Origin: Sulfurimonas sp. RIFCSPLOWO2_12_36_12 | Lineage (GTDB): Bacteria > Campylobacterota > Campylobacteria > Campylobacterales > Sulfurimonadaceae | Reading direction: 5' to 3' | NCBI GenBank assembly: GCA_001829675.1 | Contig: MIBZ01000026.1 | Location: 1 to 64,000, forward strand | Length of the DNA stretch: 64,000 nt | Notes under the pieces: model-generated | Told to the model about the DNA's origin: nothing | Seen by the model: only the letters and a program-made list of their open reading frames with translations | Database searches by the model: none | Position numbers and translations under genes: made by a program | Part shown: in pieces, positions 1-64,000 of the stretch | How positions within the stretch are numbered: position 1 is the stretch's first letter | How the letters are laid out: each line of letters opens with the position of its first letter

Positions 1-1
1 A

Positions 2-229
2 ACCGATATCGGTCTTGAGGCTGATATAAAGTACATCACAACGGGCGATTCTACCGTTTATGATGTTAGGGCAAAAGTTGATTACACTTTTGATTTTACT
101 CCTGCTATTCAACCTGCTTTAGAGGTAGGCTATAGAGTTCAAAAGCTAGATATTGACGAAAGCGATGTTGATGCAAAACTAGATATCGAATTCTCTGGAT
201 TTTACGCAGGTTTGATGCTTCGTTTTTAA
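2..229 (+). CDS. C-terminal end of an outer-membrane beta-barrel protein (partial)
   Basis: Only the last 75 codons lie in the window. They read as alternating polar and hydrophobic strands (TVYDVRAKVDYTFDFTP, then FSGFYAGLMLRF) and end in phenylalanine. A terminal aromatic residue is the usual BAM-recognised beta-signal of outer-membrane barrels. It resembles the small outer-membrane proteins common in Sulfurimonas-like genomes, but the family cannot be fixed from the tail. The gene converges on the GNAT gene, 5 bases away. Confidence 0.7.
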   Translation, partial: TDIGLEADIKYITTGDSTVYDVRAKVDYTFDFTPAIQPALEVGYRVQKLDIDESDVDAKLDIEFSGFYAGLMLRF

Positions 230-234
230 GCTTT

Positions 235-786
235 TCAATCCATCCATTTTCGAGGGTCGTAGCCGTCAGTCGGTCGCACAACCCTCTCTTTTGGCAGCTC
301 TTTTACCATAGTTATAACTTCGGCTTCGTCAACAGGGCTTTTTCTAAAAGAGTTTTCAACTTCTACAAATCCATGTTTTTTAAAAAAACCGACTGTTTTT
401 TCATTATTTAAAACACTAACGCTCATTCTCTCAAAAACCGCGCCAGCTTCTAAAAATAGCTGTTCCAGCATTGCAGAGCCGATGCCTTGATTTCTAAATT
501 CAGGCATAACCGCGATTGTTAAGATTGGCGTTTCCTCATCTATAAAAGCGTTTGCTTTGTCGTCCTCTTTTAAAAGTCGTATCCAAGCACCGCCTGCGAT
601 TTTATGCTCACTTAGAGCATAAAGTCCGAGATCTTTTGAGGATAATCCGTAAAATCTGCAGTAGATGTCAAGCTCCGGAAAATCTTGGAGTTTTTTGTTC
701 GCCTCATCAAGACGGTAGGCATAGTGGAGCATATCGGTTGCAATTTTTTGCTCTGAAGACCTTAGAAAATAGAGTGTTGGTTTCAT
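235..786 (-). CDS. GNAT-family N-acetyltransferase
   Basis: A 183-aa protein with the GNAT fold. The acetyl-CoA pyrophosphate-binding motif A reads RNQGIGSAML (about residues 98-107), after strand beta-4 (ILTIAVMPEF). A later segment (NEKTVGFFKKHGFVEVE) matches the beta-5/alpha-4 region of the family. It would transfer an acetyl group to an amine; the substrate cannot be told. It lies 6 bases downstream of tex on the same strand and is probably co-transcribed. Confidence 0.85.
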   Translation of the reverse strand: MKPTLYFLRSSEQKIATDMLHYAYRLDEANKKLQDFPELDIYCRFYGLSSKDLGLYALSEHKIAGGAWIRLLKEDDKANAFIDEETPILTIAVMPEFRNQGIGSAMLEQLFLEAGAVFERMSVSVLNNEKTVGFFKKHGFVEVENSFRKSPVDEAEVITMVKELPKERVVRPTDGYDPRKWMD

Positions 787-792
787 TATGTT

Positions 793-2889
793 TTATATCA
801 GACTAAGTCCGACTTTTCCTTTTTCTTCATCTATTGAGACAACCTCTATTTGAGGCAGATATTGGTTTAGAGATAAAACTTCAAGCGGATGTGAAATTTT
901 GGTCGGACTCATTTTTGAGATGTGAATCATGCCGTCATTTTTGAGCCCAATGTCCACAAATGCGCCAAAATCGGCAATATTTCTGACAACGCCTGAGACA
1001 AAACTCCCGACACTTAGCATTTTAATATCCGTTATGCCGTCCTTAAACGGGATAGGCGGCAACTCTTCTCTTGGGTCAAATCCTGGTTTTTGCAGCTCTT
1101 TGATGATGTCTTTTAGCGTCTCTTCTCCAACGCCAAGCTCCGCAGATTTTTGCTTGATATCAATAGTTGCCAAATCCAAACCGATAAGTTTTTTCGCAAC
1201 TTCATAACTCTCAGGATGAATTCCGCTGTTGTCAAAAATATTTTTACTGTTTTTGATACGGATAAATCCGACAGCCTGTTCATAAGCTTTTTTACCTAAA
1301 CCTTTTACTTTTAAGAGCTGCTCTTTAGTCTTAAACACACCGTTTTCTTCTCTAAAAGCGATGATATTTTGAGCCACTTTTGCCCCAACTCCGGCTACAT
1401 AAGCCAGAAGCGAAGCCGATGCCGAGTTTATGTCAACACCGACGCGGTTTACTAGGTCTTGCGTAACATCGGTCAGTTTTTTCTCTAAAAGTTTTTGGTC
1501 AACATCGTGCTGATACTGCCCGATACCCAAACTTTTCGGGTCTATTTTAACAAGTGCAGCCATCGGGTCTTGAAGCCTCTGCGCTATTGAGATAGCACCT
1601 CTTATTGTTACATCAAGGTTTGGATACTCCTGCGAGGCTATCTTTGAAGCGGAGTAAACTGAAGCACCGGCTTCTGATACAACCGTATAGTTTAGTTTCG
1701 CATTCTCATCTCTGTTAAGTCGTGCAAAAAACTCCTGAGTCTCCCTTGAGCCTGTTCCGTTTCCAATAGCTACGCCGGTAATGTTATACTTTTTTGTAAG
1801 AAGAAGCACCTTCTTTTTGGAGTTTTCATAATCTTTCTGAGGCTCTGTCGGGTAGATAACACACGACTCCAAATAATTTCCGTTCTCATCTATGACGGCT
1901 AGTTTGCATCCGGTTCTAAATGCGGGGTCAACTCCTAAGATAACTCTTTTAGTTACCGGCGGAGTCATAAGAAGCTGGTTTAGGTTTTTGCCAAAAACAG
2001 ATATTGCCGCTATGTCGGCTCGCTCTTTTAACTCAGAGTGCACTTCTCTCTCGATTGAGGGAAGCATAAGGCGTTTTAATCCGTCTCTGTATGCTTCAAA
2101 AAGCAGCTCTTTTGAACTTGAAGCATTGCGGGGAATTTTGTACTCTCTTATGTTTGCTTCGATTCGCTCTATATCAACGGCTATCTTTACTGATAGCTCT
2201 TTTTCGTTAACTCCGCGCATAACAGCTAAATAGCGGTGAGACGGAATGTAGGCGACTTTTTCACTTTTACCGGCAAAGTTTTTAAAAGTGCCGTTTTCGT
2301 CGAAATTCTTTGTTTTTTTAATCTCTAAAATGCCTTGGCGAAGCATATTGCTACGGATGGCTTCACGCTCGCGAGGCATATCGGCGTAACGCTCAGCTAA
2401 AATATCCTGCGCACCGGAAATGGCTTCATCTACAGAGGCAACATTGCCTTTTATAAACTCCTTGGCTTTTGCCTTAAACTCCTCAATACTCAACTGTGCT
2501 TTTTCTAAAATGTTAGCAAGCGGTGTCAGCCCATTTTCTATGGCGGTTGCGGCACGGGAGTTTTTTTTCTCTTTGTATGGACGGTAGATGTCCTCCAAAA
2601 CGCGCAAACTATCCGCTTCATCTATGCTTTTTTTGATAGCCTCGCTCAAAATTGCTCTCTCGGCGATGAGCCTTGAGACCTCCTCTTTTCGCTCTAAGAG
2701 TTTTTTGGCACTTATGTAAATTGTCTCAAACTCACGAAGCACTTCATCATCTGCTCCGCCCGTCATCTCTTTGCGGTATCGGGCTATAAAAGGAATCGTC
2801 GAACCCTCGTCAAGAAGCTTTAAAATATTTTCTATATGCTCTTTTTTTAAAGCCGTTTTTTTGGTTAGTAAATTTATTAAATTGTTAAT
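793..2889 (-). CDS. tex: Tex, S1-domain RNA-binding transcription accessory protein (probable ATT start)
   Basis: Tex acts in RNA metabolism and transcription. Visible in order: the N-terminal helical segment, a YqgF/RNase H-like domain (ILGVDPAFRTGCKLAV), helix-hairpin-helix motifs (NRVGVDINSASASLLAYVAG) and a C-terminal S1 domain (GSFVSGVVRNIADFGAFVDI). The first ATG is at 2766, but the conserved segment LLDEGSTIPFIARYRKE lies in frame upstream of it, with no ATG, GTG or TTG before the stop at 2901. I place the start at an ATT at 2889. It has AGGA 7 bases upstream, overlaps the stop of the upstream gene (ATTAA), and gives 698 aa, close to family length. A sequencing error or an internal start is the alternative. 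Confidence 0.9.
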   Translation of the reverse strand: MNNLINLLTKKTALKKEHIENILKLLDEGSTIPFIARYRKEMTGGADDEVLREFETIYISAKKLLERKEEVSRLIAERAILSEAIKKSIDEADSLRVLEDIYRPYKEKKNSRAATAIENGLTPLANILEKAQLSIEEFKAKAKEFIKGNVASVDEAISGAQDILAERYADMPREREAIRSNMLRQGILEIKKTKNFDENGTFKNFAGKSEKVAYIPSHRYLAVMRGVNEKELSVKIAVDIERIEANIREYKIPRNASSSKELLFEAYRDGLKRLMLPSIEREVHSELKERADIAAISVFGKNLNQLLMTPPVTKRVILGVDPAFRTGCKLAVIDENGNYLESCVIYPTEPQKDYENSKKKVLLLTKKYNITGVAIGNGTGSRETQEFFARLNRDENAKLNYTVVSEAGASVYSASKIASQEYPNLDVTIRGAISIAQRLQDPMAALVKIDPKSLGIGQYQHDVDQKLLEKKLTDVTQDLVNRVGVDINSASASLLAYVAGVGAKVAQNIIAFREENGVFKTKEQLLKVKGLGKKAYEQAVGFIRIKNSKNIFDNSGIHPESYEVAKKLIGLDLATIDIKQKSAELGVGEETLKDIIKELQKPGFDPREELPPIPFKDGITDIKMLSVGSFVSGVVRNIADFGAFVDIGLKNDGMIHISKMSPTKISHPLEVLSLNQYLPQIEVVSIDEEKGKVGLSLI

Positions 2890-3799
2890 ATTTTTTTCCT
2901 ACGCACTCAATAAAATCTTTTTCGCTCAAATCTTCCACAAGCGTTTTAAAATTTTTAAGAGCAAACAGTTTTACATCTTCGCTTTTAAGGGCTTTTAGCT
3001 CGTTTGAGAAACCGCCCTTTGAGATAATTACGGAGATATCCGGCGTAAGCTCTGCCGCATCACACTGCTCTTTTAATCTTGTAAGTTCACTCTTTTTTGC
3101 TTTGGAATTTGAGTATTTGCAAATTCCCGCAATGATTTTTCCAGAAGCGGTTTTTGCCAGAATGTCTATCTGTGTATTTCTGTCCCAATAGCTTCCTATC
3201 TCTGCGATAGGGTCATCTTTGAAGCTTTTTTTCATAACTTCCATTGAGAGCTTTTTAAAAGTAAGCTCGTAAAACTCGCTCTTGCGGTTATTAAACTGCT
3301 CTTTTGCCTCTTTGTAATCACCCTCTTTTATGGTTTTAAAAAACGGAGAAACAAATGCAAACCAAAAACGCATAAAAGGGGTGTTGAAATTTAGCTTCTC
3401 ATCAATCTTTTCATCTGAATCAGGCGGAGATTCTAGCGGAAATTCAGTTTTTAGGAGATTTTTACTGCAAAGTGCGTCAATGGCATTTTCGCCCTCATTT
3501 CTTGATATGCGAGCTCTCTTTAGCGCAGAGTGAACTCTCCCATCCCCCATTGCAACGGCACTAAGAAGTGAGTGACTCACTTTGTCGCTCTGCGTAATCT
3601 TTGTAATATCACCGTGAATGTAGGTATAGTTTTTTAAAACCTTGCTCTCTATAAGCTCCTCAAGGCTCTTAGTCATATCAACACTCCAGCTTGTCCCGCC
3701 AAAAACAGAAAAATACTCTATCGCCTGCTCAAGCTCTTGCGGCTTATTTTGAAAACAAAAAGAGCGAAACTGCTCTAAAAATGTGGGATATTTTGCCAT
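2885..3799 (-). CDS. DUF234-domain protein (C-terminal region of ATPase/DUF234 families)
   Basis: A 304-aa protein. The C-terminal half has the DUF234 pattern, a restriction-endonuclease-like fold: SYWDRNTQIDILAKTASGKI, then GICKYSNSKAKKSEL. This matches the E/D...D...(E/C)xK nuclease-like core, with C at the usual acidic position. DUF234 is normally fused to an N-terminal P-loop ATPase, which is absent here. The N-terminal half is helical with a winged-helix look. Its stop overlaps the proposed ATT start of tex, so the two are likely translationally coupled. Function unknown. Confidence 0.75.
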   Translation of the reverse strand: MAKYPTFLEQFRSFCFQNKPQELEQAIEYFSVFGGTSWSVDMTKSLEELIESKVLKNYTYIHGDITKITQSDKVSHSLLSAVAMGDGRVHSALKRARISRNEGENAIDALCSKNLLKTEFPLESPPDSDEKIDEKLNFNTPFMRFWFAFVSPFFKTIKEGDYKEAKEQFNNRKSEFYELTFKKLSMEVMKKSFKDDPIAEIGSYWDRNTQIDILAKTASGKIIAGICKYSNSKAKKSELTRLKEQCDAAELTPDISVIISKGGFSNELKALKSEDVKLFALKNFKTLVEDLSEKDFIECVGKKY

Positions 3800-3860
3800 G
3801 AGAAAGCCTTTGGTTGGTTTTTGAAATTATACTTGAATTATGCGTAAATACGAGTTAGAT

Positions 3861-3885
3861 TGGATGTAATTCTTTATTACATCTA
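3861..3885 (-). terminator. Possible terminator hairpin after the autotransporter gene
   Basis: Positions 3861-3870 pair with 3876-3885 over 10 bases (one G-U type pair) around a 5-base loop, just after the autotransporter stop codon. There is no clear U-run, so the call is weak. Confidence 0.35.
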
Positions 3886-3890
3886 ATTTA

Positions 3891-5864
3891 TTAAAACGCC
3901 ACCGTATAATTAAATCCGCTCCAAAATTGGGGGTCTGCTCCTTTGGTTGAAGCGTTTAATGTTAAAGTAAATCTTCCTATGTCGAATGTGCTTTCAATTC
4001 CAAGAGTTGCTCTCATCCAATCTCTTTTATACTTTTCCCCATTTATTTGAAATGATTGCAAACCAATCAACTCCCCACTTATACCATTAGCTTCTTTATC
4101 TGTTCTATGAACCCCTTCTAAAGTTGTTATAAGTCTATTGTCTTCATTGAGTTGAAAGTTGGAATCAATACCGTATCGATAATCGGTTACACTCTCTTTA
4201 TATGCATCAAATTGTGCTGGAAATCCTCCGCTTATTTCAGTATATCCATCTGTTTTTAATTTAATATGATTGTATTCTACATAAGGGTGAAATAAGTCTT
4301 CTTTTGCATGCCATTGAAGTCTTGCTCTAAAAGCCTCTATTTTTTGATCTGTGCCGGCATAAGAGGCATCTAAGTTGCCGGCATTTTCATACCCTCGTTT
4401 GATGTCAAAATCATTTTTACCATAAAGATAAGTCAAAGTAGCATACAGAGGTATTTGTGTGAGAAATTTTATGTCTGTATCAATAGCTACATAATACCCG
4501 TCTGCCTCACTTTTACCGTTATACAAAAGATCGCTCTCCCCACTAGTTCTTCCATAAGCAATACTGTATTTTATATCTTGATTATAACTATATCCCACGC
4601 CGATTTCGGCAAGATAAAAATCGTCTTTGGAGTCATATCGTTTATCACGAATATAATCTCCTGCAAGCCACATATAGTATTTGTCATCTATTGCTCTGTT
4701 TGCTCCAGGGTGTCCATGTGCTCCATGTAGTGCAGTTTGAGCTAGATTTATCCCTTGCGTAGTCATATTACTAACACTTGCAATAGAGTTTATTAAAGTG
4801 GTAAGACCTATAAGTCCGCTCCCACCTCTTGCAATAAAAGCTTCCAGCCCATTAGATGAACTACCATACCCAACGACTACATTTCCATCGTCACTAACTC
4901 CGGTTGCACCGAGACCACTCCAGCCTGTTAAGGTATAACCATCCTCCGCTAACCATTCGTTCAAAGATTGCATACCTGTCGCTTGTGTCCAGCGAAATGC
5001 TTCTCTTCCGCTCCCTGTAGTGCCATCACCTACAACTACACTTCCATCGGCATTGACTCCTACGGCATAACTATTAAAAGCACCGCCTGCTAAATCTCCA
5101 AGACCAATCATACCTGCTTCTGTCCAGCGAAATGCTTCATACCCATTCTCTGAATGACTCTCTCCAACAACTACGCTTCCATCAGCGCTAACGGCATATG
5201 CTGCACTATAAAAAGTACCGCCTGCCAAATCTCCAATACCAACCATTTCATCTGCCTGCGTCCAGCGAAATGCTTCGTCTCCATTGGCAGAGTCACCATA
5301 CCCGACAACTACGCTTCCATCAGCACTGACACTGGAGGCATAGCTATAAGAACCGCCGCCTGCTAAATACCCAAGACCAAGCATGTTATCTGCTTGTGTC
5401 CAGCGAAAGGCTTCGTCTCCCATAGCAGAATCGCCATGTCCAACAATTACGCTTCCATCAGCACTAACATCAAAAGCATAACTATAAGAGCCGCCTGCCA
5501 GACTTCCAAGACCAACCATACCTGCTTCTGTCCAGCGAAAGGCTTCATCTCCATCAGTTGAACGGCTATATCCTACTACTACGCTTCCATCAGCATTCGC
5601 GCTAAAAGCCTCACTCTTAAAAATCCCACCTGCTAAATCTCCAAGACCAATCATACCTGCTTCTGTCCAGCGAAAGGCTTCATCTCCATCGGCTGAACGG
5701 CTATATCCTACCACTACGCTTCCATCGGCGCTTATAGCATAAGCCTCACTCTTAAAAATCCCACCTGTTAAATCCCCAAGACCATTTATAGAAGCACTGT
5801 AGAGATGTGAAGATGAGAGTAGTAATAGTGAAGCTGCTGCCGATATTTTTGATTTATTTTTCAT
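3891..5864 (-). CDS. HAF-repeat autotransporter
   Basis: A 657-aa type V secreted surface protein. Residues 1-23 form a signal peptide (basic start, then AAASLLLLSSSHLYSA). The passenger, about 27-345, has six near-identical units of about 46 residues. Each runs G(L/I)G(D/S/Y)L(A/T)GG, then ADGSVVVG, then DEAFRWT(E/Q)A. A seventh, divergent unit follows (DDGNVVVGYGSSSNGLEAF). These are HAF extracellular repeats. The last 260 residues form an autotransporter beta-barrel (YMWLAGDYIRDKRY ... WSGFNYTVAF) ending in phenylalanine. AAAGAGG lies 9 bases before the ATG. Adhesion or surface display is inferred. The strong DNA repetition makes repeat-number variation likely. Confidence 0.9.
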   Translation of the reverse strand: MKNKSKISAAASLLLLSSSHLYSASINGLGDLTGGIFKSEAYAISADGSVVVGYSRSADGDEAFRWTEAGMIGLGDLAGGIFKSEAFSANADGSVVVGYSRSTDGDEAFRWTEAGMVGLGSLAGGSYSYAFDVSADGSVIVGHGDSAMGDEAFRWTQADNMLGLGYLAGGGSYSYASSVSADGSVVVGYGDSANGDEAFRWTQADEMVGIGDLAGGTFYSAAYAVSADGSVVVGESHSENGYEAFRWTEAGMIGLGDLAGGAFNSYAVGVNADGSVVVGDGTTGSGREAFRWTQATGMQSLNEWLAEDGYTLTGWSGLGATGVSDDGNVVVGYGSSSNGLEAFIARGGSGLIGLTTLINSIASVSNMTTQGINLAQTALHGAHGHPGANRAIDDKYYMWLAGDYIRDKRYDSKDDFYLAEIGVGYSYNQDIKYSIAYGRTSGESDLLYNGKSEADGYYVAIDTDIKFLTQIPLYATLTYLYGKNDFDIKRGYENAGNLDASYAGTDQKIEAFRARLQWHAKEDLFHPYVEYNHIKLKTDGYTEISGGFPAQFDAYKESVTDYRYGIDSNFQLNEDNRLITTLEGVHRTDKEANGISGELIGLQSFQINGEKYKRDWMRATLGIESTFDIGRFTLTLNASTKGADPQFWSGFNYTVAF

Positions 5865-6057
5865 TTTTTCTATCCTCTTTAAATTATAAAAATCGAAACA
5901 AATTTTTATATCCGTTTCTTAAATATCTTTTTAACACCAAAATAATCATATATTTGCATAATCTTTAATACTATCAAATAAATAATGATAATTCCCTGAA
6001 ATATTCACAAGACATAATGGTATATAATGGGGAAAAAAATTGAAACAGCATATTTGC

Positions 6058-6086
6058 TTGACAAAATAATGAATGTAGTATATACT
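6058..6086 (+). promoter_or_regulatory. vapBC promoter with palindromic operator
   Basis: TTGACA at 6058-6063, a 17-base spacer, and TATACT at 6081-6086. The -10 is embedded in the perfect palindrome AGTATATACT (6077-6086). GTATAC-type palindromes over the promoter are typical of VapBC autorepression, so this is probably the operator. Confidence 0.75.
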
Positions 6087-6114
6087 TTAAAATATATATT
6101 TAAAAGGATTTAAC

Positions 6115-6354
6115 ATGACAGCGGTAGCCAAATTATTTAAAAATGGTCAGAGCCAAGCAGTTAGATTGCCAAAAGAGTTTCGTTTTGAAAATCAAGAGGA
6201 GCTCTTTATAAAAAAAATTGAAGATGGCGTTATATTGATGCCAAAACATGATAAAAGCGTATGGGATCATATGTTTGAAAGATTAAATGAGTTTTCAGAT
6301 GATTTTATGCTAACAAGAGAGCAACCTGCACAAGAGAGAGAGGGTCTGTTTTGA
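6115..6354 (+). CDS. vapB: VapB-type antitoxin (AbrB/SpoVT fold)
   Basis: A 79-aa protein with the swapped-hairpin AbrB signature at its start (VAKLFKNGQSQAVRLPKEFRF), as in VapB/VagC antitoxins. The C-terminal part (about residues 45-79) is the expected toxin-wrapping tail. It should neutralise the PIN toxin encoded next and, with it, repress the promoter at 6058-6086. AAAAGG precedes the ATG by 8 bases. Confidence 0.9.
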   Translation: MTAVAKLFKNGQSQAVRLPKEFRFENQEELFIKKIEDGVILMPKHDKSVWDHMFERLNEFSDDFMLTREQPAQEREGLF

Positions 6355-6752
6355 GCAGATGTATGCTAGATACGAATATTTGTATATATATTATTAAAAA
6401 TAAGCCAAGCAGCGTAAGAGAGAAGCTTAGAGAGTTTGATATCGGGGATTTGGCAATTTCAACAATAACCGTAAGCGAGCTTTATTATGGAGTGTATAAG
6501 AGTCAATATATTGAAAAAAATCTCCTAGCACTCGAGCACTTTTTAAAACCTTTTGATATTTTGGAGTATGATTTTAAAGCATCGATTGAGTATGGAAAAA
6601 TGAGAGCTCAGCTCGAAAAAAAAGGAGAGGTAATAGGCGGGCTTGATATGATGATAGCTGCACATGCGCTTTCACAAAATATGATACTTATTACCAACAA
6701 TACAAAAGAGTTTAAGAGGGTTGAAAATATAAAACTTGATAATTGGGTATAA
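6351..6752 (+). CDS. vapC: VapC-type PIN-domain ribonuclease toxin
   Basis: A PIN-domain toxin with the acidic catalytic set: D near the start (MLDTNICIYII), E in STITVSELYYGV, D in GGLDMMIAAHAL and N/D near ITNNTKEF. VapC toxins cleave tRNA or rRNA to arrest growth. The longest reading starts at a TTG (6351) that overlaps the vapB stop; an ATG at 6363 fits the usual VapC N-terminus better. Length (about 130 aa) is normal. Overlap with vapB implies coupled translation. Confidence 0.9.
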   Translation: MSRCMLDTNICIYIIKNKPSSVREKLREFDIGDLAISTITVSELYYGVYKSQYIEKNLLALEHFLKPFDILEYDFKASIEYGKMRAQLEKKGEVIGGLDMMIAAHALSQNMILITNNTKEFKRVENIKLDNWV

Positions 6753-6826
6753 AAAAACTGCCCATTGTATCGTTGTACAAGAACTCTATTAAGCTTATAG
6801 TGGTAAAATCTCGTCTTTATTTATCT

Positions 6827-6902
6827 CTCCTCATCGCTTAACAGGATAAAGCAGTCCCCTCCTAAGGGATAGCTCGAGGTTCGATTCCTCGTGGGGAGAC
6901 CA
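6827..6902 (+). tRNA. tRNA-Arg (anticodon CCT)
   Basis: Folded by hand. Acceptor CTCCTCA (6827-6833) pairs with TGGGGAG (6892-6898) with one U-G pair. The D stem is GCTT/AAGC. The anticodon stem GTCCC/GGGAT encloses loop CTCCTAA with anticodon CCT, reading AGG. The T stem CGAGG/CCTCG encloses TTCGATT. The discriminator is A and CCA is encoded (6900-6902). The variable region is four bases. The 3' end lies 1 base from the stop codon of the convergent EF-hand-like gene. Confidence 0.93.
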
Positions 6903-6903
6903 C

Positions 6904-7869
6904 TTACACTATCTTCAAAAACTCATTCAGCGGCGAAGAGTCCAGCGGTTTGTTTACCTCTTTGTTCTTTCGTGCGAAATCTATTTGAGACATTACTCCG
7001 CTTGTTCCGTCTTCATTAAGAAAAAGTCCGTTTGCTCTTATGCGCCCGAGTGTCTCGTTTTTCTCATTTTTAATATCAAACTGCCCGCTTGTATTGCCAA
7101 GATAAATAGCGCCTATACCGACTTCTCCAAGGGTAACAAGACGCTCTTCATCACTGTTTTTTACCCAGATACGAAGAGAGTCTAAAATCGGGTCATTTTC
7201 ATCTATCCAGTTATTGTTGTCGCTGTCATACCTCTTTAAATCTGCAAACCCGTTTCCGTTTTGCATGCCAAAGAGTTCAAGCCCGTCATCGATTTTATTG
7301 TTTTTATTTTTATCAAGCGCTAAAAAACCGCTTCCGCCCTTAAGCATCGATATCTGGTCGCACTCGCCGTCTGCATCTATATCAAAAGAGAAGTTTTGAG
7401 TATCAAGGCTGGGCAACTCCCCGTCAAAGTTAAGAACCAGAGGGTCATAAAACTGCTGTCTTATAATCTCATTGTTTGAAACAAAAGAGTGTGACATCGA
7501 GATATCGATATTTATCTCAATTTTTTTGCAAGATGTTTGAATAAAACCGCTCATGCTGACATCGAGTTTTTGCGACTCTTTGTACTCTTTGTGCACTGAG
7601 ACCTCGCGGCTTGTTAACCCGCTTACATCCATCTCTTTAAACTTATAATACTCTTTTGAATAATCTTTCATGTTTAGCGCAGACATAAGCTGTCCAATCA
7701 GCTCAAACTCAAGCCGTTTGCAAAATTCAACCTGCCTGTCCAGAGCCTCTGCCTCTTCTAGGCGTTTGGTATTTTGAGACTCCAGCTCACCAACGAAAGT
7801 TGTGATTGTGGTGCTGCTGCTCTTTGATGATTCAGAGTGAAGATTAAGTGCAAAATTCTCTATTTTCAT
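6904..7869 (-). CDS. Protein with EF-hand-like calcium-binding loops, unknown function
   Basis: About 321 aa; I chose the ATG at 7869 because AGGAG lies just upstream, though an in-frame ATG exists at 7893. The middle carries aspartate-rich loops: DIDADGECD, DKNKNNKIDDGLELFG, DSDNNNWIDENDP, then SLRIWV and IYLGN. This D-x-D-x-D/N pattern recurs in RTX-like and dockerin-like calcium-binding proteins and in uncharacterised proteobacterial proteins. No signal peptide or membrane segment is visible. The N-terminal third is Ser/Thr-rich, then helical. Role unknown. Confidence 0.75.
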   Translation of the reverse strand: MKIENFALNLHSESSKSSSTTITTFVGELESQNTKRLEEAEALDRQVEFCKRLEFELIGQLMSALNMKDYSKEYYKFKEMDVSGLTSREVSVHKEYKESQKLDVSMSGFIQTSCKKIEINIDISMSHSFVSNNEIIRQQFYDPLVLNFDGELPSLDTQNFSFDIDADGECDQISMLKGGSGFLALDKNKNNKIDDGLELFGMQNGNGFADLKRYDSDNNNWIDENDPILDSLRIWVKNSDEERLVTLGEVGIGAIYLGNTSGQFDIKNEKNETLGRIRANGLFLNEDGTSGVMSQIDFARKNKEVNKPLDSSPLNEFLKIV

Positions 7870-7933
7870 AACTTCTCCTTTATATGTGTACAAAAGTTAA
7901 GATAAAAAATGTGGAGCAAAACTTATTCCATTG

Positions 7934-9145
7934 CTATTCATACCTAAGTGCATCGATAGGATTTAGACGAGCCGCTTTTCGTGCCGGAAAATAGCCAAAA
8001 ACTATCCCCACTAAGGTAGAAAATAAAAAAGCGATGATAACGATAAGGGTGTTGAAAATCAGAGGAAGTTCAAAGAATAGACTGATTCCGACTCCAACGC
8101 TGACCCCCAAAACGATACCGATGATTCCGCCGAGTGAAGCAAGAACTATCGCCTCAACCAAAAACTGAAGTAGAACCTCCCTCTCCATTGCACCGATAGC
8201 AAGGCGTATCCCGATTTCACGAGTTCGCTCTGTCACTGAAACAAGCATGATATTCATAATCCCTATACCGCCTACAAGCAGACTGATAGCCGCAACGGCT
8301 CCGAGCAAAATTGTCAGCATCTGTGTCGTGGATGAAAGTGTTTGAACCATCTCTCGCATATCGTGTACATGGAAATCGTTATCTTCATTAAGAGAAATAC
8401 GGCGGCGTTCCTGCATAAGAAGTGTTGTAGAGGATTTTACATCTTCTATTACCGATGAACTATTTGCCGAAATCATAATTCTGGCAATATCCTGATTTCC
8501 GCTGATACGGCGTTGAAACATCCGAATAGGGGTAACTACAATATCATCTTGATCCATCCCGAACATCGCCGCACCTTTGGACTCAAGCAGCCCTATAACT
8601 TCGCAAGAAAAGTTTTCCAACCGCAGCGAAGTTCCTATCGGATTTTGCTCTGCGTAAAGCTCTTTTTTTACACTCGCTCCGATAACACATACCGTTTTCC
8701 CGCCTCGAAGTTCAGCCTCGCTGAAATTTCTCCCCGACGCAAAAACCCAATCTTTGACGATAAAATAGTCGTTATCGCTACCTTCAACGGTTGTTGAGTA
8801 GTTTTGATTGCCGTAAACTGCGCGAATCGTGCTTGAACCTACAGGTGCCGCACCGCGAATATTTCCTATCTCCTTTTTTATCGCCTCAACATCGCTGTGT
8901 GTAAATCGTTTTGCCGTAAGGTTGCTGCTCGGCGGTCCTTTGCGTTCCTGCCCCGGAATTACCATGAGCATATTCGTACCCAGTTTTGATATGCTTTGCG
9001 TTACATAAGCGGTTGTTGCATCGCCCAACATTACCATGGCAATAACAGATGCTATCCCTATGACGATTCCAAGCGTTGTCAAAGCCGACCTCATGGCACT
9101 TCTGCGGATTTCTCTAAGTGCCAGTAAAAAAGCGTTCCAAATCAT
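7934..9145 (-). CDS. macB: MacB-type ABC transporter permease
   Basis: A 403-aa FtsX/MacB-fold permease. The first membrane helix follows ALREIRRSAMRSALTTLGI; a large periplasmic domain spans about residues 45-270; three more helices end the protein, with the family's ERTREIGIRLAIGA coupling motif before the second. In E. coli MacB this domain is fused to the ATPase; here they are separate overlapping genes (9142-9145). With the adaptor and outer-membrane genes upstream it should form a tripartite efflux or secretion pump; the substrate is unknown. It is the last gene of the operon. Confidence 0.92.
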   Translation of the reverse strand: MIWNAFLLALREIRRSAMRSALTTLGIVIGIASVIAMVMLGDATTAYVTQSISKLGTNMLMVIPGQERKGPPSSNLTAKRFTHSDVEAIKKEIGNIRGAAPVGSSTIRAVYGNQNYSTTVEGSDNDYFIVKDWVFASGRNFSEAELRGGKTVCVIGASVKKELYAEQNPIGTSLRLENFSCEVIGLLESKGAAMFGMDQDDIVVTPIRMFQRRISGNQDIARIMISANSSSVIEDVKSSTTLLMQERRRISLNEDNDFHVHDMREMVQTLSSTTQMLTILLGAVAAISLLVGGIGIMNIMLVSVTERTREIGIRLAIGAMEREVLLQFLVEAIVLASLGGIIGIVLGVSVGVGISLFFELPLIFNTLIVIIAFLFSTLVGIVFGYFPARKAARLNPIDALRYE

Positions 9146-9855
9146 GTGGTTATCTTCTCTTCATAAGTTTTGTCAATTCCGCCGTCACGGAAACGGATAA
9201 TCCGAGAAGCATATGCCGCCATCTCTTTTTCATGGGTTACCATGATAATGGTTATCCCCTTATCTTTGTTAAACGACTGCAATAAATTCATAATCTCTAT
9301 ACTTTTAGCGGTATCAAGATTTCCCGTCGGCTCATCGGCTAATAGAATAAACGGATCCGTTACAATCGCCCGTGCAATGGCGACACGCTGCTGCTGTCCG
9401 CCTGATAGCTCCCCCGGAGTGTGATGTGCCACATCCTCCAGTCCCACATTTTTTAGAGCTTCCATTGCCATTTCACGCCTCTTGTGAGCAGGAAATCCTC
9501 TATAAAGAAGAGGAAGCTCCACATTTTCGACCGCAGTCGTTTTACCCAGCAGATTGAATCCCTGAAAAATAAAACCGATGTAGTTGCGACGAAGAAGCGT
9601 CCTCTCATCAAGCGAAAGATTTCCCACATCGACTCCGCCGAAAAGATATTCGCCGCTGCTAAGAGTATCAAGACAGCCGATGATATTCATCGCCGTTGAT
9701 TTTCCTGAACCGCTCGGACCCATAATCGCTACAAACTCCCCTTGTGTAATCTTTAAATCTACACCTCTAAGAGCATAAGTTGTAGCCTCTTTCTCTCCGT
9801 ACGATTTAACGACTTCACGAAGTTCGATAACAGACCTCTTCATCTCTTGTGTCAT
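9142..9855 (-). CDS. MacB-type ABC transporter ATPase
   Basis: A 237-aa LolD/MacB-class ATPase. It has Walker A GPSGSGKST, Q-loop GFIFQGFNLL, signature LSGGQQQR, Walker B ILLADEPTGNLD and switch histidine IMVTHEKE. It should power the permease encoded immediately downstream, in the mechanotransmission mode known for MacB. It overlaps both neighbours by 4 bases. Confidence 0.95.
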   Translation of the reverse strand: MTQEMKRSVIELREVVKSYGEKEATTYALRGVDLKITQGEFVAIMGPSGSGKSTAMNIIGCLDTLSSGEYLFGGVDVGNLSLDERTLLRRNYIGFIFQGFNLLGKTTAVENVELPLLYRGFPAHKRREMAMEALKNVGLEDVAHHTPGELSGGQQQRVAIARAIVTDPFILLADEPTGNLDTAKSIEIMNLLQSFNKDKGITIIMVTHEKEMAAYASRIIRFRDGGIDKTYEEKITT

Positions 9856-11054
9856 GGTTTGTTTATTCCGATAATAATGTTATCTCCGACTTTTAAAGTC
9901 GATTCGCTAACAACTGTAAATGCACCGTCGCTTTTCCCGCTCTTAAGTGCTACCTTTAGAGGTTTATTTTCTTGCAATACCCATACATGCGATGTTTGTG
10001 CAGACTCTTTAGCCTTTTTTTCACTCTCTTTTTGGCTCTCTTGCGGTGTAAAACGAAGCGCCGCATTAGGCACGCAAAGCATATTCTCCAAAACTCCCGT
10101 AGTGATGGAAGCCGAGACCGTCATTCCAGGGCGTAACAATAAGTTGCTGTTATCAACCTCAACAACCGCATCATAAGTCACGACTCCGTTGATGATTTCA
10201 GAGTTTAGGCGAACCTGTGTGATGGTGCCGCTAAATTTTTTATCCGAATAGGCATCGACTGTAAATTGAACTTTTTGCCCTTCACGCACCTCGCCGATAT
10301 CAGCTTCATCAACACTCAAGATTACACGCATTTTTGTGAGATTCTCTGCCATTTTAAAAAGAATCGGCGTCTGCATCGTAGCAGCTACGGTTTGCCCCGG
10401 CTCAACCTTACGCTCTAAGACAATACCGTTTATGGGAGAGACGACGATAGCTTTGTGCAGATTGTCTTCATTTGCCGTCAGTTCCGCAGATGCCTGTTTT
10501 GTTTGAGCAACTGCCGCATCATGTAGAGCTTTGGCTCTCTCCATCGAAGATACAGCCTCATCTAACTCTTTTTTTGACGGATAGTTGCCGAGTGTTGAAG
10601 TGTACATTTTATCTACTCTCTCCCACTCGCTCTGTGCATATACCAGAGATGCTTTAGCTTCTGCCACATTGGCTCTATATCGCGAGAGAGCCGCTTTTGA
10701 ACTTGCAACGGAAGAACCGAGACGGGTAGTATCGAGTTTTGCCATAATCTGTCCGACTTTTACACGGCTGTTAAAATCAACTAAAACTTCACGGATAGTT
10801 CCCGAGACCTCGATTCCCACATCAACGCTGTTTGTCGGTTCAAGATTTCCTGTTGCAGATACGGTTGTCGTGAGACTCCTTAACTCGACCGGTACGCTTT
10901 GATAGGAGACGATATCTTTTTTGCTATAAAATTTATAATATATGCCTCCGCCCAAAAGAAGAAGCAGGAAAACTGCTATCCAAATATATTTTTTAGAAGA
11001 TTTTTTGGAGCCTTGAGAGAGTGTTTTTTGTATAGCATCTGTTGATGGAATCAT
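9852..11054 (-). CDS. macA: MacA-type periplasmic adaptor (HlyD/RND MFP family)
   Basis: A 400-aa membrane-fusion protein. A single N-terminal membrane anchor (YIWIAVFLLLLLGGGIYY) is followed by the split lipoyl half-motifs (SVDVGIEVSGTIREVLVDFN ... VVSPINGIVLERKVEPGQTV), an alpha-hairpin between them (about 125-215), and the barrel and membrane-proximal domains. It would link the MacB-type pump to the TolC-like channel. Start and stop overlap the adjacent genes by 4 bases each. Confidence 0.93.
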   Translation of the reverse strand: MIPSTDAIQKTLSQGSKKSSKKYIWIAVFLLLLLGGGIYYKFYSKKDIVSYQSVPVELRSLTTTVSATGNLEPTNSVDVGIEVSGTIREVLVDFNSRVKVGQIMAKLDTTRLGSSVASSKAALSRYRANVAEAKASLVYAQSEWERVDKMYTSTLGNYPSKKELDEAVSSMERAKALHDAAVAQTKQASAELTANEDNLHKAIVVSPINGIVLERKVEPGQTVAATMQTPILFKMAENLTKMRVILSVDEADIGEVREGQKVQFTVDAYSDKKFSGTITQVRLNSEIINGVVTYDAVVEVDNSNLLLRPGMTVSASITTGVLENMLCVPNAALRFTPQESQKESEKKAKESAQTSHVWVLQENKPLKVALKSGKSDGAFTVVSESTLKVGDNIIIGINKP

Positions 11055-12262
11055 TTTGTCTCCTTGTTTGCGCTCGTGGCAAAATGTAGTTTTGAGAGTT
11101 CAAGTTGTATGTTTATCTCATTTATCTTAATGGTGTACTCATCGATTGTTTTGGAATTTTTTAGGGTTTGCAAATCATATCCGGTCTTATATCCGGACTC
11201 TACGCCTGCTCGGATAACGCTTATGAGGTCATCATAAAGAGAGAGGTTTTTTGAAGTAATCTCTATATAACGGCTGTAGCTTTTTATAAGTTCGATAGAT
11301 TGCAAGTAGGATGCTCTCATTCCGCGCTCTTTATCTTGAGTATCGGCGGCTTGTTTTAAATAAATCGCTTTAGCCTCCTCTTTAGCGGCAGAAGCGTTAT
11401 AGGCAAGAGGGAGATTGATTGAAATTCCGGCACTGTAAAAATCACCGTTATATCCGCCTAGTTGCTCTTTTGAGTCATAATTTTGATACCCGAGAGAGCC
11501 GTTTAGGGCGATGGAGGGAAGATAGCTGCTCTTTGTCACTTGATAGAGATGCTCATAAGTTTGGCTTTGGGCACGGGCATAACGCAAATCAAAACTGTTT
11601 TGAAGATACTCTCTCTCATCAACCAAATCAAAAGAGTAAAGAGGATAAGAATCCGGATCTATATCGCTGAGTTTTGAAATATCTAGCCGTGCTTTTGCCA
11701 TGGCATACTCAAGCGAAACATAGTTTTTCTGCTCACTGCTTTTACTCATAAGCGCATTGTTAAGCTCGGTAATATCTGCTTTGCCTGCATCGTAAAGATG
11801 TCGTTTTATAAAAATCTCAATATCGTAGTTGGCAAGTCTTTTGCCGCTTTGCTCCAACTCATAACCGTTTTTTTTGTAGTTCAGAAGTGCGGTAAACAGC
11901 TCCTCATTTAAAGCGGCAATCTGCTGATTCAGCCCTATCTCATCGGCTCTCTTTTTCGCATCGGCATAGTTAATCTGATATGTGATTCCTCCTGAGCGAA
12001 AAATATCCTGAGATATGGAAGCTGAGATTTTTTTCATGTCGCCGCGAGTATCATTTGCGCTTTTATCGTAACCATACGAGCCGCTGAGATTGAGCGGTGC
12101 TATCCAGTTATCTCGCAGTTTTTCATGCGCTGCTTCATACTGTTTTTGCTGTTGATGCAGAAGATTTTGTTTCTCCTCAGATAGCAGCTGGACATCTTGT
12201 GCATTTAGAGCAGTACCAACGAGTAAAAATATAGTGAAATAAAATTTAGTTTGCGTTTTCAT
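11051..12262 (-). CDS. TolC-family outer-membrane efflux protein
   Basis: About 403 aa from the ATG at 12262. The longer reading from 12307 would overlap the kinase gene and hide the signal peptide FYFTIFLLVGTALNAQ. Long amphipathic helices and the duplicated outer-membrane-factor pattern are visible (LDISKLSDIDPDSYPL; then YLPSIALNGSLGYQ and SLGYQNYDSKE; then GISINLPLAYNASA). It would form the outer-membrane and periplasmic tunnel of the pump. It is the first transport gene after the kinase. Confidence 0.9.
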   Translation of the reverse strand: MKTQTKFYFTIFLLVGTALNAQDVQLLSEEKQNLLHQQQKQYEAAHEKLRDNWIAPLNLSGSYGYDKSANDTRGDMKKISASISQDIFRSGGITYQINYADAKKRADEIGLNQQIAALNEELFTALLNYKKNGYELEQSGKRLANYDIEIFIKRHLYDAGKADITELNNALMSKSSEQKNYVSLEYAMAKARLDISKLSDIDPDSYPLYSFDLVDEREYLQNSFDLRYARAQSQTYEHLYQVTKSSYLPSIALNGSLGYQNYDSKEQLGGYNGDFYSAGISINLPLAYNASAAKEEAKAIYLKQAADTQDKERGMRASYLQSIELIKSYSRYIEITSKNLSLYDDLISVIRAGVESGYKTGYDLQTLKNSKTIDEYTIKINEINIQLELSKLHFATSANKETK

Positions 12263-12281
12263 AACTGTAATATAGCCTCTT

Positions 12282-13526
12282 TTATTTAAAATTATAGAAA
12301 ATCTCAAAACAATTCAATCCATTTTGATAGAAGTATTTAAGAGTAAAACCATGTTTTTGTACTATTGAATTTGTAAGATACAACCCTAACCCCAGTCCCG
12401 CAGACGAGCCTTCATAAGCACGGTTAAAGGGCTTTGAAAAATCTCTTTTTGCCTCCGGTATTTCATCGCCGAGACTATAAATTTTGATTGAATCGATAGA
12501 GATTACAACCGTCGGTTTTTCCTTGCCGTACCTAAGAGCATTATCAAGCAAATTTTTAATAGCAATGGCAAAGAGTTCAAAATCAACCCAGATTATCAGT
12601 CCAGACTCCTCTCCTTTGAGAGTAAAAGTATCTCTTTCACATAGCAGCAAATCGTATGCATGATCAAGTATATCGACAAAACGGTACTCCACACGGCTCA
12701 AACTCCATGCTCCGCTGCTGAAGCGTTCTATCTTTGCAAACTCGTCAAGAAGATAGTTCATTCTAACAAATATCCTACCCAGCCTCTCTTGCTCATGGCT
12801 TGGTTCAAGAGACTCGCATGTGAGAGATCCTTTCATAATAGGCGTTTTAAGTTCATGAAGAACATTGCGTAAAAAGAGACTTCGTGCTTCTCTCATTGAT
12901 GCAATTTTTTCCAGTACAAGATTGAACTCTTTTGTAACTTCTGAAATCTCATCTTTGCCGTTTGAGGGCGCATCCAAAGAGATATCTCCCTCTTTAAACA
13001 TACGGATAGCATTTTTAAGACGATAGAGCGGAAGCAGTTTTCTAAACAGATATGCAAAAAATATTAAGATAAGCGTATCAATTCCTGCTACTACTGCCCA
13101 AAGTAAAAAAAAGTCTTGCTCTGAAATATCTTCAAGCACTTCACCACCCCTAAAGTTAGGCGGCGGTATAAAATCAGGATGAGGCTCTTTAAAACCAAAA
13201 GGCGGCCTTGGCGGTGGAAGATGGATAAAGAAACTCTTTCCGCCATACTTTAGCATTTTTGCAAAAGGGAGTTCAAGAATCACCTCTCCTTTTTCAAGCA
13301 GAGTTGCGGACGACATCGAAGAGGGTCGTATCATAAGATGTTTTAAAGTCGTCTCGTCTCTCTCATGTATAACTCTCTCGGCGAGAAAAAATCGTCTCAG
13401 TTGCTCTTCTTCATGACGCTTTTGTGTGTACTCCAAAGCAACCCAAAAAAGAGCATTTATAAGAGTAAAGATAAAGAGGAAAAAGAGGCTTATAATGGTA
13501 AGCACAGAGTGTTTATTGATTGACAA
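12282..13526 (-). CDS. Sensor histidine kinase, ArsS-like
   Basis: A 414-aa membrane kinase. TM1 is at residues 8-30 and TM2 near 145-165, flanking a periplasmic sensor with an unusual proline-rich stretch (LPPPRPPFGF ... PDFIPPPNF). Then come HAMP, the phospho-acceptor histidine in FLRNVLHELKTPIMKG, an N box (KNLLDNALRYG) and a G box (SSAGLGLGLYLTNSI). It resembles the ArsS acid-sensing kinases of Campylobacterota, but the proline-rich sensor may read another signal. It overlaps the regulator gene by 14 bases and precedes the pump genes, so it probably controls them. Confidence 0.9.
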   Translation of the reverse strand: MSINKHSVLTIISLFFLFIFTLINALFWVALEYTQKRHEEEQLRRFFLAERVIHERDETTLKHLMIRPSSMSSATLLEKGEVILELPFAKMLKYGGKSFFIHLPPPRPPFGFKEPHPDFIPPPNFRGGEVLEDISEQDFFLLWAVVAGIDTLILIFFAYLFRKLLPLYRLKNAIRMFKEGDISLDAPSNGKDEISEVTKEFNLVLEKIASMREARSLFLRNVLHELKTPIMKGSLTCESLEPSHEQERLGRIFVRMNYLLDEFAKIERFSSGAWSLSRVEYRFVDILDHAYDLLLCERDTFTLKGEESGLIIWVDFELFAIAIKNLLDNALRYGKEKPTVVISIDSIKIYSLGDEIPEAKRDFSKPFNRAYEGSSAGLGLGLYLTNSIVQKHGFTLKYFYQNGLNCFEIFYNFK

Positions 13527-14181
13527 ATTTATATCCTATACCTCGTACAGTGAGAATGTATCGGGGATTTTTTGTATCATCTCCTATCTTTTGGCGGATT
13601 CGTCCCATAATGACATCAATGCTTTTTAGAGAGCTTTCATACTTTATAGAGCCGATATTCATTAAAAGTTCTTCACGAGAGATGACTGTTCTTGCTTTTT
13701 GAATCATATAGGAGAGTATCTCATACTCGGCAGGCGTTATACGCAGAGGCAATGAGTTTTTCATAATCTCATGTGCACCCTCGTCTACATGAAAAGGCGT
13801 ATTTGCTTTAGAAATTTCAGGGTTCATACGCCTCATAATCGCATCAATGCGAAATAACAGCTCATCGGGGTTATATGGTTTTGGAAGATAATCATCCGCC
13901 CCATAATCAAACGCCGTCTTTTTATCTTCTATGCTTGAGCGTGCCGAAGAGATAATAATGGGAATAGTGCTTCCTTGGCGAATAAGACGGCAGATTGTAA
14001 GTCCGTCCATCTGAGGCAGTGAGAGATCAAGAATCAACAAATCAAATTTTTGATTTCGAAAAAGCTCTAAACCCTCAAGCGGCGCTAAGGCTATTGTTAC
14101 CTCAACGGCATCTTTGAGGAGACGCTTTTGTAACAATTGTGCCAGCTCTTTATCATCTTCTATCATCAGTAGTTTCAACAT
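13513..14181 (-). CDS. OmpR-family response regulator
   Basis: A 222-aa regulator. The receiver domain has the acidic pair (IEDDKE), phospho-acceptor D in LLILDLSLPQMDG, T/S in IIISSARSS and K in LPKPY. The winged-helix output domain (about 125-222) has ITPAEYEILSYM, SREELL and VDVIMGRIRQKIG-like elements. It is the partner of the kinase downstream and likely controls the efflux operon, possibly including its own promoter. Confidence 0.95.
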   Translation of the reverse strand: MLKLLMIEDDKELAQLLQKRLLKDAVEVTIALAPLEGLELFRNQKFDLLILDLSLPQMDGLTICRLIRQGSTIPIIISSARSSIEDKKTAFDYGADDYLPKPYNPDELLFRIDAIMRRMNPEISKANTPFHVDEGAHEIMKNSLPLRITPAEYEILSYMIQKARTVISREELLMNIGSIKYESSLKSIDVIMGRIRQKIGDDTKNPRYILTVRGIGYKFVNQ

Positions 14182-14219
14182 GCCTAGAATTCTATCTGTT
14201 TAGGAGTAAATAAAAAGTA

Positions 14220-14240
14220 ACATGCCCAAAATGGGCATGT
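14220..14240 (-). terminator. Hairpin between EF-hand gene and response-regulator gene
   Basis: A perfect 9-bp stem (ACATGCCCA/TGGGCATGT) with a 3-base loop lies 7 bases after the EF-hand stop codon. On the minus strand it is followed by a T-rich run (TTACTTTTTATTTA). It could be a terminator or attenuator that lowers expression of the downstream regulator and pump genes relative to the EF-hand gene. Confidence 0.6.
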
Positions 14241-14247
14241 AGTATTG

Positions 14248-14841
14248 TTACGCACTTAAGTTGAGCGTAGAAGTGCTGTTTGAAGATGAATTTGAACTAT
14301 AGTAGGAGAGAAGACTCTCAAGCATAGCAGTTTTCAACTTAGAAAATTTATCATCTGAAGATGTACTGCTTGATGTAGCGCTAGAGTCTGCAGACTCCTC
14401 CCTCGCCCCCAAGAGCAACTCTTCAAGAGATACTGTTCCGTCTTGGTTGGTATCTAATGCAGAGAAAGTTTGACTCTGAGAATCACTTTGCGACTCATTC
14501 CCTCCTCCCGATGGCGGAGGTGGCGGAGGCGGCATTGAACCCATCTCCTTAGCCCCTTGAGGATGTTCAGGCTTGGATGCTTCAAGTGCCGCCATAAACT
14601 CTTCACTGCTCATTGAACCGTTGCTATCGGTATCAATGCGTGCAAAAATATCCGCACTCGAATCTGATTGCAAAGCAGACGCAAATTCACTGGAATCGAT
14701 ACTCCCGCTTCCATCGCTATCTAACGAACTCATCAGCTCTGCCGCAATTGCCTCAAAATCAGGTTTTGATTTTTGTGCAGTTGAAGAGGTCGCAGACGAA
14801 TTGTATGATGTATAAGCACTATAATTAGAACTTACAGTCAT
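14248..14841 (-). CDS. EF-hand calcium-binding protein
   Basis: A 197-aa Ser-rich acidic protein with three clear EF-hand loops: DSDGSGSIDSSEF (about residue 38), DTDSNGSMSSEEF (about 68) and DTNQDGTVSLEEL (about 128). A PPPPPPPSGGG linker separates the second and third. No signal peptide is seen. AAGGAG precedes the ATG. It is the first gene ahead of the two-component/MacAB-type cluster, separated only by the hairpin at 14220-14240. A calcium-responsive partner or target of that system is inferred from position only. Confidence 0.85.
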   Translation of the reverse strand: MTVSSNYSAYTSYNSSATSSTAQKSKPDFEAIAAELMSSLDSDGSGSIDSSEFASALQSDSSADIFARIDTDSNGSMSSEEFMAALEASKPEHPQGAKEMGSMPPPPPPPSGGGNESQSDSQSQTFSALDTNQDGTVSLEELLLGAREESADSSATSSSTSSDDKFSKLKTAMLESLLSYYSSNSSSNSTSTLNLSA

Positions 14842-14993
14842 GGTATGCTCCTTATTTTGTGTAGTAAAGAATAGAACTAAAAGCGTTAAAATACTTTACC
14901 CATCTGTAACAATAAATCAAATAGAGTAACAAATCGGTAACACTTGTGGCATGGTTCACATCTATTTTTTATCGATAAATGCTATACTTTAGC

Positions 14994-16586
14994 ATGATTA
15001 ATTTATCGCTAAATAAACAACTCGGTATTGTTATGCCAAGCACAAACAGGGCGTTGGCAGTAGTTTTAGAGCAGGCGACTCCAAAAGAGCTTGATACGAT
15101 TTTAAAAGATAAAGATTTAAAGTCCATCGTAAGCTCTCTGCTTAAAGAGAGTGCGCAGAGTTCAGAGTCCGACAAAACTCTTTTAAATCTTGTAAAGAAC
15201 AATCCAACACTAAAAGATTTGGGCAATGTCTCAAACACTATAAAAGAGCTGCTAAATACTCTAAAATCAGATAAAAATCCTCTGCCTATAGAGAACACTC
15301 TAAAAAAATTTCTTATTGATATAAAAGAGCTTAATGAACCTATCTTAAAACAAAAGCTTGAAAATTCAGGTGTTTTTTTAGAATCAAAGCTAAAAAATGT
15401 GCAAAATCCTCAACTGGAGCTGAAAAATCTGCTACTCACTCTTGAAAAAAGTGTTGCAAAAAGTGAGATGCCAAGTGCAAAAGCCGTACATCAAAACATC
15501 AAAGAGCTTCTTGCAACGCCAACTCTGAAAGAGGCAACAAACAGCGTCATTTTGCAAGCCCCAAAGAGTGAAACACCGGTTTTAAAAGAGATAGCAAAAA
15601 GTGTTGAAAATATTGTCTCAAAACTCACGGAAAATCTAAAGAGTGCTGATGTTGTAGTCACTAAAGGTTTTGAGAAACAGCTTGCCAAGATGGAACAGCT
15701 TATAAGTCCAAAAATGTTGAGTAGTGAAAATTTTAAACTCGCCTCGCTTCAAGATGTGTTACAACAAGTAAGCACACAAATTTCACAAAGTGTACAACTC
15801 TCTCAAAGCGCAACACCTGAAGCAAAAGGTTTACTGGATGAACTCGGTAGGGTTATTGAATCACTTAAAGTTATAGAGCAAAGCGTTACAACTCCAAAAG
15901 CGGCTCTGGACTCTTTGTTGGAAAAAAAAATTCCTCAAGAGATTCGCGCTACCGTTGAGGTTATAAAAAGTGTGATTGAGAAATCTGACCCTCTCTTTTC
16001 AAAAGAGACGCACTCTCTTACATCTAAATTGGCTCCTTTTAGCAACCCGCAAAGATTGGCACTCCAAGAGAGTGTCAAAGAGATTTTATCTGAGGATTTA
16101 AAGGCGGTTTTGTTAAAAGCGGGTGATGAGATAAGCAAATCATCGCATCCAAATCAGGCGGAGATTTTAAAACATGTAGACAAACTGCTGCTTCAAATAG
16201 ATTATTTTCAACTGCTCTCCCACCTCTCAAACTCCTCTTCGCTCTACCTGCCGTTTTCATGGGAACAGTTAGAAGAGGGAAATATAAACATTAAAAAAGA
16301 TAAAGAGGATAAGTTTTACTGCGACATTGATTTGAAATTAAAAGAGTACGGGGAACTCAAGCTTAAGCTTGCACTTTACGATGAAAACCAGATAAATATT
16401 CATATCTATTCGGATAGCGCTGAATTTAAAGAGATTGTAAAAGAGAATATCGCATCTCTGCGCTCGGCACTTATTGAGTCTCAAATCACTCCAAGAGAGA
16501 TACGGATTTTTGATGCAGTTAAAAAAAATTCACCCTATGAGAGCAGTGAGAATCATATTAACATCGGATTTGAGGTAAAGGTATGA
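14994..16586 (+). CDS. fliK: FliK-like flagellar hook-length control protein
   Basis: About 530 aa. The long N-terminal and middle region is low-complexity helical, rich in K, L, S and E, as in FliK rulers. The C-terminal part has the hook-length domain pattern: YLPFSWEQLEEGNINIKK, then DLKLKEYGELKLKLALYDEN, then LRSALIESQITPREIRIFD. FliK measures the hook and switches export specificity via FlhB, and the next gene is an FlhB-tail homologue. I chose the ATG at 14994 (MINLSLNKQLG), but an in-frame ATG at 14979 is possible; neither has a good Shine-Dalgarno site. Confidence 0.8.
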   Translation: MINLSLNKQLGIVMPSTNRALAVVLEQATPKELDTILKDKDLKSIVSSLLKESAQSSESDKTLLNLVKNNPTLKDLGNVSNTIKELLNTLKSDKNPLPIENTLKKFLIDIKELNEPILKQKLENSGVFLESKLKNVQNPQLELKNLLLTLEKSVAKSEMPSAKAVHQNIKELLATPTLKEATNSVILQAPKSETPVLKEIAKSVENIVSKLTENLKSADVVVTKGFEKQLAKMEQLISPKMLSSENFKLASLQDVLQQVSTQISQSVQLSQSATPEAKGLLDELGRVIESLKVIEQSVTTPKAALDSLLEKKIPQEIRATVEVIKSVIEKSDPLFSKETHSLTSKLAPFSNPQRLALQESVKEILSEDLKAVLLKAGDEISKSSHPNQAEILKHVDKLLLQIDYFQLLSHLSNSSSLYLPFSWEQLEEGNINIKKDKEDKFYCDIDLKLKEYGELKLKLALYDENQINIHIYSDSAEFKEIVKENIASLRSALIESQITPREIRIFDAVKKNSPYESSENHINIGFEVKV

Positions 16587-16834
16587 AAAAAGCAGCCGCC
16601 CTAAGATATGATAAAGACAAAGAAAATGCTCCCAGAGTTGTAGCCAAAGGGCAGGGAAACACTGCTGAGAACATCATAAAAATAGCCGAACTTCACAACC
16701 TGCCCATAAGAAAAGATGAAGACCTTATAGAACTTCTTTCAAAAGTCGAACTGGACAAAGAGGTTCCGCAAGCTCTTTATCGAGCCGTTGCAGAGGTGTT
16801 TAGTTTTATCTATAAAATGACGAAAAAGAGCTAG
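16583..16834 (+). CDS. FlhB C-terminal-domain homologue
   Basis: An 83-aa stand-alone version of the cytoplasmic tail of FlhB/YscU. It has AAALRYDKDKENAPRVVAKG, then AENIIKIAELHNLPIRKDEDL, then VPQALYRAVAEVFSFIYKM. The NPTH autocleavage site is not present: the segment starts after where it would be. It overlaps the fliK-like gene by 4 bases, so the specificity-switch partners are probably co-translated. Confidence 0.88.
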   Translation: MKKAAALRYDKDKENAPRVVAKGQGNTAENIIKIAELHNLPIRKDEDLIELLSKVELDKEVPQALYRAVAEVFSFIYKMTKKS

Positions 16835-17041
16835 TTATTGGTACTCTTTTATTTGGGTTATATCTATCCCTTTTTCTTTTAACTTGTTTCCTATCTCAAG
16901 GACTATTTTGTTGTATTTTTCGGTTTCCATAAAACCCTCATATGCGTCCATTTTCCCCTCATACACTTTTGCTGCAATATTCTCTATCTCTGAAAGTGCT
17001 TTTTGCAGCTCTTCGTCTAAATCTTCAACTGTTTCTTCCAT
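16835..17041 (-). CDS. Small acidic helical protein, unknown function
   Basis: 68 aa, strongly helical and acidic (EETVEDLDEELQKALSEIEN), with a strong AAGGAG 6 bases before the ATG. It converges on the FlhB-tail gene end to end. I recognise no family. Confidence 0.65.
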   Translation of the reverse strand: MEETVEDLDEELQKALSEIENIAAKVYEGKMDAYEGFMETEKYNKIVLEIGNKLKEKGIDITQIKEYQ

Positions 17042-17128
17042 AAAAATCTCCTTTTTGTAAATTTTTTTTGTATTTTAACATAACTGATAAAACAGATATA
17101 ATTGCATATATGATTTAGAGGACAAACG

Positions 17129-17320
17129 ATGGGCGGCACAAAAAGAGCAAATATTAAAAGCGGCATGAGCGTGGCGATTGTACTCAAAGAAGACCAATCA
17201 AGCGGGCGATTAACAGACGGCATAGTCCGCGACATTTTGACCTCATCGGCGACGCATCCCCACGGCATTAAAGTTCGCCTTATGAGCCGTGAAGTCGGAC
17301 GAGTAAAGGAGATATACTAA
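17129..17320 (+). CDS. YwbE-family protein
   Basis: 63 aa matching the conserved small YwbE family: GTKRANIKSGMSVAIVLKED, then GRLTDGIVRDILTSSATHPH, then GIKVRL. The family has an SH3-like/KOW look and no settled function. Its stop abuts the dbpA ATG (17321), so the two form an operon; a link to ribosome or RNA work is suggested by that neighbour. Confidence 0.88.
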   Translation: MGGTKRANIKSGMSVAIVLKEDQSSGRLTDGIVRDILTSSATHPHGIKVRLMSREVGRVKEIY

Positions 17321-18691
17321 ATGAATAAAAGAGATTTTTCAAACCTTCCTCTTACCAAAGAGATGCTTCATAACCTTAGTGAAATAGGCTATAAAGAGAT
17401 GACGCCGATTCAAGAGGAGAGCTTGCCATACATACTTGATGGCAGAGATGTAATCGCTCAGGCAAAAACAGGAAGTGGTAAAACAGCCGCATTTGGCATA
17501 GGTCTGCTTCATAAACTCCAAGTCAAAAAGTTTAGAGTTCAGTCACTCATACTCTGCCCGACTCGTGAGTTAGCAGACCAAGTTGCAAAAGAGCTCCGCA
17601 CTCTTGCTAGATTTTCACATAACATAAAGATTTTAACGCTTTGCGGCGGAACTGCTTTTGGTCCGCAACTCGGCTCGCTTCGCCACGGCGCGCACATCAT
17701 TGTCGGAACTCCGGGGCGAATTTTAAAGCATCTGAAAAAAAAGACACTATCTCTTGAAGATGTCGATATGCTCGTGCTTGATGAAGCAGACAGAATGTTA
17801 GATATGGGATTTAGCGAAGAGATAAACGAGGTTTTGGAGTTTGTTCCAAAATCAAGACAAACGCTTCTCTTCTCTGCTACTTATACGGATGAGATTATGG
17901 GCATCAGCGCTTCCATTCAAAGAGATGCAATAAATGTAAAAACAACTTCAACCGAAGTTGCCAACAAGATAACGGAGCGATTTTACGAGGTGCAAAACTC
18001 TCAAAAACTAAAAACAGTTATAAATATCTTAAGCAATTTCAAACCGGAGAATGTTATAGTTTTTGCTAACACAAAGGCGGAAGTTCAAGAGGTTGCAGAG
18101 ACTTTGCAAAAAAACAGAATCGACGCTCTCGCTATCCACGGCGATTTGGAACAGTACGAGAGAAACGATGTGTTAGTTCAGTTTGCTAACAAAAGCTGCC
18201 CCGTGTTAGTGGCAACAGATGTAGCAGCGCGCGGACTTGACATAAAAGAGCTCTCTATGGTTATAAACTATGACCTCCCCCACGGCGAAGAGACCTACAC
18301 TCACCGCATAGGCAGAACGGCAAGAGCCGGCATGGAGGGCTTAGCATTTACGCTATTTAGTCCCTATGAAGAAGACAAAGCGTATGAGTATAAAAATACT
18401 ACTCGCCTTTTTGAAGATGCCGAGGCTCTGAAAACTGTAAACGGTTTTGAGATGAAGCCGCAAAATATAACGCTTGTTATAGAGGGCGGAAAAAAAGATA
18501 AAGTTCGTGCAGGAGATTTGCTCGGTGCGCTTACCGGCGAGGCTGGGCTTGATGGCAACTCTATCGGAAAGATAGATATTTACGACAAACAGAGCTATGT
18601 TGCGATTGAGGCTAGTAAAATTGATGAAGCACACGAAAAGCTAAAAAACGGAAAAATCAAAGGTAAAAAGTTTTCAATTTGGATTCTTTAA
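17321..18691 (+). CDS. dbpA: DEAD-box RNA helicase, DbpA type
   Basis: A 456-aa helicase. Q motif MTPIQEESLP, motif I AKTGSGKT, motif II DEAD (LVLDEADRMLDMGF), motif III SAT, motif V ATDVAARGLD, motif VI HRIGRTARAG. The C-terminal 75 residues form the DbpA RNA-binding domain (RAGDLLGALTGEAGLDGNSI ... YVAIEA). DbpA-type helicases act on 23S rRNA helix 92 during 50S assembly. It overlaps the next gene by 13 bases. Confidence 0.92.
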   Translation: MNKRDFSNLPLTKEMLHNLSEIGYKEMTPIQEESLPYILDGRDVIAQAKTGSGKTAAFGIGLLHKLQVKKFRVQSLILCPTRELADQVAKELRTLARFSHNIKILTLCGGTAFGPQLGSLRHGAHIIVGTPGRILKHLKKKTLSLEDVDMLVLDEADRMLDMGFSEEINEVLEFVPKSRQTLLFSATYTDEIMGISASIQRDAINVKTTSTEVANKITERFYEVQNSQKLKTVINILSNFKPENVIVFANTKAEVQEVAETLQKNRIDALAIHGDLEQYERNDVLVQFANKSCPVLVATDVAARGLDIKELSMVINYDLPHGEETYTHRIGRTARAGMEGLAFTLFSPYEEDKAYEYKNTTRLFEDAEALKTVNGFEMKPQNITLVIEGGKKDKVRAGDLLGALTGEAGLDGNSIGKIDIYDKQSYVAIEASKIDEAHEKLKNGKIKGKKFSIWIL

Positions 18692-19191
18692 AATATATAA
18701 ATCACTACTCAGAAATAACAAAAACAGAGGTGTTAGAGCTAATAAAACAAGATAAGTTAGCTCTGCACCTAAAAACTAAGTACCCAAATCCGCATGTGAT
18801 AAAAACTGACAAAGCACTCTTTAGCTATGTAAATGAGCTTAAAAACGCCCATATAAAAAATGCGCCGACTCTAAGCAAAGTTCTTTATGACGGCAAAATA
18901 AATGTTATTCACAATGCTTTAGGCACTCATCATATTATCTCAAGAGTTCAAGGCTCAAAACTAAAAAGCAAAAACGAGATTCGCGTAGCTTCGATGTTTA
19001 AGAGTGTGCCACAAGAGTTTTTAGAGATGATAGTTGTGCATGAGTTGGCGCATTTTAAGGTAAAAGAGCATAACAAAGCATTTTACAATCTATGCGAGTA
19101 TATGCAGCCCTCCTATCATCAAACAGAGTTTGATGTAAGATTATATTTAACGCAGATGGATATTTTTGGCAAGATTGATGAGTGGAATTAG
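18679..19191 (+). CDS. YgjP-like zinc metallopeptidase (DUF45)
   Basis: 170 aa. The C-terminal half has the DUF45 HExxH motif VVHELAHFKVKEHNKAF followed by the third-ligand region; the N-terminal half is helical. The start appears to be a TTG at 18679 inside dbpA, with no better codon nearby. SprT/YgjP-like proteins are predicted metal-dependent peptidases; the role here is unknown. Confidence 0.82.
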   Translation: MDSLKYINHYSEITKTEVLELIKQDKLALHLKTKYPNPHVIKTDKALFSYVNELKNAHIKNAPTLSKVLYDGKINVIHNALGTHHIISRVQGSKLKSKNEIRVASMFKSVPQEFLEMIVVHELAHFKVKEHNKAFYNLCEYMQPSYHQTEFDVRLYLTQMDIFGKIDEWN

Positions 19192-19231
19192 ATTTGCTTA
19201 ATCTCTAAAATATAAAGTTCTAAAGGAACAG

Positions 19232-19996
19232 TTGGTGAGAGAAGAAGTTTGTTTATTTTTAATTCAGAGCGTAGTTGATTTAGAAGAGGATTTGATTGTT
19301 GTTTTTCAAAATGGTGACCCCATCCTGATAAACAAGGCTTTTAAAAAGTTTTTTGTAGTTTCATCGGTAGAAGAGTACAAAAATGAGTTCGGCTCTTTTG
19401 TAAACAGCTTTGTTCCGCACCCATCATACTTCCATGCAGAAAAAATCACCAAGAGCGAGAATTGGTTTGATGCAATCTCAAAACTCCCAGAGATAGAAAG
19501 AGTTGTAAGCATGATGACGCCAAATTATGAACCGCATGCTTTTTCTGTAAATGTAGAAAAAATAGATGAGTATGTTATCGGTGTATTTACAAACATCACG
19601 CAGACGCTTATTAAGCGGATTATGATTGAAAATAACACAAGTATCGACAAGCAAAGCGGTGCTTACTCCAAAAACTACTTTTTGCATATGTTAACTAGTT
19701 ATCAGGATGCAGTTGTTTTTAACAAAAAAACAGTCAGTGCAATTTTAATTAAAACAGAAAAAACAGAAGAAAATAATCTGGTGGAGTTGGTCAATTATTT
19801 CAAAAGCAAGATACGACAAGATGACATGTTGATTCGCTGGTCAAACGGCTCTTTCTTGCTTATCTCTCTTGTAGATACCCAAGTAAATGCTAAAAAAATG
19901 GTTGAAAAATTGTATAGAGACGATTGCACTTTTTCTCTCATAACCCAAAAAGAAAACGAGAGCATTAAAGAGCTTATAAAAAGAGTTGAGGGTTAA
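19232..19996 (+). CDS. PAS-like protein with degenerate GGDEF domain
   Basis: 254 aa, starting at a GTG with AAAGGA upstream. Residues 15-130 look like a PAS sensor (LIVVFQNGDPILINKAFKKF). The rest aligns with GGDEF (QSGAYSKNYFLHMLTSYQ ... KIRQDDMLIRWSNGSFLLIS). The GG(D/E)EF signature is replaced by SNGSF, so diguanylate cyclase activity is unlikely. It may be a sensing or regulatory relative. Confidence 0.75.
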   Translation: MVREEVCLFLIQSVVDLEEDLIVVFQNGDPILINKAFKKFFVVSSVEEYKNEFGSFVNSFVPHPSYFHAEKITKSENWFDAISKLPEIERVVSMMTPNYEPHAFSVNVEKIDEYVIGVFTNITQTLIKRIMIENNTSIDKQSGAYSKNYFLHMLTSYQDAVVFNKKTVSAILIKTEKTEENNLVELVNYFKSKIRQDDMLIRWSNGSFLLISLVDTQVNAKKMVEKLYRDDCTFSLITQKENESIKELIKRVEG

Positions 19997-20000
19997 TCTT

Positions 20001-20030
20001 CAACCTCTTTTTGCTCAAGATAGACAAGTT
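20001..20030 (+). repeat. 30-bp copy of an ABC-F coding segment
   Basis: 29 of 30 bases match 21349-21378 inside the ABC-F gene, in the same orientation. The two copies bracket the diguanylate cyclase gene. Probably a relic of a local duplication or insertion. Confidence 0.6.
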
Positions 20031-20085
20031 CGGAACAGTATCGCACATTGCTATTAATCGAAAGTTGTAAAAAGTGGAGATTCAC

Positions 20086-21015
20086 TCACAGGGGCATAAG
20101 CTTAGAATGTAAAACCTTATTTCTGCCACTCTCTTTTGCTTCATATAGCATTTTATCCGCAGCCGTTATCAACTTTTCTTTACTATCACAACTATGTGGA
20201 TACATAGTTGCCACTCCAACACTCGCGGTAAGCGTAGGAATAACTGAAGAATTTTTATTTTCTATACCTAAAGCGCGAATGTCTCCAACCAAATCATTCA
20301 TCATATTAAACGAATTTTCGGCAGTAGTATCACCTAGTACTATTGCAAACTCTTCTCCACCGTATCTTGCACAAAGGTCGGCAGGTCTATGTACAAATTT
20401 TTTAAGCACGGCCCCTACTCTTCTTAAGCACTCGTCTCCAGCTTGATGTCCATAGGTATCATTTAACAACTTAAAATGGTCAAGGTCGATAATTGCTAGT
20501 GAGAGTGGTAACTTTAGGCGTGTACAACGCTTCCACTCGTTTTCCAAAAATTCATCAAAATATCTACGATTGGCGATATCGGTAAGTCCGTCAATACGAG
20601 ATTGGTTTAATACTTTCTCTTCAGCGGATACTCTTTCTGTGATATTTTCATGTGAAATAACATAATATTCTTTATTATCTAGCCCAAACGGTACAACTCT
20701 CATCATAAACCATCTCTTTTCATATAGGCTATGACACGGATACTCAAAGTAAAAAAAATCTCTTACTTTGTTAATAACATCTCTTATACCCTCGGCTGCT
20801 TTAGCCCCAAGTTCATCGCCGCGTAATGCAGATTTGTCACACTCTTTGAGATAATTAACCTTATCCCAAATATTATGCATTGAGTAATTATTGGCTTCTC
20901 CAAATGCAACCCAATTTTTATTCACATATACAATCTCCCCATCTTTATCAATTACGGAGATATGTTGTGTTACCGTGTCAAGAACTAATTTTAAAAATTT
21001 ATGCGAATTCATCAT
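20086..21015 (-). CDS. PAS-GGDEF diguanylate cyclase
   Basis: 310 aa from the ATG at 21015 (GGAGG 7 bases upstream; an in-frame ATG at 21129 has none). An N-terminal PAS domain (TQHISVIDKDGEIVYVNKNW) has a PAC-like end (YYVISHENITERVSAEEKVL). The GGDEF domain carries the intact active site CARYGGEEFAIVLGD and IDLDHFKLLNDTYGHQAGD. It should make cyclic di-GMP in response to a PAS-sensed cue. No membrane segment is visible, so it is probably cytoplasmic. Confidence 0.9.
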   Translation of the reverse strand: MMNSHKFLKLVLDTVTQHISVIDKDGEIVYVNKNWVAFGEANNYSMHNIWDKVNYLKECDKSALRGDELGAKAAEGIRDVINKVRDFFYFEYPCHSLYEKRWFMMRVVPFGLDNKEYYVISHENITERVSAEEKVLNQSRIDGLTDIANRRYFDEFLENEWKRCTRLKLPLSLAIIDLDHFKLLNDTYGHQAGDECLRRVGAVLKKFVHRPADLCARYGGEEFAIVLGDTTAENSFNMMNDLVGDIRALGIENKNSSVIPTLTASVGVATMYPHSCDSKEKLITAADKMLYEAKESGRNKVLHSKLMPL

Positions 21016-21256
21016 GATAAATCCTCCAAAAATTATATTACTGATGTTATATTTTATCGCAGTATTTGTAATTTTTGTAGTAGAAACTGAAAAATTAGTA
21101 AGGTCGAGAGGAGAGGAAAAACTCTTCAAAAAGCTTATCTGCTGATTTATAAATCAAGCTGTTCTTATCTGTTTTGACATTTTCAACTCTAACGCTTGTT
21201 TGCATTTTCATAAATTAGAATCCATTTGGAGTATAAAGTCAATGATAAATAGTTTT

Positions 21257-23089
21257 TTAATCCTCAATCTCTGCTATTTTTTTGTCATAATCTTGAGAAA
21301 TCTCGTCAAACTCGCTTTGGATAATCTCTAAAAGTTCAAACATCTTCTCAACCTCTTTTTGCTCAAGAGAGACAAGTTTTGAAAACTCTATAATCTTAAA
21401 AGTGTCACCTTTGCTTGATGCTTCAAGCAGTTTCTTTTGATGAGAAGCTAAAAGCTCTTCTGATTTGATAATAGAGGCTTCGAGTTTTTCAATCCTCTTC
21501 TTCATAGGTGAAGTGAGTTTGTTTTTATCCCTGATTAGGTCTGCTTTTGCTTTTTTGTTATCTTTGAAAGAGCTTTTTGGTTTTTGTTTTACAAAATCAT
21601 CCTCTTCCTCTTCCCAACCCATTTTTTCTAAAAAGAGGTCATATCCGCCGTCAAAATATTCCGCACCATTTTTTGCAAAGATAATAAGTCTATCACAAAC
21701 ACGGCGAAGCAACTCTTCCGAGTGGGTTACGACAATTACTGAGCCTTTAAAGCCTTGAATAGCCACCGTTAGAGCCTCTATTGAGTCCATATCCAAGTGG
21801 TTTGTTGGCTCATCAAGAAAGAGAAGATTTACATCTCTGGCTAAAATCTGCCCTAGCATTACACGGCTTTTTTCTCCACCGGATAGAAGAGAGACTTTTT
21901 TATCAGCGGTGTCTCCGCTAAACATCATAGCGCCCGCGATACCGCGAATATTTTGTGCGGAGAGCTTTGTATTGGCAGAGTGAATTTCGTCAAGCACTGT
22001 GCTGTTTGGATGCAGTCTTGCAATGTTTGTCTGTCCAAAGTGTGCAAATGATGTACTTGTATGAAAGTTTACCACTCCGCTAAGCGGTTTTAGCTCGCCC
22101 GCAATGGTATTTAAAAGAGTTGATTTACCCTTGCCGTTCTTTCCGATAATCCCAAGACACTCACCTTTTTCAAGCACGAAAGAGATATTTTTAAACAAAA
22201 TATTATCCGGTGTGTAGCCGAAGCTTAAATCTTTAACATCAAGCAGAACTTTTGCAGGTGTATCCTTGTAGTTAAAATCAAATTCTAAAGATGAGTCGTA
22301 TCCCAAATCTTCAAGCAAATCCATCTTCTCAAGCTGTTTTACTTTTGACTGAGCAAGGGCAGCGGTTGAAGCACGAGCTTTGTTTCGGGCTATAAAATCC
22401 TCAAGCTCTTTTACTTTTTTATCCTGTGCAATTTTTTGTTTTTCATAGAGCTCGTCATTGGCTTGCAGCTGCTCATAGTATTTGTGCGTGTCTCCTGAAA
22501 TCAACCTTATATTTTTGCGTACAATTCCCATTGTGTGAGTTGTAACGGCGTCCATAAAATCTCTATCGTGAGTAACCAAAATCACTTCACCCTCAAACGC
22601 TTTTAAAAAGGTTTTCAGCCATCTAAGAGAGAGGATGTCTAGGTAGTTTGTCGGCTCATCCAAAAGAAGCAGGTTTGGTTCAGTCACCAAAAGTTTTGCC
22701 AGATTTATTCGGATTTGATAACCGCCTGAGAATGAGAGCGGATTTTTTTCTAAATCATCCTGAGTAAAACCCAAACCAAACAGAATTTTCTCAACTCTAT
22801 AAACATCATATTTCATATCCTCTTCAAGTGCTAACGCTGCCTCTTCCCTTAGAGTGCTTTCGCTAAAAACAAGATGCTGTTTTAGGGCACCTATTTTGTA
22901 CCCTTTTGGTATAACTACCTCGCCGCTATCGGGAGTGTCTTCACGCAATATAAGCTTAAAAAGCGTTGATTTTCCGCTTCCGTTACGACCTACTAAACCA
23001 ACTTTGTTGCCAGAGTTTAGTTTAAAATTTAAGTTGGAAAAAAGCTCCTGTTTGCCGAAACTTTTTGAAATGTTTATTAGTTGTATCAT
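21257..23089 (-). CDS. ABC-F family ATPase (ribosome-associated type)
   Basis: 610 aa with two ABC domains: Walker A GRNGSGKST, signature LSFSGGYQIRINLA and Walker B LLLLDEPTNYLD in the first; GKNGKGKST, SLLSGGEKSRVMLG and LLFLDEPTNHLD in the second. They are joined by the charged ABC-F linker and followed by a coiled-coil C-terminal extension. There are no membrane segments. ABC-F proteins act on the ribosomal E site; Uup/YheS-type housekeeping is most likely. Confidence 0.92.
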   Translation of the reverse strand: MIQLINISKSFGKQELFSNLNFKLNSGNKVGLVGRNGSGKSTLFKLILREDTPDSGEVVIPKGYKIGALKQHLVFSESTLREEAALALEEDMKYDVYRVEKILFGLGFTQDDLEKNPLSFSGGYQIRINLAKLLVTEPNLLLLDEPTNYLDILSLRWLKTFLKAFEGEVILVTHDRDFMDAVTTHTMGIVRKNIRLISGDTHKYYEQLQANDELYEKQKIAQDKKVKELEDFIARNKARASTAALAQSKVKQLEKMDLLEDLGYDSSLEFDFNYKDTPAKVLLDVKDLSFGYTPDNILFKNISFVLEKGECLGIIGKNGKGKSTLLNTIAGELKPLSGVVNFHTSTSFAHFGQTNIARLHPNSTVLDEIHSANTKLSAQNIRGIAGAMMFSGDTADKKVSLLSGGEKSRVMLGQILARDVNLLFLDEPTNHLDMDSIEALTVAIQGFKGSVIVVTHSEELLRRVCDRLIIFAKNGAEYFDGGYDLFLEKMGWEEEEDDFVKQKPKSSFKDNKKAKADLIRDKNKLTSPMKKRIEKLEASIIKSEELLASHQKKLLEASSKGDTFKIIEFSKLVSLEQKEVEKMFELLEIIQSEFDEISQDYDKKIAEIED

Positions 23090-23147
23090 AAGACTCTTTT
23101 TTATTTATTTTATAACGCTAGCCTTCATTTGAGGCAGAAAATTATCG

Positions 23148-23690
23148 CTACTGCGAGATGTTTTTTATCTCTTCTAGCATCCAAGGCCACTCACCGTATC
23201 CGCCATCCGTGTTTATATGCCCCGCATTTTGTAGAATAACCATCTCAACTCCGAGACTACTTGCGAGCAAAGAGGCTTCATCCAGACTCATATACGGGTC
23301 GTTTGTTGACGCCACTAACAGAGCCTCTTTCGCATAAAGATTTGTCGGTATCTTGCATGGAAAAAAACTCTTCAGCTCTTCAACCTTACACTCTAAACTC
23401 GGAGGAGCAACAAGAAAAAGCTTCTCTATTTTAGTGATTTTTAACTCGTTGCAGAGATGAAACCAGAGAATGTTTGCAAGAGAGTGACAAACCACGATAT
23501 TGGGTTTAAAATTTTTCAGTTCCTCGGTTAACTCTTCTATCCACTCGTTTTTATTTGGAAAGTCGGGATTGCTAAGTTTTAAAAAACTGACACAACCGTA
23601 ATCCTTGGCAATCTCTCCTGAGAGCCAGCTCTGCCAGTGAGGAAAATCGCTTCCGCCCCAGCCATGCAAAATCAAAATCTTCTGTTTCAC
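23148..23690 (-). CDS. RBBP9/YdeN-family serine hydrolase
   Basis: 180-aa alpha/beta hydrolase. It starts ILILHGWGGSDFPHWQSWL, has nucleophile motif VVCHSLANILW (S in the GxSxG position, with C and A variants), and ends with Asp (TNDPYMS) and His (NAGHINTDGGYGEWP). Substrate unknown. Confidence 0.85.
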   Translation of the reverse strand: MKQKILILHGWGGSDFPHWQSWLSGEIAKDYGCVSFLKLSNPDFPNKNEWIEELTEELKNFKPNIVVCHSLANILWFHLCNELKITKIEKLFLVAPPSLECKVEELKSFFPCKIPTNLYAKEALLVASTNDPYMSLDEASLLASSLGVEMVILQNAGHINTDGGYGEWPWMLEEIKNISQ

Positions 23691-23808
23691 TCTCTGATTC
23701 CTGTTAAAATTGTCAATTTTAGTGGAAGTATACCAAATATGATAAAAGAATCGGATAAGCTAAAGAAGTCTATAATCAAAATTAAAAAATTATAGAAAAG
23801 GTACAAGG

Positions 23809-25200
23809 GTGGAGAAGAGAAGTATTAAAGTAATTACCGTAACCCGATTACTGCAGGTTTTTATAGTTGCTACATTGGTTATAGTCTCTATAGTTCTTTT
23901 AAGTTACAGAAGTTTTTTTCAGTTTATAGTAGAAAATAAAATCCATTCAATTTCAGAAATTATAAAAGCGGGTCTGACATCGCATATGAAAGCAGGTATT
24001 ATGGATAAACGAGATTATTTTTTGGATGAAATATCTTCGGTTCATGATATTAAAACTATTAAAATTATTCGCGGAGATGCTGTCATAAAAGAGTATGGCG
24101 AATCAACCTTGTCAGAAAAAAAACTAAACAATAACCTTAGAGCCATTTTAGAAAAAAAAGAGGTATATGTAGAGTGGAAAGATATGCAAAGCAGCGTTAA
24201 ATCGGTTGTTCCTTATATCGCAAATTCTAACTGTCTGCAGTGTCATCATGTCAAAGAAGGTACGGTTTTGGGTGCGGTAGATATTGAAATGAAGATTGAT
24301 GCATACCAGATTTTTGTAATAAAAAACAGTTATGTGATTATTGCAGCACTGCTTTTGTTTGCCTTAGTCGTAGTGTTTAATATGTTTCATGTCATTGAGC
24401 GTTATATAAGCAGACCACTTTTGGGTATTATTGATGAAACTAAAGATGCTTATTTTTTACATAAAAACATAGACAGCAGTAAGTATGAGAGTAGAGAGTT
24501 TGAGGATGTTGCATTAAGCGTAAATAGTTTTAATAAAACCGTTATAGAAAAAGAGAATGAACTAATATATAAAAACAGACAACTTCAACTTTTAAACGAG
24601 GAGATAGAATCAACTCTAAAAGAGACTATGCTTATGATAGGAAAAATAGAGGAGATTCGTTCAAGCTCTACAAGTCGGCATACCAAACGGGTTGCCATAT
24701 TAAGCACAATAGTTGCAAAAGAGTACGGATTGAACGATGAGCAAGTAAAGCTTATAGAGATAGCCTCGCCTCTGCATGACATAGGAAAAGTCGGAATTGC
24801 CGATGCCATTTTAAATAAACCGGGCAAATTGACGCAAGATGAATATAATATTATTAAATCTCACTCTCTTTTCGGATATAACATTTTAAAAAATTCTAAA
24901 CGAGAGATACTAAAAACTGCGGCTGCTATTGCCTATGAACATCATGAAAGATATGACGGAACCGGTTATCCGCAAGGGTTAAAAGACGAAGAGATTTCTG
25001 TCTATGCGCGCATAGTTGCGATTGTCGATGTTTTTGACACTCTGCTCTCCAGACGGGTATATAAAGAGGCATGGCCGATAGAAGATGTTATTGCTTTTTT
25101 TAAAGAGCAAAGAGGCAAGCAATTTGAGCCTAAATTAGTAGATATATTGCTTGAAAATATTGATAAGTATGCACGGCTGCATAGAGATTTATCCATATAG
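23809..25200 (+). CDS. HD-GYP c-di-GMP phosphodiesterase with periplasmic c-type haem sensor
   Basis: 463 aa from a GTG. TM1 is at about 12-34, then a periplasmic domain with one haem c attachment site C142-L-Q-C-H (NCLQCHHVKEG), TM2 at about 168-190, a short HAMP-like/coiled-coil stretch, and a full HD-GYP domain: HDIGKVGIADAILNKPGKLT, then HHERYDGTGYPQGL. It should hydrolyse c-di-GMP in response to redox state or a haem-binding gas. The haem site in this position resembles Tll0287-like sensor domains. There is no clear neighbour operon. Confidence 0.88.
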   Translation: MEKRSIKVITVTRLLQVFIVATLVIVSIVLLSYRSFFQFIVENKIHSISEIIKAGLTSHMKAGIMDKRDYFLDEISSVHDIKTIKIIRGDAVIKEYGESTLSEKKLNNNLRAILEKKEVYVEWKDMQSSVKSVVPYIANSNCLQCHHVKEGTVLGAVDIEMKIDAYQIFVIKNSYVIIAALLLFALVVVFNMFHVIERYISRPLLGIIDETKDAYFLHKNIDSSKYESREFEDVALSVNSFNKTVIEKENELIYKNRQLQLLNEEIESTLKETMLMIGKIEEIRSSSTSRHTKRVAILSTIVAKEYGLNDEQVKLIEIASPLHDIGKVGIADAILNKPGKLTQDEYNIIKSHSLFGYNILKNSKREILKTAAAIAYEHHERYDGTGYPQGLKDEEISVYARIVAIVDVFDTLLSRRVYKEAWPIEDVIAFFKEQRGKQFEPKLVDILLENIDKYARLHRDLSI

Positions 25201-25218
25201 ATATGCAAAAATTCATAT

Positions 25219-26613
25219 TTATGTTTGACTGTGGGCTTTTATCGCGCTCTTAATTCTTGAAATTGTCTCATTTTTCCCTATTATAGCCATCACGCTGTCA
25301 AGTCCGGGACCGCTCATTTTTCCCAGTAGTGCGACACGAAGGGGCTGACCGATTTTACCAAAACCTATCCCCATCTCATCAACTACCTCTTGCATCAGGT
25401 GGTGGTAGTCGCTTGGGAGATGAAGTTCGCTAGATGTACTCACTTTTGCTGCAAAAGCATTTAAAACATCTACTGCATCGCCTTTAAATGATTTTTCAAC
25501 AGCTTTTTCATCATAAGAGGCGGGAGCGATTATTATCTCATTTACAAGCAGAGCCATCTCTTTAAGAGTTTTTGCACGCTCTTTTAGCGCATCAAGTAAA
25601 ATCTCTTTTTTATCATGTGAAGTCAGTAACAGACCGTATGGCTCAAGCATCTCTGCAAGTTTATTGTTCGGAGTGTTTTTGATGTAGTGGGAGTTTAGCC
25701 AGTCCAGTTTTTCGGTGTTGTAAATTGATGCAGAGCGGTTGATATTTTTAGGATTGAAATATTCCATCATCTCATCCATCGAGAAAATCTCTTGGTCTCC
25801 GTGACTCCAGCCAAGACGCACTAAAAAATTTAAAAGTGCTTCAGGAGTGTAACCCATCTCTTTGTATGCCATAACATCCGTTGCACCGTCTCTTTTAGAG
25901 AGCTTTTTGCCTTCGTGATTGTGAATCATAGGAACATGGAAAAATTTCGGTACTTCAAAGCCGAGTGCTTCATAAACCACTATCTGTTTTGGCGTGTTTG
26001 ACAGATGGTCATCACCGCGAATAACCTCCGTAACGCCCATCAAATGGTCATCTATGGCTACAACGAAGTTATAAGTCGGAGAACCGTCACCTCTTGCAAT
26101 GACAAAATCATCCAAAATATCTTCAGCTTGAAAAGAGATATCGCCTTTTACGCCGTCGCGAACTAAAATTTCACCGCTAAGAGGCGCTTTTATGCGGATT
26201 ACATACTCTGCATTTTCCGGCGGAGTACCTGTAAAATCACGATATTTGCCGTCATATTTTGTTCGTTCTTTGTTTGCCATTTGAGTTTCACGAAGCTCTG
26301 TGAGTTCATCTTTTGACATATAACATTTGTAGGCTTTGCCTTCATCCAAAAGTTGCTTGATATAGATTGCGTAAATATCATCTCTTTGTGACTGGTAGAT
26401 TATCTCGCCGTCATGCTCCAGTCCTAGCCAATGAAACGCTTTTACAATCGCTTCTGCCGCTTCTTGTGAGTTTCTCGCCTTGTCCGTGTCCTCAATGCGA
26501 AGAAGAAATTTACCGCCGTTTTTTCTAGCCCAAAGATAAGAAAATAGAGCAGTTCTTAAACCGCCGATATGAAGATAGCCTGTTGGACTTGGAGCAAAGC
26601 GAGTAACAACCAT
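25219..26613 (-). CDS. gltX: Glutamyl-tRNA synthetase
   Basis: 464-aa class I synthetase. HIGH motif is HIGG in PSPTGYLHIGGLRTALF; the KMSKS motif is KLSKR. RIEDTDKAR follows normally. It charges tRNA-Glu, or tRNA-Gln before amidation. Campylobacterota usually carry two GltX paralogues, one specific for tRNA-Gln, and sequence reading alone cannot say which this is. It diverges from the SurA-like gene. Confidence 0.95.
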   Translation of the reverse strand: MVVTRFAPSPTGYLHIGGLRTALFSYLWARKNGGKFLLRIEDTDKARNSQEAAEAIVKAFHWLGLEHDGEIIYQSQRDDIYAIYIKQLLDEGKAYKCYMSKDELTELRETQMANKERTKYDGKYRDFTGTPPENAEYVIRIKAPLSGEILVRDGVKGDISFQAEDILDDFVIARGDGSPTYNFVVAIDDHLMGVTEVIRGDDHLSNTPKQIVVYEALGFEVPKFFHVPMIHNHEGKKLSKRDGATDVMAYKEMGYTPEALLNFLVRLGWSHGDQEIFSMDEMMEYFNPKNINRSASIYNTEKLDWLNSHYIKNTPNNKLAEMLEPYGLLLTSHDKKEILLDALKERAKTLKEMALLVNEIIIAPASYDEKAVEKSFKGDAVDVLNAFAAKVSTSSELHLPSDYHHLMQEVVDEMGIGFGKIGQPLRVALLGKMSGPGLDSVMAIIGKNETISRIKSAIKAHSQT

Positions 26614-26702
26614 AAAAAGCCTTTATAAAATAGTTCTGCAATTTTAGGCTATCATTTGTTAAAAGCGGGTAAAATGCTATTTTTAATTTACAGGAAAACA
26701 AA

Positions 26703-27539
26703 ATGTATAAAATATTTTTATCTCTTTTTTTTGGTGTAGTGTTGAATGCAGAGCTAATTAGCGGGGTTAGCGTTGTAGTCAAAGGCGAAGCAATTACTCT
26801 TTATGATGTCAAAGAAGAGATGCGAATATCTAATGTTGATGCGGCTGCGGCAACTGACAATTTGATAAGAAAAAAGCTCGAAGAAGCAGAGATAAATGAG
26901 AAAAAAATCAGCGTAACAAGCACTGAAGTTTATGATGATATTAAAAAAGTAGCAGCTGCAAATAAGATGAGCATAGATGAGTTTTATGATGCTGTAAGAG
27001 AATCAAGCGGACTTAGTTCTGCGGAGTTTAAAGAAAAAACCAAAGAGAAAATTTTATCTCAAAAACTCTACTCGGCAATAGCTTACTCATCAGTTGAGGC
27101 TCCAACCGAAGATGAGATTAAAGAGTATTATGGGCTTCATAAAGAAGATTTTTTACGCCCTACAGCTTTTAAGGCAACGGTATATACTTCAAAAAATAGA
27201 GACATTCTTCAGAAAAAAATCAGTACACCCGTATTTAACTCTAATGAGATAAAAATAGAAGAGCAGGTATTTCCATACGACAGAGTCTCTCCGGAGTTGG
27301 CTCAACTCTTGGAAAAAGCACAAATCAACAGCTTTACTCCTATAATTGTAGACAATAAGGGCTCTTTTGTAAGCTTCTATCTAAAAGAGGTTCAAAAGCC
27401 TAGCAAAAGCGCCTTTGATGATGTAAAAGAGCAGATAGCCAACTTGATTATGGGGCAAAAAAGAGAGCAGGTTTTAGGTGACTATTTTGCAAGACTAAGA
27501 GGTAATGCAGATATTCAAATAATTAGAAAAGCTGAGTAG
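26703..27539 (+). CDS. SurA/PpiC-like periplasmic chaperone
   Basis: 278 aa. A short signal peptide (YKIFLSLFFGVVLNA) is followed by a SurA N-domain (LISGVSVVVKGEAITLYDV ... IRKKLEEAEINEK) and a weak PpiC-like parvulin region (about 140-240). It should assist outer-membrane protein folding. Its stop directly abuts the next ATG (27540), suggesting an operon with the deaminase and the IscU-like gene. Confidence 0.82.
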   Translation: MYKIFLSLFFGVVLNAELISGVSVVVKGEAITLYDVKEEMRISNVDAAAATDNLIRKKLEEAEINEKKISVTSTEVYDDIKKVAAANKMSIDEFYDAVRESSGLSSAEFKEKTKEKILSQKLYSAIAYSSVEAPTEDEIKEYYGLHKEDFLRPTAFKATVYTSKNRDILQKKISTPVFNSNEIKIEEQVFPYDRVSPELAQLLEKAQINSFTPIIVDNKGSFVSFYLKEVQKPSKSAFDDVKEQIANLIMGQKREQVLGDYFARLRGNADIQIIRKAE

Positions 27540-27983
27540 ATGTTAAGTGATGAAAATTTTATAAATATTGCGTTAGAGATAGCAACTGCCTCAAAATGTG
27601 TCTCTAAACAGGTAGGCGCCGTCATCGTAAAAGATGGAAGAATACTCAGTACGGGTTATAACGGCACACCCTCCGGATATATAAACTGCCGTGAGCACTG
27701 GGATGGAGAATACACATCAGCGCATCATGAGTGGTCAAAAACTTACGAGATACACTCGGAAATGAATGCGATTATCTGGGCGGCAAGAAAAGGAATTAGC
27801 GTAGAGGGTGCTACGATATATGTAACACTTGAGCCTTGCAGCGAGTGCAGCAAAAACATCATAGCAAGCGGGATTAAGCGCATAGTTTACCTAAAACCGT
27901 ATGAACATAATCACTCTGCTACCATCTCAAAATTTATTATAGATAATGGCGTAAGCATTGAAATGCTTAGTCAAAAAGAGTAG
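27540..27983 (+). CDS. dCMP deaminase family protein
   Basis: 147-aa zinc deaminase with H-S-E (THSEMNAIIWAARKG-type, seen as IHSEMNAI) and PCSEC (LEPCSECSKNIIASG). The N-terminal half has the TGYNGTPSGYINC motif of ComEB/dCMP deaminases, which make dUMP from dCMP for thymidylate synthesis. Confidence 0.92.
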   Translation: MLSDENFINIALEIATASKCVSKQVGAVIVKDGRILSTGYNGTPSGYINCREHWDGEYTSAHHEWSKTYEIHSEMNAIIWAARKGISVEGATIYVTLEPCSECSKNIIASGIKRIVYLKPYEHNHSATISKFIIDNGVSIEMLSQKE

Positions 27984-27986
27984 GCG

Positions 27987-28520
27987 ATGAACGAACAAAA
28001 AGAGATAGAAACAGAGATAGGCAAACATCTTATGCAGCCCGAAAATTACGGGAAACTAGAAGATGCCGATTGTGTAGGGGTGGGAATAGACCACGCTACA
28101 AAAAGCTATGTTATTATGTACATAAAAAGAGATGAAAAGAGTATTTTAGATGTAATGTTTGGCACAAACGGCACACAAGATACAACTACTCTGGGTTCGC
28201 TTTTTACAGAGATGATAAAGGGCGACAGTATCGAAGGCGCGATAGAGACCACCTCTGCACTAGATAAAGATTTGCAGGAGAGTTATGCGGCAATCCCTGC
28301 GCCAAAGGTTGATGCTACAAAGCCTGAGGGCGAACAAGTTGAGCGTGTATCAACCGAACATCAAGATAGCGCAAATATGGTGCTTACCGCTTTTCGTGCC
28401 GCAATGCGCCACTACGACCGTAAAAAAGGCGGTATAGATGAGGAGCAGTTTGAGATGAGCATAGTAAAAACCTGCCCATACTCAACAACAGAGTGCCACT
28501 TTGTAAAAAAAGAGAGCTAG
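27987..28520 (+). CDS. IscU/NifU-like protein lacking canonical cluster cysteines
   Basis: 177 aa with an IscU-like order: HLMQPENYGKLEDADCVGVG, then MYIKRDEKSILDVMFGTNG, then LFTEMIKGDSIEGAIE. The expected first cysteine is HATKSYV and the second is NGTQDTTT, so two of three ligands are missing. A C-terminal CPYSTTECHF adds two cysteines. The linker has inserts. It may be a degenerate scaffold or an oligomer partner of the true IscU. Confidence 0.7.
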   Translation: MNEQKEIETEIGKHLMQPENYGKLEDADCVGVGIDHATKSYVIMYIKRDEKSILDVMFGTNGTQDTTTLGSLFTEMIKGDSIEGAIETTSALDKDLQESYAAIPAPKVDATKPEGEQVERVSTEHQDSANMVLTAFRAAMRHYDRKKGGIDEEQFEMSIVKTCPYSTTECHFVKKES

Positions 28521-28529
28521 AACTCTTAG

Positions 28530-28823
28530 TTAATCTATAACTACACAGCGGATTTCTTGAGCTTTGCTTCTTGAAAAAATGTCCCAAAACTCCTCCTTAG
28601 TAAGTCTGTTGGGTACTTTTTCGCTATCAAGGCGCTCTATCAGTGCATGCTCCTCGCTACTGACAAATATCTCAACAGATATTTTGTCAGTACATACCAC
28701 AATAATATTTACAAACCCATCATCATCAACACTATGGAATGCTTTTTCTGCTAAAGTATCTAGCTCATCTTTTGCGAATAGTTTTAATATTTTCGGATGA
28801 TATTTAATTTTATTTTTTTGCAT
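28530..28823 (-). CDS. Hypothetical 97-aa protein
   Basis: No family recognised. It has an alpha/beta pattern (FVNIIVVCTDKISVEIFVSS) with a basic start. The family A motif at 28880-28895 lies 57 bases upstream and points the same way, so it may be the first member of that regulon. It converges on the IscU-like gene. Confidence 0.65.
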   Translation of the reverse strand: MQKNKIKYHPKILKLFAKDELDTLAEKAFHSVDDDGFVNIIVVCTDKISVEIFVSSEEHALIERLDSEKVPNRLTKEEFWDIFSRSKAQEIRCVVID

Positions 28824-28879
28824 AGTTTTTCTTTTAGTTCAAGGGTAAATATAAAAAGTAGTATGACCAGATAAAACGG

Positions 28880-28895
28880 CAGCTTTATGTCCGGT
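28880..28895 (-). promoter_or_regulatory. Family A motif, site a (GACATAAAGCTG type)
   Basis: Minus-strand reading ACCGGACATAAAGCTG. It lies between the 97-aa gene (57 bases away, same orientation) and the divergent WYL regulator gene. Confidence 0.75.
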
Positions 28896-29010
28896 CGTAA
28901 AACATCTAAAGAACCAGACGCAATAATGTCAGATTTAGTGTTATACTTAGCGCCAAACAGTTTTATTTATTGAAAATGCGCGACAAAACATCCAAAGATA
29001 AGGGCTATTG

Positions 29011-29931
29011 ATGGCTTATAAACATGATTATGACAAAATTTTAACAAGACTGACATTCATACTATCAAGACTTAATGACGGCGAGGCTCTCTCAGTAACA
29101 GAACTTGCAAAAGAGTTTAACACCAGCGATAGAACCATTCAGAGAGATTTCAATGAGAGACTTCTCTCTTTTCCGATATATCAGGAAAATAAAAAATGGA
29201 AGATGCAGGATGGATTTAGGGTTGAGAAGACAAACTCATTAGAAGATGAGATTATTTTGGATATTATGGAGAAAATAACAGAAGGAATAGGCGGTAAATT
29301 TGCCACAAAATCACGCCAACTCCTCTCTAAAATCAAAAATCAAGACTTTAACCCGATTTACGCAAAGCTAAACATAGAAGACATTAGCGACAAATTTGCT
29401 GATATTCAAATCATAGAAACAGCCATAAAAGAAAAAAGAGAGGTAGAGTGTTCATACAACGATGAGCGCCATGATGTTTATGTAACTACTCTACAGCCTC
29501 TAAAAATAGCAAATTATGAGGGGTTTTGGTATCTAATCGCAATTCAAGATGGAACACTCAAAAAATATTATTTGAAAAATATATCAAATGTTAAACTAAC
29601 TAAACAGGCATTTATTACCGAAAAAAAACTAGAAAATCTGCTTGAAAATTCTATCTCTGTATGGTTTCAAAAAGATGCAGAGCCTTATGAGGTAAAGATT
29701 TTTGCAAATAAAATAGCTGCAAAGTATTTTCAAAGAAGACCGCTCCCGACTCAAAGCATAGAAACACTTGGCAATGACGGAGCGATGGAGTTCGTGGTAA
29801 AAATAACACATGAAATGGAGATAATTCCGATAGTAAAATATTGGCTCCCGCATATGCGTGTTGTAGAGCCGCAGTGGATACAGGATATGATAGATGAAGA
29901 TTTGAGGGGATATTTAACTAAGCAGACATAA
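29011..29931 (+). CDS. WYL-domain transcriptional regulator (first)
   Basis: About 306 aa. Residues 15-60 form a winged HTH (ALSVTELAKEFNTSDRTIQR), residues 130-215 a WYL domain (YNDERHDVYVTTLQPLKIAN, then FWYLIAI), and the end a WCX-like domain. WYL regulators such as BrxR and CapW control defence operons and may bind nucleic-acid or nucleotide ligands. It shares the recognition helix TIQRDF with the second WYL protein (40964-41899). Its stop codon is inside family A site b. It is a candidate binder of family A sites. Confidence 0.9.
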   Translation: MAYKHDYDKILTRLTFILSRLNDGEALSVTELAKEFNTSDRTIQRDFNERLLSFPIYQENKKWKMQDGFRVEKTNSLEDEIILDIMEKITEGIGGKFATKSRQLLSKIKNQDFNPIYAKLNIEDISDKFADIQIIETAIKEKREVECSYNDERHDVYVTTLQPLKIANYEGFWYLIAIQDGTLKKYYLKNISNVKLTKQAFITEKKLENLLENSISVWFQKDAEPYEVKIFANKIAAKYFQRRPLPTQSIETLGNDGAMEFVVKITHEMEIIPIVKYWLPHMRVVEPQWIQDMIDEDLRGYLTKQT

Positions 29932-29936
29932 AGCTT
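29923..29936 (+). promoter_or_regulatory. Family A motif, site b (partial)
   Basis: CAGACATAAAGCTT. The TAA inside it is the stop codon of the WYL gene. No gene in the right orientation follows within 60 bases; it may be an orphan of a lost cassette. Confidence 0.55.
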
Positions 29937-29984
29937 CAATAAACATTAGTACAGTAGCAAATATATATTCCAGTAGGTAGTTTA

Positions 29985-30067
29985 TTCGTTCGCCCTGAGC
30001 TCTGAGCTTGTCGAAGAGTCGAAGGGTTGATTAAAGTACATGGTTCGACAAGCTCACCACGAACGAA
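29985..30067. repeat. Palindromic intergenic repeat (TTCGACAAGCTC type)
   Basis: Left arm TTCGTTCG...AGCTTGTCGAA and right arm TTCGACAAGCTCACCACGAA form an inverted repeat. The left arm has an extra CCCTGAGCTC copy. This palindrome class is widely scattered in proteobacterial intergenic DNA (REP-like). It separates the WYL gene from the LRR gene. Confidence 0.75.
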
Positions 30068-30165
30068 AACTAGGTTATTCAAGAAGCTTAATGCAAAAAA
30101 TTACCAAACATGCCTTCAGCAAAATTATTAGCAATTTCGCGATGGCTTTGTAGTATGTTCATTTT

Positions 30166-31098
30166 TTAGTAGATAAATTTTTCAATTTTTGGAAACATCC
30201 TTAAATCAGGTAATTCTTCTATATCATTTTCTTCTATTGATATATATTTTAAGTTATCAGCAATATCAAAAATTATCTCTGGAAAAGAGCATAGAAGATT
30301 ATCTGATATATTGAGATACTCCAATTGTTTCAAATTTTTAAAACTCTCTGGAAATACCCCATCAAAATAATAGGCACTAGATATTTCCAGATATTTTAAA
30401 TTTATGAGCCTGCCTATTTCATCTGGAAGTTTTTCAAAATATGTGCAGGTAATAACTAGCATTTCAAGATCTAAAGGCAAATTCTCTAAGATCTTCTTTA
30501 AACTTTTTGCGCCAATATAGTCAAAATATGCTACTTTAAGGCTAGGAGGCACTTCATTCTTGTTTGGAAATGATTGTAAGCCTCCAATAACCATAAACTC
30601 TTCAAGTTCACTGAACTTAGATAAAAGACTTTTTATACGCTCGTCGGCATATTTATTTGGATCAAAGGCACAAATAGCAAGCGATTTAGCAGACTTTAAA
30701 ATTGTAATACAGTCAATAATATAATCATCATATGAGTTCTTAAGGCTTTTGGCAGCAAAACCTTTGCCTTTATCTAGGGGATATTTGACTGATATATTTT
30801 TTACTATATTTGAGCTACTTATTAGTTTAAATACCCATTTTATGTGATTTAAGTCATACGGCATTTCATCAGAGACAAGTGGTTTAGGAACATGAAAAAT
30901 TCCCTTTAAACCATCTACTCGATACAGGTATTCATGTTCCATGTTTTCGTTTGCTTCTTCCACTCTCAGAGTATCAGCCTCATCAATTTCTGTGAGATCA
31001 AATGTAACCAATAAACTGTGTTCCGGAATAGCCATCATATCACCTATCTCTTCGTTGTACTCATTTTTTATTTCTTCTACCATTTGTAAATAATCCAT
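30166..31098 (-). CDS. Leucine-rich-repeat protein (LRR1)
   Basis: 310 aa. Residues 1-200 are non-repetitive and unrecognised. The C-terminal 110 have LRR units (LPDEIGRLINLKYLEIS, then FPESFKNLKQLEYLNISDN, then FPEIIFDIADNLKYISIEEN). No signal peptide, so cytoplasmic. It follows the FtsZ-like gene on the same strand, with family A site c between them, and is probably its partner. LRRs are usually protein-binding surfaces, so a sensor or adaptor role is inferred. Confidence 0.78.
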   Translation of the reverse strand: MDYLQMVEEIKNEYNEEIGDMMAIPEHSLLVTFDLTEIDEADTLRVEEANENMEHEYLYRVDGLKGIFHVPKPLVSDEMPYDLNHIKWVFKLISSSNIVKNISVKYPLDKGKGFAAKSLKNSYDDYIIDCITILKSAKSLAICAFDPNKYADERIKSLLSKFSELEEFMVIGGLQSFPNKNEVPPSLKVAYFDYIGAKSLKKILENLPLDLEMLVITCTYFEKLPDEIGRLINLKYLEISSAYYFDGVFPESFKNLKQLEYLNISDNLLCSFPEIIFDIADNLKYISIEENDIEELPDLRMFPKIEKFIY

Positions 31099-31129
31099 TT
31101 TTAATCCTTGTATTTTGTTTTAAACTCAG

Positions 31130-31145
31130 CCAGACACAAAGCTGT
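31130..31145 (+). promoter_or_regulatory. Family A motif, site c (opposite orientation)
   Basis: CCAGACACAAAGCTGT, one base off consensus. It lies between the FtsZ-like stop and the LRR1 start (32 bases away) and points against them, unlike the other gene-proximal copies. Confidence 0.6.
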
Positions 31146-31169
31146 TGAGGTCTCTCTCCCTAAAGCGTA

Positions 31170-31931
31170 TTAGATTTTATTTACAGTAATGCGGTTTTTT
31201 CCCTCAAAACCAGTAGCAATAACTGTGGCACGGATAAAATCAGTAGGCAAATTTTCGTCTGATGAAGTGCCAAAGATAATCTCAGTGTCTTCGTGAACGC
31301 TATCTTGAAGAGTAGCCATGGCAATACATATCTCCATTATAGAGAAATTAGGGTGCATATTAAAGGATACAAGAACACCCATTGCACCGTTTATAGATAC
31401 ATTATGCGACGCTATTGATTCAATCGCACTCTTAATTGCCTCTTGTGCCGCATTTTCACCTACTTTTTCATTGCTGCTTATAAATGCAAATCTGCTATTG
31501 CACATAATGGTTTTTGCATCCTCAGTATCAAAATTGATATCGTTTTCATTATTGCTCATCATCTCTAAAATTGTATTTATAATCTGCGTTGGTTCATTAG
31601 AGTTAATAAAAAATATCGAGTCAGAGCAGTTTTTGAGCCGAGTGAGAGCTTTTTTTGAAAATTTGACATTTTGATTTTCTTCAAAAGAACATTCTTTGCT
31701 AACAATAGTTATTGTAAGCGCCCCTGCTTGTTTTGCAGTTTTGGCAACAACGGAAGCTATGTCTATTTTTGTTTTATCGCAAATAGTAACTACAACAAAG
31801 ACTATTTCTGAGCCATGCAACGCTTCTTTAATCTCTTCTTCTTTTCTGGGAAATGAGTCTGAGCCAAAATTAGCAACAATGCCATCAACCACCACTGCCA
31901 CTCTTTTTCTAATTGTTGCAATTTGTTCCAC
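31170..31931 (-). CDS. FtsZ-like protein with lost GTP-binding loop
   Basis: 253 aa from a GTG with AAGGAGG 5 bases upstream. FtsZ order is clear: EEEIKEALHGSEIVFVVV, AKQAGALTITIVSKECSF, SINGAMGVLVSF, EIIFGTSSDENLPTD and RATVIATGFEGKN. It lacks the first ~60 residues of FtsZ (GTP-binding T1 loop). The signature GGGTGTG is replaced by VVTICDKTKIDIASVV. The T7 catalytic loop is kept: NFDTEDAKTIM has the N-x-D-x-x-D set. It thus should not bind GTP but could still offer a T7 face to FtsZ. It lies in an island and is paired with an LRR gene. Poisoning or capping FtsZ filaments is inference. Confidence 0.85.
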   Translation of the reverse strand: MEQIATIRKRVAVVVDGIVANFGSDSFPRKEEEIKEALHGSEIVFVVVTICDKTKIDIASVVAKTAKQAGALTITIVSKECSFEENQNVKFSKKALTRLKNCSDSIFFINSNEPTQIINTILEMMSNNENDINFDTEDAKTIMCNSRFAFISSNEKVGENAAQEAIKSAIESIASHNVSINGAMGVLVSFNMHPNFSIMEICIAMATLQDSVHEDTEIIFGTSSDENLPTDFIRATVIATGFEGKNRITVNKI

Positions 31932-31976
31932 AACAGCCTCCTTGTTTTTATTACGAGAAGTCTATTATATTATCGC

Positions 31977-31994
31977 GACAGCTTTATGTCCGGT
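31977..31994 (-). promoter_or_regulatory. Family A motif, site d
   Basis: Minus-strand ACCGGACATAAAGCTGTC, 46 bases before the FtsZ-like GTG and in the same orientation. TATAAT lies shortly downstream, so the motif would sit near -35. Confidence 0.75.
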
Positions 31995-32051
31995 TTGCTT
32001 TTGTAAGAGCAAAAACAAAATTTAAAGGATTTTAGGTCAAGGAGCATGTAG

Positions 32052-32114
32052 TGAGCTACTAATAATTGACAAATAGCTCATATAGTGATACGATTAGCAT
32101 ATTAAGTAGCTCAT
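32052..32114 (+). promoter_or_regulatory. Fic gene promoter with three TAGCTCAT half-sites
   Basis: TTGACA (32066-32071), 17 bases, TACGAT (32089-32094). AGTGAGCTACT-type sequence at 32052-32060 is an inverted copy of AGTAGCTCA at 32105-32113, with a third TAGCTCAT at 32074-32081 in the spacer. An autoregulatory operator set is likely; the binder is unknown. Confidence 0.6.
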
Positions 32115-32123
32115 GAGGTATAA

Positions 32124-33254
32124 ATGAAAAAGAAGCAACAATGGATTTGGCAACATCCCGAGTATCCAAAATTTAACTATAATCTTCATGAATTTCTTCC
32201 AAAGATTACGCAAATTGCTCAAAATATCGGTCAGGTTAAAGCTCTTATCGCACTCTTGGATCAAGATGCTCAAAACAGCATCAAAATAGATCTTTTTACA
32301 AGTGACATCGTCTCTACATCTGCCATAGAAGGAGAGCATCTCTCAAGAGAGAGTGTGCGCTCTTCCATAAGAAAAAAACTAGATACCCAATTTGATAAAA
32401 CAGATGATAAATCCACCTATTATACCGATGCTCTTGCTAACATACTTATGGATGCCATTGTAAATACAGCACCACTAAACCTCGAACGCTTGCATAAATG
32501 GCATATTGCGCTTCTCTCTCACACTCCAAGCGCTTTTAAAAATATAAGACTTGGAGTATTTAGAGATTATGATGATATGCAAATCGTCTCCGGTCCGATA
32601 GGAAAAGAAAAAGTACACTATGAGGGATTGCCTCACAAAAAAATTGACGATGATATAAGCTCTTTGTTGGAGTATATCAATAGTAGCGATGATAATATCT
32701 ATATCAAAAGCGCGATTGCCCATCTATGGTTTGTGAGTATCCACCCTTATGATGATGGCAATGGCAGGATAGCTAGGCTTATAAGCGACTATGTTATATC
32801 TCAAAGTTTTGGATTGGAGTATAAATATTTTTCCATCTCCTTGGCTATTGCAAATGACCGCAAAAACTATTATGACAAGTTAGAGACTACCCAAAACCTA
32901 ACAGACAATCCTGACTTGGACGCTACATCATGGATAGAGTGGTACTTAGATAGATTTAACGACTCGCTTCAAGAAACACTGGGTGCAATCCATAAAATCA
33001 TGAGTAAAACAAAGTTTTGGGATAAAATACGACATATTGCACTCAACCAACGGCAGTTAAAGGTATTGACTAAATTGCTGGAATATAACGCAGGTGAGTT
33101 TCAAGGTGGTCTTAGTACAAAAAAATATGTAGCCATGACAAAAACTTCACTGGCAACTGCGAAAAGAGATATTCAAGAACTTCTCAAGCATGGATGTCTG
33201 TACCAGATTGAAGGTACTCAAGGTAGAAATATTAAATATGACATTGCGTATTGA
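32124..33254 (+). CDS. Fic-domain protein (class II, self-inhibited)
   Basis: 376 aa. The active motif HPYDDGNGRIAR (about residue 206) matches HPFx(D/E)GNGRxxR, so AMP transfer is possible. The inhibitory motif TSAIEGE (about residue 69) is of the N-terminal class II kind. An N-terminal DUF4172-like segment (WQHPEYPKFNYN) and a C-terminal winged-helix-like region (TKTSLATAKRDIQELLKHG) suggest DNA binding, perhaps to the half-sites upstream. Fic proteins can act as toxins or regulators. Confidence 0.88.
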   Translation: MKKKQQWIWQHPEYPKFNYNLHEFLPKITQIAQNIGQVKALIALLDQDAQNSIKIDLFTSDIVSTSAIEGEHLSRESVRSSIRKKLDTQFDKTDDKSTYYTDALANILMDAIVNTAPLNLERLHKWHIALLSHTPSAFKNIRLGVFRDYDDMQIVSGPIGKEKVHYEGLPHKKIDDDISSLLEYINSSDDNIYIKSAIAHLWFVSIHPYDDGNGRIARLISDYVISQSFGLEYKYFSISLAIANDRKNYYDKLETTQNLTDNPDLDATSWIEWYLDRFNDSLQETLGAIHKIMSKTKFWDKIRHIALNQRQLKVLTKLLEYNAGEFQGGLSTKKYVAMTKTSLATAKRDIQELLKHGCLYQIEGTQGRNIKYDIAY

Positions 33255-33269
33255 ATGTAAAAAAATAAA

Positions 33270-33286
33270 CCAGACATAAAGCTGTC
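33270..33286 (+). promoter_or_regulatory. Family A motif, site e
   Basis: CCAGACATAAAGCTGTC, 15 bases after the Fic stop and 49 before the next ATG. Confidence 0.8.
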
Positions 33287-33334
33287 AAATCCAATAGTAC
33301 TATTTTATAAACAACTTATAAAAAGGACTAATTT

Positions 33335-33648
33335 ATGCCTCAACTTCTATACACAATCGATGAGTACATAGCTACAAAAAGAAAGAGACTAATTTTCCGG
33401 ATGTTGAACTTTTAGAAGTGTTTGATTTGGTGAGTGCCGAATATATTGAGTATCCATATTTAGGCTGCATCGCTATTGATACTGATGTCGGAAGTGATGC
33501 ATATATTGCTCTTAGTCAAAAATATGGAAATCCTTATGATGATGCTACGATTAACAATAAAGTATTGTGGATAATGGAATACGACGATGCAAAAAAAATG
33601 TATGATAAAAAACAAAAACTACTAGAGGCAGAGTTTGGTGATGAGTAG
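33335..33648 (+). pseudogene. Frameshifted, internally deleted relative of the 144-aa protein at 44923-45357
   Basis: The ATG reading gives MPQLLYTIDEYIATKRKR then runs to a stop. The other frame gives FPDVELLEVFDLVSAEYIEY, then PYLGCIAIDT, then ending in KVLWIMEYDDAKKMYDKKQK. Both parts line up with the 144-aa protein (MPRALKTIEQYITQDRK; then MPHVKLTDVFDYVSPSWELW, PFLGTIAIDV, VVYIMSYENAKRRFEKRE). About 55 residues are missing between them, and the frame changes. It was probably the first gene of a related cassette. Confidence 0.8.
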
Positions 33649-33742
33649 CGACTGGTTTAAACTTTCTTGTGAGTGAAGCGGAGTGTTTTAACAAAAAAAT
33701 TAAATTTAGATAGAATATGTGAAATGAATAAGGAGTGGTGGG

Positions 33743-35587
33743 ATGAGTGAAAATTTAAATTTAAAATCAATAAGTGAAATCTTAGATAAAGATTTTTTTA
33801 TACCTTATTATCAAAGAGGATACAGATGGGGTACTAGGCAAGTAGAAGATTTACTTGAAGACATTTTGGAATTTATTAATAAAAAAAATAAAAAAGAACT
33901 GGATTTAAAAGAGTTTTATTGCCTTCAACCTGTTGTTGTGATGTCTGAGGTATATCAAAAAGATAATGAAGAAAAAATAAGATATCGAGTAATTGATGGT
34001 CAGCAAAGATTAACAACTATTTATATTATTTTAAAATATTTGGAAGAAATCAGAGAGAGATTCTATGATAAAAGTAAACAAATTTATGAAATTGAATATC
34101 AAACAAGAAACGAAAAAGGAAAAAGTAGTAAGGATTTTTTATACAAAATAAATATCAACCCTGATATTCATAGTGAAAATATTGACTTTTACTATATGAG
34201 CGAAGCATATACAACAATTAAAAATTGGTTTCATTCTAAATCTATAGAGCTTGAATTTTTGAAAGTATTGCTAGATAGTGATATTCAAATTAAAGATAAT
34301 ATAAATGTTGATAATGCAAATAATATTAGAATTATTTGGTACGAATTGGACAAGAATGAAAATGAAATTAATGTGTTTACAAGACTTAATATAGGAAAAA
34401 TTCCTTTAACAAATGCCGAACTCATCAAAGCATTGTTTTTAATTAATATAGATGAAAAAAATGAGAAATTAATATTATCTACACAATGGGATAACATAGA
34501 ATATATATTACATGATGAAAAATTATTTTCATTTATAAACGCCAAGGATTATAAAAAATCTACAAGAATTGAATTTATCTTTGATTTGATAGCTGATAAT
34601 ATGAAAATAGAAATTGATAATTTAAGAGAAGATGATGATAAAAGAAGTTATTACATTTTTGATAAATTAATCCATGATAAAAATATATTCTTTGAAGTAT
34701 TTGAGATTTTAGATGATGAAAAAAATAATTATACAACTGCTCAACAAAGAGTCCACTTTTTATGGGATGAAATTAAAAGATATTTTAGAATTTTTGAAGA
34801 ATTATATACTGGAAGAAATGAAGATGAAAATAAAGTTCAAGCTTATTATCATCTAGTTGGTTTTTTAATAAATACCGGAGGGAAAATTCAAAATATTATA
34901 GATAAGTTTTATACTACTAATAAGAATGAATTTATTATCTTTTTAAAAGATGAAATTAGAAAGAATATAAAATTAAAAGACAGAAAATTGAAAGAACTTG
35001 ATTATAAAGATGATAATAAATTAATAGAAAAAATTCTATTTTTATTTAATGTAATTTTAACTATGAAAAGTGGCTATTCAAAATATCCTTTTGATTTACA
35101 TAAAAATCAAAACTGGAGCTTAGAACACATTCATGCTCAAAATTCAAAAGAGATTACAAGCAATGAAGATAGAGAATTACTTTTAAAAAATGAAATTGAC
35201 TATATCGATGATAAAAAATTAAAAAATGAAGCTCAATCAATGTATGAAAAATATCAAAAGAAAGATAAAGTGCCTGATGATGATTTTAATACTTTACAAG
35301 ATAAAGTTTTCAATAAATATGGAAGTAGTAGATCAATGCATTCCATTGATAATTTAGCACTTTTGAGCCGTAAAGATAATTCTGCTCTTAGTAATAGTAT
35401 TTTTCCAGCGAAACGAGATAAGATAAAGGAACTTGACAAAAATAATTCATTTATTCCAATAGGAACAAAAAATGTATTTTTAAAATATTTTAGTAATAAT
35501 GTGAAAGATGTCTTAATTTGGAGTGATGAGGATAGAAAAATTTATATGAAATCATTAGAAGATGAAATAGGAGAATATATCCAATGA
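33743..35587 (+). CDS. DUF262 + DUF1524 GmrSD-type restriction protein
   Basis: 614 aa. The DUF262 domain has FFIPYYQRGYRWG and the core VIDGQQRLTTIYIILKYL; the C-terminal DUF1524 has an HNH-like motif SLEHIHAQNSKE near residue 455. GmrSD-type proteins are NTP-dependent type IV enzymes that cut modified phage DNA. It overlaps the next gene by 4 bases. Codons are far more AT-rich than the DUF2779 gene two genes on. AAGGAG precedes the ATG. Confidence 0.88.
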   Translation: MSENLNLKSISEILDKDFFIPYYQRGYRWGTRQVEDLLEDILEFINKKNKKELDLKEFYCLQPVVVMSEVYQKDNEEKIRYRVIDGQQRLTTIYIILKYLEEIRERFYDKSKQIYEIEYQTRNEKGKSSKDFLYKININPDIHSENIDFYYMSEAYTTIKNWFHSKSIELEFLKVLLDSDIQIKDNINVDNANNIRIIWYELDKNENEINVFTRLNIGKIPLTNAELIKALFLINIDEKNEKLILSTQWDNIEYILHDEKLFSFINAKDYKKSTRIEFIFDLIADNMKIEIDNLREDDDKRSYYIFDKLIHDKNIFFEVFEILDDEKNNYTTAQQRVHFLWDEIKRYFRIFEELYTGRNEDENKVQAYYHLVGFLINTGGKIQNIIDKFYTTNKNEFIIFLKDEIRKNIKLKDRKLKELDYKDDNKLIEKILFLFNVILTMKSGYSKYPFDLHKNQNWSLEHIHAQNSKEITSNEDRELLLKNEIDYIDDKKLKNEAQSMYEKYQKKDKVPDDDFNTLQDKVFNKYGSSRSMHSIDNLALLSRKDNSALSNSIFPAKRDKIKELDKNNSFIPIGTKNVFLKYFSNNVKDVLIWSDEDRKIYMKSLEDEIGEYIQ

Positions 35588-37827
35588 AAAAGATGAATTT
35601 TTTAGAATTAATAACAAAATATAAAATAGTTATACCTCTTATACAAAGAGATTATGCACAAGGTAGAGTTAAAGAAAAGGAAAAAGCTGAGAAGTTTTTA
35701 GAGAGCCTGAATAATGGTTTAAATATTGGATTAAATTTAGATTTTATTTATGGACAAGTAGAGAAAGAAATTTTTACACCACTAGATGGTCAACAAAGAT
35801 TAACTACCTTATTTTTAATGCATTGGTATCTTTCTTTAGAAAACAAATATTTGGATGTATTAGAAAAGTTCACTTACGAAGTTAGAAGTTCATCAACAGA
35901 TTTTATTAAAGAGCTAACAAAAAAATCTAATTTTTCTAAACTTACAAAAGATGAAATAGTGAAAAATATTGAAAATAGCAATTGGTTCTTTTTGTCTTGG
36001 AAACACGACCCAACAGTTGTAGCGATACTTAACATGTTAAATTTAATTGAAGAGAAATTTAAAAAAACAACTCTAGCAGAACTTGAAAAAATAACTTTTG
36101 AATTTTTAAATCTTGATGAATTTAAATTAACAGATGAACTTTATGTAAAAATGAATGCAAGAGGACAGCCTCTTACGAAATTTGAAAATTTTAAAGCAGA
36201 ATTTTTAGATTTAGATTTTTTAAAATCAAACAACGAAAAGAAAAATGAAATAGCATCAAAATTAGACAATCATTGGCTTAATATTTTTTGGAATATTGCA
36301 AAAGCAGAATCAAAAGAAAATATTTCAAGAGCTCCTAAAATATCTGATGATAAATTTTATAATTTTTTTGAGAATCTAACTCTTTTTTTTGATTTAGATA
36401 ATTTAGAATCAATTGAACAATCAAATTTATTGAAATTCAAATTTTCAGAATTGCATGTAAAAAATATTGAAACTATTTTAGATTGTCTTATTAATTATAA
36501 AGAAAATGATGTTTACACCATTAGAGAAATAGATATTTTTCAAGATTTTTTAAAACCTTACATTAAAAATGATGCAAAACAAAGTGTCAGTTATGAACAT
36601 AGAGCTAGATTTTATGGACTAACGCAATTTTTCGTAAAAGTAGGATGTGTATCTGATGAAAATAAAGAAATATTTAAGAGTTGGATGCGAGTTAATTTGA
36701 ATTTAATTAATAATACCGCATTTAATAATATAGATAATTTTAAAAATCTAATTTTTATTATCAATAGATTAAGTGAAAATATTACTGATGTCTATACACA
36801 CATTAAAACAATTACACTAAAAAATGAATCAGAACAATTTACAGAGGAGAAGTTAAAAGCAGGATTGATTATTTCTGATTTATCTTTAAATTGGGAAGAG
36901 GAGTTTATAAAAGCAGAAAAACATTGGTATCTTGATGGACAAGTGAGATTTTTAATTGAATTTGCAGACAATATTTTAGATAATTTTATCGAATACAGAG
37001 ATAATTTTTTTACACTATTTGATAAAAATAAAATTTTTCAAGAACCTAACAATAATGATAATATCTCTTATCAAACAATAATTCATAGAGCTTTACTCAC
37101 TTATGGAAATTATTTACCAAAGCATGGGAATAGTGATAAATTTACATTTTGTGATTATGATAATCGTTTGAGGGTAAAAAATGAAAATTGGAGGCAAGTC
37201 TTTAAAAGCGAAGATAAATATTTTCAAAAATTATTAGCTGGATTAACTAATGCTGATGTAGAAACTCTTCTAAAATCACAAATTAAAGCTTATCCGATTG
37301 ATTGTAATGATTGGAAATTATATTGTATCAATCCAACCGATGATTTTGAGGTTATCTCAAGAGCTAAGCATTACCAAATAAAATTTATAGATGAAGATGA
37401 AATCTATTTAAATAGAGGCAATACAGAGAAAACTAGTTGGCAGTGGGCAAGGGTGAGTGAATTGTATAGTTATTATTTATATTTACAATATTTTCAAGGC
37501 AATACAATAGAACCTTTTACTGAGATTGAGTATTGGGATTCAAGTTCACCAAAAGAGGAAGCTCCTTGTATCGTTTTGAATAAATGGTATTATCAAAAGA
37601 ACCATATTTTTGATATAGCAATTTACTATGTCAAAGGTTTTCATATTGTATTTCGTAATAGAAATGGGAATTCATTACCAGCAAATATTACAACTATTCT
37701 TCGAGCGAATGATTTTGAAGATAATGATAATGACTACACTTATAAAGAAGTAATTGAACTCTGTAGTTACAAAGTAATAATGGGGATAGTTAAAAAGCTC
37801 TGTTGTGAACTAGTAGAGCAAGAATGA
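35584..37827 (+). CDS. DUF262 protein, second of pair
   Basis: 747 aa. DUF262 signature at the start (YKIVIPLIQRDYAQGRVKEK, then FTPLDGQQRLTTLFLMHWYL). The rest, about 550 residues, is mostly helical and AT-rich, with no HNH motif visible. Probably the partner of the preceding DUF262-DUF1524 protein. It overlaps both neighbours by 4 bases, so the three genes are translated together. Confidence 0.85.
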   Translation: MKKMNFLELITKYKIVIPLIQRDYAQGRVKEKEKAEKFLESLNNGLNIGLNLDFIYGQVEKEIFTPLDGQQRLTTLFLMHWYLSLENKYLDVLEKFTYEVRSSSTDFIKELTKKSNFSKLTKDEIVKNIENSNWFFLSWKHDPTVVAILNMLNLIEEKFKKTTLAELEKITFEFLNLDEFKLTDELYVKMNARGQPLTKFENFKAEFLDLDFLKSNNEKKNEIASKLDNHWLNIFWNIAKAESKENISRAPKISDDKFYNFFENLTLFFDLDNLESIEQSNLLKFKFSELHVKNIETILDCLINYKENDVYTIREIDIFQDFLKPYIKNDAKQSVSYEHRARFYGLTQFFVKVGCVSDENKEIFKSWMRVNLNLINNTAFNNIDNFKNLIFIINRLSENITDVYTHIKTITLKNESEQFTEEKLKAGLIISDLSLNWEEEFIKAEKHWYLDGQVRFLIEFADNILDNFIEYRDNFFTLFDKNKIFQEPNNNDNISYQTIIHRALLTYGNYLPKHGNSDKFTFCDYDNRLRVKNENWRQVFKSEDKYFQKLLAGLTNADVETLLKSQIKAYPIDCNDWKLYCINPTDDFEVISRAKHYQIKFIDEDEIYLNRGNTEKTSWQWARVSELYSYYLYLQYFQGNTIEPFTEIEYWDSSSPKEEAPCIVLNKWYYQKNHIFDIAIYYVKGFHIVFRNRNGNSLPANITTILRANDFEDNDNDYTYKEVIELCSYKVIMGIVKKLCCELVEQE

Positions 37828-39299
37828 CCCTCTCCAAATCCCAATACATCAGAGCACTGCAATGCTACAAATCTATCTGGCTTCATAAACACGCTCCAGA
37901 GCTTAGAACAAAGCCAAACAAGCAGCAGGAGTCGCTTTTTAACACTGGCTATCAGGTGGGTGACTATGCAAAAGAGCTCTTTTTGGGTGGTGTTGAGGTG
38001 GAGTTTGACGCCGATGATTTTGGCGGTATGGCGGCTAAGACAAAAGAGCTTATCGCACTTAAAACACCGGTGATTTACGAGGCGACATTTAAAGAGAAAA
38101 ACATATTTGCCATGGCGGATATTTTGGTGCTAAATGATAACGGTTTTTATGACATCTATGAAGTAAAAGCGAGTACGGAAGTCAAGGAGTATCATCTGAA
38201 TGATGCCGCTATTCAGTATTATGCGCTTAGCGGTGCCATAAATATTGGCAGGGTTTACATTGTTCATATCAACAACAAGTACATCAAAAATGGCGAGATA
38301 ATCCCGCATGAGCTATTTAGCATAACCGATGTTACCGATGAGGCAAAAAAGAGGCAGTGCAAAATAGATGACACTTTGGCTGAGATAGAGAGCGTTCTTG
38401 ATGGAGATATGCCAAATATTGACATTGGTGCGCACTGCTCCAATCCCAACGAATGCGACTTTCAAAACCACTGCTGGGCGCATGTGCCGAAAATCTCCAT
38501 CTTTAATCTCTACCGCATTAACGGCAGCAAAAAGTTTGAACTCTACAAAAACAAGGTGCTTCTGCTTGATGATATTCCCGATGATTTTAAACTCACATCG
38601 ACGCAAAAGCTTCAAGTCGGTACGCTAAAAAGCGGCGAAGTGCATATAGACAAAGCGGTTATTGAGAGATTTATCCAAAAAGTTTCATATCCTATAAACT
38701 ACTTTGACTTTGAGACTTTTCAAAATCCAATCCCGCGCTTTGATGGACAAAGACCGTATATGCAGATACCGTTTCAATACTCCCTGCATATAGAAAATGA
38801 AAATGGCGAAATTCTTCATAAAGAGTTTTTGGGAGATGAGAACAGCGACCCAAGAGAAGCTCTGATAAAACAGATGCTTAGAGACATCACCCCGCACGGG
38901 AGCATAATGGCGTATAACCAATCGTTTGAGATTTCACGCATCAAAGAGCTTACTTTGGCATTTCCTGCATATCATGATGAACTTATGGCGCTTGTTCCTC
39001 GTTTTGTGGATTTGATAGAGCCATTCCGCGGACTTGGCTACTATCATCCGGCTTTTAACGGCAGTTTTTCCATAAAGTCTGTTCTTCCTGCCATGTTTGC
39101 AAATGACCCTGAACTTGACTATAAAAAGCTCGGAAGTGTTCAAAACGGAGGCGACGCGATGGATGTTTTTGCAAATCTTTATCTCTTAAGAGACAAATCA
39201 AAACGAGAAGAGATAAGAGCGGATTTACTTGCATACTGCAAGCTTGACACTTTGGCGATGGTTAGGGTTTTTGAAAAATTAAAAGGAATTGTTTTATAA
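37824..39299 (+). CDS. DUF2779 protein: Cas4-like nuclease fused to DEDD exonuclease
   Basis: 491 aa. The N-terminal half is PD-(D/E)XK-like (AMADILVLN; YDIYEVKAS) with a Cas4-type cysteine set (C near residue 13, then CSNPNECDFQNHC). The C-terminal half is a DnaQ/RNase D-like 3'-5' exonuclease with DEDD residues (NYFDFETF, MAYNQSFEISR, LAYCKLDTLAM). Base composition is much higher in GC than the DUF262 genes, so it may be an older resident joined by an AT-rich pair. Defence DNA processing is inferred. Confidence 0.82.
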   Translation: MTLSKSQYIRALQCYKSIWLHKHAPELRTKPNKQQESLFNTGYQVGDYAKELFLGGVEVEFDADDFGGMAAKTKELIALKTPVIYEATFKEKNIFAMADILVLNDNGFYDIYEVKASTEVKEYHLNDAAIQYYALSGAINIGRVYIVHINNKYIKNGEIIPHELFSITDVTDEAKKRQCKIDDTLAEIESVLDGDMPNIDIGAHCSNPNECDFQNHCWAHVPKISIFNLYRINGSKKFELYKNKVLLLDDIPDDFKLTSTQKLQVGTLKSGEVHIDKAVIERFIQKVSYPINYFDFETFQNPIPRFDGQRPYMQIPFQYSLHIENENGEILHKEFLGDENSDPREALIKQMLRDITPHGSIMAYNQSFEISRIKELTLAFPAYHDELMALVPRFVDLIEPFRGLGYYHPAFNGSFSIKSVLPAMFANDPELDYKKLGSVQNGGDAMDVFANLYLLRDKSKREEIRADLLAYCKLDTLAMVRVFEKLKGIVL

Positions 39300-39309
39300 A
39301 ATAAAGCAA

Positions 39310-39326
39310 CCAGACATAAAGCTGTC
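39310..39326 (+). promoter_or_regulatory. Family A motif, site f
   Basis: CCAGACATAAAGCTGTC, 10 bases after the DUF2779 stop and 48 before the LRR2 ATG. TATACT follows 17 bases after CATAAA, so CATAAA could stand as a -35. Confidence 0.8.
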
Positions 39327-39373
39327 AAACTACTTCCTATACTTCTAGTATCAAAAAATCAGGGGTATGTAAA

Positions 39374-39865
39374 ATGATTAAAAAATATACAAAATTAAAA
39401 GTGCTTCTTTCTTGGGCTGACGAACAACAACTCTCAGCGGAGACTTTTCCTCGTAATCTTGATAAACTGCTATCTCTAAGTGAGCTAAATTTGCACGCAA
39501 TAGGGCTTAGTTTTATTCCCTCTGAAATAGGTGTATTGCAAAATCTTAAAAAACTCTATTTGTCAGATAACAATTTAGTTTCACTTCCAGATGAAATTTG
39601 TGATTTGAAAAAATTAGAAATTTTATGGATACAAAACAATAAAATCAAAGCACTACCGGATGAAATATCAAGCCTATTGCTGCTTGAAGATTTGATAGCA
39701 TTTGATAACAGACTTGAAGCTCTACCAAAATCAATAGCAAATATGCCAAGTTTAAAAGCACTGTTTTTACATAACAATTGCCTAAATTCAGCATTTATAG
39801 AGAGTGAGTTTGAATCCATTAAAAACACTCTTGATTATTTTAGTACACACGATCAAAATAGTTAA
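39374..39865 (+). CDS. Leucine-rich-repeat protein (LRR2)
   Basis: 163 aa, nearly all LRR: units near IPSEIGVLQNLKKLYLSDN, LPDEICDLKKLEILWIQNN, LPDEISSLLLLEDLIAFDN and LPKSIANMPSLKALFLHNN. No signal peptide. It is 20 bases upstream of the sirtuin gene, and the pair probably works together. Shorter than LRR1 and lacking its N-terminal region. Confidence 0.85.
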   Translation: MIKKYTKLKVLLSWADEQQLSAETFPRNLDKLLSLSELNLHAIGLSFIPSEIGVLQNLKKLYLSDNNLVSLPDEICDLKKLEILWIQNNKIKALPDEISSLLLLEDLIAFDNRLEALPKSIANMPSLKALFLHNNCLNSAFIESEFESIKNTLDYFSTHDQNS

Positions 39866-39885
39866 AATCAGAACAAGGTTTAGAG

Positions 39886-40725
39886 ATGTTTAAATATGAA
39901 GATATTGTTGAAAATATAGAAAAAGCAAAAGAGATAGTCCAAGAAGCAACCGCAATTCTTATAACCGCCGGTGCGGGGATGGGAGTGGATAGCGGGTTGC
40001 CGGATTTTCGCGGTAATGAGGGGTTTTGGAAGTCATATCCGCCTATGAAAAAACTTAATATCTCTTTTTCTCAAATGGCAAATCCTAAGTGGTTTAAAGA
40101 AAATCCTGCTTTTGCGTGGGGATTTTATGGACATAGACTAAATCTATACAGAAAAACAGTTCCGCATAATGGATTTAAAATATTATTGGATTTAGTCCAG
40201 TCAAAAAAAGACGGCTATTTTATTTTTACCTCCAATGTAGATGGACAGTTTCAAAAAGCCCTCTTTGATGAGAGCAAAATAGTTGAGTGCCACGGGTCTA
40301 TCCATCATAATCAGTGTTTAGCGAGATGCCCTCAAGATGTCTGGTGTAATAAAGATGAGATAGTAGAGATAGATGAAGATAATTTTCTGGCAAAAGAGCC
40401 GCTTCCAAAATGCCCAAACTGTGGCTCACTCGCTAGACCAAATATATTGATGTTTGGTGATTTTGGCTGGAATTTTAGCAGGAGTGATGAACAAGATATG
40501 CGATTTAGAAAATGGCTAAAAGAGATAAGAAAAAACAGTGCCAAACTATGCATCATTGAGATAGGCGCAGGGGAGGCGATAGCAACAGTAAGAATGATGA
40601 GTGAACATATTGCAAAAATGTATAACGGCAAACTTATAAGGCTCAATCCAAATGACTACAAAGTGGACTACAAACACATTGGACTGCCTCTTGGAGGACT
40701 TGAGGGGATAACGAAGATATGTTAG
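39886..40725 (+). CDS. Sirtuin (Sir2-family NAD-dependent deacylase)
   Basis: 279 aa. NAD site ITAGAGMGVDSGLPDFRGN; TSNVDGQF; catalytic His in ECHGSIHHN; Zn cysteines CLARC and CPNC. The full set suggests an active deacylase; some Sir2 defence proteins instead destroy NAD. Position next to an LRR gene, in an island and behind site f, suggests a defence role, which is inference. Confidence 0.9.
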   Translation: MFKYEDIVENIEKAKEIVQEATAILITAGAGMGVDSGLPDFRGNEGFWKSYPPMKKLNISFSQMANPKWFKENPAFAWGFYGHRLNLYRKTVPHNGFKILLDLVQSKKDGYFIFTSNVDGQFQKALFDESKIVECHGSIHHNQCLARCPQDVWCNKDEIVEIDEDNFLAKEPLPKCPNCGSLARPNILMFGDFGWNFSRSDEQDMRFRKWLKEIRKNSAKLCIIEIGAGEAIATVRMMSEHIAKMYNGKLIRLNPNDYKVDYKHIGLPLGGLEGITKIC

Positions 40726-40733
40726 GCTGAAAT

Positions 40734-40877
40734 TTATAGAGTTGTCAAAAACAGATCCACACTCTGTATCTCCACGCCCTCAGCTCTCTCATTTACATCA
40801 TAAGTGATAAGCGTAAAACCCCTATAAACTTCTTGATTTAGCCAATGCTGGCTGTCTTCTAATAGAATTGAATCCAT
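40734..40877 (-). CDS. 47-aa protein downstream of WYL2
   Basis: I chose the ATG at 40877 because AAGGA lies 6 bases upstream; a longer reading to 40967 overlaps the WYL2 stop. No family recognised (YRGFTLITYDVNERAEGVEI). It may be a coupled small product or a remnant. Confidence 0.45.
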   Translation of the reverse strand: MDSILLEDSQHWLNQEVYRGFTLITYDVNERAEGVEIQSVDLFLTTL

Positions 40878-40963
40878 TTTATTTCCTTGTATATGGAATG
40901 TATTCCTTATATCATAAAATATTTGGATAATACAATCTATATTTTGATGTACATCTAACCATA

Positions 40964-41899
40964 TCATTTTGGCAAATATTCTAAGAGCATCTTCTCAAAT
41001 TCTTTTTGTATTTCTTCCGGCTCTATAACTCGGATTGAGGGCATCCAGTATTTCAGGAGTGGATAAATCTCATCATCACTCGTTACTTTTAGCACCATCT
41101 CAGCACTGCCGTCTGGCTTTTTGTAGAGCTTTTGATTTTTAGAGATGGGTTTGCGCTCAAAATAAACCACAACACTTGCATCCACCCACAATATAACCTC
41201 GTAAGGCTTGGCACTGGTTGAAAACCATACATTGATGGAATTTTCCAGCCGCTCAATTATTTCAGGATTGTGCTTAAAAGGCGTATCACTGATTTCACAA
41301 CTGCTTATGGATTTGATATAAAACTTTTTAGTATAGTTGTTGTGTTGTGCAAGCAGATACCAAAATCCCTCGTAAACAATTACCTTAATCGGTCGAACAT
41401 TGGTGTACTTTTTTGGTTTTTTTTCACCATAAGGGGTGTAGGAGATGCTTACTTCATGCTTTTGATTGATTGCTTTTTCAAGATGCATAACAATGTCAAA
41501 TTTATTCCCTATGTCTTCAACATCTAAGCGTGTGTAATATGGGGATTTAATCTGGCGTTGCAGCCTCTCTAGGAGCGGATGAGCTTTTTTATAAAAATCA
41601 ACTCCTATGTCTTTTGCCATGCTCTCAAGCATCTCCAAAACCATCTCGCCGTCATTTTGGGCATATCTGCTCATGGGTTTACGGTAGCGTTTTTTATCTT
41701 CTCCACGCTCTATTCGTCCGGGATACATCTGCTTTAGTTTGTCAAAATCACGCTGAATGGTTTTAGAATCAACACCCCACTCTCGTGAGAGTTCACTGAT
41801 GGAAAGCTCTTCACCATTCTCAAGCCGCTCCAGTATCTCGGCATGGCGTTTGTGCTGAAGGGGGTTACCGCGTGTTCCGTAATCGGCTAAGATTGCCAT
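40964..41899 (-). CDS. WYL-domain transcriptional regulator (second)
   Basis: 311 aa. N-terminal winged HTH (GEELSISELSREWGVDSKTI), WYL domain about 140-215 (YTPYGEKKPKKYTNVRPIKV; FWYLLAQ) and a WCX-like end. Same architecture as the WYL protein at 29 kb, with the TIQRDF helix shared. Family B site 41944-41958 lies 45 bases upstream of its ATG, pointing to autoregulation, and matching sites control the 144/239-aa pair and the sigma-like/AAA+ divergon. Confidence 0.92.
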   Translation of the reverse strand: MAILADYGTRGNPLQHKRHAEILERLENGEELSISELSREWGVDSKTIQRDFDKLKQMYPGRIERGEDKKRYRKPMSRYAQNDGEMVLEMLESMAKDIGVDFYKKAHPLLERLQRQIKSPYYTRLDVEDIGNKFDIVMHLEKAINQKHEVSISYTPYGEKKPKKYTNVRPIKVIVYEGFWYLLAQHNNYTKKFYIKSISSCEISDTPFKHNPEIIERLENSINVWFSTSAKPYEVILWVDASVVVYFERKPISKNQKLYKKPDGSAEMVLKVTSDDEIYPLLKYWMPSIRVIEPEEIQKEFEKMLLEYLPK

Positions 41900-41943
41900 G
41901 GTGCCTCTTTGTTGAATATGTTGGGTTATTATAGCGGGTTGAG

Positions 41944-41958
41944 GGACAAATTGTGTCT
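41944..41958. promoter_or_regulatory. Family B operator, site 1 (GGACA-N5-TGTCT)
   Basis: GGACAAATTGTGTCT, in the divergent region between WYL2 and the PD-(D/E)XK gene. Extra half-sites (GTGTACTGTCAC) follow at once. Confidence 0.75.
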
Positions 41959-42017
41959 GTGTACTGTCACTAATTTTAGAGTATACTGCGTGACACTAAA
42001 AGATCAGGAATATCAAT

Positions 42018-42656
42018 ATGGAAAAAGCTCTTAATGCATTTAATACAATGTCTGCAAAATATGAAAAAATATTTTCAACTGGATTTTATCCAGCTCGTCA
42101 AAGTACAGGATTTACTGAACAAAATTTAGTACATAGTTATGTAAATGCACTTATTAAAACACTAGGTGATGATTCCTTTGAATGGCTTGAATTCCCATGG
42201 AAAGACAATAAACAACATATTGATGCCATAGTAATTTCTGAAAAAAATAATTCTATATATTATATTGAAGCTAAAAGGCTTTCTGTAGGTCAAATAAAAT
42301 TTTGGAGTTTAAGTAAAGATATAGGACGAATTAAAGAGGGATATGAAGATAAAGATAAGCATTGTCGCGACATAAAAGATGAACATAAAATGGATATTTC
42401 ACAATATAAACATATCATTGTTGCTTTAGCCGATATATGGATTGAAAAGGATTTTACAAAAAATATTTTTAACGCATGGAAAGGTGAGGAAAAATTATTA
42501 CAAAAATTTGAGGATCATCAACATCTCTCAAGTCTTTTAAAAAATAGATCAGCCTGTTTACATAAAGACTTCCAAGAAGACTATTTTTCCATAAATGAGA
42601 AAGCCGACAAGAGAATTAAAAACTATAAACTATTGATTGCAGTAGAGACTCTTTAG
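42018..42656 (+). CDS. PD-(D/E)XK-like nuclease protein
   Basis: 212 aa. Core HIDAIVISEKNNSIYYIEAKRL gives D and E-x-K spaced as in restriction-like nucleases; the rest is helical. No helicase or methylase is next to it. It diverges from WYL2 and shares its control region, so it is probably under the same operator. Target unknown. Confidence 0.7.
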   Translation: MEKALNAFNTMSAKYEKIFSTGFYPARQSTGFTEQNLVHSYVNALIKTLGDDSFEWLEFPWKDNKQHIDAIVISEKNNSIYYIEAKRLSVGQIKFWSLSKDIGRIKEGYEDKDKHCRDIKDEHKMDISQYKHIIVALADIWIEKDFTKNIFNAWKGEEKLLQKFEDHQHLSSLLKNRSACLHKDFQEDYFSINEKADKRIKNYKLLIAVETL

Positions 42657-42901
42657 GCTTATCAATCCCTAGCTGTGTAGGCGATGTTCCCATCATGCCT
42701 ACACCAAAGAAGTATTTTTTTTAAATTTTCAATAAAAGTCTAAGCGCATACCTAGACAAACTCAGTCCATTTTTTGAGTTACCATGCTGATGCTCTATTT
42801 ATTTGGACAAGAATTGGTATGACTTCATCACATCATCCATCATACAAAGTCCTAATCAAAGAAGAGCTTATTGCCCTTTACTTCTCAGATAGGGTAGCGA
42901 A
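42657..42901. other. Intergenic stretch with gene-like debris
   Basis: Short open stretches appear in several frames (for example SAYLDKLSPFFELPC and ALFIWTRIGMTSSHHPSYK) but none is long, has a clear start or matches a family I know. Likely a decayed gene. No repeat, tRNA or strong promoter seen. Confidence 0.35.
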
Positions 42902-44092
42902 TCAATATAAAAACCCAAAAAGCCAAAGGGGAATTTTGTTGCCGCTGCCTATTTCTATCTCATCTGAAACTATGTAGCTGTCTGGCAAGTCTTTGATTTG
43001 CTTATATTTTTTGTTTTTACCGCCAACTTCAAAGGTGTACTCTTCATCTATTAAAAAATCACCTCTTTTTGGAATTGAAACCTCATGGGCAGTTTTTAGC
43101 ATAGTCGCAAAAAATGTCTCTCGTATGGTGCCTATCTCAAAGCCATTGCAGTATGCGTAGTGTAAGTTTGTATTATTGAGGTATATTTTTTCCGGTTTTG
43201 TAAAGATGCCATCACCCTTTGATTTTGCACTGACTACATTTAAAACTTTTGCTTTATGAAGATAATCTAAAAATCTATAAAGCCTTTTGTAGTCATCTTT
43301 CATATCCATTTTTAAAAGTAACTCTTTGATATTTGGTGTATATGGCAGTGACTCGCATACCAATCTTACAAGCTTTTTGAGATTGACGATGTTTGAGTAT
43401 TCTATGGGAAAAACTGATGGAATATCCACCTCTATAACAGTGTTTATGGTCTCATTTAGTCTTAAAAGATAACTCTCTTTGTCCTCAAAGTAAAAAGGAT
43501 AATACCCATTTTGAATATACTCTTTATATGAGAGTCTGAGATTGAATTTTGTAAGCAGCTCATAGGCTATGTCGATGTGATTTGAAAGTATCTCTTGTAA
43601 GCTATATGATGGAAGAGCGATATTGTCGTTTAGTTCTATAAACTCTCTAAAACTCAACCCCTCAAAATGATAAACTATAGCTCTTCTGCTTAAATCAGCT
43701 TTTGCGTTGTCAATTTGCAATGCACTTGAGCCGCTAAATATCACTTTTATATCTAAGATGTCATATATCTTTTTTAGCTCTATTTCAAAGTTTTTATATT
43801 TGTGTATTTCATCTATGATGAGTATCTTGCCGTCCTCTTTTGCAAAAACTTCAGCTACTTCATAAAGAGACGGTATGTTGATAGTGTCCGCACTGATATA
43901 TAACTTTTGACTAAAAGGAAGATCTAGTTCTTTTAGATATTGTACTAAAAAAGTAGTTTTACCTACTCCTCTTGCGCCAACTATTCCTATAAGTTTTGGA
44001 TTGAAATTTATTTTGTTATAAAAATATCTTTTGTAGCTAAAGTTGTGTTTGGCAAATATTTTTCTTTGATAATCCCGTATTTCATCTAGCAT
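42902..44092 (-). CDS. AAA ATPase with DUF4143-type C-terminus
   Basis: 396 aa. P-loop GARGVGKTT and Walker B ILIIDEIHKYKNFE at the start (about 37 and 92), sensor ASN/GSS (VIFSGSSALQID), then the DUF4143 C-terminal region with an (E/D)xx...VGGK-like end (YTFEVGGKNKKYKQIKD). Families of this kind are common beside defence and toxin genes; role unclear. A distant relative is at 54035-55294. Confidence 0.85.
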   Translation of the reverse strand: MLDEIRDYQRKIFAKHNFSYKRYFYNKINFNPKLIGIVGARGVGKTTFLVQYLKELDLPFSQKLYISADTINIPSLYEVAEVFAKEDGKILIIDEIHKYKNFEIELKKIYDILDIKVIFSGSSALQIDNAKADLSRRAIVYHFEGLSFREFIELNDNIALPSYSLQEILSNHIDIAYELLTKFNLRLSYKEYIQNGYYPFYFEDKESYLLRLNETINTVIEVDIPSVFPIEYSNIVNLKKLVRLVCESLPYTPNIKELLLKMDMKDDYKRLYRFLDYLHKAKVLNVVSAKSKGDGIFTKPEKIYLNNTNLHYAYCNGFEIGTIRETFFATMLKTAHEVSIPKRGDFLIDEEYTFEVGGKNKKYKQIKDLPDSYIVSDEIEIGSGNKIPLWLFGFLY

Positions 44093-44206
44093 TTAGCCAC
44101 TCCTGCTGTAAATTTTTGAAATATTATAGCAAAATTAAATATGAAAACCTAATATTATGTATTTATTTTATATTTTTATATCCACTTATACATCATTACT
44201 GGCATC

Positions 44207-44926
44207 TCAATCCTCGATATAGTCTTTCAACCGATTTTTTTGAGTCCAAACATATCTTCTTTTCTCCTCGATTAATTTTCCCTCTTGAAAGGTGTATTCC
44301 CATCCGTTGAGATCCTCTTCGTCTTGTGCTCGTCGGTCGTATGCGACAATTACCCCGCTGAACCAGTCGGCTTTTACCTGTGTTGTATCATCAGGGTAAA
44401 AAAGACGAATATTCCTAACTCTCACACGCGCTTCATCAAGCTCTTTTTTCAACTCATCTAGTTTTTTCGGTGACATCTTGCGTGGAATAGGCACCACTTC
44501 AGGTTCATCCATTTTTCGATAGATTTCCTCTATAAGAGATTTAATTCTTTTTTTCTTTTCTTCTGATGTTAAATTTTCTTCTACTTCTTCACGATTCACC
44601 TCACTCAGTGCTCTTTCTTCTTGAGCTTTGGCAATCTCTTGAACTCTCTCCTGGGTTAAATCGTAAATCGGTTCCATACTAAATATCTGTGCGGTCTTAT
44701 GTAGTCTCATCGATCGGCTACGAAATGTTGTCAGGTATAGTTCTCTATCAATAATCGTCCATTCACATGTGTATCCTCGCCAATTTCCTGAATGAAATTC
44801 TAATGCTCCACCTCCAAAATATTGCAATAACTGACGGTCTTTTAGTACCTCATGTAAAGGAGAATCACTCACGATTGCTTGATTCGATTGTTTATGGATT
44901 AATCTGTCTTTCATTTGCATGGTCAT
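44207..44926 (-). CDS. Unknown protein, family X copy 1 (239 aa)
   Basis: No known family. It shares with the 222-aa protein at 46809-47453 the patterns WRGYTCEWTIIDRELYL, RLHKTAQIF..PI and WFSGVIVAYDR...EEDLNG. Central coiled-coil-like segment (about 95-165) rich in E, K and R. It ends a gene pair with the 144-aa protein (overlap 4 bases) behind family B site 2. A third, truncated copy of its N-terminus occurs at 46699-46779. Confidence 0.75.
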   Translation of the reverse strand: MTMQMKDRLIHKQSNQAIVSDSPLHEVLKDRQLLQYFGGGALEFHSGNWRGYTCEWTIIDRELYLTTFRSRSMRLHKTAQIFSMEPIYDLTQERVQEIAKAQEERALSEVNREEVEENLTSEEKKKRIKSLIEEIYRKMDEPEVVPIPRKMSPKKLDELKKELDEARVRVRNIRLFYPDDTTQVKADWFSGVIVAYDRRAQDEEDLNGWEYTFQEGKLIEEKRRYVWTQKNRLKDYIED

Positions 44927-45357
44927 ACTAATTCTTCTCGTTTTTCAAAGCGTCGTTTTGCATTTTCATACGACATTATATATACTACTGCATCCAAAGA
45001 AATAGGTTCACCGGTTTCATCTTCATATCGTCTATTAAGGACATCCTCTTCAGGACCACCTGCCTCAACATCAATCGCAATCGTTCCCAAAAATGGCCAT
45101 AATTCCCACGATGGAGAAACATAATCAAAAACATCCGTAAGTTTTACATGCGGCATTTCTTGAGTCATAAATTGGATAAATTCTTCTCGCTTCTTCCAAT
45201 TTACATTCTCTTTATCAAGCCAATGTTCTCGCTCTTCTTCGCTCATATCCATTCTTAAAAAAGCCTTGGCATAAGTAGGACTAAACCCTATAAAAATAGT
45301 ATCTTTTTTACGATCTTGCGTGATGTATTGTTCGATTGTTTTTAAAGCTCGTGGCAT
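44923..45357 (-). CDS. Unknown 144-aa protein
   Basis: I start it at the ATG at 45357 because AGGAG lies just upstream. No known family. Main conserved parts, shared with the broken copy at 33335-33648: MPRALKTIEQYIT, then DVFDYVSPSWELWPFLGTIA, then VVYIMSYENAKRRFEKRE. First gene of the pair behind family B site 2, overlapping the 239-aa gene by 4 bases. Confidence 0.8.
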   Translation of the reverse strand: MPRALKTIEQYITQDRKKDTIFIGFSPTYAKAFLRMDMSEEEREHWLDKENVNWKKREEFIQFMTQEMPHVKLTDVFDYVSPSWELWPFLGTIAIDVEAGGPEEDVLNRRYEDETGEPISLDAVVYIMSYENAKRRFEKREELV

Positions 45358-45402
45358 TTGCTCTCCTTGTAGATGAATCTCCATTATTATAAAGTTTTAT
45401 AT

Positions 45403-45417
45403 GGACAAAATATGTCT
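45403..45417. promoter_or_regulatory. Family B operator, site 2
   Basis: GGACAAAATATGTCT, 46 bases before the 144-aa ATG. It splits the beta-helix operon end from this pair, so the pair has its own controlled promoter. Confidence 0.75.
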
Positions 45418-45436
45418 ATCTGATGTTCTCTGACGT

Positions 45437-46702
45437 TTATATTTGAGATAGTTCAAATTTTTGCTCCATCAGATGAGATTCAAACAAAATATACTTTGGA
45501 ACGGTTCGAGATGTATTTATTTTGTTTTCAAATGTACATCGATCTATCAGCGAATTTCCGCTAGCATAGAGGTGATTGGCACTCATTTCATCTAACTTTA
45601 CAGCTGTTATCGTATTGTTTTTGAAAAGGCATCTGCTCATCGTTGTGTGACGAATTCTTGCACCGCCACCCGTTTCACCCGCATTGCATTTTACAAATTT
45701 GCAACGCTCGATTTCTACCCTACTGATAGCAAACGAACACACTCCGCCACCCTCTTTTTTGGCACGGCACTTGTAGAAGATTGAATCCTCCAATATTGAT
45801 CCCCCTTCAAGTGCAGCACCTCCACCCTTACGGGATCGGCATTGACGAAAAACAAGTTGTTCACCTATAATCTCACCACTGATGCCTCCACCGCCAAGAG
45901 TAGAGAGACATTTGATAAAATTGCAATTATAAACACGGCTTGGACTATGTGTGGCGATACCCCCGCCTGTCCGTGCACGACACATTTTAAAGAGACACTG
46001 TTTTATTGTTACAGAGTCATCACAAAGAATTGCTCCTCCTTCATCCCCTGCTCTACATGACTCAAATAAACATTGTTTGATTGTGGAATATCCTTTTAGG
46101 ATAACGGCTCCCCCATCCGTTCCCGCTCGACAACGCTTGAAACCGCACTCCTCTATCTGAACATTAAATGTAGCAACTATCGCGCCACCATCTTCTTGCA
46201 CATTGCAATCTTGAAAAACACACCCTTTAACCAAGGAGTTCAATGTGATAAGCGCTCCTCCAATAGTCTTTTTATAGGCTTCGCTTCGCTCTTCTTGCGA
46301 CCACTCTTCAGTCCACTCCTCAACGATTTCCAAATCATCGATCTCTCCAAAATAGCGACTAATAAAGTGATCTTTAAATTCACCTAGTGGACGCCCTCTT
46401 CCGCCGATAAATGTACATCCTATGAACGATGAACGTCCCTTTCCAATGTCAGCTATACCTTTCCACCCTGTTGTGCCTCTAATTTTACTCCATTGCGGTT
46501 GGCTTGTATCTACTGGAATAAAGGTGCAGTTTTGGGCAATTATCTTCCCAAGACAAAACAACCCAGCATCAGGTACAAATCTCAATATACAATTTTTAAA
46601 AATAAGAGTTTCGTTTTTTTCGACGACTAAGTCTCCTAAGATACTGGCTTCACCATCGCTCCACTCCTTAATATTTCCATTTTTATGGTGTAAAATAGTC
46701 AT
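45437..46702 (-). CDS. Cysteine-rich right-handed beta-helix repeat protein
   Basis: 421 aa. About nine repeats with the rhythm xCxFxxCxAxxGGG (for example EECGFKRCRAGTDGGAV, KQCLFESCRAGDEGGAI, YNCNFIKCLSTLGGGG) of a parallel beta-helix. N-terminal NGNIKEWSDGEASILGDLVV caps it. No signal peptide or sorting tail is seen, so despite likeness to polymorphic surface proteins it is likely cytoplasmic. ATGA links it to the truncated upstream ORF. It may act as a rigid scaffold or DNA mimic; inference only. Confidence 0.82.
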   Translation of the reverse strand: MTILHHKNGNIKEWSDGEASILGDLVVEKNETLIFKNCILRFVPDAGLFCLGKIIAQNCTFIPVDTSQPQWSKIRGTTGWKGIADIGKGRSSFIGCTFIGGRGRPLGEFKDHFISRYFGEIDDLEIVEEWTEEWSQEERSEAYKKTIGGALITLNSLVKGCVFQDCNVQEDGGAIVATFNVQIEECGFKRCRAGTDGGAVILKGYSTIKQCLFESCRAGDEGGAILCDDSVTIKQCLFKMCRARTGGGIATHSPSRVYNCNFIKCLSTLGGGGISGEIIGEQLVFRQCRSRKGGGAALEGGSILEDSIFYKCRAKKEGGGVCSFAISRVEIERCKFVKCNAGETGGGARIRHTTMSRCLFKNNTITAVKLDEMSANHLYASGNSLIDRCTFENKINTSRTVPKYILFESHLMEQKFELSQI

Positions 46703-46779
46703 TTAAATAGAGGAGAACCACTCACTACTGTTTGATTCGATTGTCGGTAAATCAATCTGTCTTTTTTTTGCGTACACAT
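46699..46779 (-). pseudogene. 26-codon N-terminal fragment of family X
   Basis: Reads MCTQKKDRLIYRQSNQTVVS (then GSPLFK), matching the first 27 residues of the 239-aa protein (MTMQMKDRLIHKQSNQAIVS). It has strong AGGAG and ends in an ATGA overlap with the beta-helix start. A decayed third copy, or a short leader that couples translation of the beta-helix gene. Confidence 0.75.
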
Positions 46780-46808
46780 AAACTACTCCTGCTATATTTT
46801 TTTGACTC

Positions 46809-47453
46809 TTAAATATTTGATCTCTTAATATGCTGCGGAATTTTCTCACTCAATATCCCTTGCTCAATCCGATACGAGCATCCGTTTAAATCTTCGTCAT
46901 TGTCTGGAAATCTATTGTAGGCAACTAAATTGCCACTAAACCACTTAGCAAATACATGGGTAGTGTCTTCTGAAAAATTACAATTATCCCTCTCATCATC
47001 TTTAGGCAGTGGAGTTTTTTGCATTGCTATGTAGTATAGCTTATTAAGCAGTTCAACGATTTGCTTTCGCTCACTGTTTTTTAACAATATTTTTCTCCGA
47101 GTTTCCAAGTCCATCAATTCTACAGCTGACTTCATCTCAACACTAATCTGCATTTTTCCCGTATAAGGTTCTATGGGCATTTCACCAAACAACTGTGCAG
47201 TTTTATACAATCGCTGTGCGGTGCTTTTAAAAGAGACAAGATAGAGTTTTTTATCTATTATTTCCCATGAACACCTATACCCTCTGATATCTCCAAATCC
47301 AAAAGGAATAATTGAAAAATACTGCATTAAATCATTAATTTTCAAATATTCAGTCAAGGGCGATAGATTTGAACTTCCATCTTCATATTGTGTCCACAAC
47401 AGCATGAATTTTTCATCACCGTCAATTAGTTTGTCTCTGATAAATTTGCTCAT
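46809..47453 (-). CDS. Unknown protein, family X copy 2 (214-222 aa)
   Basis: Start at 47453 (AGGAG just upstream; a longer reading to 47477 overlaps the previous gene). Paralogue of the 239-aa protein: IRGYRCSWEIIDKKLYLVSF, RLYKTAQLFGEMPIEP, WFSGNLVAYNR...NDEDLNG. Lacks most of the central charged helix. Lies 1 base after the 178-aa gene. Confidence 0.75.
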   Translation of the reverse strand: MSKFIRDKLIDGDEKFMLLWTQYEDGSSNLSPLTEYLKINDLMQYFSIIPFGFGDIRGYRCSWEIIDKKLYLVSFKSTAQRLYKTAQLFGEMPIEPYTGKMQISVEMKSAVELMDLETRRKILLKNSERKQIVELLNKLYYIAMQKTPLPKDDERDNCNFSEDTTHVFAKWFSGNLVAYNRFPDNDEDLNGCSYRIEQGILSEKIPQHIKRSNI

Positions 47454-47454
47454 T

Positions 47455-47991
47455 TTAGACTCCTGAAATCGATGCAAACGAATTTATTTTGTCATGCCAC
47501 TCTTTTGTACATTTGACACCCACTTCTATGCGAATACCAAGCTTCTTTGAGATACTTTGAAGCGCCTGTAAAAATGTTATATCTGTAGGAGAGTTAACCA
47601 CAAATCTCTCTATAAACGCATAGTCAATATAAAGAGCGTATGCTGAAATATCCTCATAGGCGTACTCTTTACGGATTTGTGAAGGAGTAGCCGGCTCAAT
47701 TGCTCCAAAATATTTTATCATAGAGCGATTTATTTTTTCTAAATCACATTTTAGTAGTTTAAAATGGCAATATTTTTCAAAATCAACCCCCTCATGCGCA
47801 GAACACAGAAGCGATAACTGTTCTCCTTGAGTGCGGTGTGATGAGATAAAAAAGCCTTTATCCGTGTCTAATAATGATGCAGCTTTTGTATAAATAGCTT
47901 TTGTAAGTGCTTCATCTTTTTCTGAGCAGTAGACTAAAAATGTGCTTTTGACTATTTTAAGCTTTTCTCCTTTTTTAATGAGAGTTTTCAT
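47455..47991 (-). CDS. Unknown 178-aa protein
   Basis: Start at 47991, overlapping the stop of the sigma-like gene (ATGA). No family recognised. Mixed alpha/beta: FLVYCSEKDEALTKAIY, then GEQLSLLCSAHEGVDFEKYC, then ALYIDYAFIERFVV. Four to five cysteines. No signal peptide. Second gene of the divergon operon. Confidence 0.75.
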   Translation of the reverse strand: MKTLIKKGEKLKIVKSTFLVYCSEKDEALTKAIYTKAASLLDTDKGFFISSHRTQGEQLSLLCSAHEGVDFEKYCHFKLLKCDLEKINRSMIKYFGAIEPATPSQIRKEYAYEDISAYALYIDYAFIERFVVNSPTDITFLQALQSISKKLGIRIEVGVKCTKEWHDKINSFASISGV

Positions 47992-48191
47992 GAAATAGCC
48001 TTTTGTGTAGAATCGTTTATATAGCGCACTGAATCGATAATATTTTCCCACTCTGCTCTTAGCTTTGGTTGTTTTAGTTTCTTTAGTGCCTGCATCTCTA
48101 TCTGTCTGGCGCGTTCTCTGGTAACACCCAGCAGTTTAGCTACTTCTTGAAGTGTGTATGTATCTCCGGAAAATGATGATGTATTTGACAT
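47988..48191 (-). CDS. Sigma-70 region 4-like mini-protein
   Basis: 67 aa; YTLQEVAKLLGVTRERARQI followed by EMQALKKLKQP is the sigma-4.2 helix-turn-helix as in RpoD, without regions 1-3. It may steer RNA polymerase at specific -35 elements or act as an anti-activator. First gene of the minus operon; AGGAG precedes the ATG. Family B site 3 lies 46 bases upstream. Confidence 0.85.
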   Translation of the reverse strand: MSNTSSFSGDTYTLQEVAKLLGVTRERARQIEMQALKKLKQPKLRAEWENIIDSVRYINDSTQKAIS

Positions 48192-48236
48192 GATAAACTC
48201 CTAATATTTTGATAATGACAGTCTAACAATACAAAT

Positions 48237-48251
48237 GGACATTTGTTGTCT
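48237..48251. promoter_or_regulatory. Family B operator, site 3 (divergent)
   Basis: GGACATTTGTTGTCT between the sigma-like gene (minus) and the AAA+ gene (plus); 46 bases from each start (48191 and 48298), so one site can control both. Confidence 0.78.
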
Positions 48252-48297
48252 ATATCTTACCTTATACTTCTACCTACAAACAACACAGGAGTTTAAG

Positions 48298-50400
48298 ATG
48301 AGAAAAAAAACTAGCGGTATTGACAATCTTATAACATACAAAAAAACAGACTTTATAGACGCTGACTTAATAGATAAAGCTTCTTTATGGATACTTCGTA
48401 TTCTTTTAAATCTTGGCGGACATCGTGAATTTTTAGATAAAAATAACTATTTTTCAAAAGAAAATATTCTTCATTTTTTAGGACTTGGCAAATATGCTCC
48501 TATGCATAATGATGAATATACGAGAAATGAAATTATTGATCTTCTTAAAAATCAACTTGTTTTACTTGAGAAAAAAAATAAATTTACCACTTCAAAAATA
48601 TTGGCTAAAAACATAAAACAGCTCTCAAGCCTCATGCAATTCAACTCTTATGAAGAGCAGATTTTAGAGTTTGTTGTACTGGTAAAGCAGTATGAAATTC
48701 TTGATGATGCAGTTAGCTTAATTGGGAATAACTTAAATAGTTCTCAGGCAAAAAAAGCTCTAAGTGTTATCTTAAATATCCCAAGAGCTGGAGTAGAAAG
48801 AGCATTTTTGAGTGATTCTAAATTTATTAAATCTTCACTTATTACCATTGAGAAGAATCATACAACTAGTTTAGATAGAAAATTTGATACGCTAAACAAC
48901 TCATTTTTAGACAATATGCTTAATCTTAGCGGAGATATAACGGAAGTATTTAAAGACTCTCTAAAAGTATGCGGCAAAAGCATTCTTGCCCTTAGTGACT
49001 ATGACCATGTGAGCAAAGATTTAGAAATTTTACTCCCGTATCTAAAAAATGCACTCCAAACCAAACAATATGGAGTAAATATTTTACTTTACGGACTTCC
49101 CGGAACAGGTAAAACAGAGCTTGCAAAAGTACTCTCAAGTGAGCTGGGAGCAGAACTTTTTGAGGTGAGTTATACAAACATGGAAGATGAACCAATAGAC
49201 GGTTCTGAGAGAGTAAAAGCATATAAAAGTGCACAATCTCTTCTTAGTAATAAAAATACACTTCTTATATACGATGAAGCCGAAGATATATTTGAGAGTA
49301 GTTTTAGCCTCTTTATGCCGCAAAGACAAAAAGATAAGGCATGGATAAACAAAACGCTGGAGACAAATACGATACCGACCATCTGGATAACAAACAATAT
49401 TGACAGCATAGATAATGCAATAGTGAGAAGATTTGATTTAAGTATTGAACTGCCGATTCCTTCTAAATCAAAAAGAGAGGAGATTGTAAAAAACCATAGC
49501 AACAATCTTCTTGATGCCAAGAGCATAAAACTTTTTGCTGAACATGAAAACATTGCACCGGCAGTTATCACAAGAGCGTTAAAAGTTGTGCAGAACATCG
49601 GCAAAAACAGCTCAAAAGAGGCGTTTGCGCATATAATAAACAACACGCTAAAAGCGCAAGGATACAGAGAGATAAAAAAAGAAAACAACTCCGTAAGCTC
49701 AAATATTTACAATCCAGACTTTGTAAACACGACAACAGATTTGAGCGCCTTAGCATCCGGAATCAAGCAAACAGGCAGTGCAAGATTGTGTCTTTATGGG
49801 GCTGCCGGAACAGGAAAAAGTGCTTTTGGAAAATATATAGCCGATGTTTTAGATAAACCGCTTTTGCTTAAAAAAGGAAGCGATTTGATGAGCAAATGGC
49901 TTGGTGAAACTGAAAAAAATATAGCAAACGCTTTTAGAGAAGCAGAAGAAGAAAATGCAGTTTTACTCTTTGATGAAGTTGATAGTTTTTTAGGCAGTAG
50001 AGAAAACGCAAAAGCTTCTTGGGAGATAACACAGGTTAATGAGATGCTTGTGCAGATGGAAAACTTTAACGGCGTTTTTATCGCTACAACAAACCTTATG
50101 GATAATCTTGACCGTGCTAGTTTGAGAAGGTTTGATCTAAAACTTGAGTTTGGATATCTAAAGCCAGAACAAGCTTGGAATATGTTCTTGCTTTATGCAA
50201 AAGAGCTGAAATTTTCAAAACCGACGCAAAGTTTTAAAACCAGCGTAAGCGGTTTACGAGACTTGACCCCCGGAGATTTTGCCGCAGTTGTGAGGCAAAA
50301 CAGATTTAGACCAATTAAAGATATAAAAGATTTCATATCAAGGCTTCAAGATGAGATTGCCGTTAAAAACATAAGCACAAACAAGATGGGGTTTTTATGA
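48298..50400 (+). CDS. Double AAA+ ATPase
   Basis: 700 aa from the ATG at 48298 (AGGAG upstream). First AAA+: Walker A YGLPGTGKTELAK (about 264), Walker B LLIYDEAEDIF. Second: Walker A YGAAGTGKSAFGK (about 500), Walker B LLFDEVDSFLG, sensor ATTNLMDNLDRASLRRFDL with arginine finger. N-terminal 240 residues helical and unknown. Resembles Cdc48/central-type AAA+ unfoldases. Likely the motor of the WYL2 regulon. ATGA couples it to a 19-aa ORF. Confidence 0.9.
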   Translation: MRKKTSGIDNLITYKKTDFIDADLIDKASLWILRILLNLGGHREFLDKNNYFSKENILHFLGLGKYAPMHNDEYTRNEIIDLLKNQLVLLEKKNKFTTSKILAKNIKQLSSLMQFNSYEEQILEFVVLVKQYEILDDAVSLIGNNLNSSQAKKALSVILNIPRAGVERAFLSDSKFIKSSLITIEKNHTTSLDRKFDTLNNSFLDNMLNLSGDITEVFKDSLKVCGKSILALSDYDHVSKDLEILLPYLKNALQTKQYGVNILLYGLPGTGKTELAKVLSSELGAELFEVSYTNMEDEPIDGSERVKAYKSAQSLLSNKNTLLIYDEAEDIFESSFSLFMPQRQKDKAWINKTLETNTIPTIWITNNIDSIDNAIVRRFDLSIELPIPSKSKREEIVKNHSNNLLDAKSIKLFAEHENIAPAVITRALKVVQNIGKNSSKEAFAHIINNTLKAQGYREIKKENNSVSSNIYNPDFVNTTTDLSALASGIKQTGSARLCLYGAAGTGKSAFGKYIADVLDKPLLLKKGSDLMSKWLGETEKNIANAFREAEEENAVLLFDEVDSFLGSRENAKASWEITQVNEMLVQMENFNGVFIATTNLMDNLDRASLRRFDLKLEFGYLKPEQAWNMFLLYAKELKFSKPTQSFKTSVSGLRDLTPGDFAAVVRQNRFRPIKDIKDFISRLQDEIAVKNISTNKMGFL

Positions 50401-50456
50401 TGAAAAAAACGAGAGGCAAAAAAAGAGTTAGATGGAACAACAAGACACAACTATGA
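50397..50456 (+). CDS. 19-aa basic micro-ORF coupled to AAA+ gene
   Basis: MMKKTRGKKRVRWNNKTQL, overlapping the AAA+ stop as ATGA. Too short for a family call; the run of basic residues is notable. It overlaps another micro-ORF at its end. Could be decay. Confidence 0.35.
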   Translation: MMKKTRGKKRVRWNNKTQL

Positions 50457-50515
50457 TAAAAATTTTGTTATGTAAGAGCTGCTCAACCGCAATGGAAATG
50501 CCTCTTGTGTTTTAA
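50453..50515 (+). CDS. 20-aa micro-ORF with CxxC
   Basis: MIKILLCKSCSTAMEMPLVF, overlapping the previous micro-ORF stop as ATGA. CKSC hints at a metal knuckle but it is probably the stub of a lost gene. Confidence 0.3.
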   Translation: MIKILLCKSCSTAMEMPLVF

Positions 50516-50702
50516 AATATCCAACATAAAAAATTAGTGTCTGTTTATAAAATAAAAGCAAGCTGAAAAATATGTTGATGATAAGGTGTTGTTTTAAGTG
50601 ATTAAATACTAGAATCAAAAAAGATAAGCTCTGTTATAGATAAGGTTTTTTTGTCATGAGGGTGTTTTATATAAAAATAAAATTATTGAGGAACAAAAGT
50701 AA

Positions 50703-51986
50703 ATGCAAAATGAAATTATTACAGTAAAAGACTTGCTAGAAAAAAAAGAATTAAAAATTCCAGAATATCAGAGACCTTATAAATGGACGATTAAAAATGT
50801 AAGTCAACTAATAGATGATATTCTGCACTTTAGTGATAAAAAAGCTTATAGGCTTGGAACAGTCGTGTTACATAAGGATGAAAATGATACAAAAATTAAT
50901 ATTGTAGATGGTCAACAAAGAACAATCACATTATTTTTGCTTGTACTGGCTGTACAAAATGATAAAAAACTTAAAGATATGATAAAAAATAATTTTTCAA
51001 TTAATTGGGAATTCTCAAATCCAATTTCGCAATATAATATTCAAAATAACTACAATGAGATAGTGCGAAGATTAAAAGATTTTGATGAGCAAAAAATCAA
51101 CTTTTTATTGAATCATTGTGAAGTTGTTACAGTTACACTAAAAAGCATTACAGAATCGTTTCAATTTTTTGATTCACAAAATGCAAGAGGCAAAGATCTT
51201 GAGCCCCATGATTTATTAAAAGCATATCATCTCCGAGAGATGCGAGATATTTCTGAAGAGGAAAAAATCGATACTATAGATTCTTGGGAAGATATTGATT
51301 CAGATGAATTAGCAGTACTTTTTAACAACTATCTCTTTCGCATTAGAAATTGGAGTAAGGGTAAAAACGCAAGATTTTTTACTAAAAAAGATGTAGAAGT
51401 TTTTAAAGGAATAAACCCAAATAATAAGCAATATCCTTATGGGAATTTATATAAAATCGCACATCACTACATTGACTCGTATAATAGTGATTATCATAGA
51501 AAAATTGATTTGCAGTACTTAGATTATCCTTTCCAAATAGATCAAAATATAATTAACGGAAAAAGATTTTTTGAGCTTGTTGCATATTATTTTCACAAAA
51601 AAAAGGGTAGTTTTGAAGAAAATGAAATTATTAAATTAATTGATACATATGATGGAAAAAATCGCACGGGTGATAAATATGTTCGAAATCTTTTTGATTG
51701 TGCAGTACTTTATTATAGAGATAAATTTGGAGATATTGAAATAACAAAAGCGATAGAAAAGATTTTTATATGGGCATACAAACTAAGACTAACTCAACAT
51801 TCTGTCCAAATTGCTTCAATGGATAACTATGCACTTGAAACAAAACTTTTTACATTTATTCGAGAAGCAACCTCGCATAAAGAAATAGTAAATATGAGTA
51901 TCAATAGTCTTGAAAACATAAATATAGTTTCTACAAAAACTAAAAAATTAGAAGAAAAGTTCGAGGAGATGGGATATGCAAAATAA
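50703..51986 (+). CDS. DUF262 protein (GmrS-like), second system
   Basis: 427 aa. DUF262 start (IPEYQRPYKWT) and core NIVDGQQRTITLFLLVLAV (R-T-I-T in place of R-L-T-T). No DUF1524. Overlaps the DUF262-DUF1524 gene by 11 bases. TGAGGA upstream of the ATG. Confidence 0.87.
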   Translation: MQNEIITVKDLLEKKELKIPEYQRPYKWTIKNVSQLIDDILHFSDKKAYRLGTVVLHKDENDTKINIVDGQQRTITLFLLVLAVQNDKKLKDMIKNNFSINWEFSNPISQYNIQNNYNEIVRRLKDFDEQKINFLLNHCEVVTVTLKSITESFQFFDSQNARGKDLEPHDLLKAYHLREMRDISEEEKIDTIDSWEDIDSDELAVLFNNYLFRIRNWSKGKNARFFTKKDVEVFKGINPNNKQYPYGNLYKIAHHYIDSYNSDYHRKIDLQYLDYPFQIDQNIINGKRFFELVAYYFHKKKGSFEENEIIKLIDTYDGKNRTGDKYVRNLFDCAVLYYRDKFGDIEITKAIEKIFIWAYKLRLTQHSVQIASMDNYALETKLFTFIREATSHKEIVNMSINSLENINIVSTKTKKLEEKFEEMGYAK

Positions 51987-53886
51987 AACTGATGAGATAA
52001 AAAGTTTATCTATAACAGAACTTTTTAAAGATAGTAGCTACATAGTGCCAATATATCAAAGAAACTATGCTTGGAGTGAGCCAGAGATTACACAATTAAT
52101 CGATGATATTAATGATTACTCTACAATAAATAAAGACAAAAAATATTATATAGGCTCTTTGGTTGTTTATAAAAGAGCAGATGGAAAGTTTGAGGTTATA
52201 GATGGACAACAAAGACTTACAACGCTTTTTATTTTACTACATGTGCTAAAACATGAATTTAAAAATGCATTAAATATCGAAGTATTTAATTTGTATTTTG
52301 AGAGTAGAAAAAAATCTACTTTGGCATTAGAAAAGGTTGCCAAGAGGAATATTCAAAGAGATGATAAAACAGAATTTAAAATTATTGATGCTTATGAAGA
52401 AATTCATAAAAAATTGAAAAAGAAAAACATTAATGTTGAAGAATTCAAAAAGTACCTTTTAGATAATGTAGTGATTTTACGAACAGAAGTACCACAGGAT
52501 ACTGACTTAAATCATTATTTTGAAATTATGAATAACAGAGGTGAGCAGTTAGAAAAACATGAAATATTAAAATCAAGAATGATGGATAAGCTCGGTAGTG
52601 AACCAGATGACATGGTGACATTTAACCTAATATGGGAAGCTTGTTCAAACATGGAAAGATATGTTCAATATGAATTTCCTATAAATTTAAGAAATGATAT
52701 TTTTGGTGAACAATGGAATGAGTTTAATATTAAAAATTTCAGTGCAATAAAGATAGATTCGCAGACCCCTGATAAAAAAACAAGTTCAAAAGAATCTTTA
52801 GCTATATCTTTGCTTATAGCAGATACAAGTCAAAAAATTCAAAACCCTTATGAAGATAGAAAAATAGTTGATAGTGATACTCCAGAAAGATTTACTTCGG
52901 TTGTAAGTTTTCCAAATTTTTTACTCCATGTTTTGAAAATTCAAAATCAAACTGATATACCTTTAGATGACAAGAGGCTACTTGAAACTTTTTCAGATTA
53001 TTATAAAGACAGCGACTCAGTTAAAACATTTGCTTTCAATCTTTTAAAACTTCGATTTTTATTTGATAAATATATTACAAAAAGAGAATACACGAATAAT
53101 CTCGACCAATGGAGTTTAAAGCAGTTGATTCAAAATAAAAACTCGAAAAATAATACCGCCTACTATAAAAATACATTTGGCGTAGAAGATGATAGTAATG
53201 ATAGTAATGAGAATAAGAAAATATTAATGCTTTTGACGATGTTTCATGTCTCGTATCCAACACAAATATATAAACATTGGCTTAGTGGTGTTTTAGATTA
53301 TTTATTTAAATCAACTGTGCCAATTAATTCAAATAGCTATATAAATCATCTTGAATGTATGGCTAAAAATTATATGAAGTATCGATATTTAAATACATTA
53401 CCTTTGGAATTTCACAGTATTTTGTTTTGCAACCCGATTCAAGAAGTCGGCACTGTTCAGTGGGATAATTTAGATAAAGGTACTGATGTAGAAAATTTTA
53501 TATTTAACTATCTTGATTATTTATTATGGAAATCTAATTCTATAGGCTATCAAAGCTTTGAATTTGCATTTAGAACATCCGTAGAACATTATTATCCTCA
53601 GCATCCGATGGAGGGTATAGATCCTTTAAATGTTGATATTTTAAATTCTTTTGGAAATCTATGTTTAATAAGTAGTAGTGAGAACTCAAGATTAAGTAAT
53701 TTGACTCCAAAAGCTAAAAAAGATTACTATCTAAAACAAAAAAACCAAAGTTTAAAGCAACAACTTATGATGAGTGATGCGAAATGGGAAAAAGATGAAA
53801 TAGAAAAACATAAAAATGCAATGATTTGTGTGTTACAAAAAGCCCTAAATATTTTGGAGAATAAAAATTGTCATGAGCTTCAATAA
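51976..53886 (+). CDS. DUF262 + DUF1524-like GmrSD-type protein, second system
   Basis: 636 aa. IVPIYQRNYAWSEPEI, core VIDGQQRLTTLFILLHVLK, and a C-terminal DUF1524-type block with TSVEHYYPQHPMEG near residue 535 and NSFGNLCLISSSENSRLSNL. It should carry the nuclease of the pair. A 24-aa ORF overlaps its end. Confidence 0.87.
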   Translation: MQNKTDEIKSLSITELFKDSSYIVPIYQRNYAWSEPEITQLIDDINDYSTINKDKKYYIGSLVVYKRADGKFEVIDGQQRLTTLFILLHVLKHEFKNALNIEVFNLYFESRKKSTLALEKVAKRNIQRDDKTEFKIIDAYEEIHKKLKKKNINVEEFKKYLLDNVVILRTEVPQDTDLNHYFEIMNNRGEQLEKHEILKSRMMDKLGSEPDDMVTFNLIWEACSNMERYVQYEFPINLRNDIFGEQWNEFNIKNFSAIKIDSQTPDKKTSSKESLAISLLIADTSQKIQNPYEDRKIVDSDTPERFTSVVSFPNFLLHVLKIQNQTDIPLDDKRLLETFSDYYKDSDSVKTFAFNLLKLRFLFDKYITKREYTNNLDQWSLKQLIQNKNSKNNTAYYKNTFGVEDDSNDSNENKKILMLLTMFHVSYPTQIYKHWLSGVLDYLFKSTVPINSNSYINHLECMAKNYMKYRYLNTLPLEFHSILFCNPIQEVGTVQWDNLDKGTDVENFIFNYLDYLLWKSNSIGYQSFEFAFRTSVEHYYPQHPMEGIDPLNVDILNSFGNLCLISSSENSRLSNLTPKAKKDYYLKQKNQSLKQQLMMSDAKWEKDEIEKHKNAMICVLQKALNILENKNCHELQ

Positions 53887-53947
53887 ATTTGCCATTCAAA
53901 AAATGAAAAAATCACTTGAGAATCAAAAAAACGATACAGGTGATTAA
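53873..53947 (+). CDS. 24-aa ORF overlapping the DUF1524 gene end
   Basis: MSFNKFAIQKMKKSLENQKN followed by DTGD. Starts 14 bases inside the previous gene. Basic, helical. Ends 13 bases before family A site g. Real product unproven. Confidence 0.35.
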   Translation: MSFNKFAIQKMKKSLENQKNDTGD

Positions 53948-53960
53948 CTTAACTAAAAAA

Positions 53961-53976
53961 CAGGTCATAAAGCTGT
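53961..53976 (+). promoter_or_regulatory. Family A motif, site g (variant)
   Basis: CAGGTCATAAAGCTGT, 59 bases before the AAA-DUF4143 ATG, same orientation. The GACA half is changed to GTCA. Confidence 0.65.
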
Positions 53977-54034
53977 ATATTTATATATTATACGGTATTA
54001 TACTTCTTAATAAATCTAATTATAGGTAACTAAG

Positions 54035-55294
54035 ATGAAAGAAATACTTATTGAACAGAACATTCATTGGAAAAAGTTAAAGTATAAAAGTGTTAAAAGA
54101 GATGCTTTGGACAGGCTTATCTCATATCTTCCTTTAAAACAAATCATCACTATTACAGGAATAAGAAGATGTGGGAAAAGCACTTTAGCTAAACAAGCAA
54201 TTAATTATCTCATCGACAATGGAGTTGAGGAGAAAAATATATTTTTTATAAACCTTGAAAATCCCTATTTTTTGGCATATAAACATGATGCTACTTTTTT
54301 AAATGTGATTTTTGAAGAGTATTTAAAACTTATGAATCCAACAGGAAAGATATATTGTCTGTTTGATGAGATACAGTATTTTGATAATTGGCAGGTGTAT
54401 ATAAAAAGCAAATACGAATCAAGTGATATAAAATACATCATAACAGGCTCAAACTCATCTATGTTGTCAAATGATTTGAATACACTTTTAAGCGGAAGGA
54501 GTTTAAATATCCATCTTGACACATTTTCATTTACGGAGTTTTTAGATTACAAAAATATAGATTATAGTAGTGAATTCATTCAAATTACCAATAAAATAAA
54601 TATCGCAAGAGCCAAAGATGAGTACCTAAAATGGGGTGGATTTTATGAAGTCTTTGAAGCAGAAGATGAGATGATAAAAAAAGAGATACTGATTAGTTAT
54701 GCCAAAAATATTATCTATCAAGATATAGTGCCAAGGTACAAAATAAGAAATAGTGAGATTGTAGAGAAACTCTTTTTTTATCTTCTTAGCAATGCTGCCG
54801 GTATCATGAACTACACCACACTTGCAAAAACATTTGAGATAAGTGATAAAGCAATCAGAGAATATATCAACTACTTTGAAGATGTGTTTATGTTAAAGAG
54901 GTTAGATAAATTTCATAACAAACCAAAAGAGAGAATTAAATCCTTTAAAAAGATATATGCACTTGATAACGGCTTTTTGCAAATTGCCCCAACTTTATCA
55001 AAAAATTTAGGAAATGCTTTGGAAAATATGGTTTTTATTATTTTAAATCAAAAATCAGAAGAGCTATATTATCTAAAAGATGGAGTGGAGATAGACTTTT
55101 TTGCGGAGGATTGTTATTATCAAGTCTCTTACGACATCAGCGAAGAAAAAACCAGAAAACGAGAAGTAAATGCTTTTAGTTACTTTAATAGTGAAAACAA
55201 AACAAAAAATATACTCATCACCTATAACACGAATGAAGATGTTGAAAATATAAATATAGTCAGTATTGAGAAGTTTATCTTTTACAAAAGATAA
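54035..55294 (+). CDS. AAA ATPase with DUF4143
   Basis: 419 aa. Walker A GIRRCGKSTLAKQ, Walker B CLFDEIQYFDNW, sensor GSNSSML, then DUF4143 (C-terminal nuclease-like end with VEIDFFAEDCYYQVSYD). Typical of a widespread bacterial/archaeal accessory ATPase. Confidence 0.9.
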   Translation: MKEILIEQNIHWKKLKYKSVKRDALDRLISYLPLKQIITITGIRRCGKSTLAKQAINYLIDNGVEEKNIFFINLENPYFLAYKHDATFLNVIFEEYLKLMNPTGKIYCLFDEIQYFDNWQVYIKSKYESSDIKYIITGSNSSMLSNDLNTLLSGRSLNIHLDTFSFTEFLDYKNIDYSSEFIQITNKINIARAKDEYLKWGGFYEVFEAEDEMIKKEILISYAKNIIYQDIVPRYKIRNSEIVEKLFFYLLSNAAGIMNYTTLAKTFEISDKAIREYINYFEDVFMLKRLDKFHNKPKERIKSFKKIYALDNGFLQIAPTLSKNLGNALENMVFIILNQKSEELYYLKDGVEIDFFAEDCYYQVSYDISEEKTRKREVNAFSYFNSENKTKNILITYNTNEDVENINIVSIEKFIFYKR

Positions 55295-55336
55295 CATATT
55301 GGCTATAATACAAATAAAAATTTACAAAGAGCTAAA

Positions 55337-55645
55337 ATGTTATCTATAAATCTATTGACACCGCACTCTATTATGGAAGTTCTCAAAAGCAGATTTCGAC
55401 AAAAAAGGCTTAACTTTGATCTTACTCAAGAGGGCTTGGCAAATAAAAGCGGAGTAAGCTTAGGAAGTATAAAAAGATTTGAAAGCAGCGGTCAAATCTC
55501 CTTGGATTCACTTTTAAAAATAGCTTTTGTGCTGGAGTGTTTAGATGATTTTACAAATATTGCCAACGAAAAAGAGACTTCCTTTAGCTCCATAGATGAA
55601 CTCCTCAAGGAAAAAATTCTTAAAAAGAGAGGCACGATAAAATGA
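55337..55645 (+). CDS. hipB: HipB-like antitoxin (XRE HTH)
   Basis: 102 aa (or 90 from the ATG at 55373). XRE HTH: DLTQEGLANKSGVSLGSIKR. Overlaps HipA by 4 bases. Would repress the pair and hold HipA. Confidence 0.85.
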   Translation: MLSINLLTPHSIMEVLKSRFRQKRLNFDLTQEGLANKSGVSLGSIKRFESSGQISLDSLLKIAFVLECLDDFTNIANEKETSFSSIDELLKEKILKKRGTIK

Positions 55646-56856
55646 TACAAACCGTTAATGTGTTCTTGCATCAAAAAAATGAGAAGATTTTCGTAGGAAC
55701 GCTTGCTTACAAAAACAGAAAAATCTATTTTGAATATGACAAAATGTTCATGTCACAAAACATAAACTTATCCCCTTATATGCTTCCTTTAAAAAGTGGT
55801 TTGCAAGTGTGTGAAGATAGAGTATTTGATGGACTCTTTGGAGCGTTTGCAGATAGTTTGCCGGATGGTTGGGGAAAACTGCTTCTTGATAGACATCTTA
55901 TGACAAAAGGAATCAACTATCATGATATCACTCCGCTTGATAGGCTGTGTTATGTAGGTGGGTATGGCATCGGAGCGCTAACCTATGAACCTATACATGA
56001 ACATTTCGCTATTGAAAAAGAACAAATCATTTTAGACGATCTAGCTACTTCATCACAACAGATACTCCAAGGTGCAAGCTCAGAATTTCTTGATACGCTT
56101 CTAGCCCTTGGAGGCAGCAGTGCGGGGGCAAGACCAAAAGTGATGGTGCAAATCAATGAAAAAGATGAAATTATCCATGGTAATTTAGCTTTGGTGGATG
56201 GGTTTGAACACTACATGGTAAAATTTACAAATGTAAACGACCATAAAGAGATGGGGAAAATCGAATATATCTACTCCTTGCTGGCAAAAGATGCGGGTAT
56301 CTACATACCGCCCACAAAACTTTTGCAAACAAAGGCAAACAGCTATTTTGCCATAAAGAGATTTGATAGAATCCAAGATGAAAGAGTGCATATCCATAGT
56401 GCAGCAGGAGTTACCCATAGTGATTTTCGCGTTCCTTCACTTGATTATGATGATCTTTTGGCGCTTTCGTTTCACCTCACAAAAGATGCACAAGAGGTAC
56501 AAAAGATGTTCCGTTTGGCAGTGTTTAATCTGTTGACGCACAATAGAGACGACCACGGGAAAAACTTCTCATTTTTATTAAATAGTAAAAATAACTGGAA
56601 GCTCTCCCCTGCGTATGACTTGACTTTTTCTAGCGGACCGGGGGGTGAGCATAGCACTGCTTATCTGGGTGAGGGAAAAAATCCAACACTTGCTCATTTA
56701 GAAAAACTCGCATTCAAACATAGCATCAAAGAGTATAAAAACATTATTGGCGAAGTGCAAGAAGCGCTTTTGAAATTTCAAGATTATGCAAAAGAGTTTG
56801 AACTCTCAAAAACTTTTACAAACACTCTCTTAAAACAGTTTAAAAACCAGACATAA
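55642..56856 (+). CDS. hipA: HipA-type Ser/Thr kinase toxin
   Basis: 404 aa. HipA N-domain (FLHQKNEKIFVGTLAY), catalytic FNLLTHNRDDHGKNFSFLL and metal-binding SPAYDLTFS. HipA phosphorylates GltX in E. coli, causing dormancy; target here unknown (gltX is at 25 kb in this window). Its stop codon is inside family A site h. Confidence 0.9.
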   Translation: MIQTVNVFLHQKNEKIFVGTLAYKNRKIYFEYDKMFMSQNINLSPYMLPLKSGLQVCEDRVFDGLFGAFADSLPDGWGKLLLDRHLMTKGINYHDITPLDRLCYVGGYGIGALTYEPIHEHFAIEKEQIILDDLATSSQQILQGASSEFLDTLLALGGSSAGARPKVMVQINEKDEIIHGNLALVDGFEHYMVKFTNVNDHKEMGKIEYIYSLLAKDAGIYIPPTKLLQTKANSYFAIKRFDRIQDERVHIHSAAGVTHSDFRVPSLDYDDLLALSFHLTKDAQEVQKMFRLAVFNLLTHNRDDHGKNFSFLLNSKNNWKLSPAYDLTFSSGPGGEHSTAYLGEGKNPTLAHLEKLAFKHSIKEYKNIIGEVQEALLKFQDYAKEFELSKTFTNTLLKQFKNQT

Positions 56857-56863
56857 AGCTGTC
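56847..56863 (+). promoter_or_regulatory. Family A motif, site h
   Basis: CCAGACATAAAGCTGTC; TAA is the hipA stop. 59 bases before the 5'-nucleotidase ATG, same orientation. Confidence 0.8.
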
Positions 56864-56921
56864 AAAATAAAGAAGCTGTTTTAGAGTAAAATCAATATAT
56901 TAATTAGAATAGGGCGTTTAC

Positions 56922-57842
56922 ATGGCATACAATCTAAAAGACAAACTTGTTGTAGCGGTCTCTTCAAGAGCGCTCTTTGACCTTGAAACGGAGAATAAAA
57001 TCTTTGAAGAGAAGGGGCTGGACGAGTATTACAGTTATCAGCTGGAGAATGAAAACTCTCCCATCTCTAAAGGTACGGGCTTTAGGCTTATAGAAAATCT
57101 GCTAAAGATAAACAGGCATTTCAGCGAGAAAGAGAAGCAGGTTGAAGTTATTATCCTCTCAAAAAACAATGCAGTCATCAGCCTTAGAATAACAAATGCC
57201 ATAAATGAGTATAAACTCGATATTGGGCGTTCAGGATGGACAAGCGGGAGGGATTTATCTTCGTATTTGCAGGCTTTCAAAGTAGATTTGTTTCTCTCTG
57301 CCAATGATGCGGATGTTGCAAATGCCATCAAAAACGGAGTCGCAGCCGCAAAAATACTTCCGACCGGCAAAGATGTCCACTCCTCGCTCGGCGACCAAGT
57401 CCGCATAGCTTTTGACGGTGACGCCGTACTTTTTAGCGAAGAGTCGGAACTTATCTATAAAGAGCATGGTTTAGAGGCTTTTATTGAGCATGAGCAGCAA
57501 AACAGAGACAAGGCGCTGGAGAAAGGTCCTTTTGCAAAGCTGCTTCTTACCATCTCTGCGATTCAAGAAAAGTTCAAGGACAAAGAGTCGCCCATACGAA
57601 CTGCACTGGTAACCGCAAGAAGTGCACCTACGCATGAGAGGGTTATAAAAACACTAAATGTTTGGGGCGTGAGAGTAGATGAGGCGTTTTTCTTAGGCGG
57701 AAGTGAAAAGTATGAAGTTTTAAAAGCTTTTGGTGCGGATATATTTTTTGATGACCAAGATGTGCATCTGGAGTTGTCATCCTCCGTCGTTCCGAGCGCA
57801 AAAGTGATACATAAGAGTTTAGAAGCACATCAAAAACCTTAG
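56922..57842 (+). CDS. 5'-nucleotidase (NT5C1-like)
   Basis: 306 aa. HAD-like start LVVAVSSRALFDLETENKIF and later DALFSEESELIYKEHGLEAF-like block (read as DGDAVLFSEESEL), SAPTHERVIKTL and FFDDQDVHLE. Cytosolic 5'-nucleotidase family. Removes phosphate from NMPs. It lies at the edge of the island behind family A site h, so its expression may be linked to it. Converges with arsC, overlapping 4 bases. Confidence 0.88.
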   Translation: MAYNLKDKLVVAVSSRALFDLETENKIFEEKGLDEYYSYQLENENSPISKGTGFRLIENLLKINRHFSEKEKQVEVIILSKNNAVISLRITNAINEYKLDIGRSGWTSGRDLSSYLQAFKVDLFLSANDADVANAIKNGVAAAKILPTGKDVHSSLGDQVRIAFDGDAVLFSEESELIYKEHGLEAFIEHEQQNRDKALEKGPFAKLLLTISAIQEKFKDKESPIRTALVTARSAPTHERVIKTLNVWGVRVDEAFFLGGSEKYEVLKAFGADIFFDDQDVHLELSSSVVPSAKVIHKSLEAHQKP

Positions 57843-58192
57843 CTCCTTAAAAACTCTGCAATTCTCTCTGTCGGTCTGCCGATAATCGCTCTGTTGCCCT
57901 TTATGATAATAGGGCGTTCTATTAGTTTTGGATGATTTGCCATCGCATCGATTAGAGCCTCATCGTCTTTTTCATCTTCGAGTTTCAGCTTCTTATAAAC
58001 ATCCTCTTTTGTTCTCATCATCTCTCTTGGCGAAATGCCGAGCATTTTTAAAACAGTTTTGATTTGGTTTTTATCTGGAGCAGCTTCCAAATATTTTACT
58101 ACTTTGGCTTCGCATCTGTTATCTTGAACTATCTCCATAGCTTCGCTTGATTTTGAGCATTTAGGATTATGCCAAATAGTGATTTCTTGCAT
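57839..58192 (-). CDS. arsC: ArsC-family reductase (thioredoxin-like)
   Basis: 117 aa. IWHNPKCSKSSEAMEIV with the catalytic Cys, and ERPIIIKGNRAIIGRPTERI near the end. Glutaredoxin-dependent arsenate reductase family; Spx/YffB relatives exist, but the CSKS and RP..RP motifs favour ArsC. Confidence 0.88.
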   Translation of the reverse strand: MQEITIWHNPKCSKSSEAMEIVQDNRCEAKVVKYLEAAPDKNQIKTVLKMLGISPREMMRTKEDVYKKLKLEDEKDDEALIDAMANHPKLIERPIIIKGNRAIIGRPTERIAEFLRS

Positions 58193-58260
58193 TTTGACCT
58201 CTTTTTTGTCGGCATTTTACACTATAATTTAAAAATTAAAAATTTAATGAAGGGGATGGG

Positions 58261-58716
58261 ATGGTTGATGTAGTCTTATATTTTCATATTTTAGCGGCAA
58301 CCGCATGGATAGGGGGAGCGCTTTTACTTTTTATTTTGGGGATTTTTTTAAAGGGAAAAGAGGCGCAGGCTCAAACATATGAACATCTCGGACCGCTTTA
58401 TGGATATTTTGAATCTTTTTGGTTGGTAGTGCTGCTTAGTACGGGAGCATTTCTGTTTTTTAACTTCAATCTTGTTTCTGTGCTGACGCTTGATTTAAAT
58501 GAGTCGAAGCTTGGATATATGATGAGCCATAAGCTCTTTTATGTAGCAATTATAACAGTGCTTACCATTATTCATATGAACATAGCATTGAAAACGCATA
58601 AGGGCGAGCGTACGAAGGTTCAAAAGATTGTATCTCGTGCAAGTTCAATGATGATTTTCTTTTTAAACCTTGTAATATTATGGTACGCGATGCAGTTAAG
58701 ATACATACTTTCTTAA
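58261..58716 (+). CDS. CopD-like four-helix membrane protein
   Basis: 151 aa with four membrane helices (LYFHILAATAWIGGALLLFI, then FWLVVLLSTGAFLFF, then FYVAIITVLTIIHM, then MMIFFLNLVILWYAM). Histidines in helix 1 and 3 suggest haem or copper binding, as in CopD-like proteins. Function unproven. Confidence 0.75.
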   Translation: MVDVVLYFHILAATAWIGGALLLFILGIFLKGKEAQAQTYEHLGPLYGYFESFWLVVLLSTGAFLFFNFNLVSVLTLDLNESKLGYMMSHKLFYVAIITVLTIIHMNIALKTHKGERTKVQKIVSRASSMMIFFLNLVILWYAMQLRYILS

Positions 58717-58720
58717 GATG

Positions 58721-58843
58721 GCACAACAATACTTTTGTCCAATTTCATCGTTAAAATTAAGTAAAATCTCGTCATTTACTACAAGTAAACTCCTCAATTT
58801 GACTGGATTTTGCCTCAAACTTGAAAAAAATTCTCTGTTGTGC
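58721..58843. repeat. MITE-like element with 8-bp terminal inverted repeats
   Basis: GCACAACA at 58721-58728 is the inverse of TGTTGTGC at 58836-58843; 123 bases, no gene inside. Internal hairpin-like AT-rich sequence. Other copies should be sought in the genome. Confidence 0.4.
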
Positions 58844-58868
58844 ACGGGCTATAATTGATGAAAAAGTT

Positions 58869-59303
58869 TTAAAAAAATTTTCTTAACTTTTTTAAAATCA
58901 TATACATTTTACATCCAATGCAGTAGTTAAAACCCGCCTCCAAAAGTGCGCATATAGTCAGTATCGCCACGACTAAAACGGCGGCTGTTGTCTCATCTGA
59001 TAAAAACATTATAAAAGAGATGAGTACAAATAAAAAGCCGATTTTTAGGGCGAACTCCTTTGGACCTGCATCAATCTCATCTTTTTTCAGCTTCAATAGT
59101 TTTGAAATAAATTTTGCTAAATAAAACAGAGGGCTTATTTTTTCATAGCCTACAACACGAACTAAAAAGTCGTATAGCAGAAGAATTAAAATAGATAATT
59201 GCGGAGCTGTGATAAATGCTATCCCTAAGGCAGAGACTAATCCCGCCATAACTCTAATTACATTTTGGTCAACTTTTTTAAATATTACTGGACAAGACGG
59301 CAT
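58869..59303 (-). CDS. DUF4395 membrane protein (first)
   Basis: 144 aa with four membrane helices; CPVIFKKVDQNVIRVMAGLV at the start and FNYCIGCKMYMILKKL at the end are DUF4395 hallmarks (CxxC near the C-terminus). Sits 10 bases after the Rrf2 gene. A second member opens the cys operon. May relate to sulfur transport or handling. Confidence 0.85.
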   Translation of the reverse strand: MPSCPVIFKKVDQNVIRVMAGLVSALGIAFITAPQLSILILLLYDFLVRVVGYEKISPLFYLAKFISKLLKLKKDEIDAGPKEFALKIGFLFVLISFIMFLSDETTAAVLVVAILTICALLEAGFNYCIGCKMYMILKKLRKFF

Positions 59304-59313
59304 CTGTTTTTCC

Positions 59314-59718
59314 TTATATTGAGTAGTTTAGAAATTTATTTTGATAGTGGGAGAGTTTAGTAATATTTATGTCGAAAATATCTTTTACACTCTCGCGCAC
59401 ATCCTCAAAAAATAGATTTATTATTGGATGTTCTACTTTTGCATCAACAATCTTTAAATCATCCTCGAGCGCAATTAGTATATCCAGCACTTTAATATCT
59501 TCGGGAGCACGCGCTAAAACATAACCGCCTTTAGCACCTCTTATGCTTTGTACGATTCCGGCGCGTCTTAATTTTGCCAGCAGTTGTTCAAGATAGTTTT
59601 GAGGAATTTTTGCATTTTGTGCTATCTCTTTTATCTGCATCGGGGAGTCATCTTTATGTTTGCTCAGTTCGCATATCGCCGCTAAACCGTAAGTTCCCTT
59701 GGTAGAAATAAGTGGCAT
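59314..59718 (-). CDS. Rrf2-family regulator (CymR/IscR-like)
   Basis: 134 aa. STKGTYGLAAICELSKHKDD, HTH IKEIAQNAKIPQNYLEQLLA, wing GIVQSIRGAKGGYVLAR. The Fe-S cysteines of IscR are absent, as in CymR, the cysteine-metabolism repressor that works with CysK. It diverges from the cys operon and likely controls it through the operator at 59851-59872. Confidence 0.88.
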   Translation of the reverse strand: MPLISTKGTYGLAAICELSKHKDDSPMQIKEIAQNAKIPQNYLEQLLAKLRRAGIVQSIRGAKGGYVLARAPEDIKVLDILIALEDDLKIVDAKVEHPIINLFFEDVRESVKDIFDINITKLSHYQNKFLNYSI

Positions 59719-59850
59719 AACAACCCCCTTTTAGATATATCGTTGAGAAGTATACACTTTTTTTTTAATAATGTAAAGTGATTTAGTCGTATTTAAATAA
59801 ATTTTTTACATATAAGATTATAGCCCTGTTTATAGGCTTGTATTCATAAC

Positions 59851-59872
59851 TATACTGATTTAGTAAAGTATA
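59851..59872. promoter_or_regulatory. Candidate Rrf2/CymR operator
   Basis: TATACT (59851-59856) is the inverse of AGTATA (59867-59872), with ACTGATTTAGTAAAGT inside. It sits 15 bases upstream of the cys promoter -35. A GATTTAGT copy lies upstream, near 59780. Confidence 0.55.
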
Positions 59873-59887
59873 ACACAACGATTTCAT

Positions 59888-59916
59888 TTGACATTGCTTT
59901 TAAAATCAATTATACT
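59888..59916 (+). promoter_or_regulatory. cys operon promoter
   Basis: Near-perfect sigma-70 promoter: TTGACA, 17-base spacer, TATACT. 35 bases to the DUF4395 ATG. Confidence 0.85.
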
Positions 59917-59951
59917 TTCACTCAAATAATAGAAATGGGAGAATAATTAAC

Positions 59952-60398
59952 ATGTCAAAAATTAAATATAAAACACAAAATCTTGTTGATGAAAATCAGA
60001 CACGAGCGCACGCTGGGCTATTAGTTCTCTTGATGAGTGCTTATCTTTTTAGCTCAAATGCAGTTATTTTATATATTTTAATCTATGATTTTTTAACAAG
60101 AATTTATATGACGCCTTACATGAGTCCGATATATTTAATCTCAACTTTTTTGGTCAACATTATTGGAGTTAAACAAAAATTTGTGGATGAAGATGCAAAA
60201 GAGTTTGCTTCACATATCGGCCTGACAATACTATTTGTTGCTTTAGGTGCAGAGCTCTTAAACCAAACAGCAGTCGCTTTTTCGCTGGTTGCTTTTTTAA
60301 CTTTGTGGAAAATAGTTGAAGCTACAAAAGAGTTCTGTTTTGCTTGTAAATTTTATGAGCTTTTAAAAAGTAAGAATATTACAGTGGAGTCACTATGA
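59952..60398 (+). CDS. DUF4395 membrane protein (second), first gene of cys operon
   Basis: 148 aa, four membrane helices. NLVDENQTRAHAGLLVLLMS at the start and FCFACKFYELLKSK at the end (CxxC) match DUF4395. Overlaps cysK by 4 bases. Sulfate/sulfite-related transport is inferred from place. Confidence 0.87.
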   Translation: MSKIKYKTQNLVDENQTRAHAGLLVLLMSAYLFSSNAVILYILIYDFLTRIYMTPYMSPIYLISTFLVNIIGVKQKFVDEDAKEFASHIGLTILFVALGAELLNQTAVAFSLVAFLTLWKIVEATKEFCFACKFYELLKSKNITVESL

Positions 60399-61315
60399 AT
60401 TATGCAAAAAATGTAACAGAACTTATCGGAAATACGCCGCTTGTAAAAATAAATACGGCAAGCAAGAACGCTTTGGTGCTCGGTAAATGCGAGTTTATGA
60501 ACCCGACACATTCGGTTAAAGACAGAATCGGCAGCTATATGATTCAACAGGCAATTGAGCAGGGTTTAATAACCAAAACAACGGTTGTAATAGAGCCGAC
60601 AAGCGGAAATACCGGAATTGCTCTGGCAAGTGTGTGTGCGAGTTTAGGAATTAAACTTATTTTGACCATGCCTAGTTCAATGAGTGAGGAGAGAATAAAA
60701 CTCTTAAAAGCACTAGGGGCTCAAGTGGTTTTAACAGATGCCAAAAGAGGTATGAGCGGAGCTATCGATATGGCAAAAGAGCTCAGCGCGGAGCAAAAAA
60801 ACAGTTTTGTTCCTCAACAGTTTTCAAATAGAGCAAACCCTGAGATTCACAGAAAAACAACAGCTTTGGAAATACTTAAGGATACGGACGGAAATGTTGA
60901 TATTTTAGTTTTGGGCGTGGGAACAGGCGGGTCGATGACCGGCATCGGAGAGGTTTTGAAAAAGCATAATCCAAACATTAAAATTATTGCGGTTGAGCCT
61001 GCCACTTCGGCGGTGCTCTCCGGAGAGGGTGCAGGTTATCACGAGATTCAGGGCATCGGTGCAGGATTTGTGCCGGATGTGCTAAATAGCAAAATTTATG
61101 ATGAGATAATAAAAGTAAGCAGCCACAATGCAATCGAATGTTCAAGAGAGTTGGCAAAAAAAGAGGGTCTTTTGGTTGGAATATCCTCGGGAGCTAATGT
61201 TTTTGCATCAAGAGAAGTTGCAAATAGGCAAGAGAGCAAAGGTAAAACAATTGTCACGATTTTGTGTGATACAGGCGAGAGATACCTAAGTTCAGGCCTC
61301 TACACTGAGGAGTGA
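60395..61315 (+). CDS. cysK: Cysteine synthase A
   Basis: 306 aa. PLP lysine in PTHSVKDRIG (about residue 41), PTSGNTGIALASV, GVGTGGSMTGIGE and SSGANVFAS. Joins sulfide with O-acetylserine to make cysteine. In Firmicutes CysK also partners CymR; the divergent Rrf2 gene makes that worth a look. Confidence 0.95.
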   Translation: MNYAKNVTELIGNTPLVKINTASKNALVLGKCEFMNPTHSVKDRIGSYMIQQAIEQGLITKTTVVIEPTSGNTGIALASVCASLGIKLILTMPSSMSEERIKLLKALGAQVVLTDAKRGMSGAIDMAKELSAEQKNSFVPQQFSNRANPEIHRKTTALEILKDTDGNVDILVLGVGTGGSMTGIGEVLKKHNPNIKIIAVEPATSAVLSGEGAGYHEIQGIGAGFVPDVLNSKIYDEIIKVSSHNAIECSRELAKKEGLLVGISSGANVFASREVANRQESKGKTIVTILCDTGERYLSSGLYTEE

Positions 61316-61317
61316 AA

Positions 61318-61548
61318 ATGCAGGAAAAAGCATATAGATCGGTTATCAAAACTATCTCGTGGAGAACAGTTGGAACAGTTGATACGATAATAATTTCATA
61401 CATAATAACCGGCAATTTAGTTATGGCGGCATCAATAGGTTCAATAGAGGTTGTGACAAAAATGATTTTGTACTACTACCATGAGAGAGCGTGGAACAAG
61501 ATAAATCTGGGCAGATACAAAGCCAGTGCAAACGATTATCATATTTAA
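61318..61548 (+). CDS. DUF2061 membrane protein
   Basis: 76 aa from the ATG at 61318 (GGAG five bases upstream; a GTG at 61312 is in frame). SVIKTISWRTVGTVDTIIIS, then TKMILYYYHERAWNKI is the DUF2061 pattern, two membrane helices. Often in cys operons; function unknown. Confidence 0.88.
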   Translation: MQEKAYRSVIKTISWRTVGTVDTIIISYIITGNLVMAASIGSIEVVTKMILYYYHERAWNKINLGRYKASANDYHI

Positions 61549-61560
61549 GAGGAAGTTGCT

Positions 61561-62274
61561 GTGAAAGAGAAGATAGTAGAGTTAAACAGAGAGTTTAAAA
61601 GTACGGATATAAAAGAGCTGCTGGACTGTTTTTTAAAAGAGTACAGAGGCAAAATCGCATTATCTTCAAGCTTTGGGGCTGAAGATCAGGTTTTGACTGA
61701 CATGATTTTAAAAATAGATGCAAATGCACAGATATTTACACTTGATACGGGAAGATTGCCATACGAAACATACGATGTGATGCATAGAACAAATTTAAAA
61801 TATAAAACAAAAATAAGAGTTTATTTTCCAGATGCCAAAGATGTTGAAAAGTTATACAAAGAGCAAGGAATCAACGGTTTTTATGAATCCATAGAAAATA
61901 GAAAAGAGTGTTGTTATGTGAGAAAAATTGCTCCGCTAAAAAGAGCCTTAAAAGGTTTGGAAATATGGATAACAGGGCTTAGAGCCGAGCAGAGTTCTAC
62001 AAGAGAGACTATGCAGCTTCTTGAGTGGGATGAAGCAAACGGAGTTATAAAGTTAAATCCTATGATTTTTTGGAGCGAGGCGGATGTTTGGAACTACATC
62101 AAAAAAAATAGTGTTCCTTATAACGCTTTGCATGATAAAGGATACCCAAGTATAGGATGTGCGCCGTGTACAAGAGCGGTTGAGGATGGTGCGGATATCC
62201 GCAGCGGAAGATGGTGGTGGGAAAGCCCTGAACATAAAGAGTGTGGACTGCACAAAATAAAGGAGAAAAAGTGA
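61561..62274 (+). CDS. cysH: Adenylyl-sulfate reductase (CysH, Fe-S type)
   Basis: 237 aa from a GTG. P-loop-like [13 protein letters not shown] (KECCYVRK, about residue 116) and CAPCTR (about 199): the four cysteines of a 4Fe-4S cluster that mark APS-type reductases. Reduces APS to sulfite. Overlaps cysD by 4 bases. Confidence 0.92.
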
Positions 62275-63182
62275 TAGATACAAAGAGATTAACACATTTA
62301 AAGCAGCTTGAGGCTGAATCGATTCATATACTTAGAGAGGTGGTTGCGGAGTTTGAAAATCCTGTGATGATGTACTCTGTCGGAAAAGATTCTGCCGTGA
62401 TGTTGCATCTTGCACTAAAGGCTTTTTTTCCTGCAAAACTGCCGTTTCCGCTTCTGCATGTAGATACAAAATGGAAGTTTAAGGAGATGATTGCCTTTAG
62501 AGACAAAAGAGCAAAAGAGGAGGGATTTGAGCTTTTAGTTCATACCAATCCTGATGGTATAGAGAAGAATATCAACCCGTTTGTTCACGGTTCGGCAGTT
62601 CACACGGACATCATGAAAACAGAGGGTTTGAAGCAGGCTTTAAACAAGTACAAGTTTGATGCGGTTTTTGGCGGGGCAAGACGGGACGAAGAGAAGTCCA
62701 GAGCAAAAGAGAGGATTTACTCTTTTAGAGATAAAAACCATAGATGGGACCCTAAAAATCAGAGACCGGAGTTGTGGAATTTGTACAATGCAAGAGTTCA
62801 CAAGGGTGAATCCATAAGGGTTTTTCCTCTCTCAAACTGGACGGAGCTTGACATCTGGCAGTATATTTACCTTGAAGGTATTCCTATTGTGCCGCTCTAT
62901 TTTGCAAAAAAACGACCTATTGTAGAAAAAGACGGGGTCAAGATAATGGTTGATGATGAGAGAATGCCAATCGAAGAGGGCGAAGAGATAAAAGAGGAGA
63001 TGGTTCGTTTTAGAACTTTGGGCTGTTATCCTCTAACGGGCGCGGTTGAGTCAAATGCAACAACTCTGGGAGAGATTATCCAAGAGATGCTTTTGACAAA
63101 AACAAGCGAGAGACAAGGGCGCGTTATTGACAACGACTCATCTGGGTCAATGGAGAAGAAAAAAATAGAGGGGTATTTTTAA
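62271..63182 (+). CDS. cysD: Sulfate adenylyltransferase subunit 2
   Basis: 303 aa from a GTG at 62271 (AAGGAG upstream; overlaps the cysH stop), length as E. coli CysD. PP-motif [20 protein letters not shown], then [20 protein letters not shown]. With CysN makes APS from sulfate and ATP. AUG-less start agrees with tight coupling. Confidence 0.95.
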
Positions 63183-63183
63183 G

Positions 63184-64000
63184 ATGTCAATTTTAGAAAC
63201 AAAAATAGCAACGGATATAGAGAGTTATTTAAAAGAGCATGAGAATAAACAACTGCTTAGATTTATTACATGCGGAAGCGTTGATGATGGCAAAAGCACT
63301 CTGATTGGAAGACTTTTGCATGACTCAAAGATGATTTTTGAAGATCAGTTGGCGGCTATTAAAAAAGATAGCAAAAAGAGTGGTACGACGGACGGCGAGT
63401 TTGATTTGGCACTCCTAGTAGACGGTCTGCAAAGCGAGAGGGAGCAGGGAATTACAATCGATGTTGCGTACAGATATTTTACGACCGATAAGCGAAAATT
63501 TATCATCGCTGACACTCCAGGGCATGAGCAGTACACAAGAAATATGGCAACGGGTGCCAGTACGGCGGATTTGGCAATAATCCTCATCGATGCAAGATAC
63601 GGGATTCAGACGCAGACAAAGAGACACTCTTTTATAGCAAAACTGCTAGGGATTAAACATATTGTCGTTGCCGTTAACAAGATGGATTTGATGGGTTTTT
63701 CTGAGGGTGTTTATGAAAATATCTCAAAAGATTATCTCTCCTTTGCAAAAGAGATAGGGCTTAGTGAGGACATTACTTTGATTCCGATGTCTGCCTTAAA
63801 CGGGGACAATGTAGTTGATGCAAGCCAAAAAACTCCATGGTACAAAGGGGAAACGCTTCTGCATCTTTTAGAAAATATTGAGATAGAAAGCGACAGGGAT
63901 TTGGTTCATTTTAGACTGAGCGTGCAGTATGTAAACAGACCGAATCTGGACTTTAGAGGGTACTGCGGGACAATCTCTTCCGGCGTTATAAGCGTTGGAG
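63184..64000 (+). CDS. cysN: Sulfate adenylyltransferase subunit 1 (partial, runs off window)
   Basis: First 272 codons. Translation GTPase fold: P-loop [14 protein letters not shown], switch [30 protein letters not shown]. GTPase that drives CysD. ATG is 1 base after the cysD stop. Confidence 0.95.

Follow-up and report, generated by a model that had tools for sequence, protein, structure and literature searches.

A putative WYL-controlled island of Sulfurimonas in which a shared promoter architecture precedes unrelated stress and defence cassettes

Several WYL-domain transcription factors are known to respond to nucleic acid. According to the accessible part of its description, DriD of Caulobacter is an ssDNA-activated WYL activator with the consensus ATACGAC-N7-GTCGTAT, in which GAC-N7-GTC forms the core, and its promoters have a conserved G at -14 (PMC12340889). 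PafBC and SiwR of mycobacteria are, in the available text of the sources, ssDNA-sensing WYL activators that act at promoter -26 (PMC11804915, PMC6789036, PMC10693628). BrxR and CapW are WYL regulators of defence loci but are described there as repressors (PMC9122601, PMC9122589, PMC9122588).

The window (the whole 64-kb stretch of Sulfurimonas DNA analysed here) holds exact copies of GGACA-N5-TGTCT at 41944, 45403 and 48237, as the earlier note on this DNA had reported from a reading of positions 40734-50515. The distance to the start codon, given there as 45-46 bases throughout, is 45 bases for the 144-aa ORF (start taken at 45357) and, on the two sides of the divergent site at 48237, 45 bases for the sigma-4-like gene (48191) and 46 for the AAA+ gene (start taken at 48298), but 44 for WYL2 (start 41899). 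The genes it described are likewise present, including the 239-aa and 214-aa paralogues (39% identity), a truncated third copy, the sigma-70 region 4 protein, the tandem AAA+ ATPase, the 178-aa protein and the beta-helix protein. The regulon extends beyond that segment, from about 28.5 to 57.8 kb, and a second class of operator with an N6 spacer adjoins a second WYL gene. The window apparently carries two sub-regulons, one of N6 sites belonging to WYL1 and one of N5 sites belonging to WYL2. Its features are listed below with strand and, for genes, the basis of the assignment; operators were located by sequence scan.

28530..28823 (-), 97-aa ORF below a one-mismatch N6 site (ORF and site)
28878..28892 (-), N6 operator with one mismatch (GGACATAAAGCTGCC)
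28917..28930 (+), N6 operator of WYL1, one mismatch, with a TATACT -10 at spacing 11
29011..29931 (+), WYL1, WYL regulator with helix DRTIQRDFNE (sequence)
31170..31931 (-), FtsZ-like pseudo-GTPase with the FtsZ C-terminal domain but without the GTP-binding T4 loop motif (Pfam FtsZ_C, 5.7e-15)
31977..31990 (-), exact N6 operator
33273..33286 (+), exact N6 operator
33335..33648 (+), decayed paralogue of the 144-aa gene, two short ORFs (sequence comparison)
33743..37827 (+), two GmrSD_N (DUF262) genes (Pfam)
37824..39299 (+), DUF2779 protein with weak Cas4 and RNase H-like matches (domain search)
39313..39326 (+), exact N6 operator with a TATACT -10
39374..39865 (+), leucine-rich-repeat protein, first gene after the 39313 site (domain search)
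39886..40725 (+), Sir2-family protein (Pfam SIR2, 6.3e-21)
40964..41899 (-), WYL2, HTH-WYL-WCX regulator with helix SKTIQRDFDK (Pfam WYL, WCX and HTH)
41944..41958 (-), N5 operator of WYL2, with a TATAAT -10 at spacing 11
44207..44926 (-), 239-aa protein, paralogue of the 214-aa protein (sequence comparison)
44923..45357 (-), 144-aa protein (matched in eight other genomes of the order, weakly in two)
45403..45417 (-), N5 operator, with a TATAAT -10 at spacing 12
45437..46702 (-), Cys-rich beta-helix-like repeat protein, no significant Pfam family (ORF, Pfam)
46699..46779 (-), truncated third copy of the 239/214-aa family, its stop overlapping the start codon of the beta-helix ORF (sequence comparison)
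46809..47453 (-), 214-aa paralogue of the 239-aa protein (sequence comparison)
47455..47991 (-), 178-aa protein, no relative found (homology search of 297 other genomes of the order)
47988..48191 (-), stand-alone sigma-70 region 4 mini-protein (Pfam, 1.6e-11)
48237..48251 (no strand assigned), N5 operator between the sigma-4 and AAA+ genes
48298..50400 (+), tandem AAA+ (p97/NVL-like) ATPase with its own helical N-terminal domain (Pfam, predicted structure)
50703..53886 (+), gene pair adjoining the regulon, GmrSD_N/DUF7834 and GmrSD_N/GmrSD_C (Pfam)
56850..56863 (+), exact N6 operator
56922..57842 (+), 5'-nucleotidase family protein below the 56850 site (Pfam PF06189, 6e-123)

The sites are not spread evenly over the genome. 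There are five exact copies of GGACA-N5-TGTCT, three of which lie within 6.3 kb, and the other two (window position 7681 and contig C8:10528) are within ORFs. The shorter core GACA-N5/6-TGTC occurs 34 times, with 7 of the 34 located between 31977 and 56863; the remaining 27 exact cores of the 2.18-Mb genome represent background, and the backward pattern occurs 26 times. At the outside density, the probability of at least seven cores in 24.9 kb is 4e-8, for an interval picked once the sites were known. Within the 64-kb window alone, five matches to GGACA-N5-TGTCT with one mismatch were found versus 2.2 expected, and 8 of 100 shuffles reach five; the significance of the sites thus derives from clustering, promoter position and conservation together and not from the window count alone. 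Since the Markov control of the window scan comprised six simulated windows, the locus-set and genome-wide core counts were relied on. The sites are real, and a chance origin is ruled out by their clustering, promoter placement and conservation.

The sites define a promoter class, consisting of GACA-N5/6-TGTC, approximately 12 bases and a -10 box, with the start codon about 60 bases from the repeat, which is kept upstream of the tandem-AAA+ gene in Campylobacterota, Beta- and Gammaproteobacteria and also precedes dozens of further genes in islands of comparable type. For AAA+ relatives of at least 700 bits, the upstream region held the exact repeat in 29 of 49 cases, a number that rose to 42 when one mismatch was allowed; among 255 other palindromes the highest count was 8 (mean 0.49), gaps of 1-4 and 7-12 gave none and gap 0 gave one. 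Exact repeats preceded 2 of 28 distant AAA+ relatives (<580 bits). The AAA+ survey used 94 of 98 hits after four near-duplicates were dropped, 91 of them with upstream regions long enough; near-duplicates L046, L048, L049 and L077 were left out of the locus surveys, and in one homologue set the best 80 of 350 relatives were kept. In a set of 31 Campylobacterota loci, selected through AAA+ or 144-aa relatives, the exact repeat occurred 88 times, and 65 of these copies were 52-70 nt upstream of a called start; other palindromes were so placed 0.54 times on average, with a maximum of 15 of 519 (AAAA). Starts were called with a simple ORF-finding routine that did not cope with some GC-rich loci.

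Promoter elements were analysed for sites 45-75 nt from a start. Among 50 Campylobacterota promoters, 36 had a -10-like nAnnnT at spacing 12 (runner-up 18, at spacing 14), and among 25 promoters from other phyla 14 had it there (9 at spacing 11 and 8 at 14). A -35 box with at least four of six matches to TTGACA was found at any spacing from 15 to 19 in at most one of the 50 Campylobacterota promoters and in none of the other 25. The Campylobacterota -10 boxes are fairly good and near consensus, whereas promoters outside this phylum have a poor -10 (mean match 2.76 of 6) as well as a poor -35. Operators resemble each other more within a locus than between loci (1.84 versus 1.45 for the highest of 500 shuffles), one locus (L047) holds N5 and N6 spacers together, and promoter-type sites are also present upstream of the WYL genes themselves.

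The WYL proteins of such islands resemble DriD. A profile of 18 of them gave DriD of C. crescentus (8tp8) as its first PDB match, at 5.8e-24 over positions 6-330 of 336; CapW (2.1e-6) and BrxR (8.5e-4) aligned in the WYL part only, and an entry named only 'WYL domain-containing protein' (7qfz), presumably BrxR of E. fergusonii, matched at 2e-7. As a single query, WYL2 found no PDB relative. Judged by this profile, the linked WYL proteins are closer to DriD than to BrxR or CapW. The basic motif RSWRLDRM of DriD is altered to KKYYLKNI and KKFYIKSI in WYL1, WYL2 and their Campylobacterota relatives and therefore ssDNA may not be the ligand.

The recognition helix varies with the operator. The GGACA half-site was found in 12 of 13 loci with a K in the helix and in 5 of 20 with an R (Fisher 2.3e-4, phylogeny not factored in). 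Out of 85 loci, these 33 were kept for having a promoter-placed site and a single parsed helix type; the helix of L214 was mis-parsed and this locus weighs against the correlation. N5 sites accounted for 13 of 31 in K loci versus 2 of 33 in R loci, and given these counts and L047 a strict one-to-one code, with N5 only for K-type proteins, is not clean and was rejected. Because a helix residue varies with an operator base, the WYL proteins very probably bind the GACA-N5/6-TGTC sites. Of 34 AAA+ loci of at least 700 bits, 21 have a WYL gene no more than 5 kb from the AAA+ gene, versus 3 of 18 for distant AAA+ proteins, the tally covering the 59 of 94 loci whose flanks extend for 5 kb on either side; in the remaining 13 of the 34 close loci no WYL gene was detected within that distance. 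Among 61 WYL-anchored loci (60 regions covering 62 of the 103 WYL matches listed, plus L177), 24 have a promoter-placed site, AT-rich palindromes reach 21 in the same set, and in two loci (L216 and L249) the gene caller missed the WYL gene. Two further WYL genes lie outside the island in the same genome. A WYL2 orthologue (71% identity) in another genus adjoins a 144-aa-family gene and an N5 GGACA..TGTCT site, and this locus and the helix-operator co-variation make WYL2 the most likely regulator of the N5 sites, in line with the earlier proposal, which had covered neither the N6/WYL1 class nor the genes beyond its segment.

The cargo, on the other hand, differs from island to island. Members of the 144-aa family are present in further islands that have such sites, in one case next to the WYL2 orthologue, which agrees with the co-occurrence expected of a common system, but a search of 297 other genomes of the order gave no relative of the 178-aa protein (1 of 298, its own), and the 239-aa protein matched only its window paralogue at E<=1e-4, with a weak relative in one other island. 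Plasmid searches returned nothing for the 239-aa protein, one record for the 144-aa protein and only weak repeat matches in Methanosphaera for the beta-helix protein. AAA+ islands elsewhere carry other cargo than the window, and because of this variation a single fixed system with this gene set, as proposed earlier, was rejected. Some islands include known defence genes (McrBC and GmrSD-like genes, and BREX genes on a plasmid), and cargo also includes RtcB, an ADP-ribosylglycohydrolase, a SpoU methylase, a cyclic-phosphate receiver domain and Sir2. A macro-domain gene lies nearby. Other cargo resembles cell machinery, such as a stand-alone sigma-70 region 4 (window, L034 and L099), a sigma-54 DNA-binding domain (L043), an IF2 N-terminal domain (L035) and FtsZ-like proteins, which mostly do not have the canonical GTP-binding loop. 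Pfam was run on 30 chosen cargo proteins, including the FtsZ-like protein and 5'-nucleotidase of the window, and five had no family at E<=0.01.

The commonest constant part of the islands is the tandem AAA+ gene. Its predicted structure has two p97/NVL-type AAA domains (7lmz_A, Z 20.1, 433 residues aligned, rmsd 7.4) and thus the tandem fold of Cdc48/p97 and NVL, combined with an N-terminal domain of its own. The model of that domain alone had no Foldseek match at E<=0.001 and weak winged-helix-like matches with Z up to 6.7; the lack of a confident match for a predicted model is no evidence for a new fold. The second AAA domain is near the PADLOC IetA model (3.5e-43). IetA is the ATPase of IetAS and works with the subtilase IetS. 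The AAA+ protein scores 121 bits against the IetA NCBIfam model, versus a cut-off of 510, and no subtilase was present among the ten proteins of 40.7-50.4 kb scanned, and IetAS was rejected on both counts. PADLOC identified no complete system among these ten proteins, its matches being WYL, IetA/TRIP13/DolB-like AAA, sigma-factor (MzaA) and weak others.

We consider it likely that the island is a set of independently promoted cassettes that are read by two DriD-type WYL factors and switched by nucleic acid from damage or infection. Each cassette would have its own copy of the promoter type, with GACA-N5/6-TGTC overlapping the -35 position; WYL1 would read the N6 AGACA/GGACA..TGTC sites and WYL2 the N5 GGACA..TGTCT sites. 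A nucleic-acid ligand arising from damage or infection, the role played by ssDNA in DriD, would probably switch each WYL protein, which would then anchor RNA polymerase at promoters without a -35, so that all cassettes would come on together. The AAA+ protein is the commonest member, the remainder would be exchangeable stress and defence cargo, and an antiphage function of the island is plausible.

The earlier note had compared the system with BrxR and CapW, which repress defence operons. In a model of this kind the repeat would cover the -35 and hold defence cassettes off until a phage signal arrives. The available text of the sources places the palindromes of these repressors in or next to defence promoters, at the -35 (Acinetobacter BrxR), at the -10 (CapW) or just downstream (E. 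fergusonii BrxR), some islands hold McrBC, GmrSD-like or, on a plasmid, BREX genes, and since the near-consensus -10 boxes of Campylobacterota are fairly good, a repressor acting on a -35-independent promoter is conceivable. Repression is nevertheless unlikely and this model probably wrong, given that DriD is the better match in sequence and is aligned over its full length, the repeat has the core of the DriD operator and a consistent distance to the -10, and the poor -35 and -10 of promoters outside Campylobacterota suit an activator. Sensing of ADP-ribose or of RNA with cyclic ends, in islands that repair modified RNA or protein, we regard as improbable too: RtcB, ADP-ribosylglycohydrolase, SpoU, cyclic-phosphate receiver and Sir2 cargo, the nearby macro-domain gene, the altered ligand motif of this clade and the predicted WYL-controlled ADP-ribosylglycohydrolase systems (PMC9503650, available portion) point that way, but FtsZ-like, GmrSD, AAA+ and LRR cargo has no evident such role, and among WYL proteins whose ligand is known the nearest relatives, DriD and PafBC, bind ssDNA in the source text available.

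Far less credible is a single WYL2-dependent antiphage system in which the AAA+, sigma-4, 178-aa, 214/239-aa, 144-aa and beta-helix proteins act together; the shared operator class, WYL2 and the recurrence of the 144-aa family are in its favour, but the distribution of the 178-aa and 239-aa proteins and the different cargo of other AAA+ islands speak against it. The close AAA+ loci with no WYL gene detected would fit repeats that serve another regulator, with the island WYL genes as bystanders, which the helix-operator co-variation, the sites before WYL genes and the core shared with DriD make very improbable.

Defence and stress islands are usually sorted by their effector genes. What is stable here is the switch: from Campylobacterota to Gammaproteobacteria, unrelated genes are tagged with one promoter architecture, which DriD-like WYL proteins apparently read. 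Since this architecture (repeat, 12 bases, -10, 60 bases to the start) is stable, it offers a search handle for defence and repair genes, and since two WYL paralogues with separate operators share one island, regulator specificity is directly testable. It is more speculative, and on balance doubtful, that the islands are an exchangeable 'regulon in a box', in which a 60-base promoter tag places a gene under a local damage response, and that part of the cargo consists of mimics of cell machinery. If so, the mimics could be decoys for phage inhibitors of the machinery they resemble, or built-in brakes on division and normal transcription, and a free sigma-4 piece could move polymerase from -35-dependent promoters to the -35-less promoters of the island.

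Within the literature searched, from which subscription papers were largely absent, and as far as the accessible portions extend, no operator-tagged island of this kind is described. PafBC is a heterodimer with a non-palindromic site, unlike the palindrome here, and the available text of its sources, which also cover SiwR, describes no island control (PMC11804915, PMC6789036, PMC10693628). BrxR of E. fergusonii has two boxes within one island, and BrxR half-sites measure 10-11 bp in the text available (PMC9122601, PMC9122589, PMC9122588); only the WYL part aligns with the proteins here. The WYL-controlled ADP-ribosylglycohydrolase systems combine a WYL factor with ADP-ribose and phosphatase genes and are thought to be antiphage, but are predicted gene neighbourhoods under a repressor, for which the accessible part of the source describes no shared operator (PMC9503650). 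DriD is the nearest counterpart, a WYL activator with an architecture like that of WYL1 and WYL2 and related to them over its full length. Consensus scoring of DriD promoters did not recover the bapE site. The DriD promoters named in the accessible part of PMC12340889 belong to a few host genes (didA, bapE, recJ, dnaG and driD), in contrast to an island of variable cassettes, and the sites here differ in their N5 and N6 spacers and in flanking bases. The operator core GAC-N7-GTC is nevertheless the same, with the N6 sites one base longer, and at DriD promoters the repeat covers the -35 region and keeps a constant distance to a weak -10, an arrangement with which the island layout is consistent. 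The rule of a G at -14 puts the -10 of didA and driD 12 bases after the repeat, as in the island promoters, a match that rests on this G because the -10 hexamers of both genes are weak.

The three GGACA-N5-TGTCT copies named in the earlier note are exact and, as it had claimed, promoter-placed: 44-46 bases separate them from the starts of WYL2, of the 144-aa and sigma-4-like genes and, on the opposite side, of AAA+. The genes and sites are as follows.

29011..29931, + strand, WYL1, first of two WYL regulators
40964..41899, - strand, WYL2, second WYL regulator
48298..50400, + strand, AAA+, tandem ATPase
41944, 45403 and 48237, exact GGACA-N5-TGTCT (N5 sites)
31977, 33272, 39312 and 56849, exact N6 form RGACATAAAGMTGTC (N6 sites)
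28917 and 28878, one-mismatch sites with a -10-like box, at WYL1 and a 97-aa ORF, respectively

The host genome holds five exact copies of GGACA-N5-TGTCT, three in the window cluster and two within ORFs, and all four of its copies of the exact N6 form are in the window. The looser core GACA-N5/6-TGTC occurs at 34 places in 2.18 Mb (26 for a backward control pattern), seven of them in 31977-56863 and 27 elsewhere; P for at least seven sites in this 24.9 kb is 4e-8 at outside density, for an interval selected post hoc. When a TATAMT box 8-15 bases downstream was also required, five genomic sites remained, of which the window holds four, and the backward control had no match. At 42754-42768 (- strand) lies a one-mismatch N5 site whose -10 is poor; no gene is evident at promoter distance, and the site is possibly the remnant of a lost cassette.

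Across 31 Campylobacterota loci (541,680 bases, picked via relatives of the AAA+ or 144-aa protein), 65 of the 88 exact repeats preceded a called gene start by 52-70 nt; control palindromes at this distance averaged 0.54, with a maximum of 15/519 for AAAA. In 75 distinct promoter sites, the commonest spacing between TGTC and nAnnnT was 12, seen in 36 of the 50 from Campylobacterota (spacing 14 came next, with 18) and in 14 of the 25 others (nine at spacing 11, eight at 14). A -35 box was absent at spacings 15-19, matches to TTGACA of at least 4/6 occurring at any one spacing in at most 1/50 Campylobacterota promoters and 0/25 others. Judged from sequence, the GACA-N5/6-TGTC repeat is a promoter element.

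The AAA+ protein is spread patchily: at E<=1e-45 it occurs in 24 of 298 genomes from the order, counting the host, and on 17 plasmid records from Beta-, Gamma- and other proteobacteria. A scan of genome contigs added 80 AAA+ loci, the best 80 of 350 relatives. Between -160 and +60 around the AAA+ start, the exact repeat was present in 29 of the 49 close relatives (at least 700 bits; 42 with one mismatch allowed), in 5/14 intermediate and in 2/28 distant relatives, and the best control palindrome reached 8/49 in the close group (mean 0.49). Spacers there were of 5 (14) or 6 (15), with a single match at gap 0. A smaller preceding run on AAA+ upstream regions gave the repeat in 19/27 and the next best palindrome in 5. 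For loci with full flanks, a WYL gene lay within 5 kb of AAA+ in 21/34 close, 4/7 intermediate and 3/18 distant cases. The truncated 113-aa copy of AAA+ at L036:607-1010 retains an exact operator and, with an intact AAA+ gene under an operator of its own some 3.6 kb away, looks like a duplicated cassette left decaying. In three other compared loci (L173:14262-15905, L175:6727-8364, L146:12523-14160), a ~547-aa ATPase with one AAA domain replaces the tandem protein under a similar site.

Residues 229-693 of the predicted AAA+ model (mean pLDDT 86) match p97, NVL and Rix7 (7lmz_A, Z 20.1, rmsd 7.4, 433 aligned; 9bji_E, Z 19.4, rmsd 5.8, 443 aligned), and across an alignment of 36 sequences neither AAA domain varies at its key Walker A residues or its acidic Walker B residues. 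The N-terminal 235 residues form a confident helical model, for which model-based comparison gave no confident structural match. A protein-unfolding motor would be the natural reading of this model.

The genes under the sites vary between loci, and the window's gene set as one system, as the earlier note proposed, is not borne out. In 39 of 60 AAA+ loci, 93 genes begin immediately after exact sites, and 33 of these encode AAA+. Besides AAA+ and WYL, genes under sites or within their operons in the scanned sample encode FtsZ-like proteins, McrBC, RtcB, 5'-nucleotidase, ADP-ribosylglycohydrolase, SpoU methylase, calcineurin-like phosphatase, PcfJ-like, peptidyl-arginine-deiminase-like, Fic and histone-deacetylase-like proteins, an HNH match scoring under its cut-off, sigma-70 region 4 alone, a sigma-54 DNA-binding domain, an IF2 N-terminal domain, a cyclic-phosphate receiver domain and a one-AAA ATPase. 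Of the 60 loci, 15 have DUF2779 genes, 12 Sir2-type and 6 FtsZ-like genes. PADLOC matched 7 of 10 scanned window proteins, among them GmrSD-like, Fic, 5'-nucleotidase and AAA_14 ATPase proteins, with a weak Cas4 match for the DUF2779 protein, and had no match for Sir2, the second GmrSD gene or the FtsZ-like protein among these ten. One plasmid island adjoins BREX genes. Sigma region 4 and FtsZ are phage targets, the premise of a decoy idea.

Within the window, N6 sites surround WYL1 (WYL1 itself, the FtsZ-like gene, a decayed 144-aa paralogue, LRR-Sir2 genes and, more distantly, a 5'-nucleotidase gene), and N5 sites surround WYL2 (WYL2, the 144/239-aa pair, the sigma-4 operon and AAA+). Site type follows neighbourhood and not gene, since the two 144-aa family members differ, the intact one being under an N5 and the decayed one under an N6 site. 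The regulon attributed to WYL2 in the earlier note is supported, and the orthologue context and helix-operator co-variation described below suggest that WYL2 probably controls its N5 part, but its extent was drawn too narrowly: it covers about 28.5-57.8 kb and includes the N6 sites around WYL1. Two AAA_14 ATPase genes, one with DUF4143, lie inside (42902-44092) and beside (54035-55294) the island, the second having at 53963 an N6-like site with two mismatches.

A profile built from 18 linked WYL proteins, compared with the sequences of structures, had as its top match, with full-length coverage, 8tp8, the structure of DriD from C. crescentus (5.8e-24), followed by four chains labelled only 'WYL domain-containing protein' (9pfq also full length) and PafBC (2.8e-21). 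Matches to CapW (2.1e-6) and BrxR (8.5e-4) were much weaker and aligned the WYL part alone; 7qfz, which we take to be another BrxR, gave 2e-7. In 33 of 85 loci (phylogeny ignored, one helix mis-parsed), WYL proteins with K before the TIQRD helix were paired with a GGACA half in 12 of 13 cases and those with R in 5 of 20 (Fisher 2.3e-4). Operators in the Campylobacterota loci are more alike within a locus than between loci, and a WYL2 orthologue (71% identity) in another genus of the family adjoins a 144-aa relative and has an N5 GGACATAATATGTCT site close by. The profile match to DriD, the common operator core, the helix-operator co-variation, the orthologue context and the within-locus likeness together make a good, if indirect, case for binding of the repeats by the WYL proteins. 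Their acting as activators is moderately supported, and repression on the BrxR/CapW model, cited in the earlier note, appears less likely, as the profile prefers DriD to CapW and BrxR. Promoter-placed exact sites also occurred in 24 of 61 WYL-anchored loci, 22 of these among the 59 without AAA+, a test that is weak alone because AT-rich control palindromes reach 21 (mean 1.3). Two further WYL genes outside the island may be candidate regulators in the host genome. A WYL gene at C18:967-1844 of the host genome has an exact GACA-N5-TGTC just past the matched region. On the Aliarcobacter cibarius plasmid pACIB (L146:5865-14493), six exact operators in 9 kb accompany two neighbouring WYL genes, an SLOG protein, a 144-aa relative and a cyclic-phosphate receiver protein.

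Among 23 listed FtsZ-like ORFs, from partly overlapping loci and including several C-terminal fragments, 22 lack the strict GGGTGTG-type loop, though in L117 and L222 the closely similar GGATGTG is retained. Seven of the 23, or six distinct ones, are preceded by a site, and the window's is among them. Those at L054:7652-8761, L097:5174-5923 and 7985-8674, and L117:8469-9512, in Rhodoferax-type islands, carry an N-terminal twin-arginine-like leader (M-RR-F), odd in a cytoskeletal relative.

Excerpts of PMC12340889 give the DriD consensus as ATACGAC-N7-GTCGTAT, whose operator core is the same as that of the island repeats, and describe DriD sites as covering the -35 element, their distance to a weak -10 being constant and a G at -14 conserved, and DriD as anchoring polymerase there. 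With this G taken, the printed didA and driD promoters have 12 bases from repeat to -10 and weak hexamers; consensus scoring of the printed sequences missed the bapE site. The basic motif RSWRLDRM of DriD is replaced in island WYL proteins by KKYYLKNI or KKFYIKSI, which counts against ssDNA as ligand. According to an excerpt of PMC4211646, didA, which encodes a division inhibitor, is under the control of DriD, so an FtsZ-like protein serving as a division brake would suit a DriD-like regulon.
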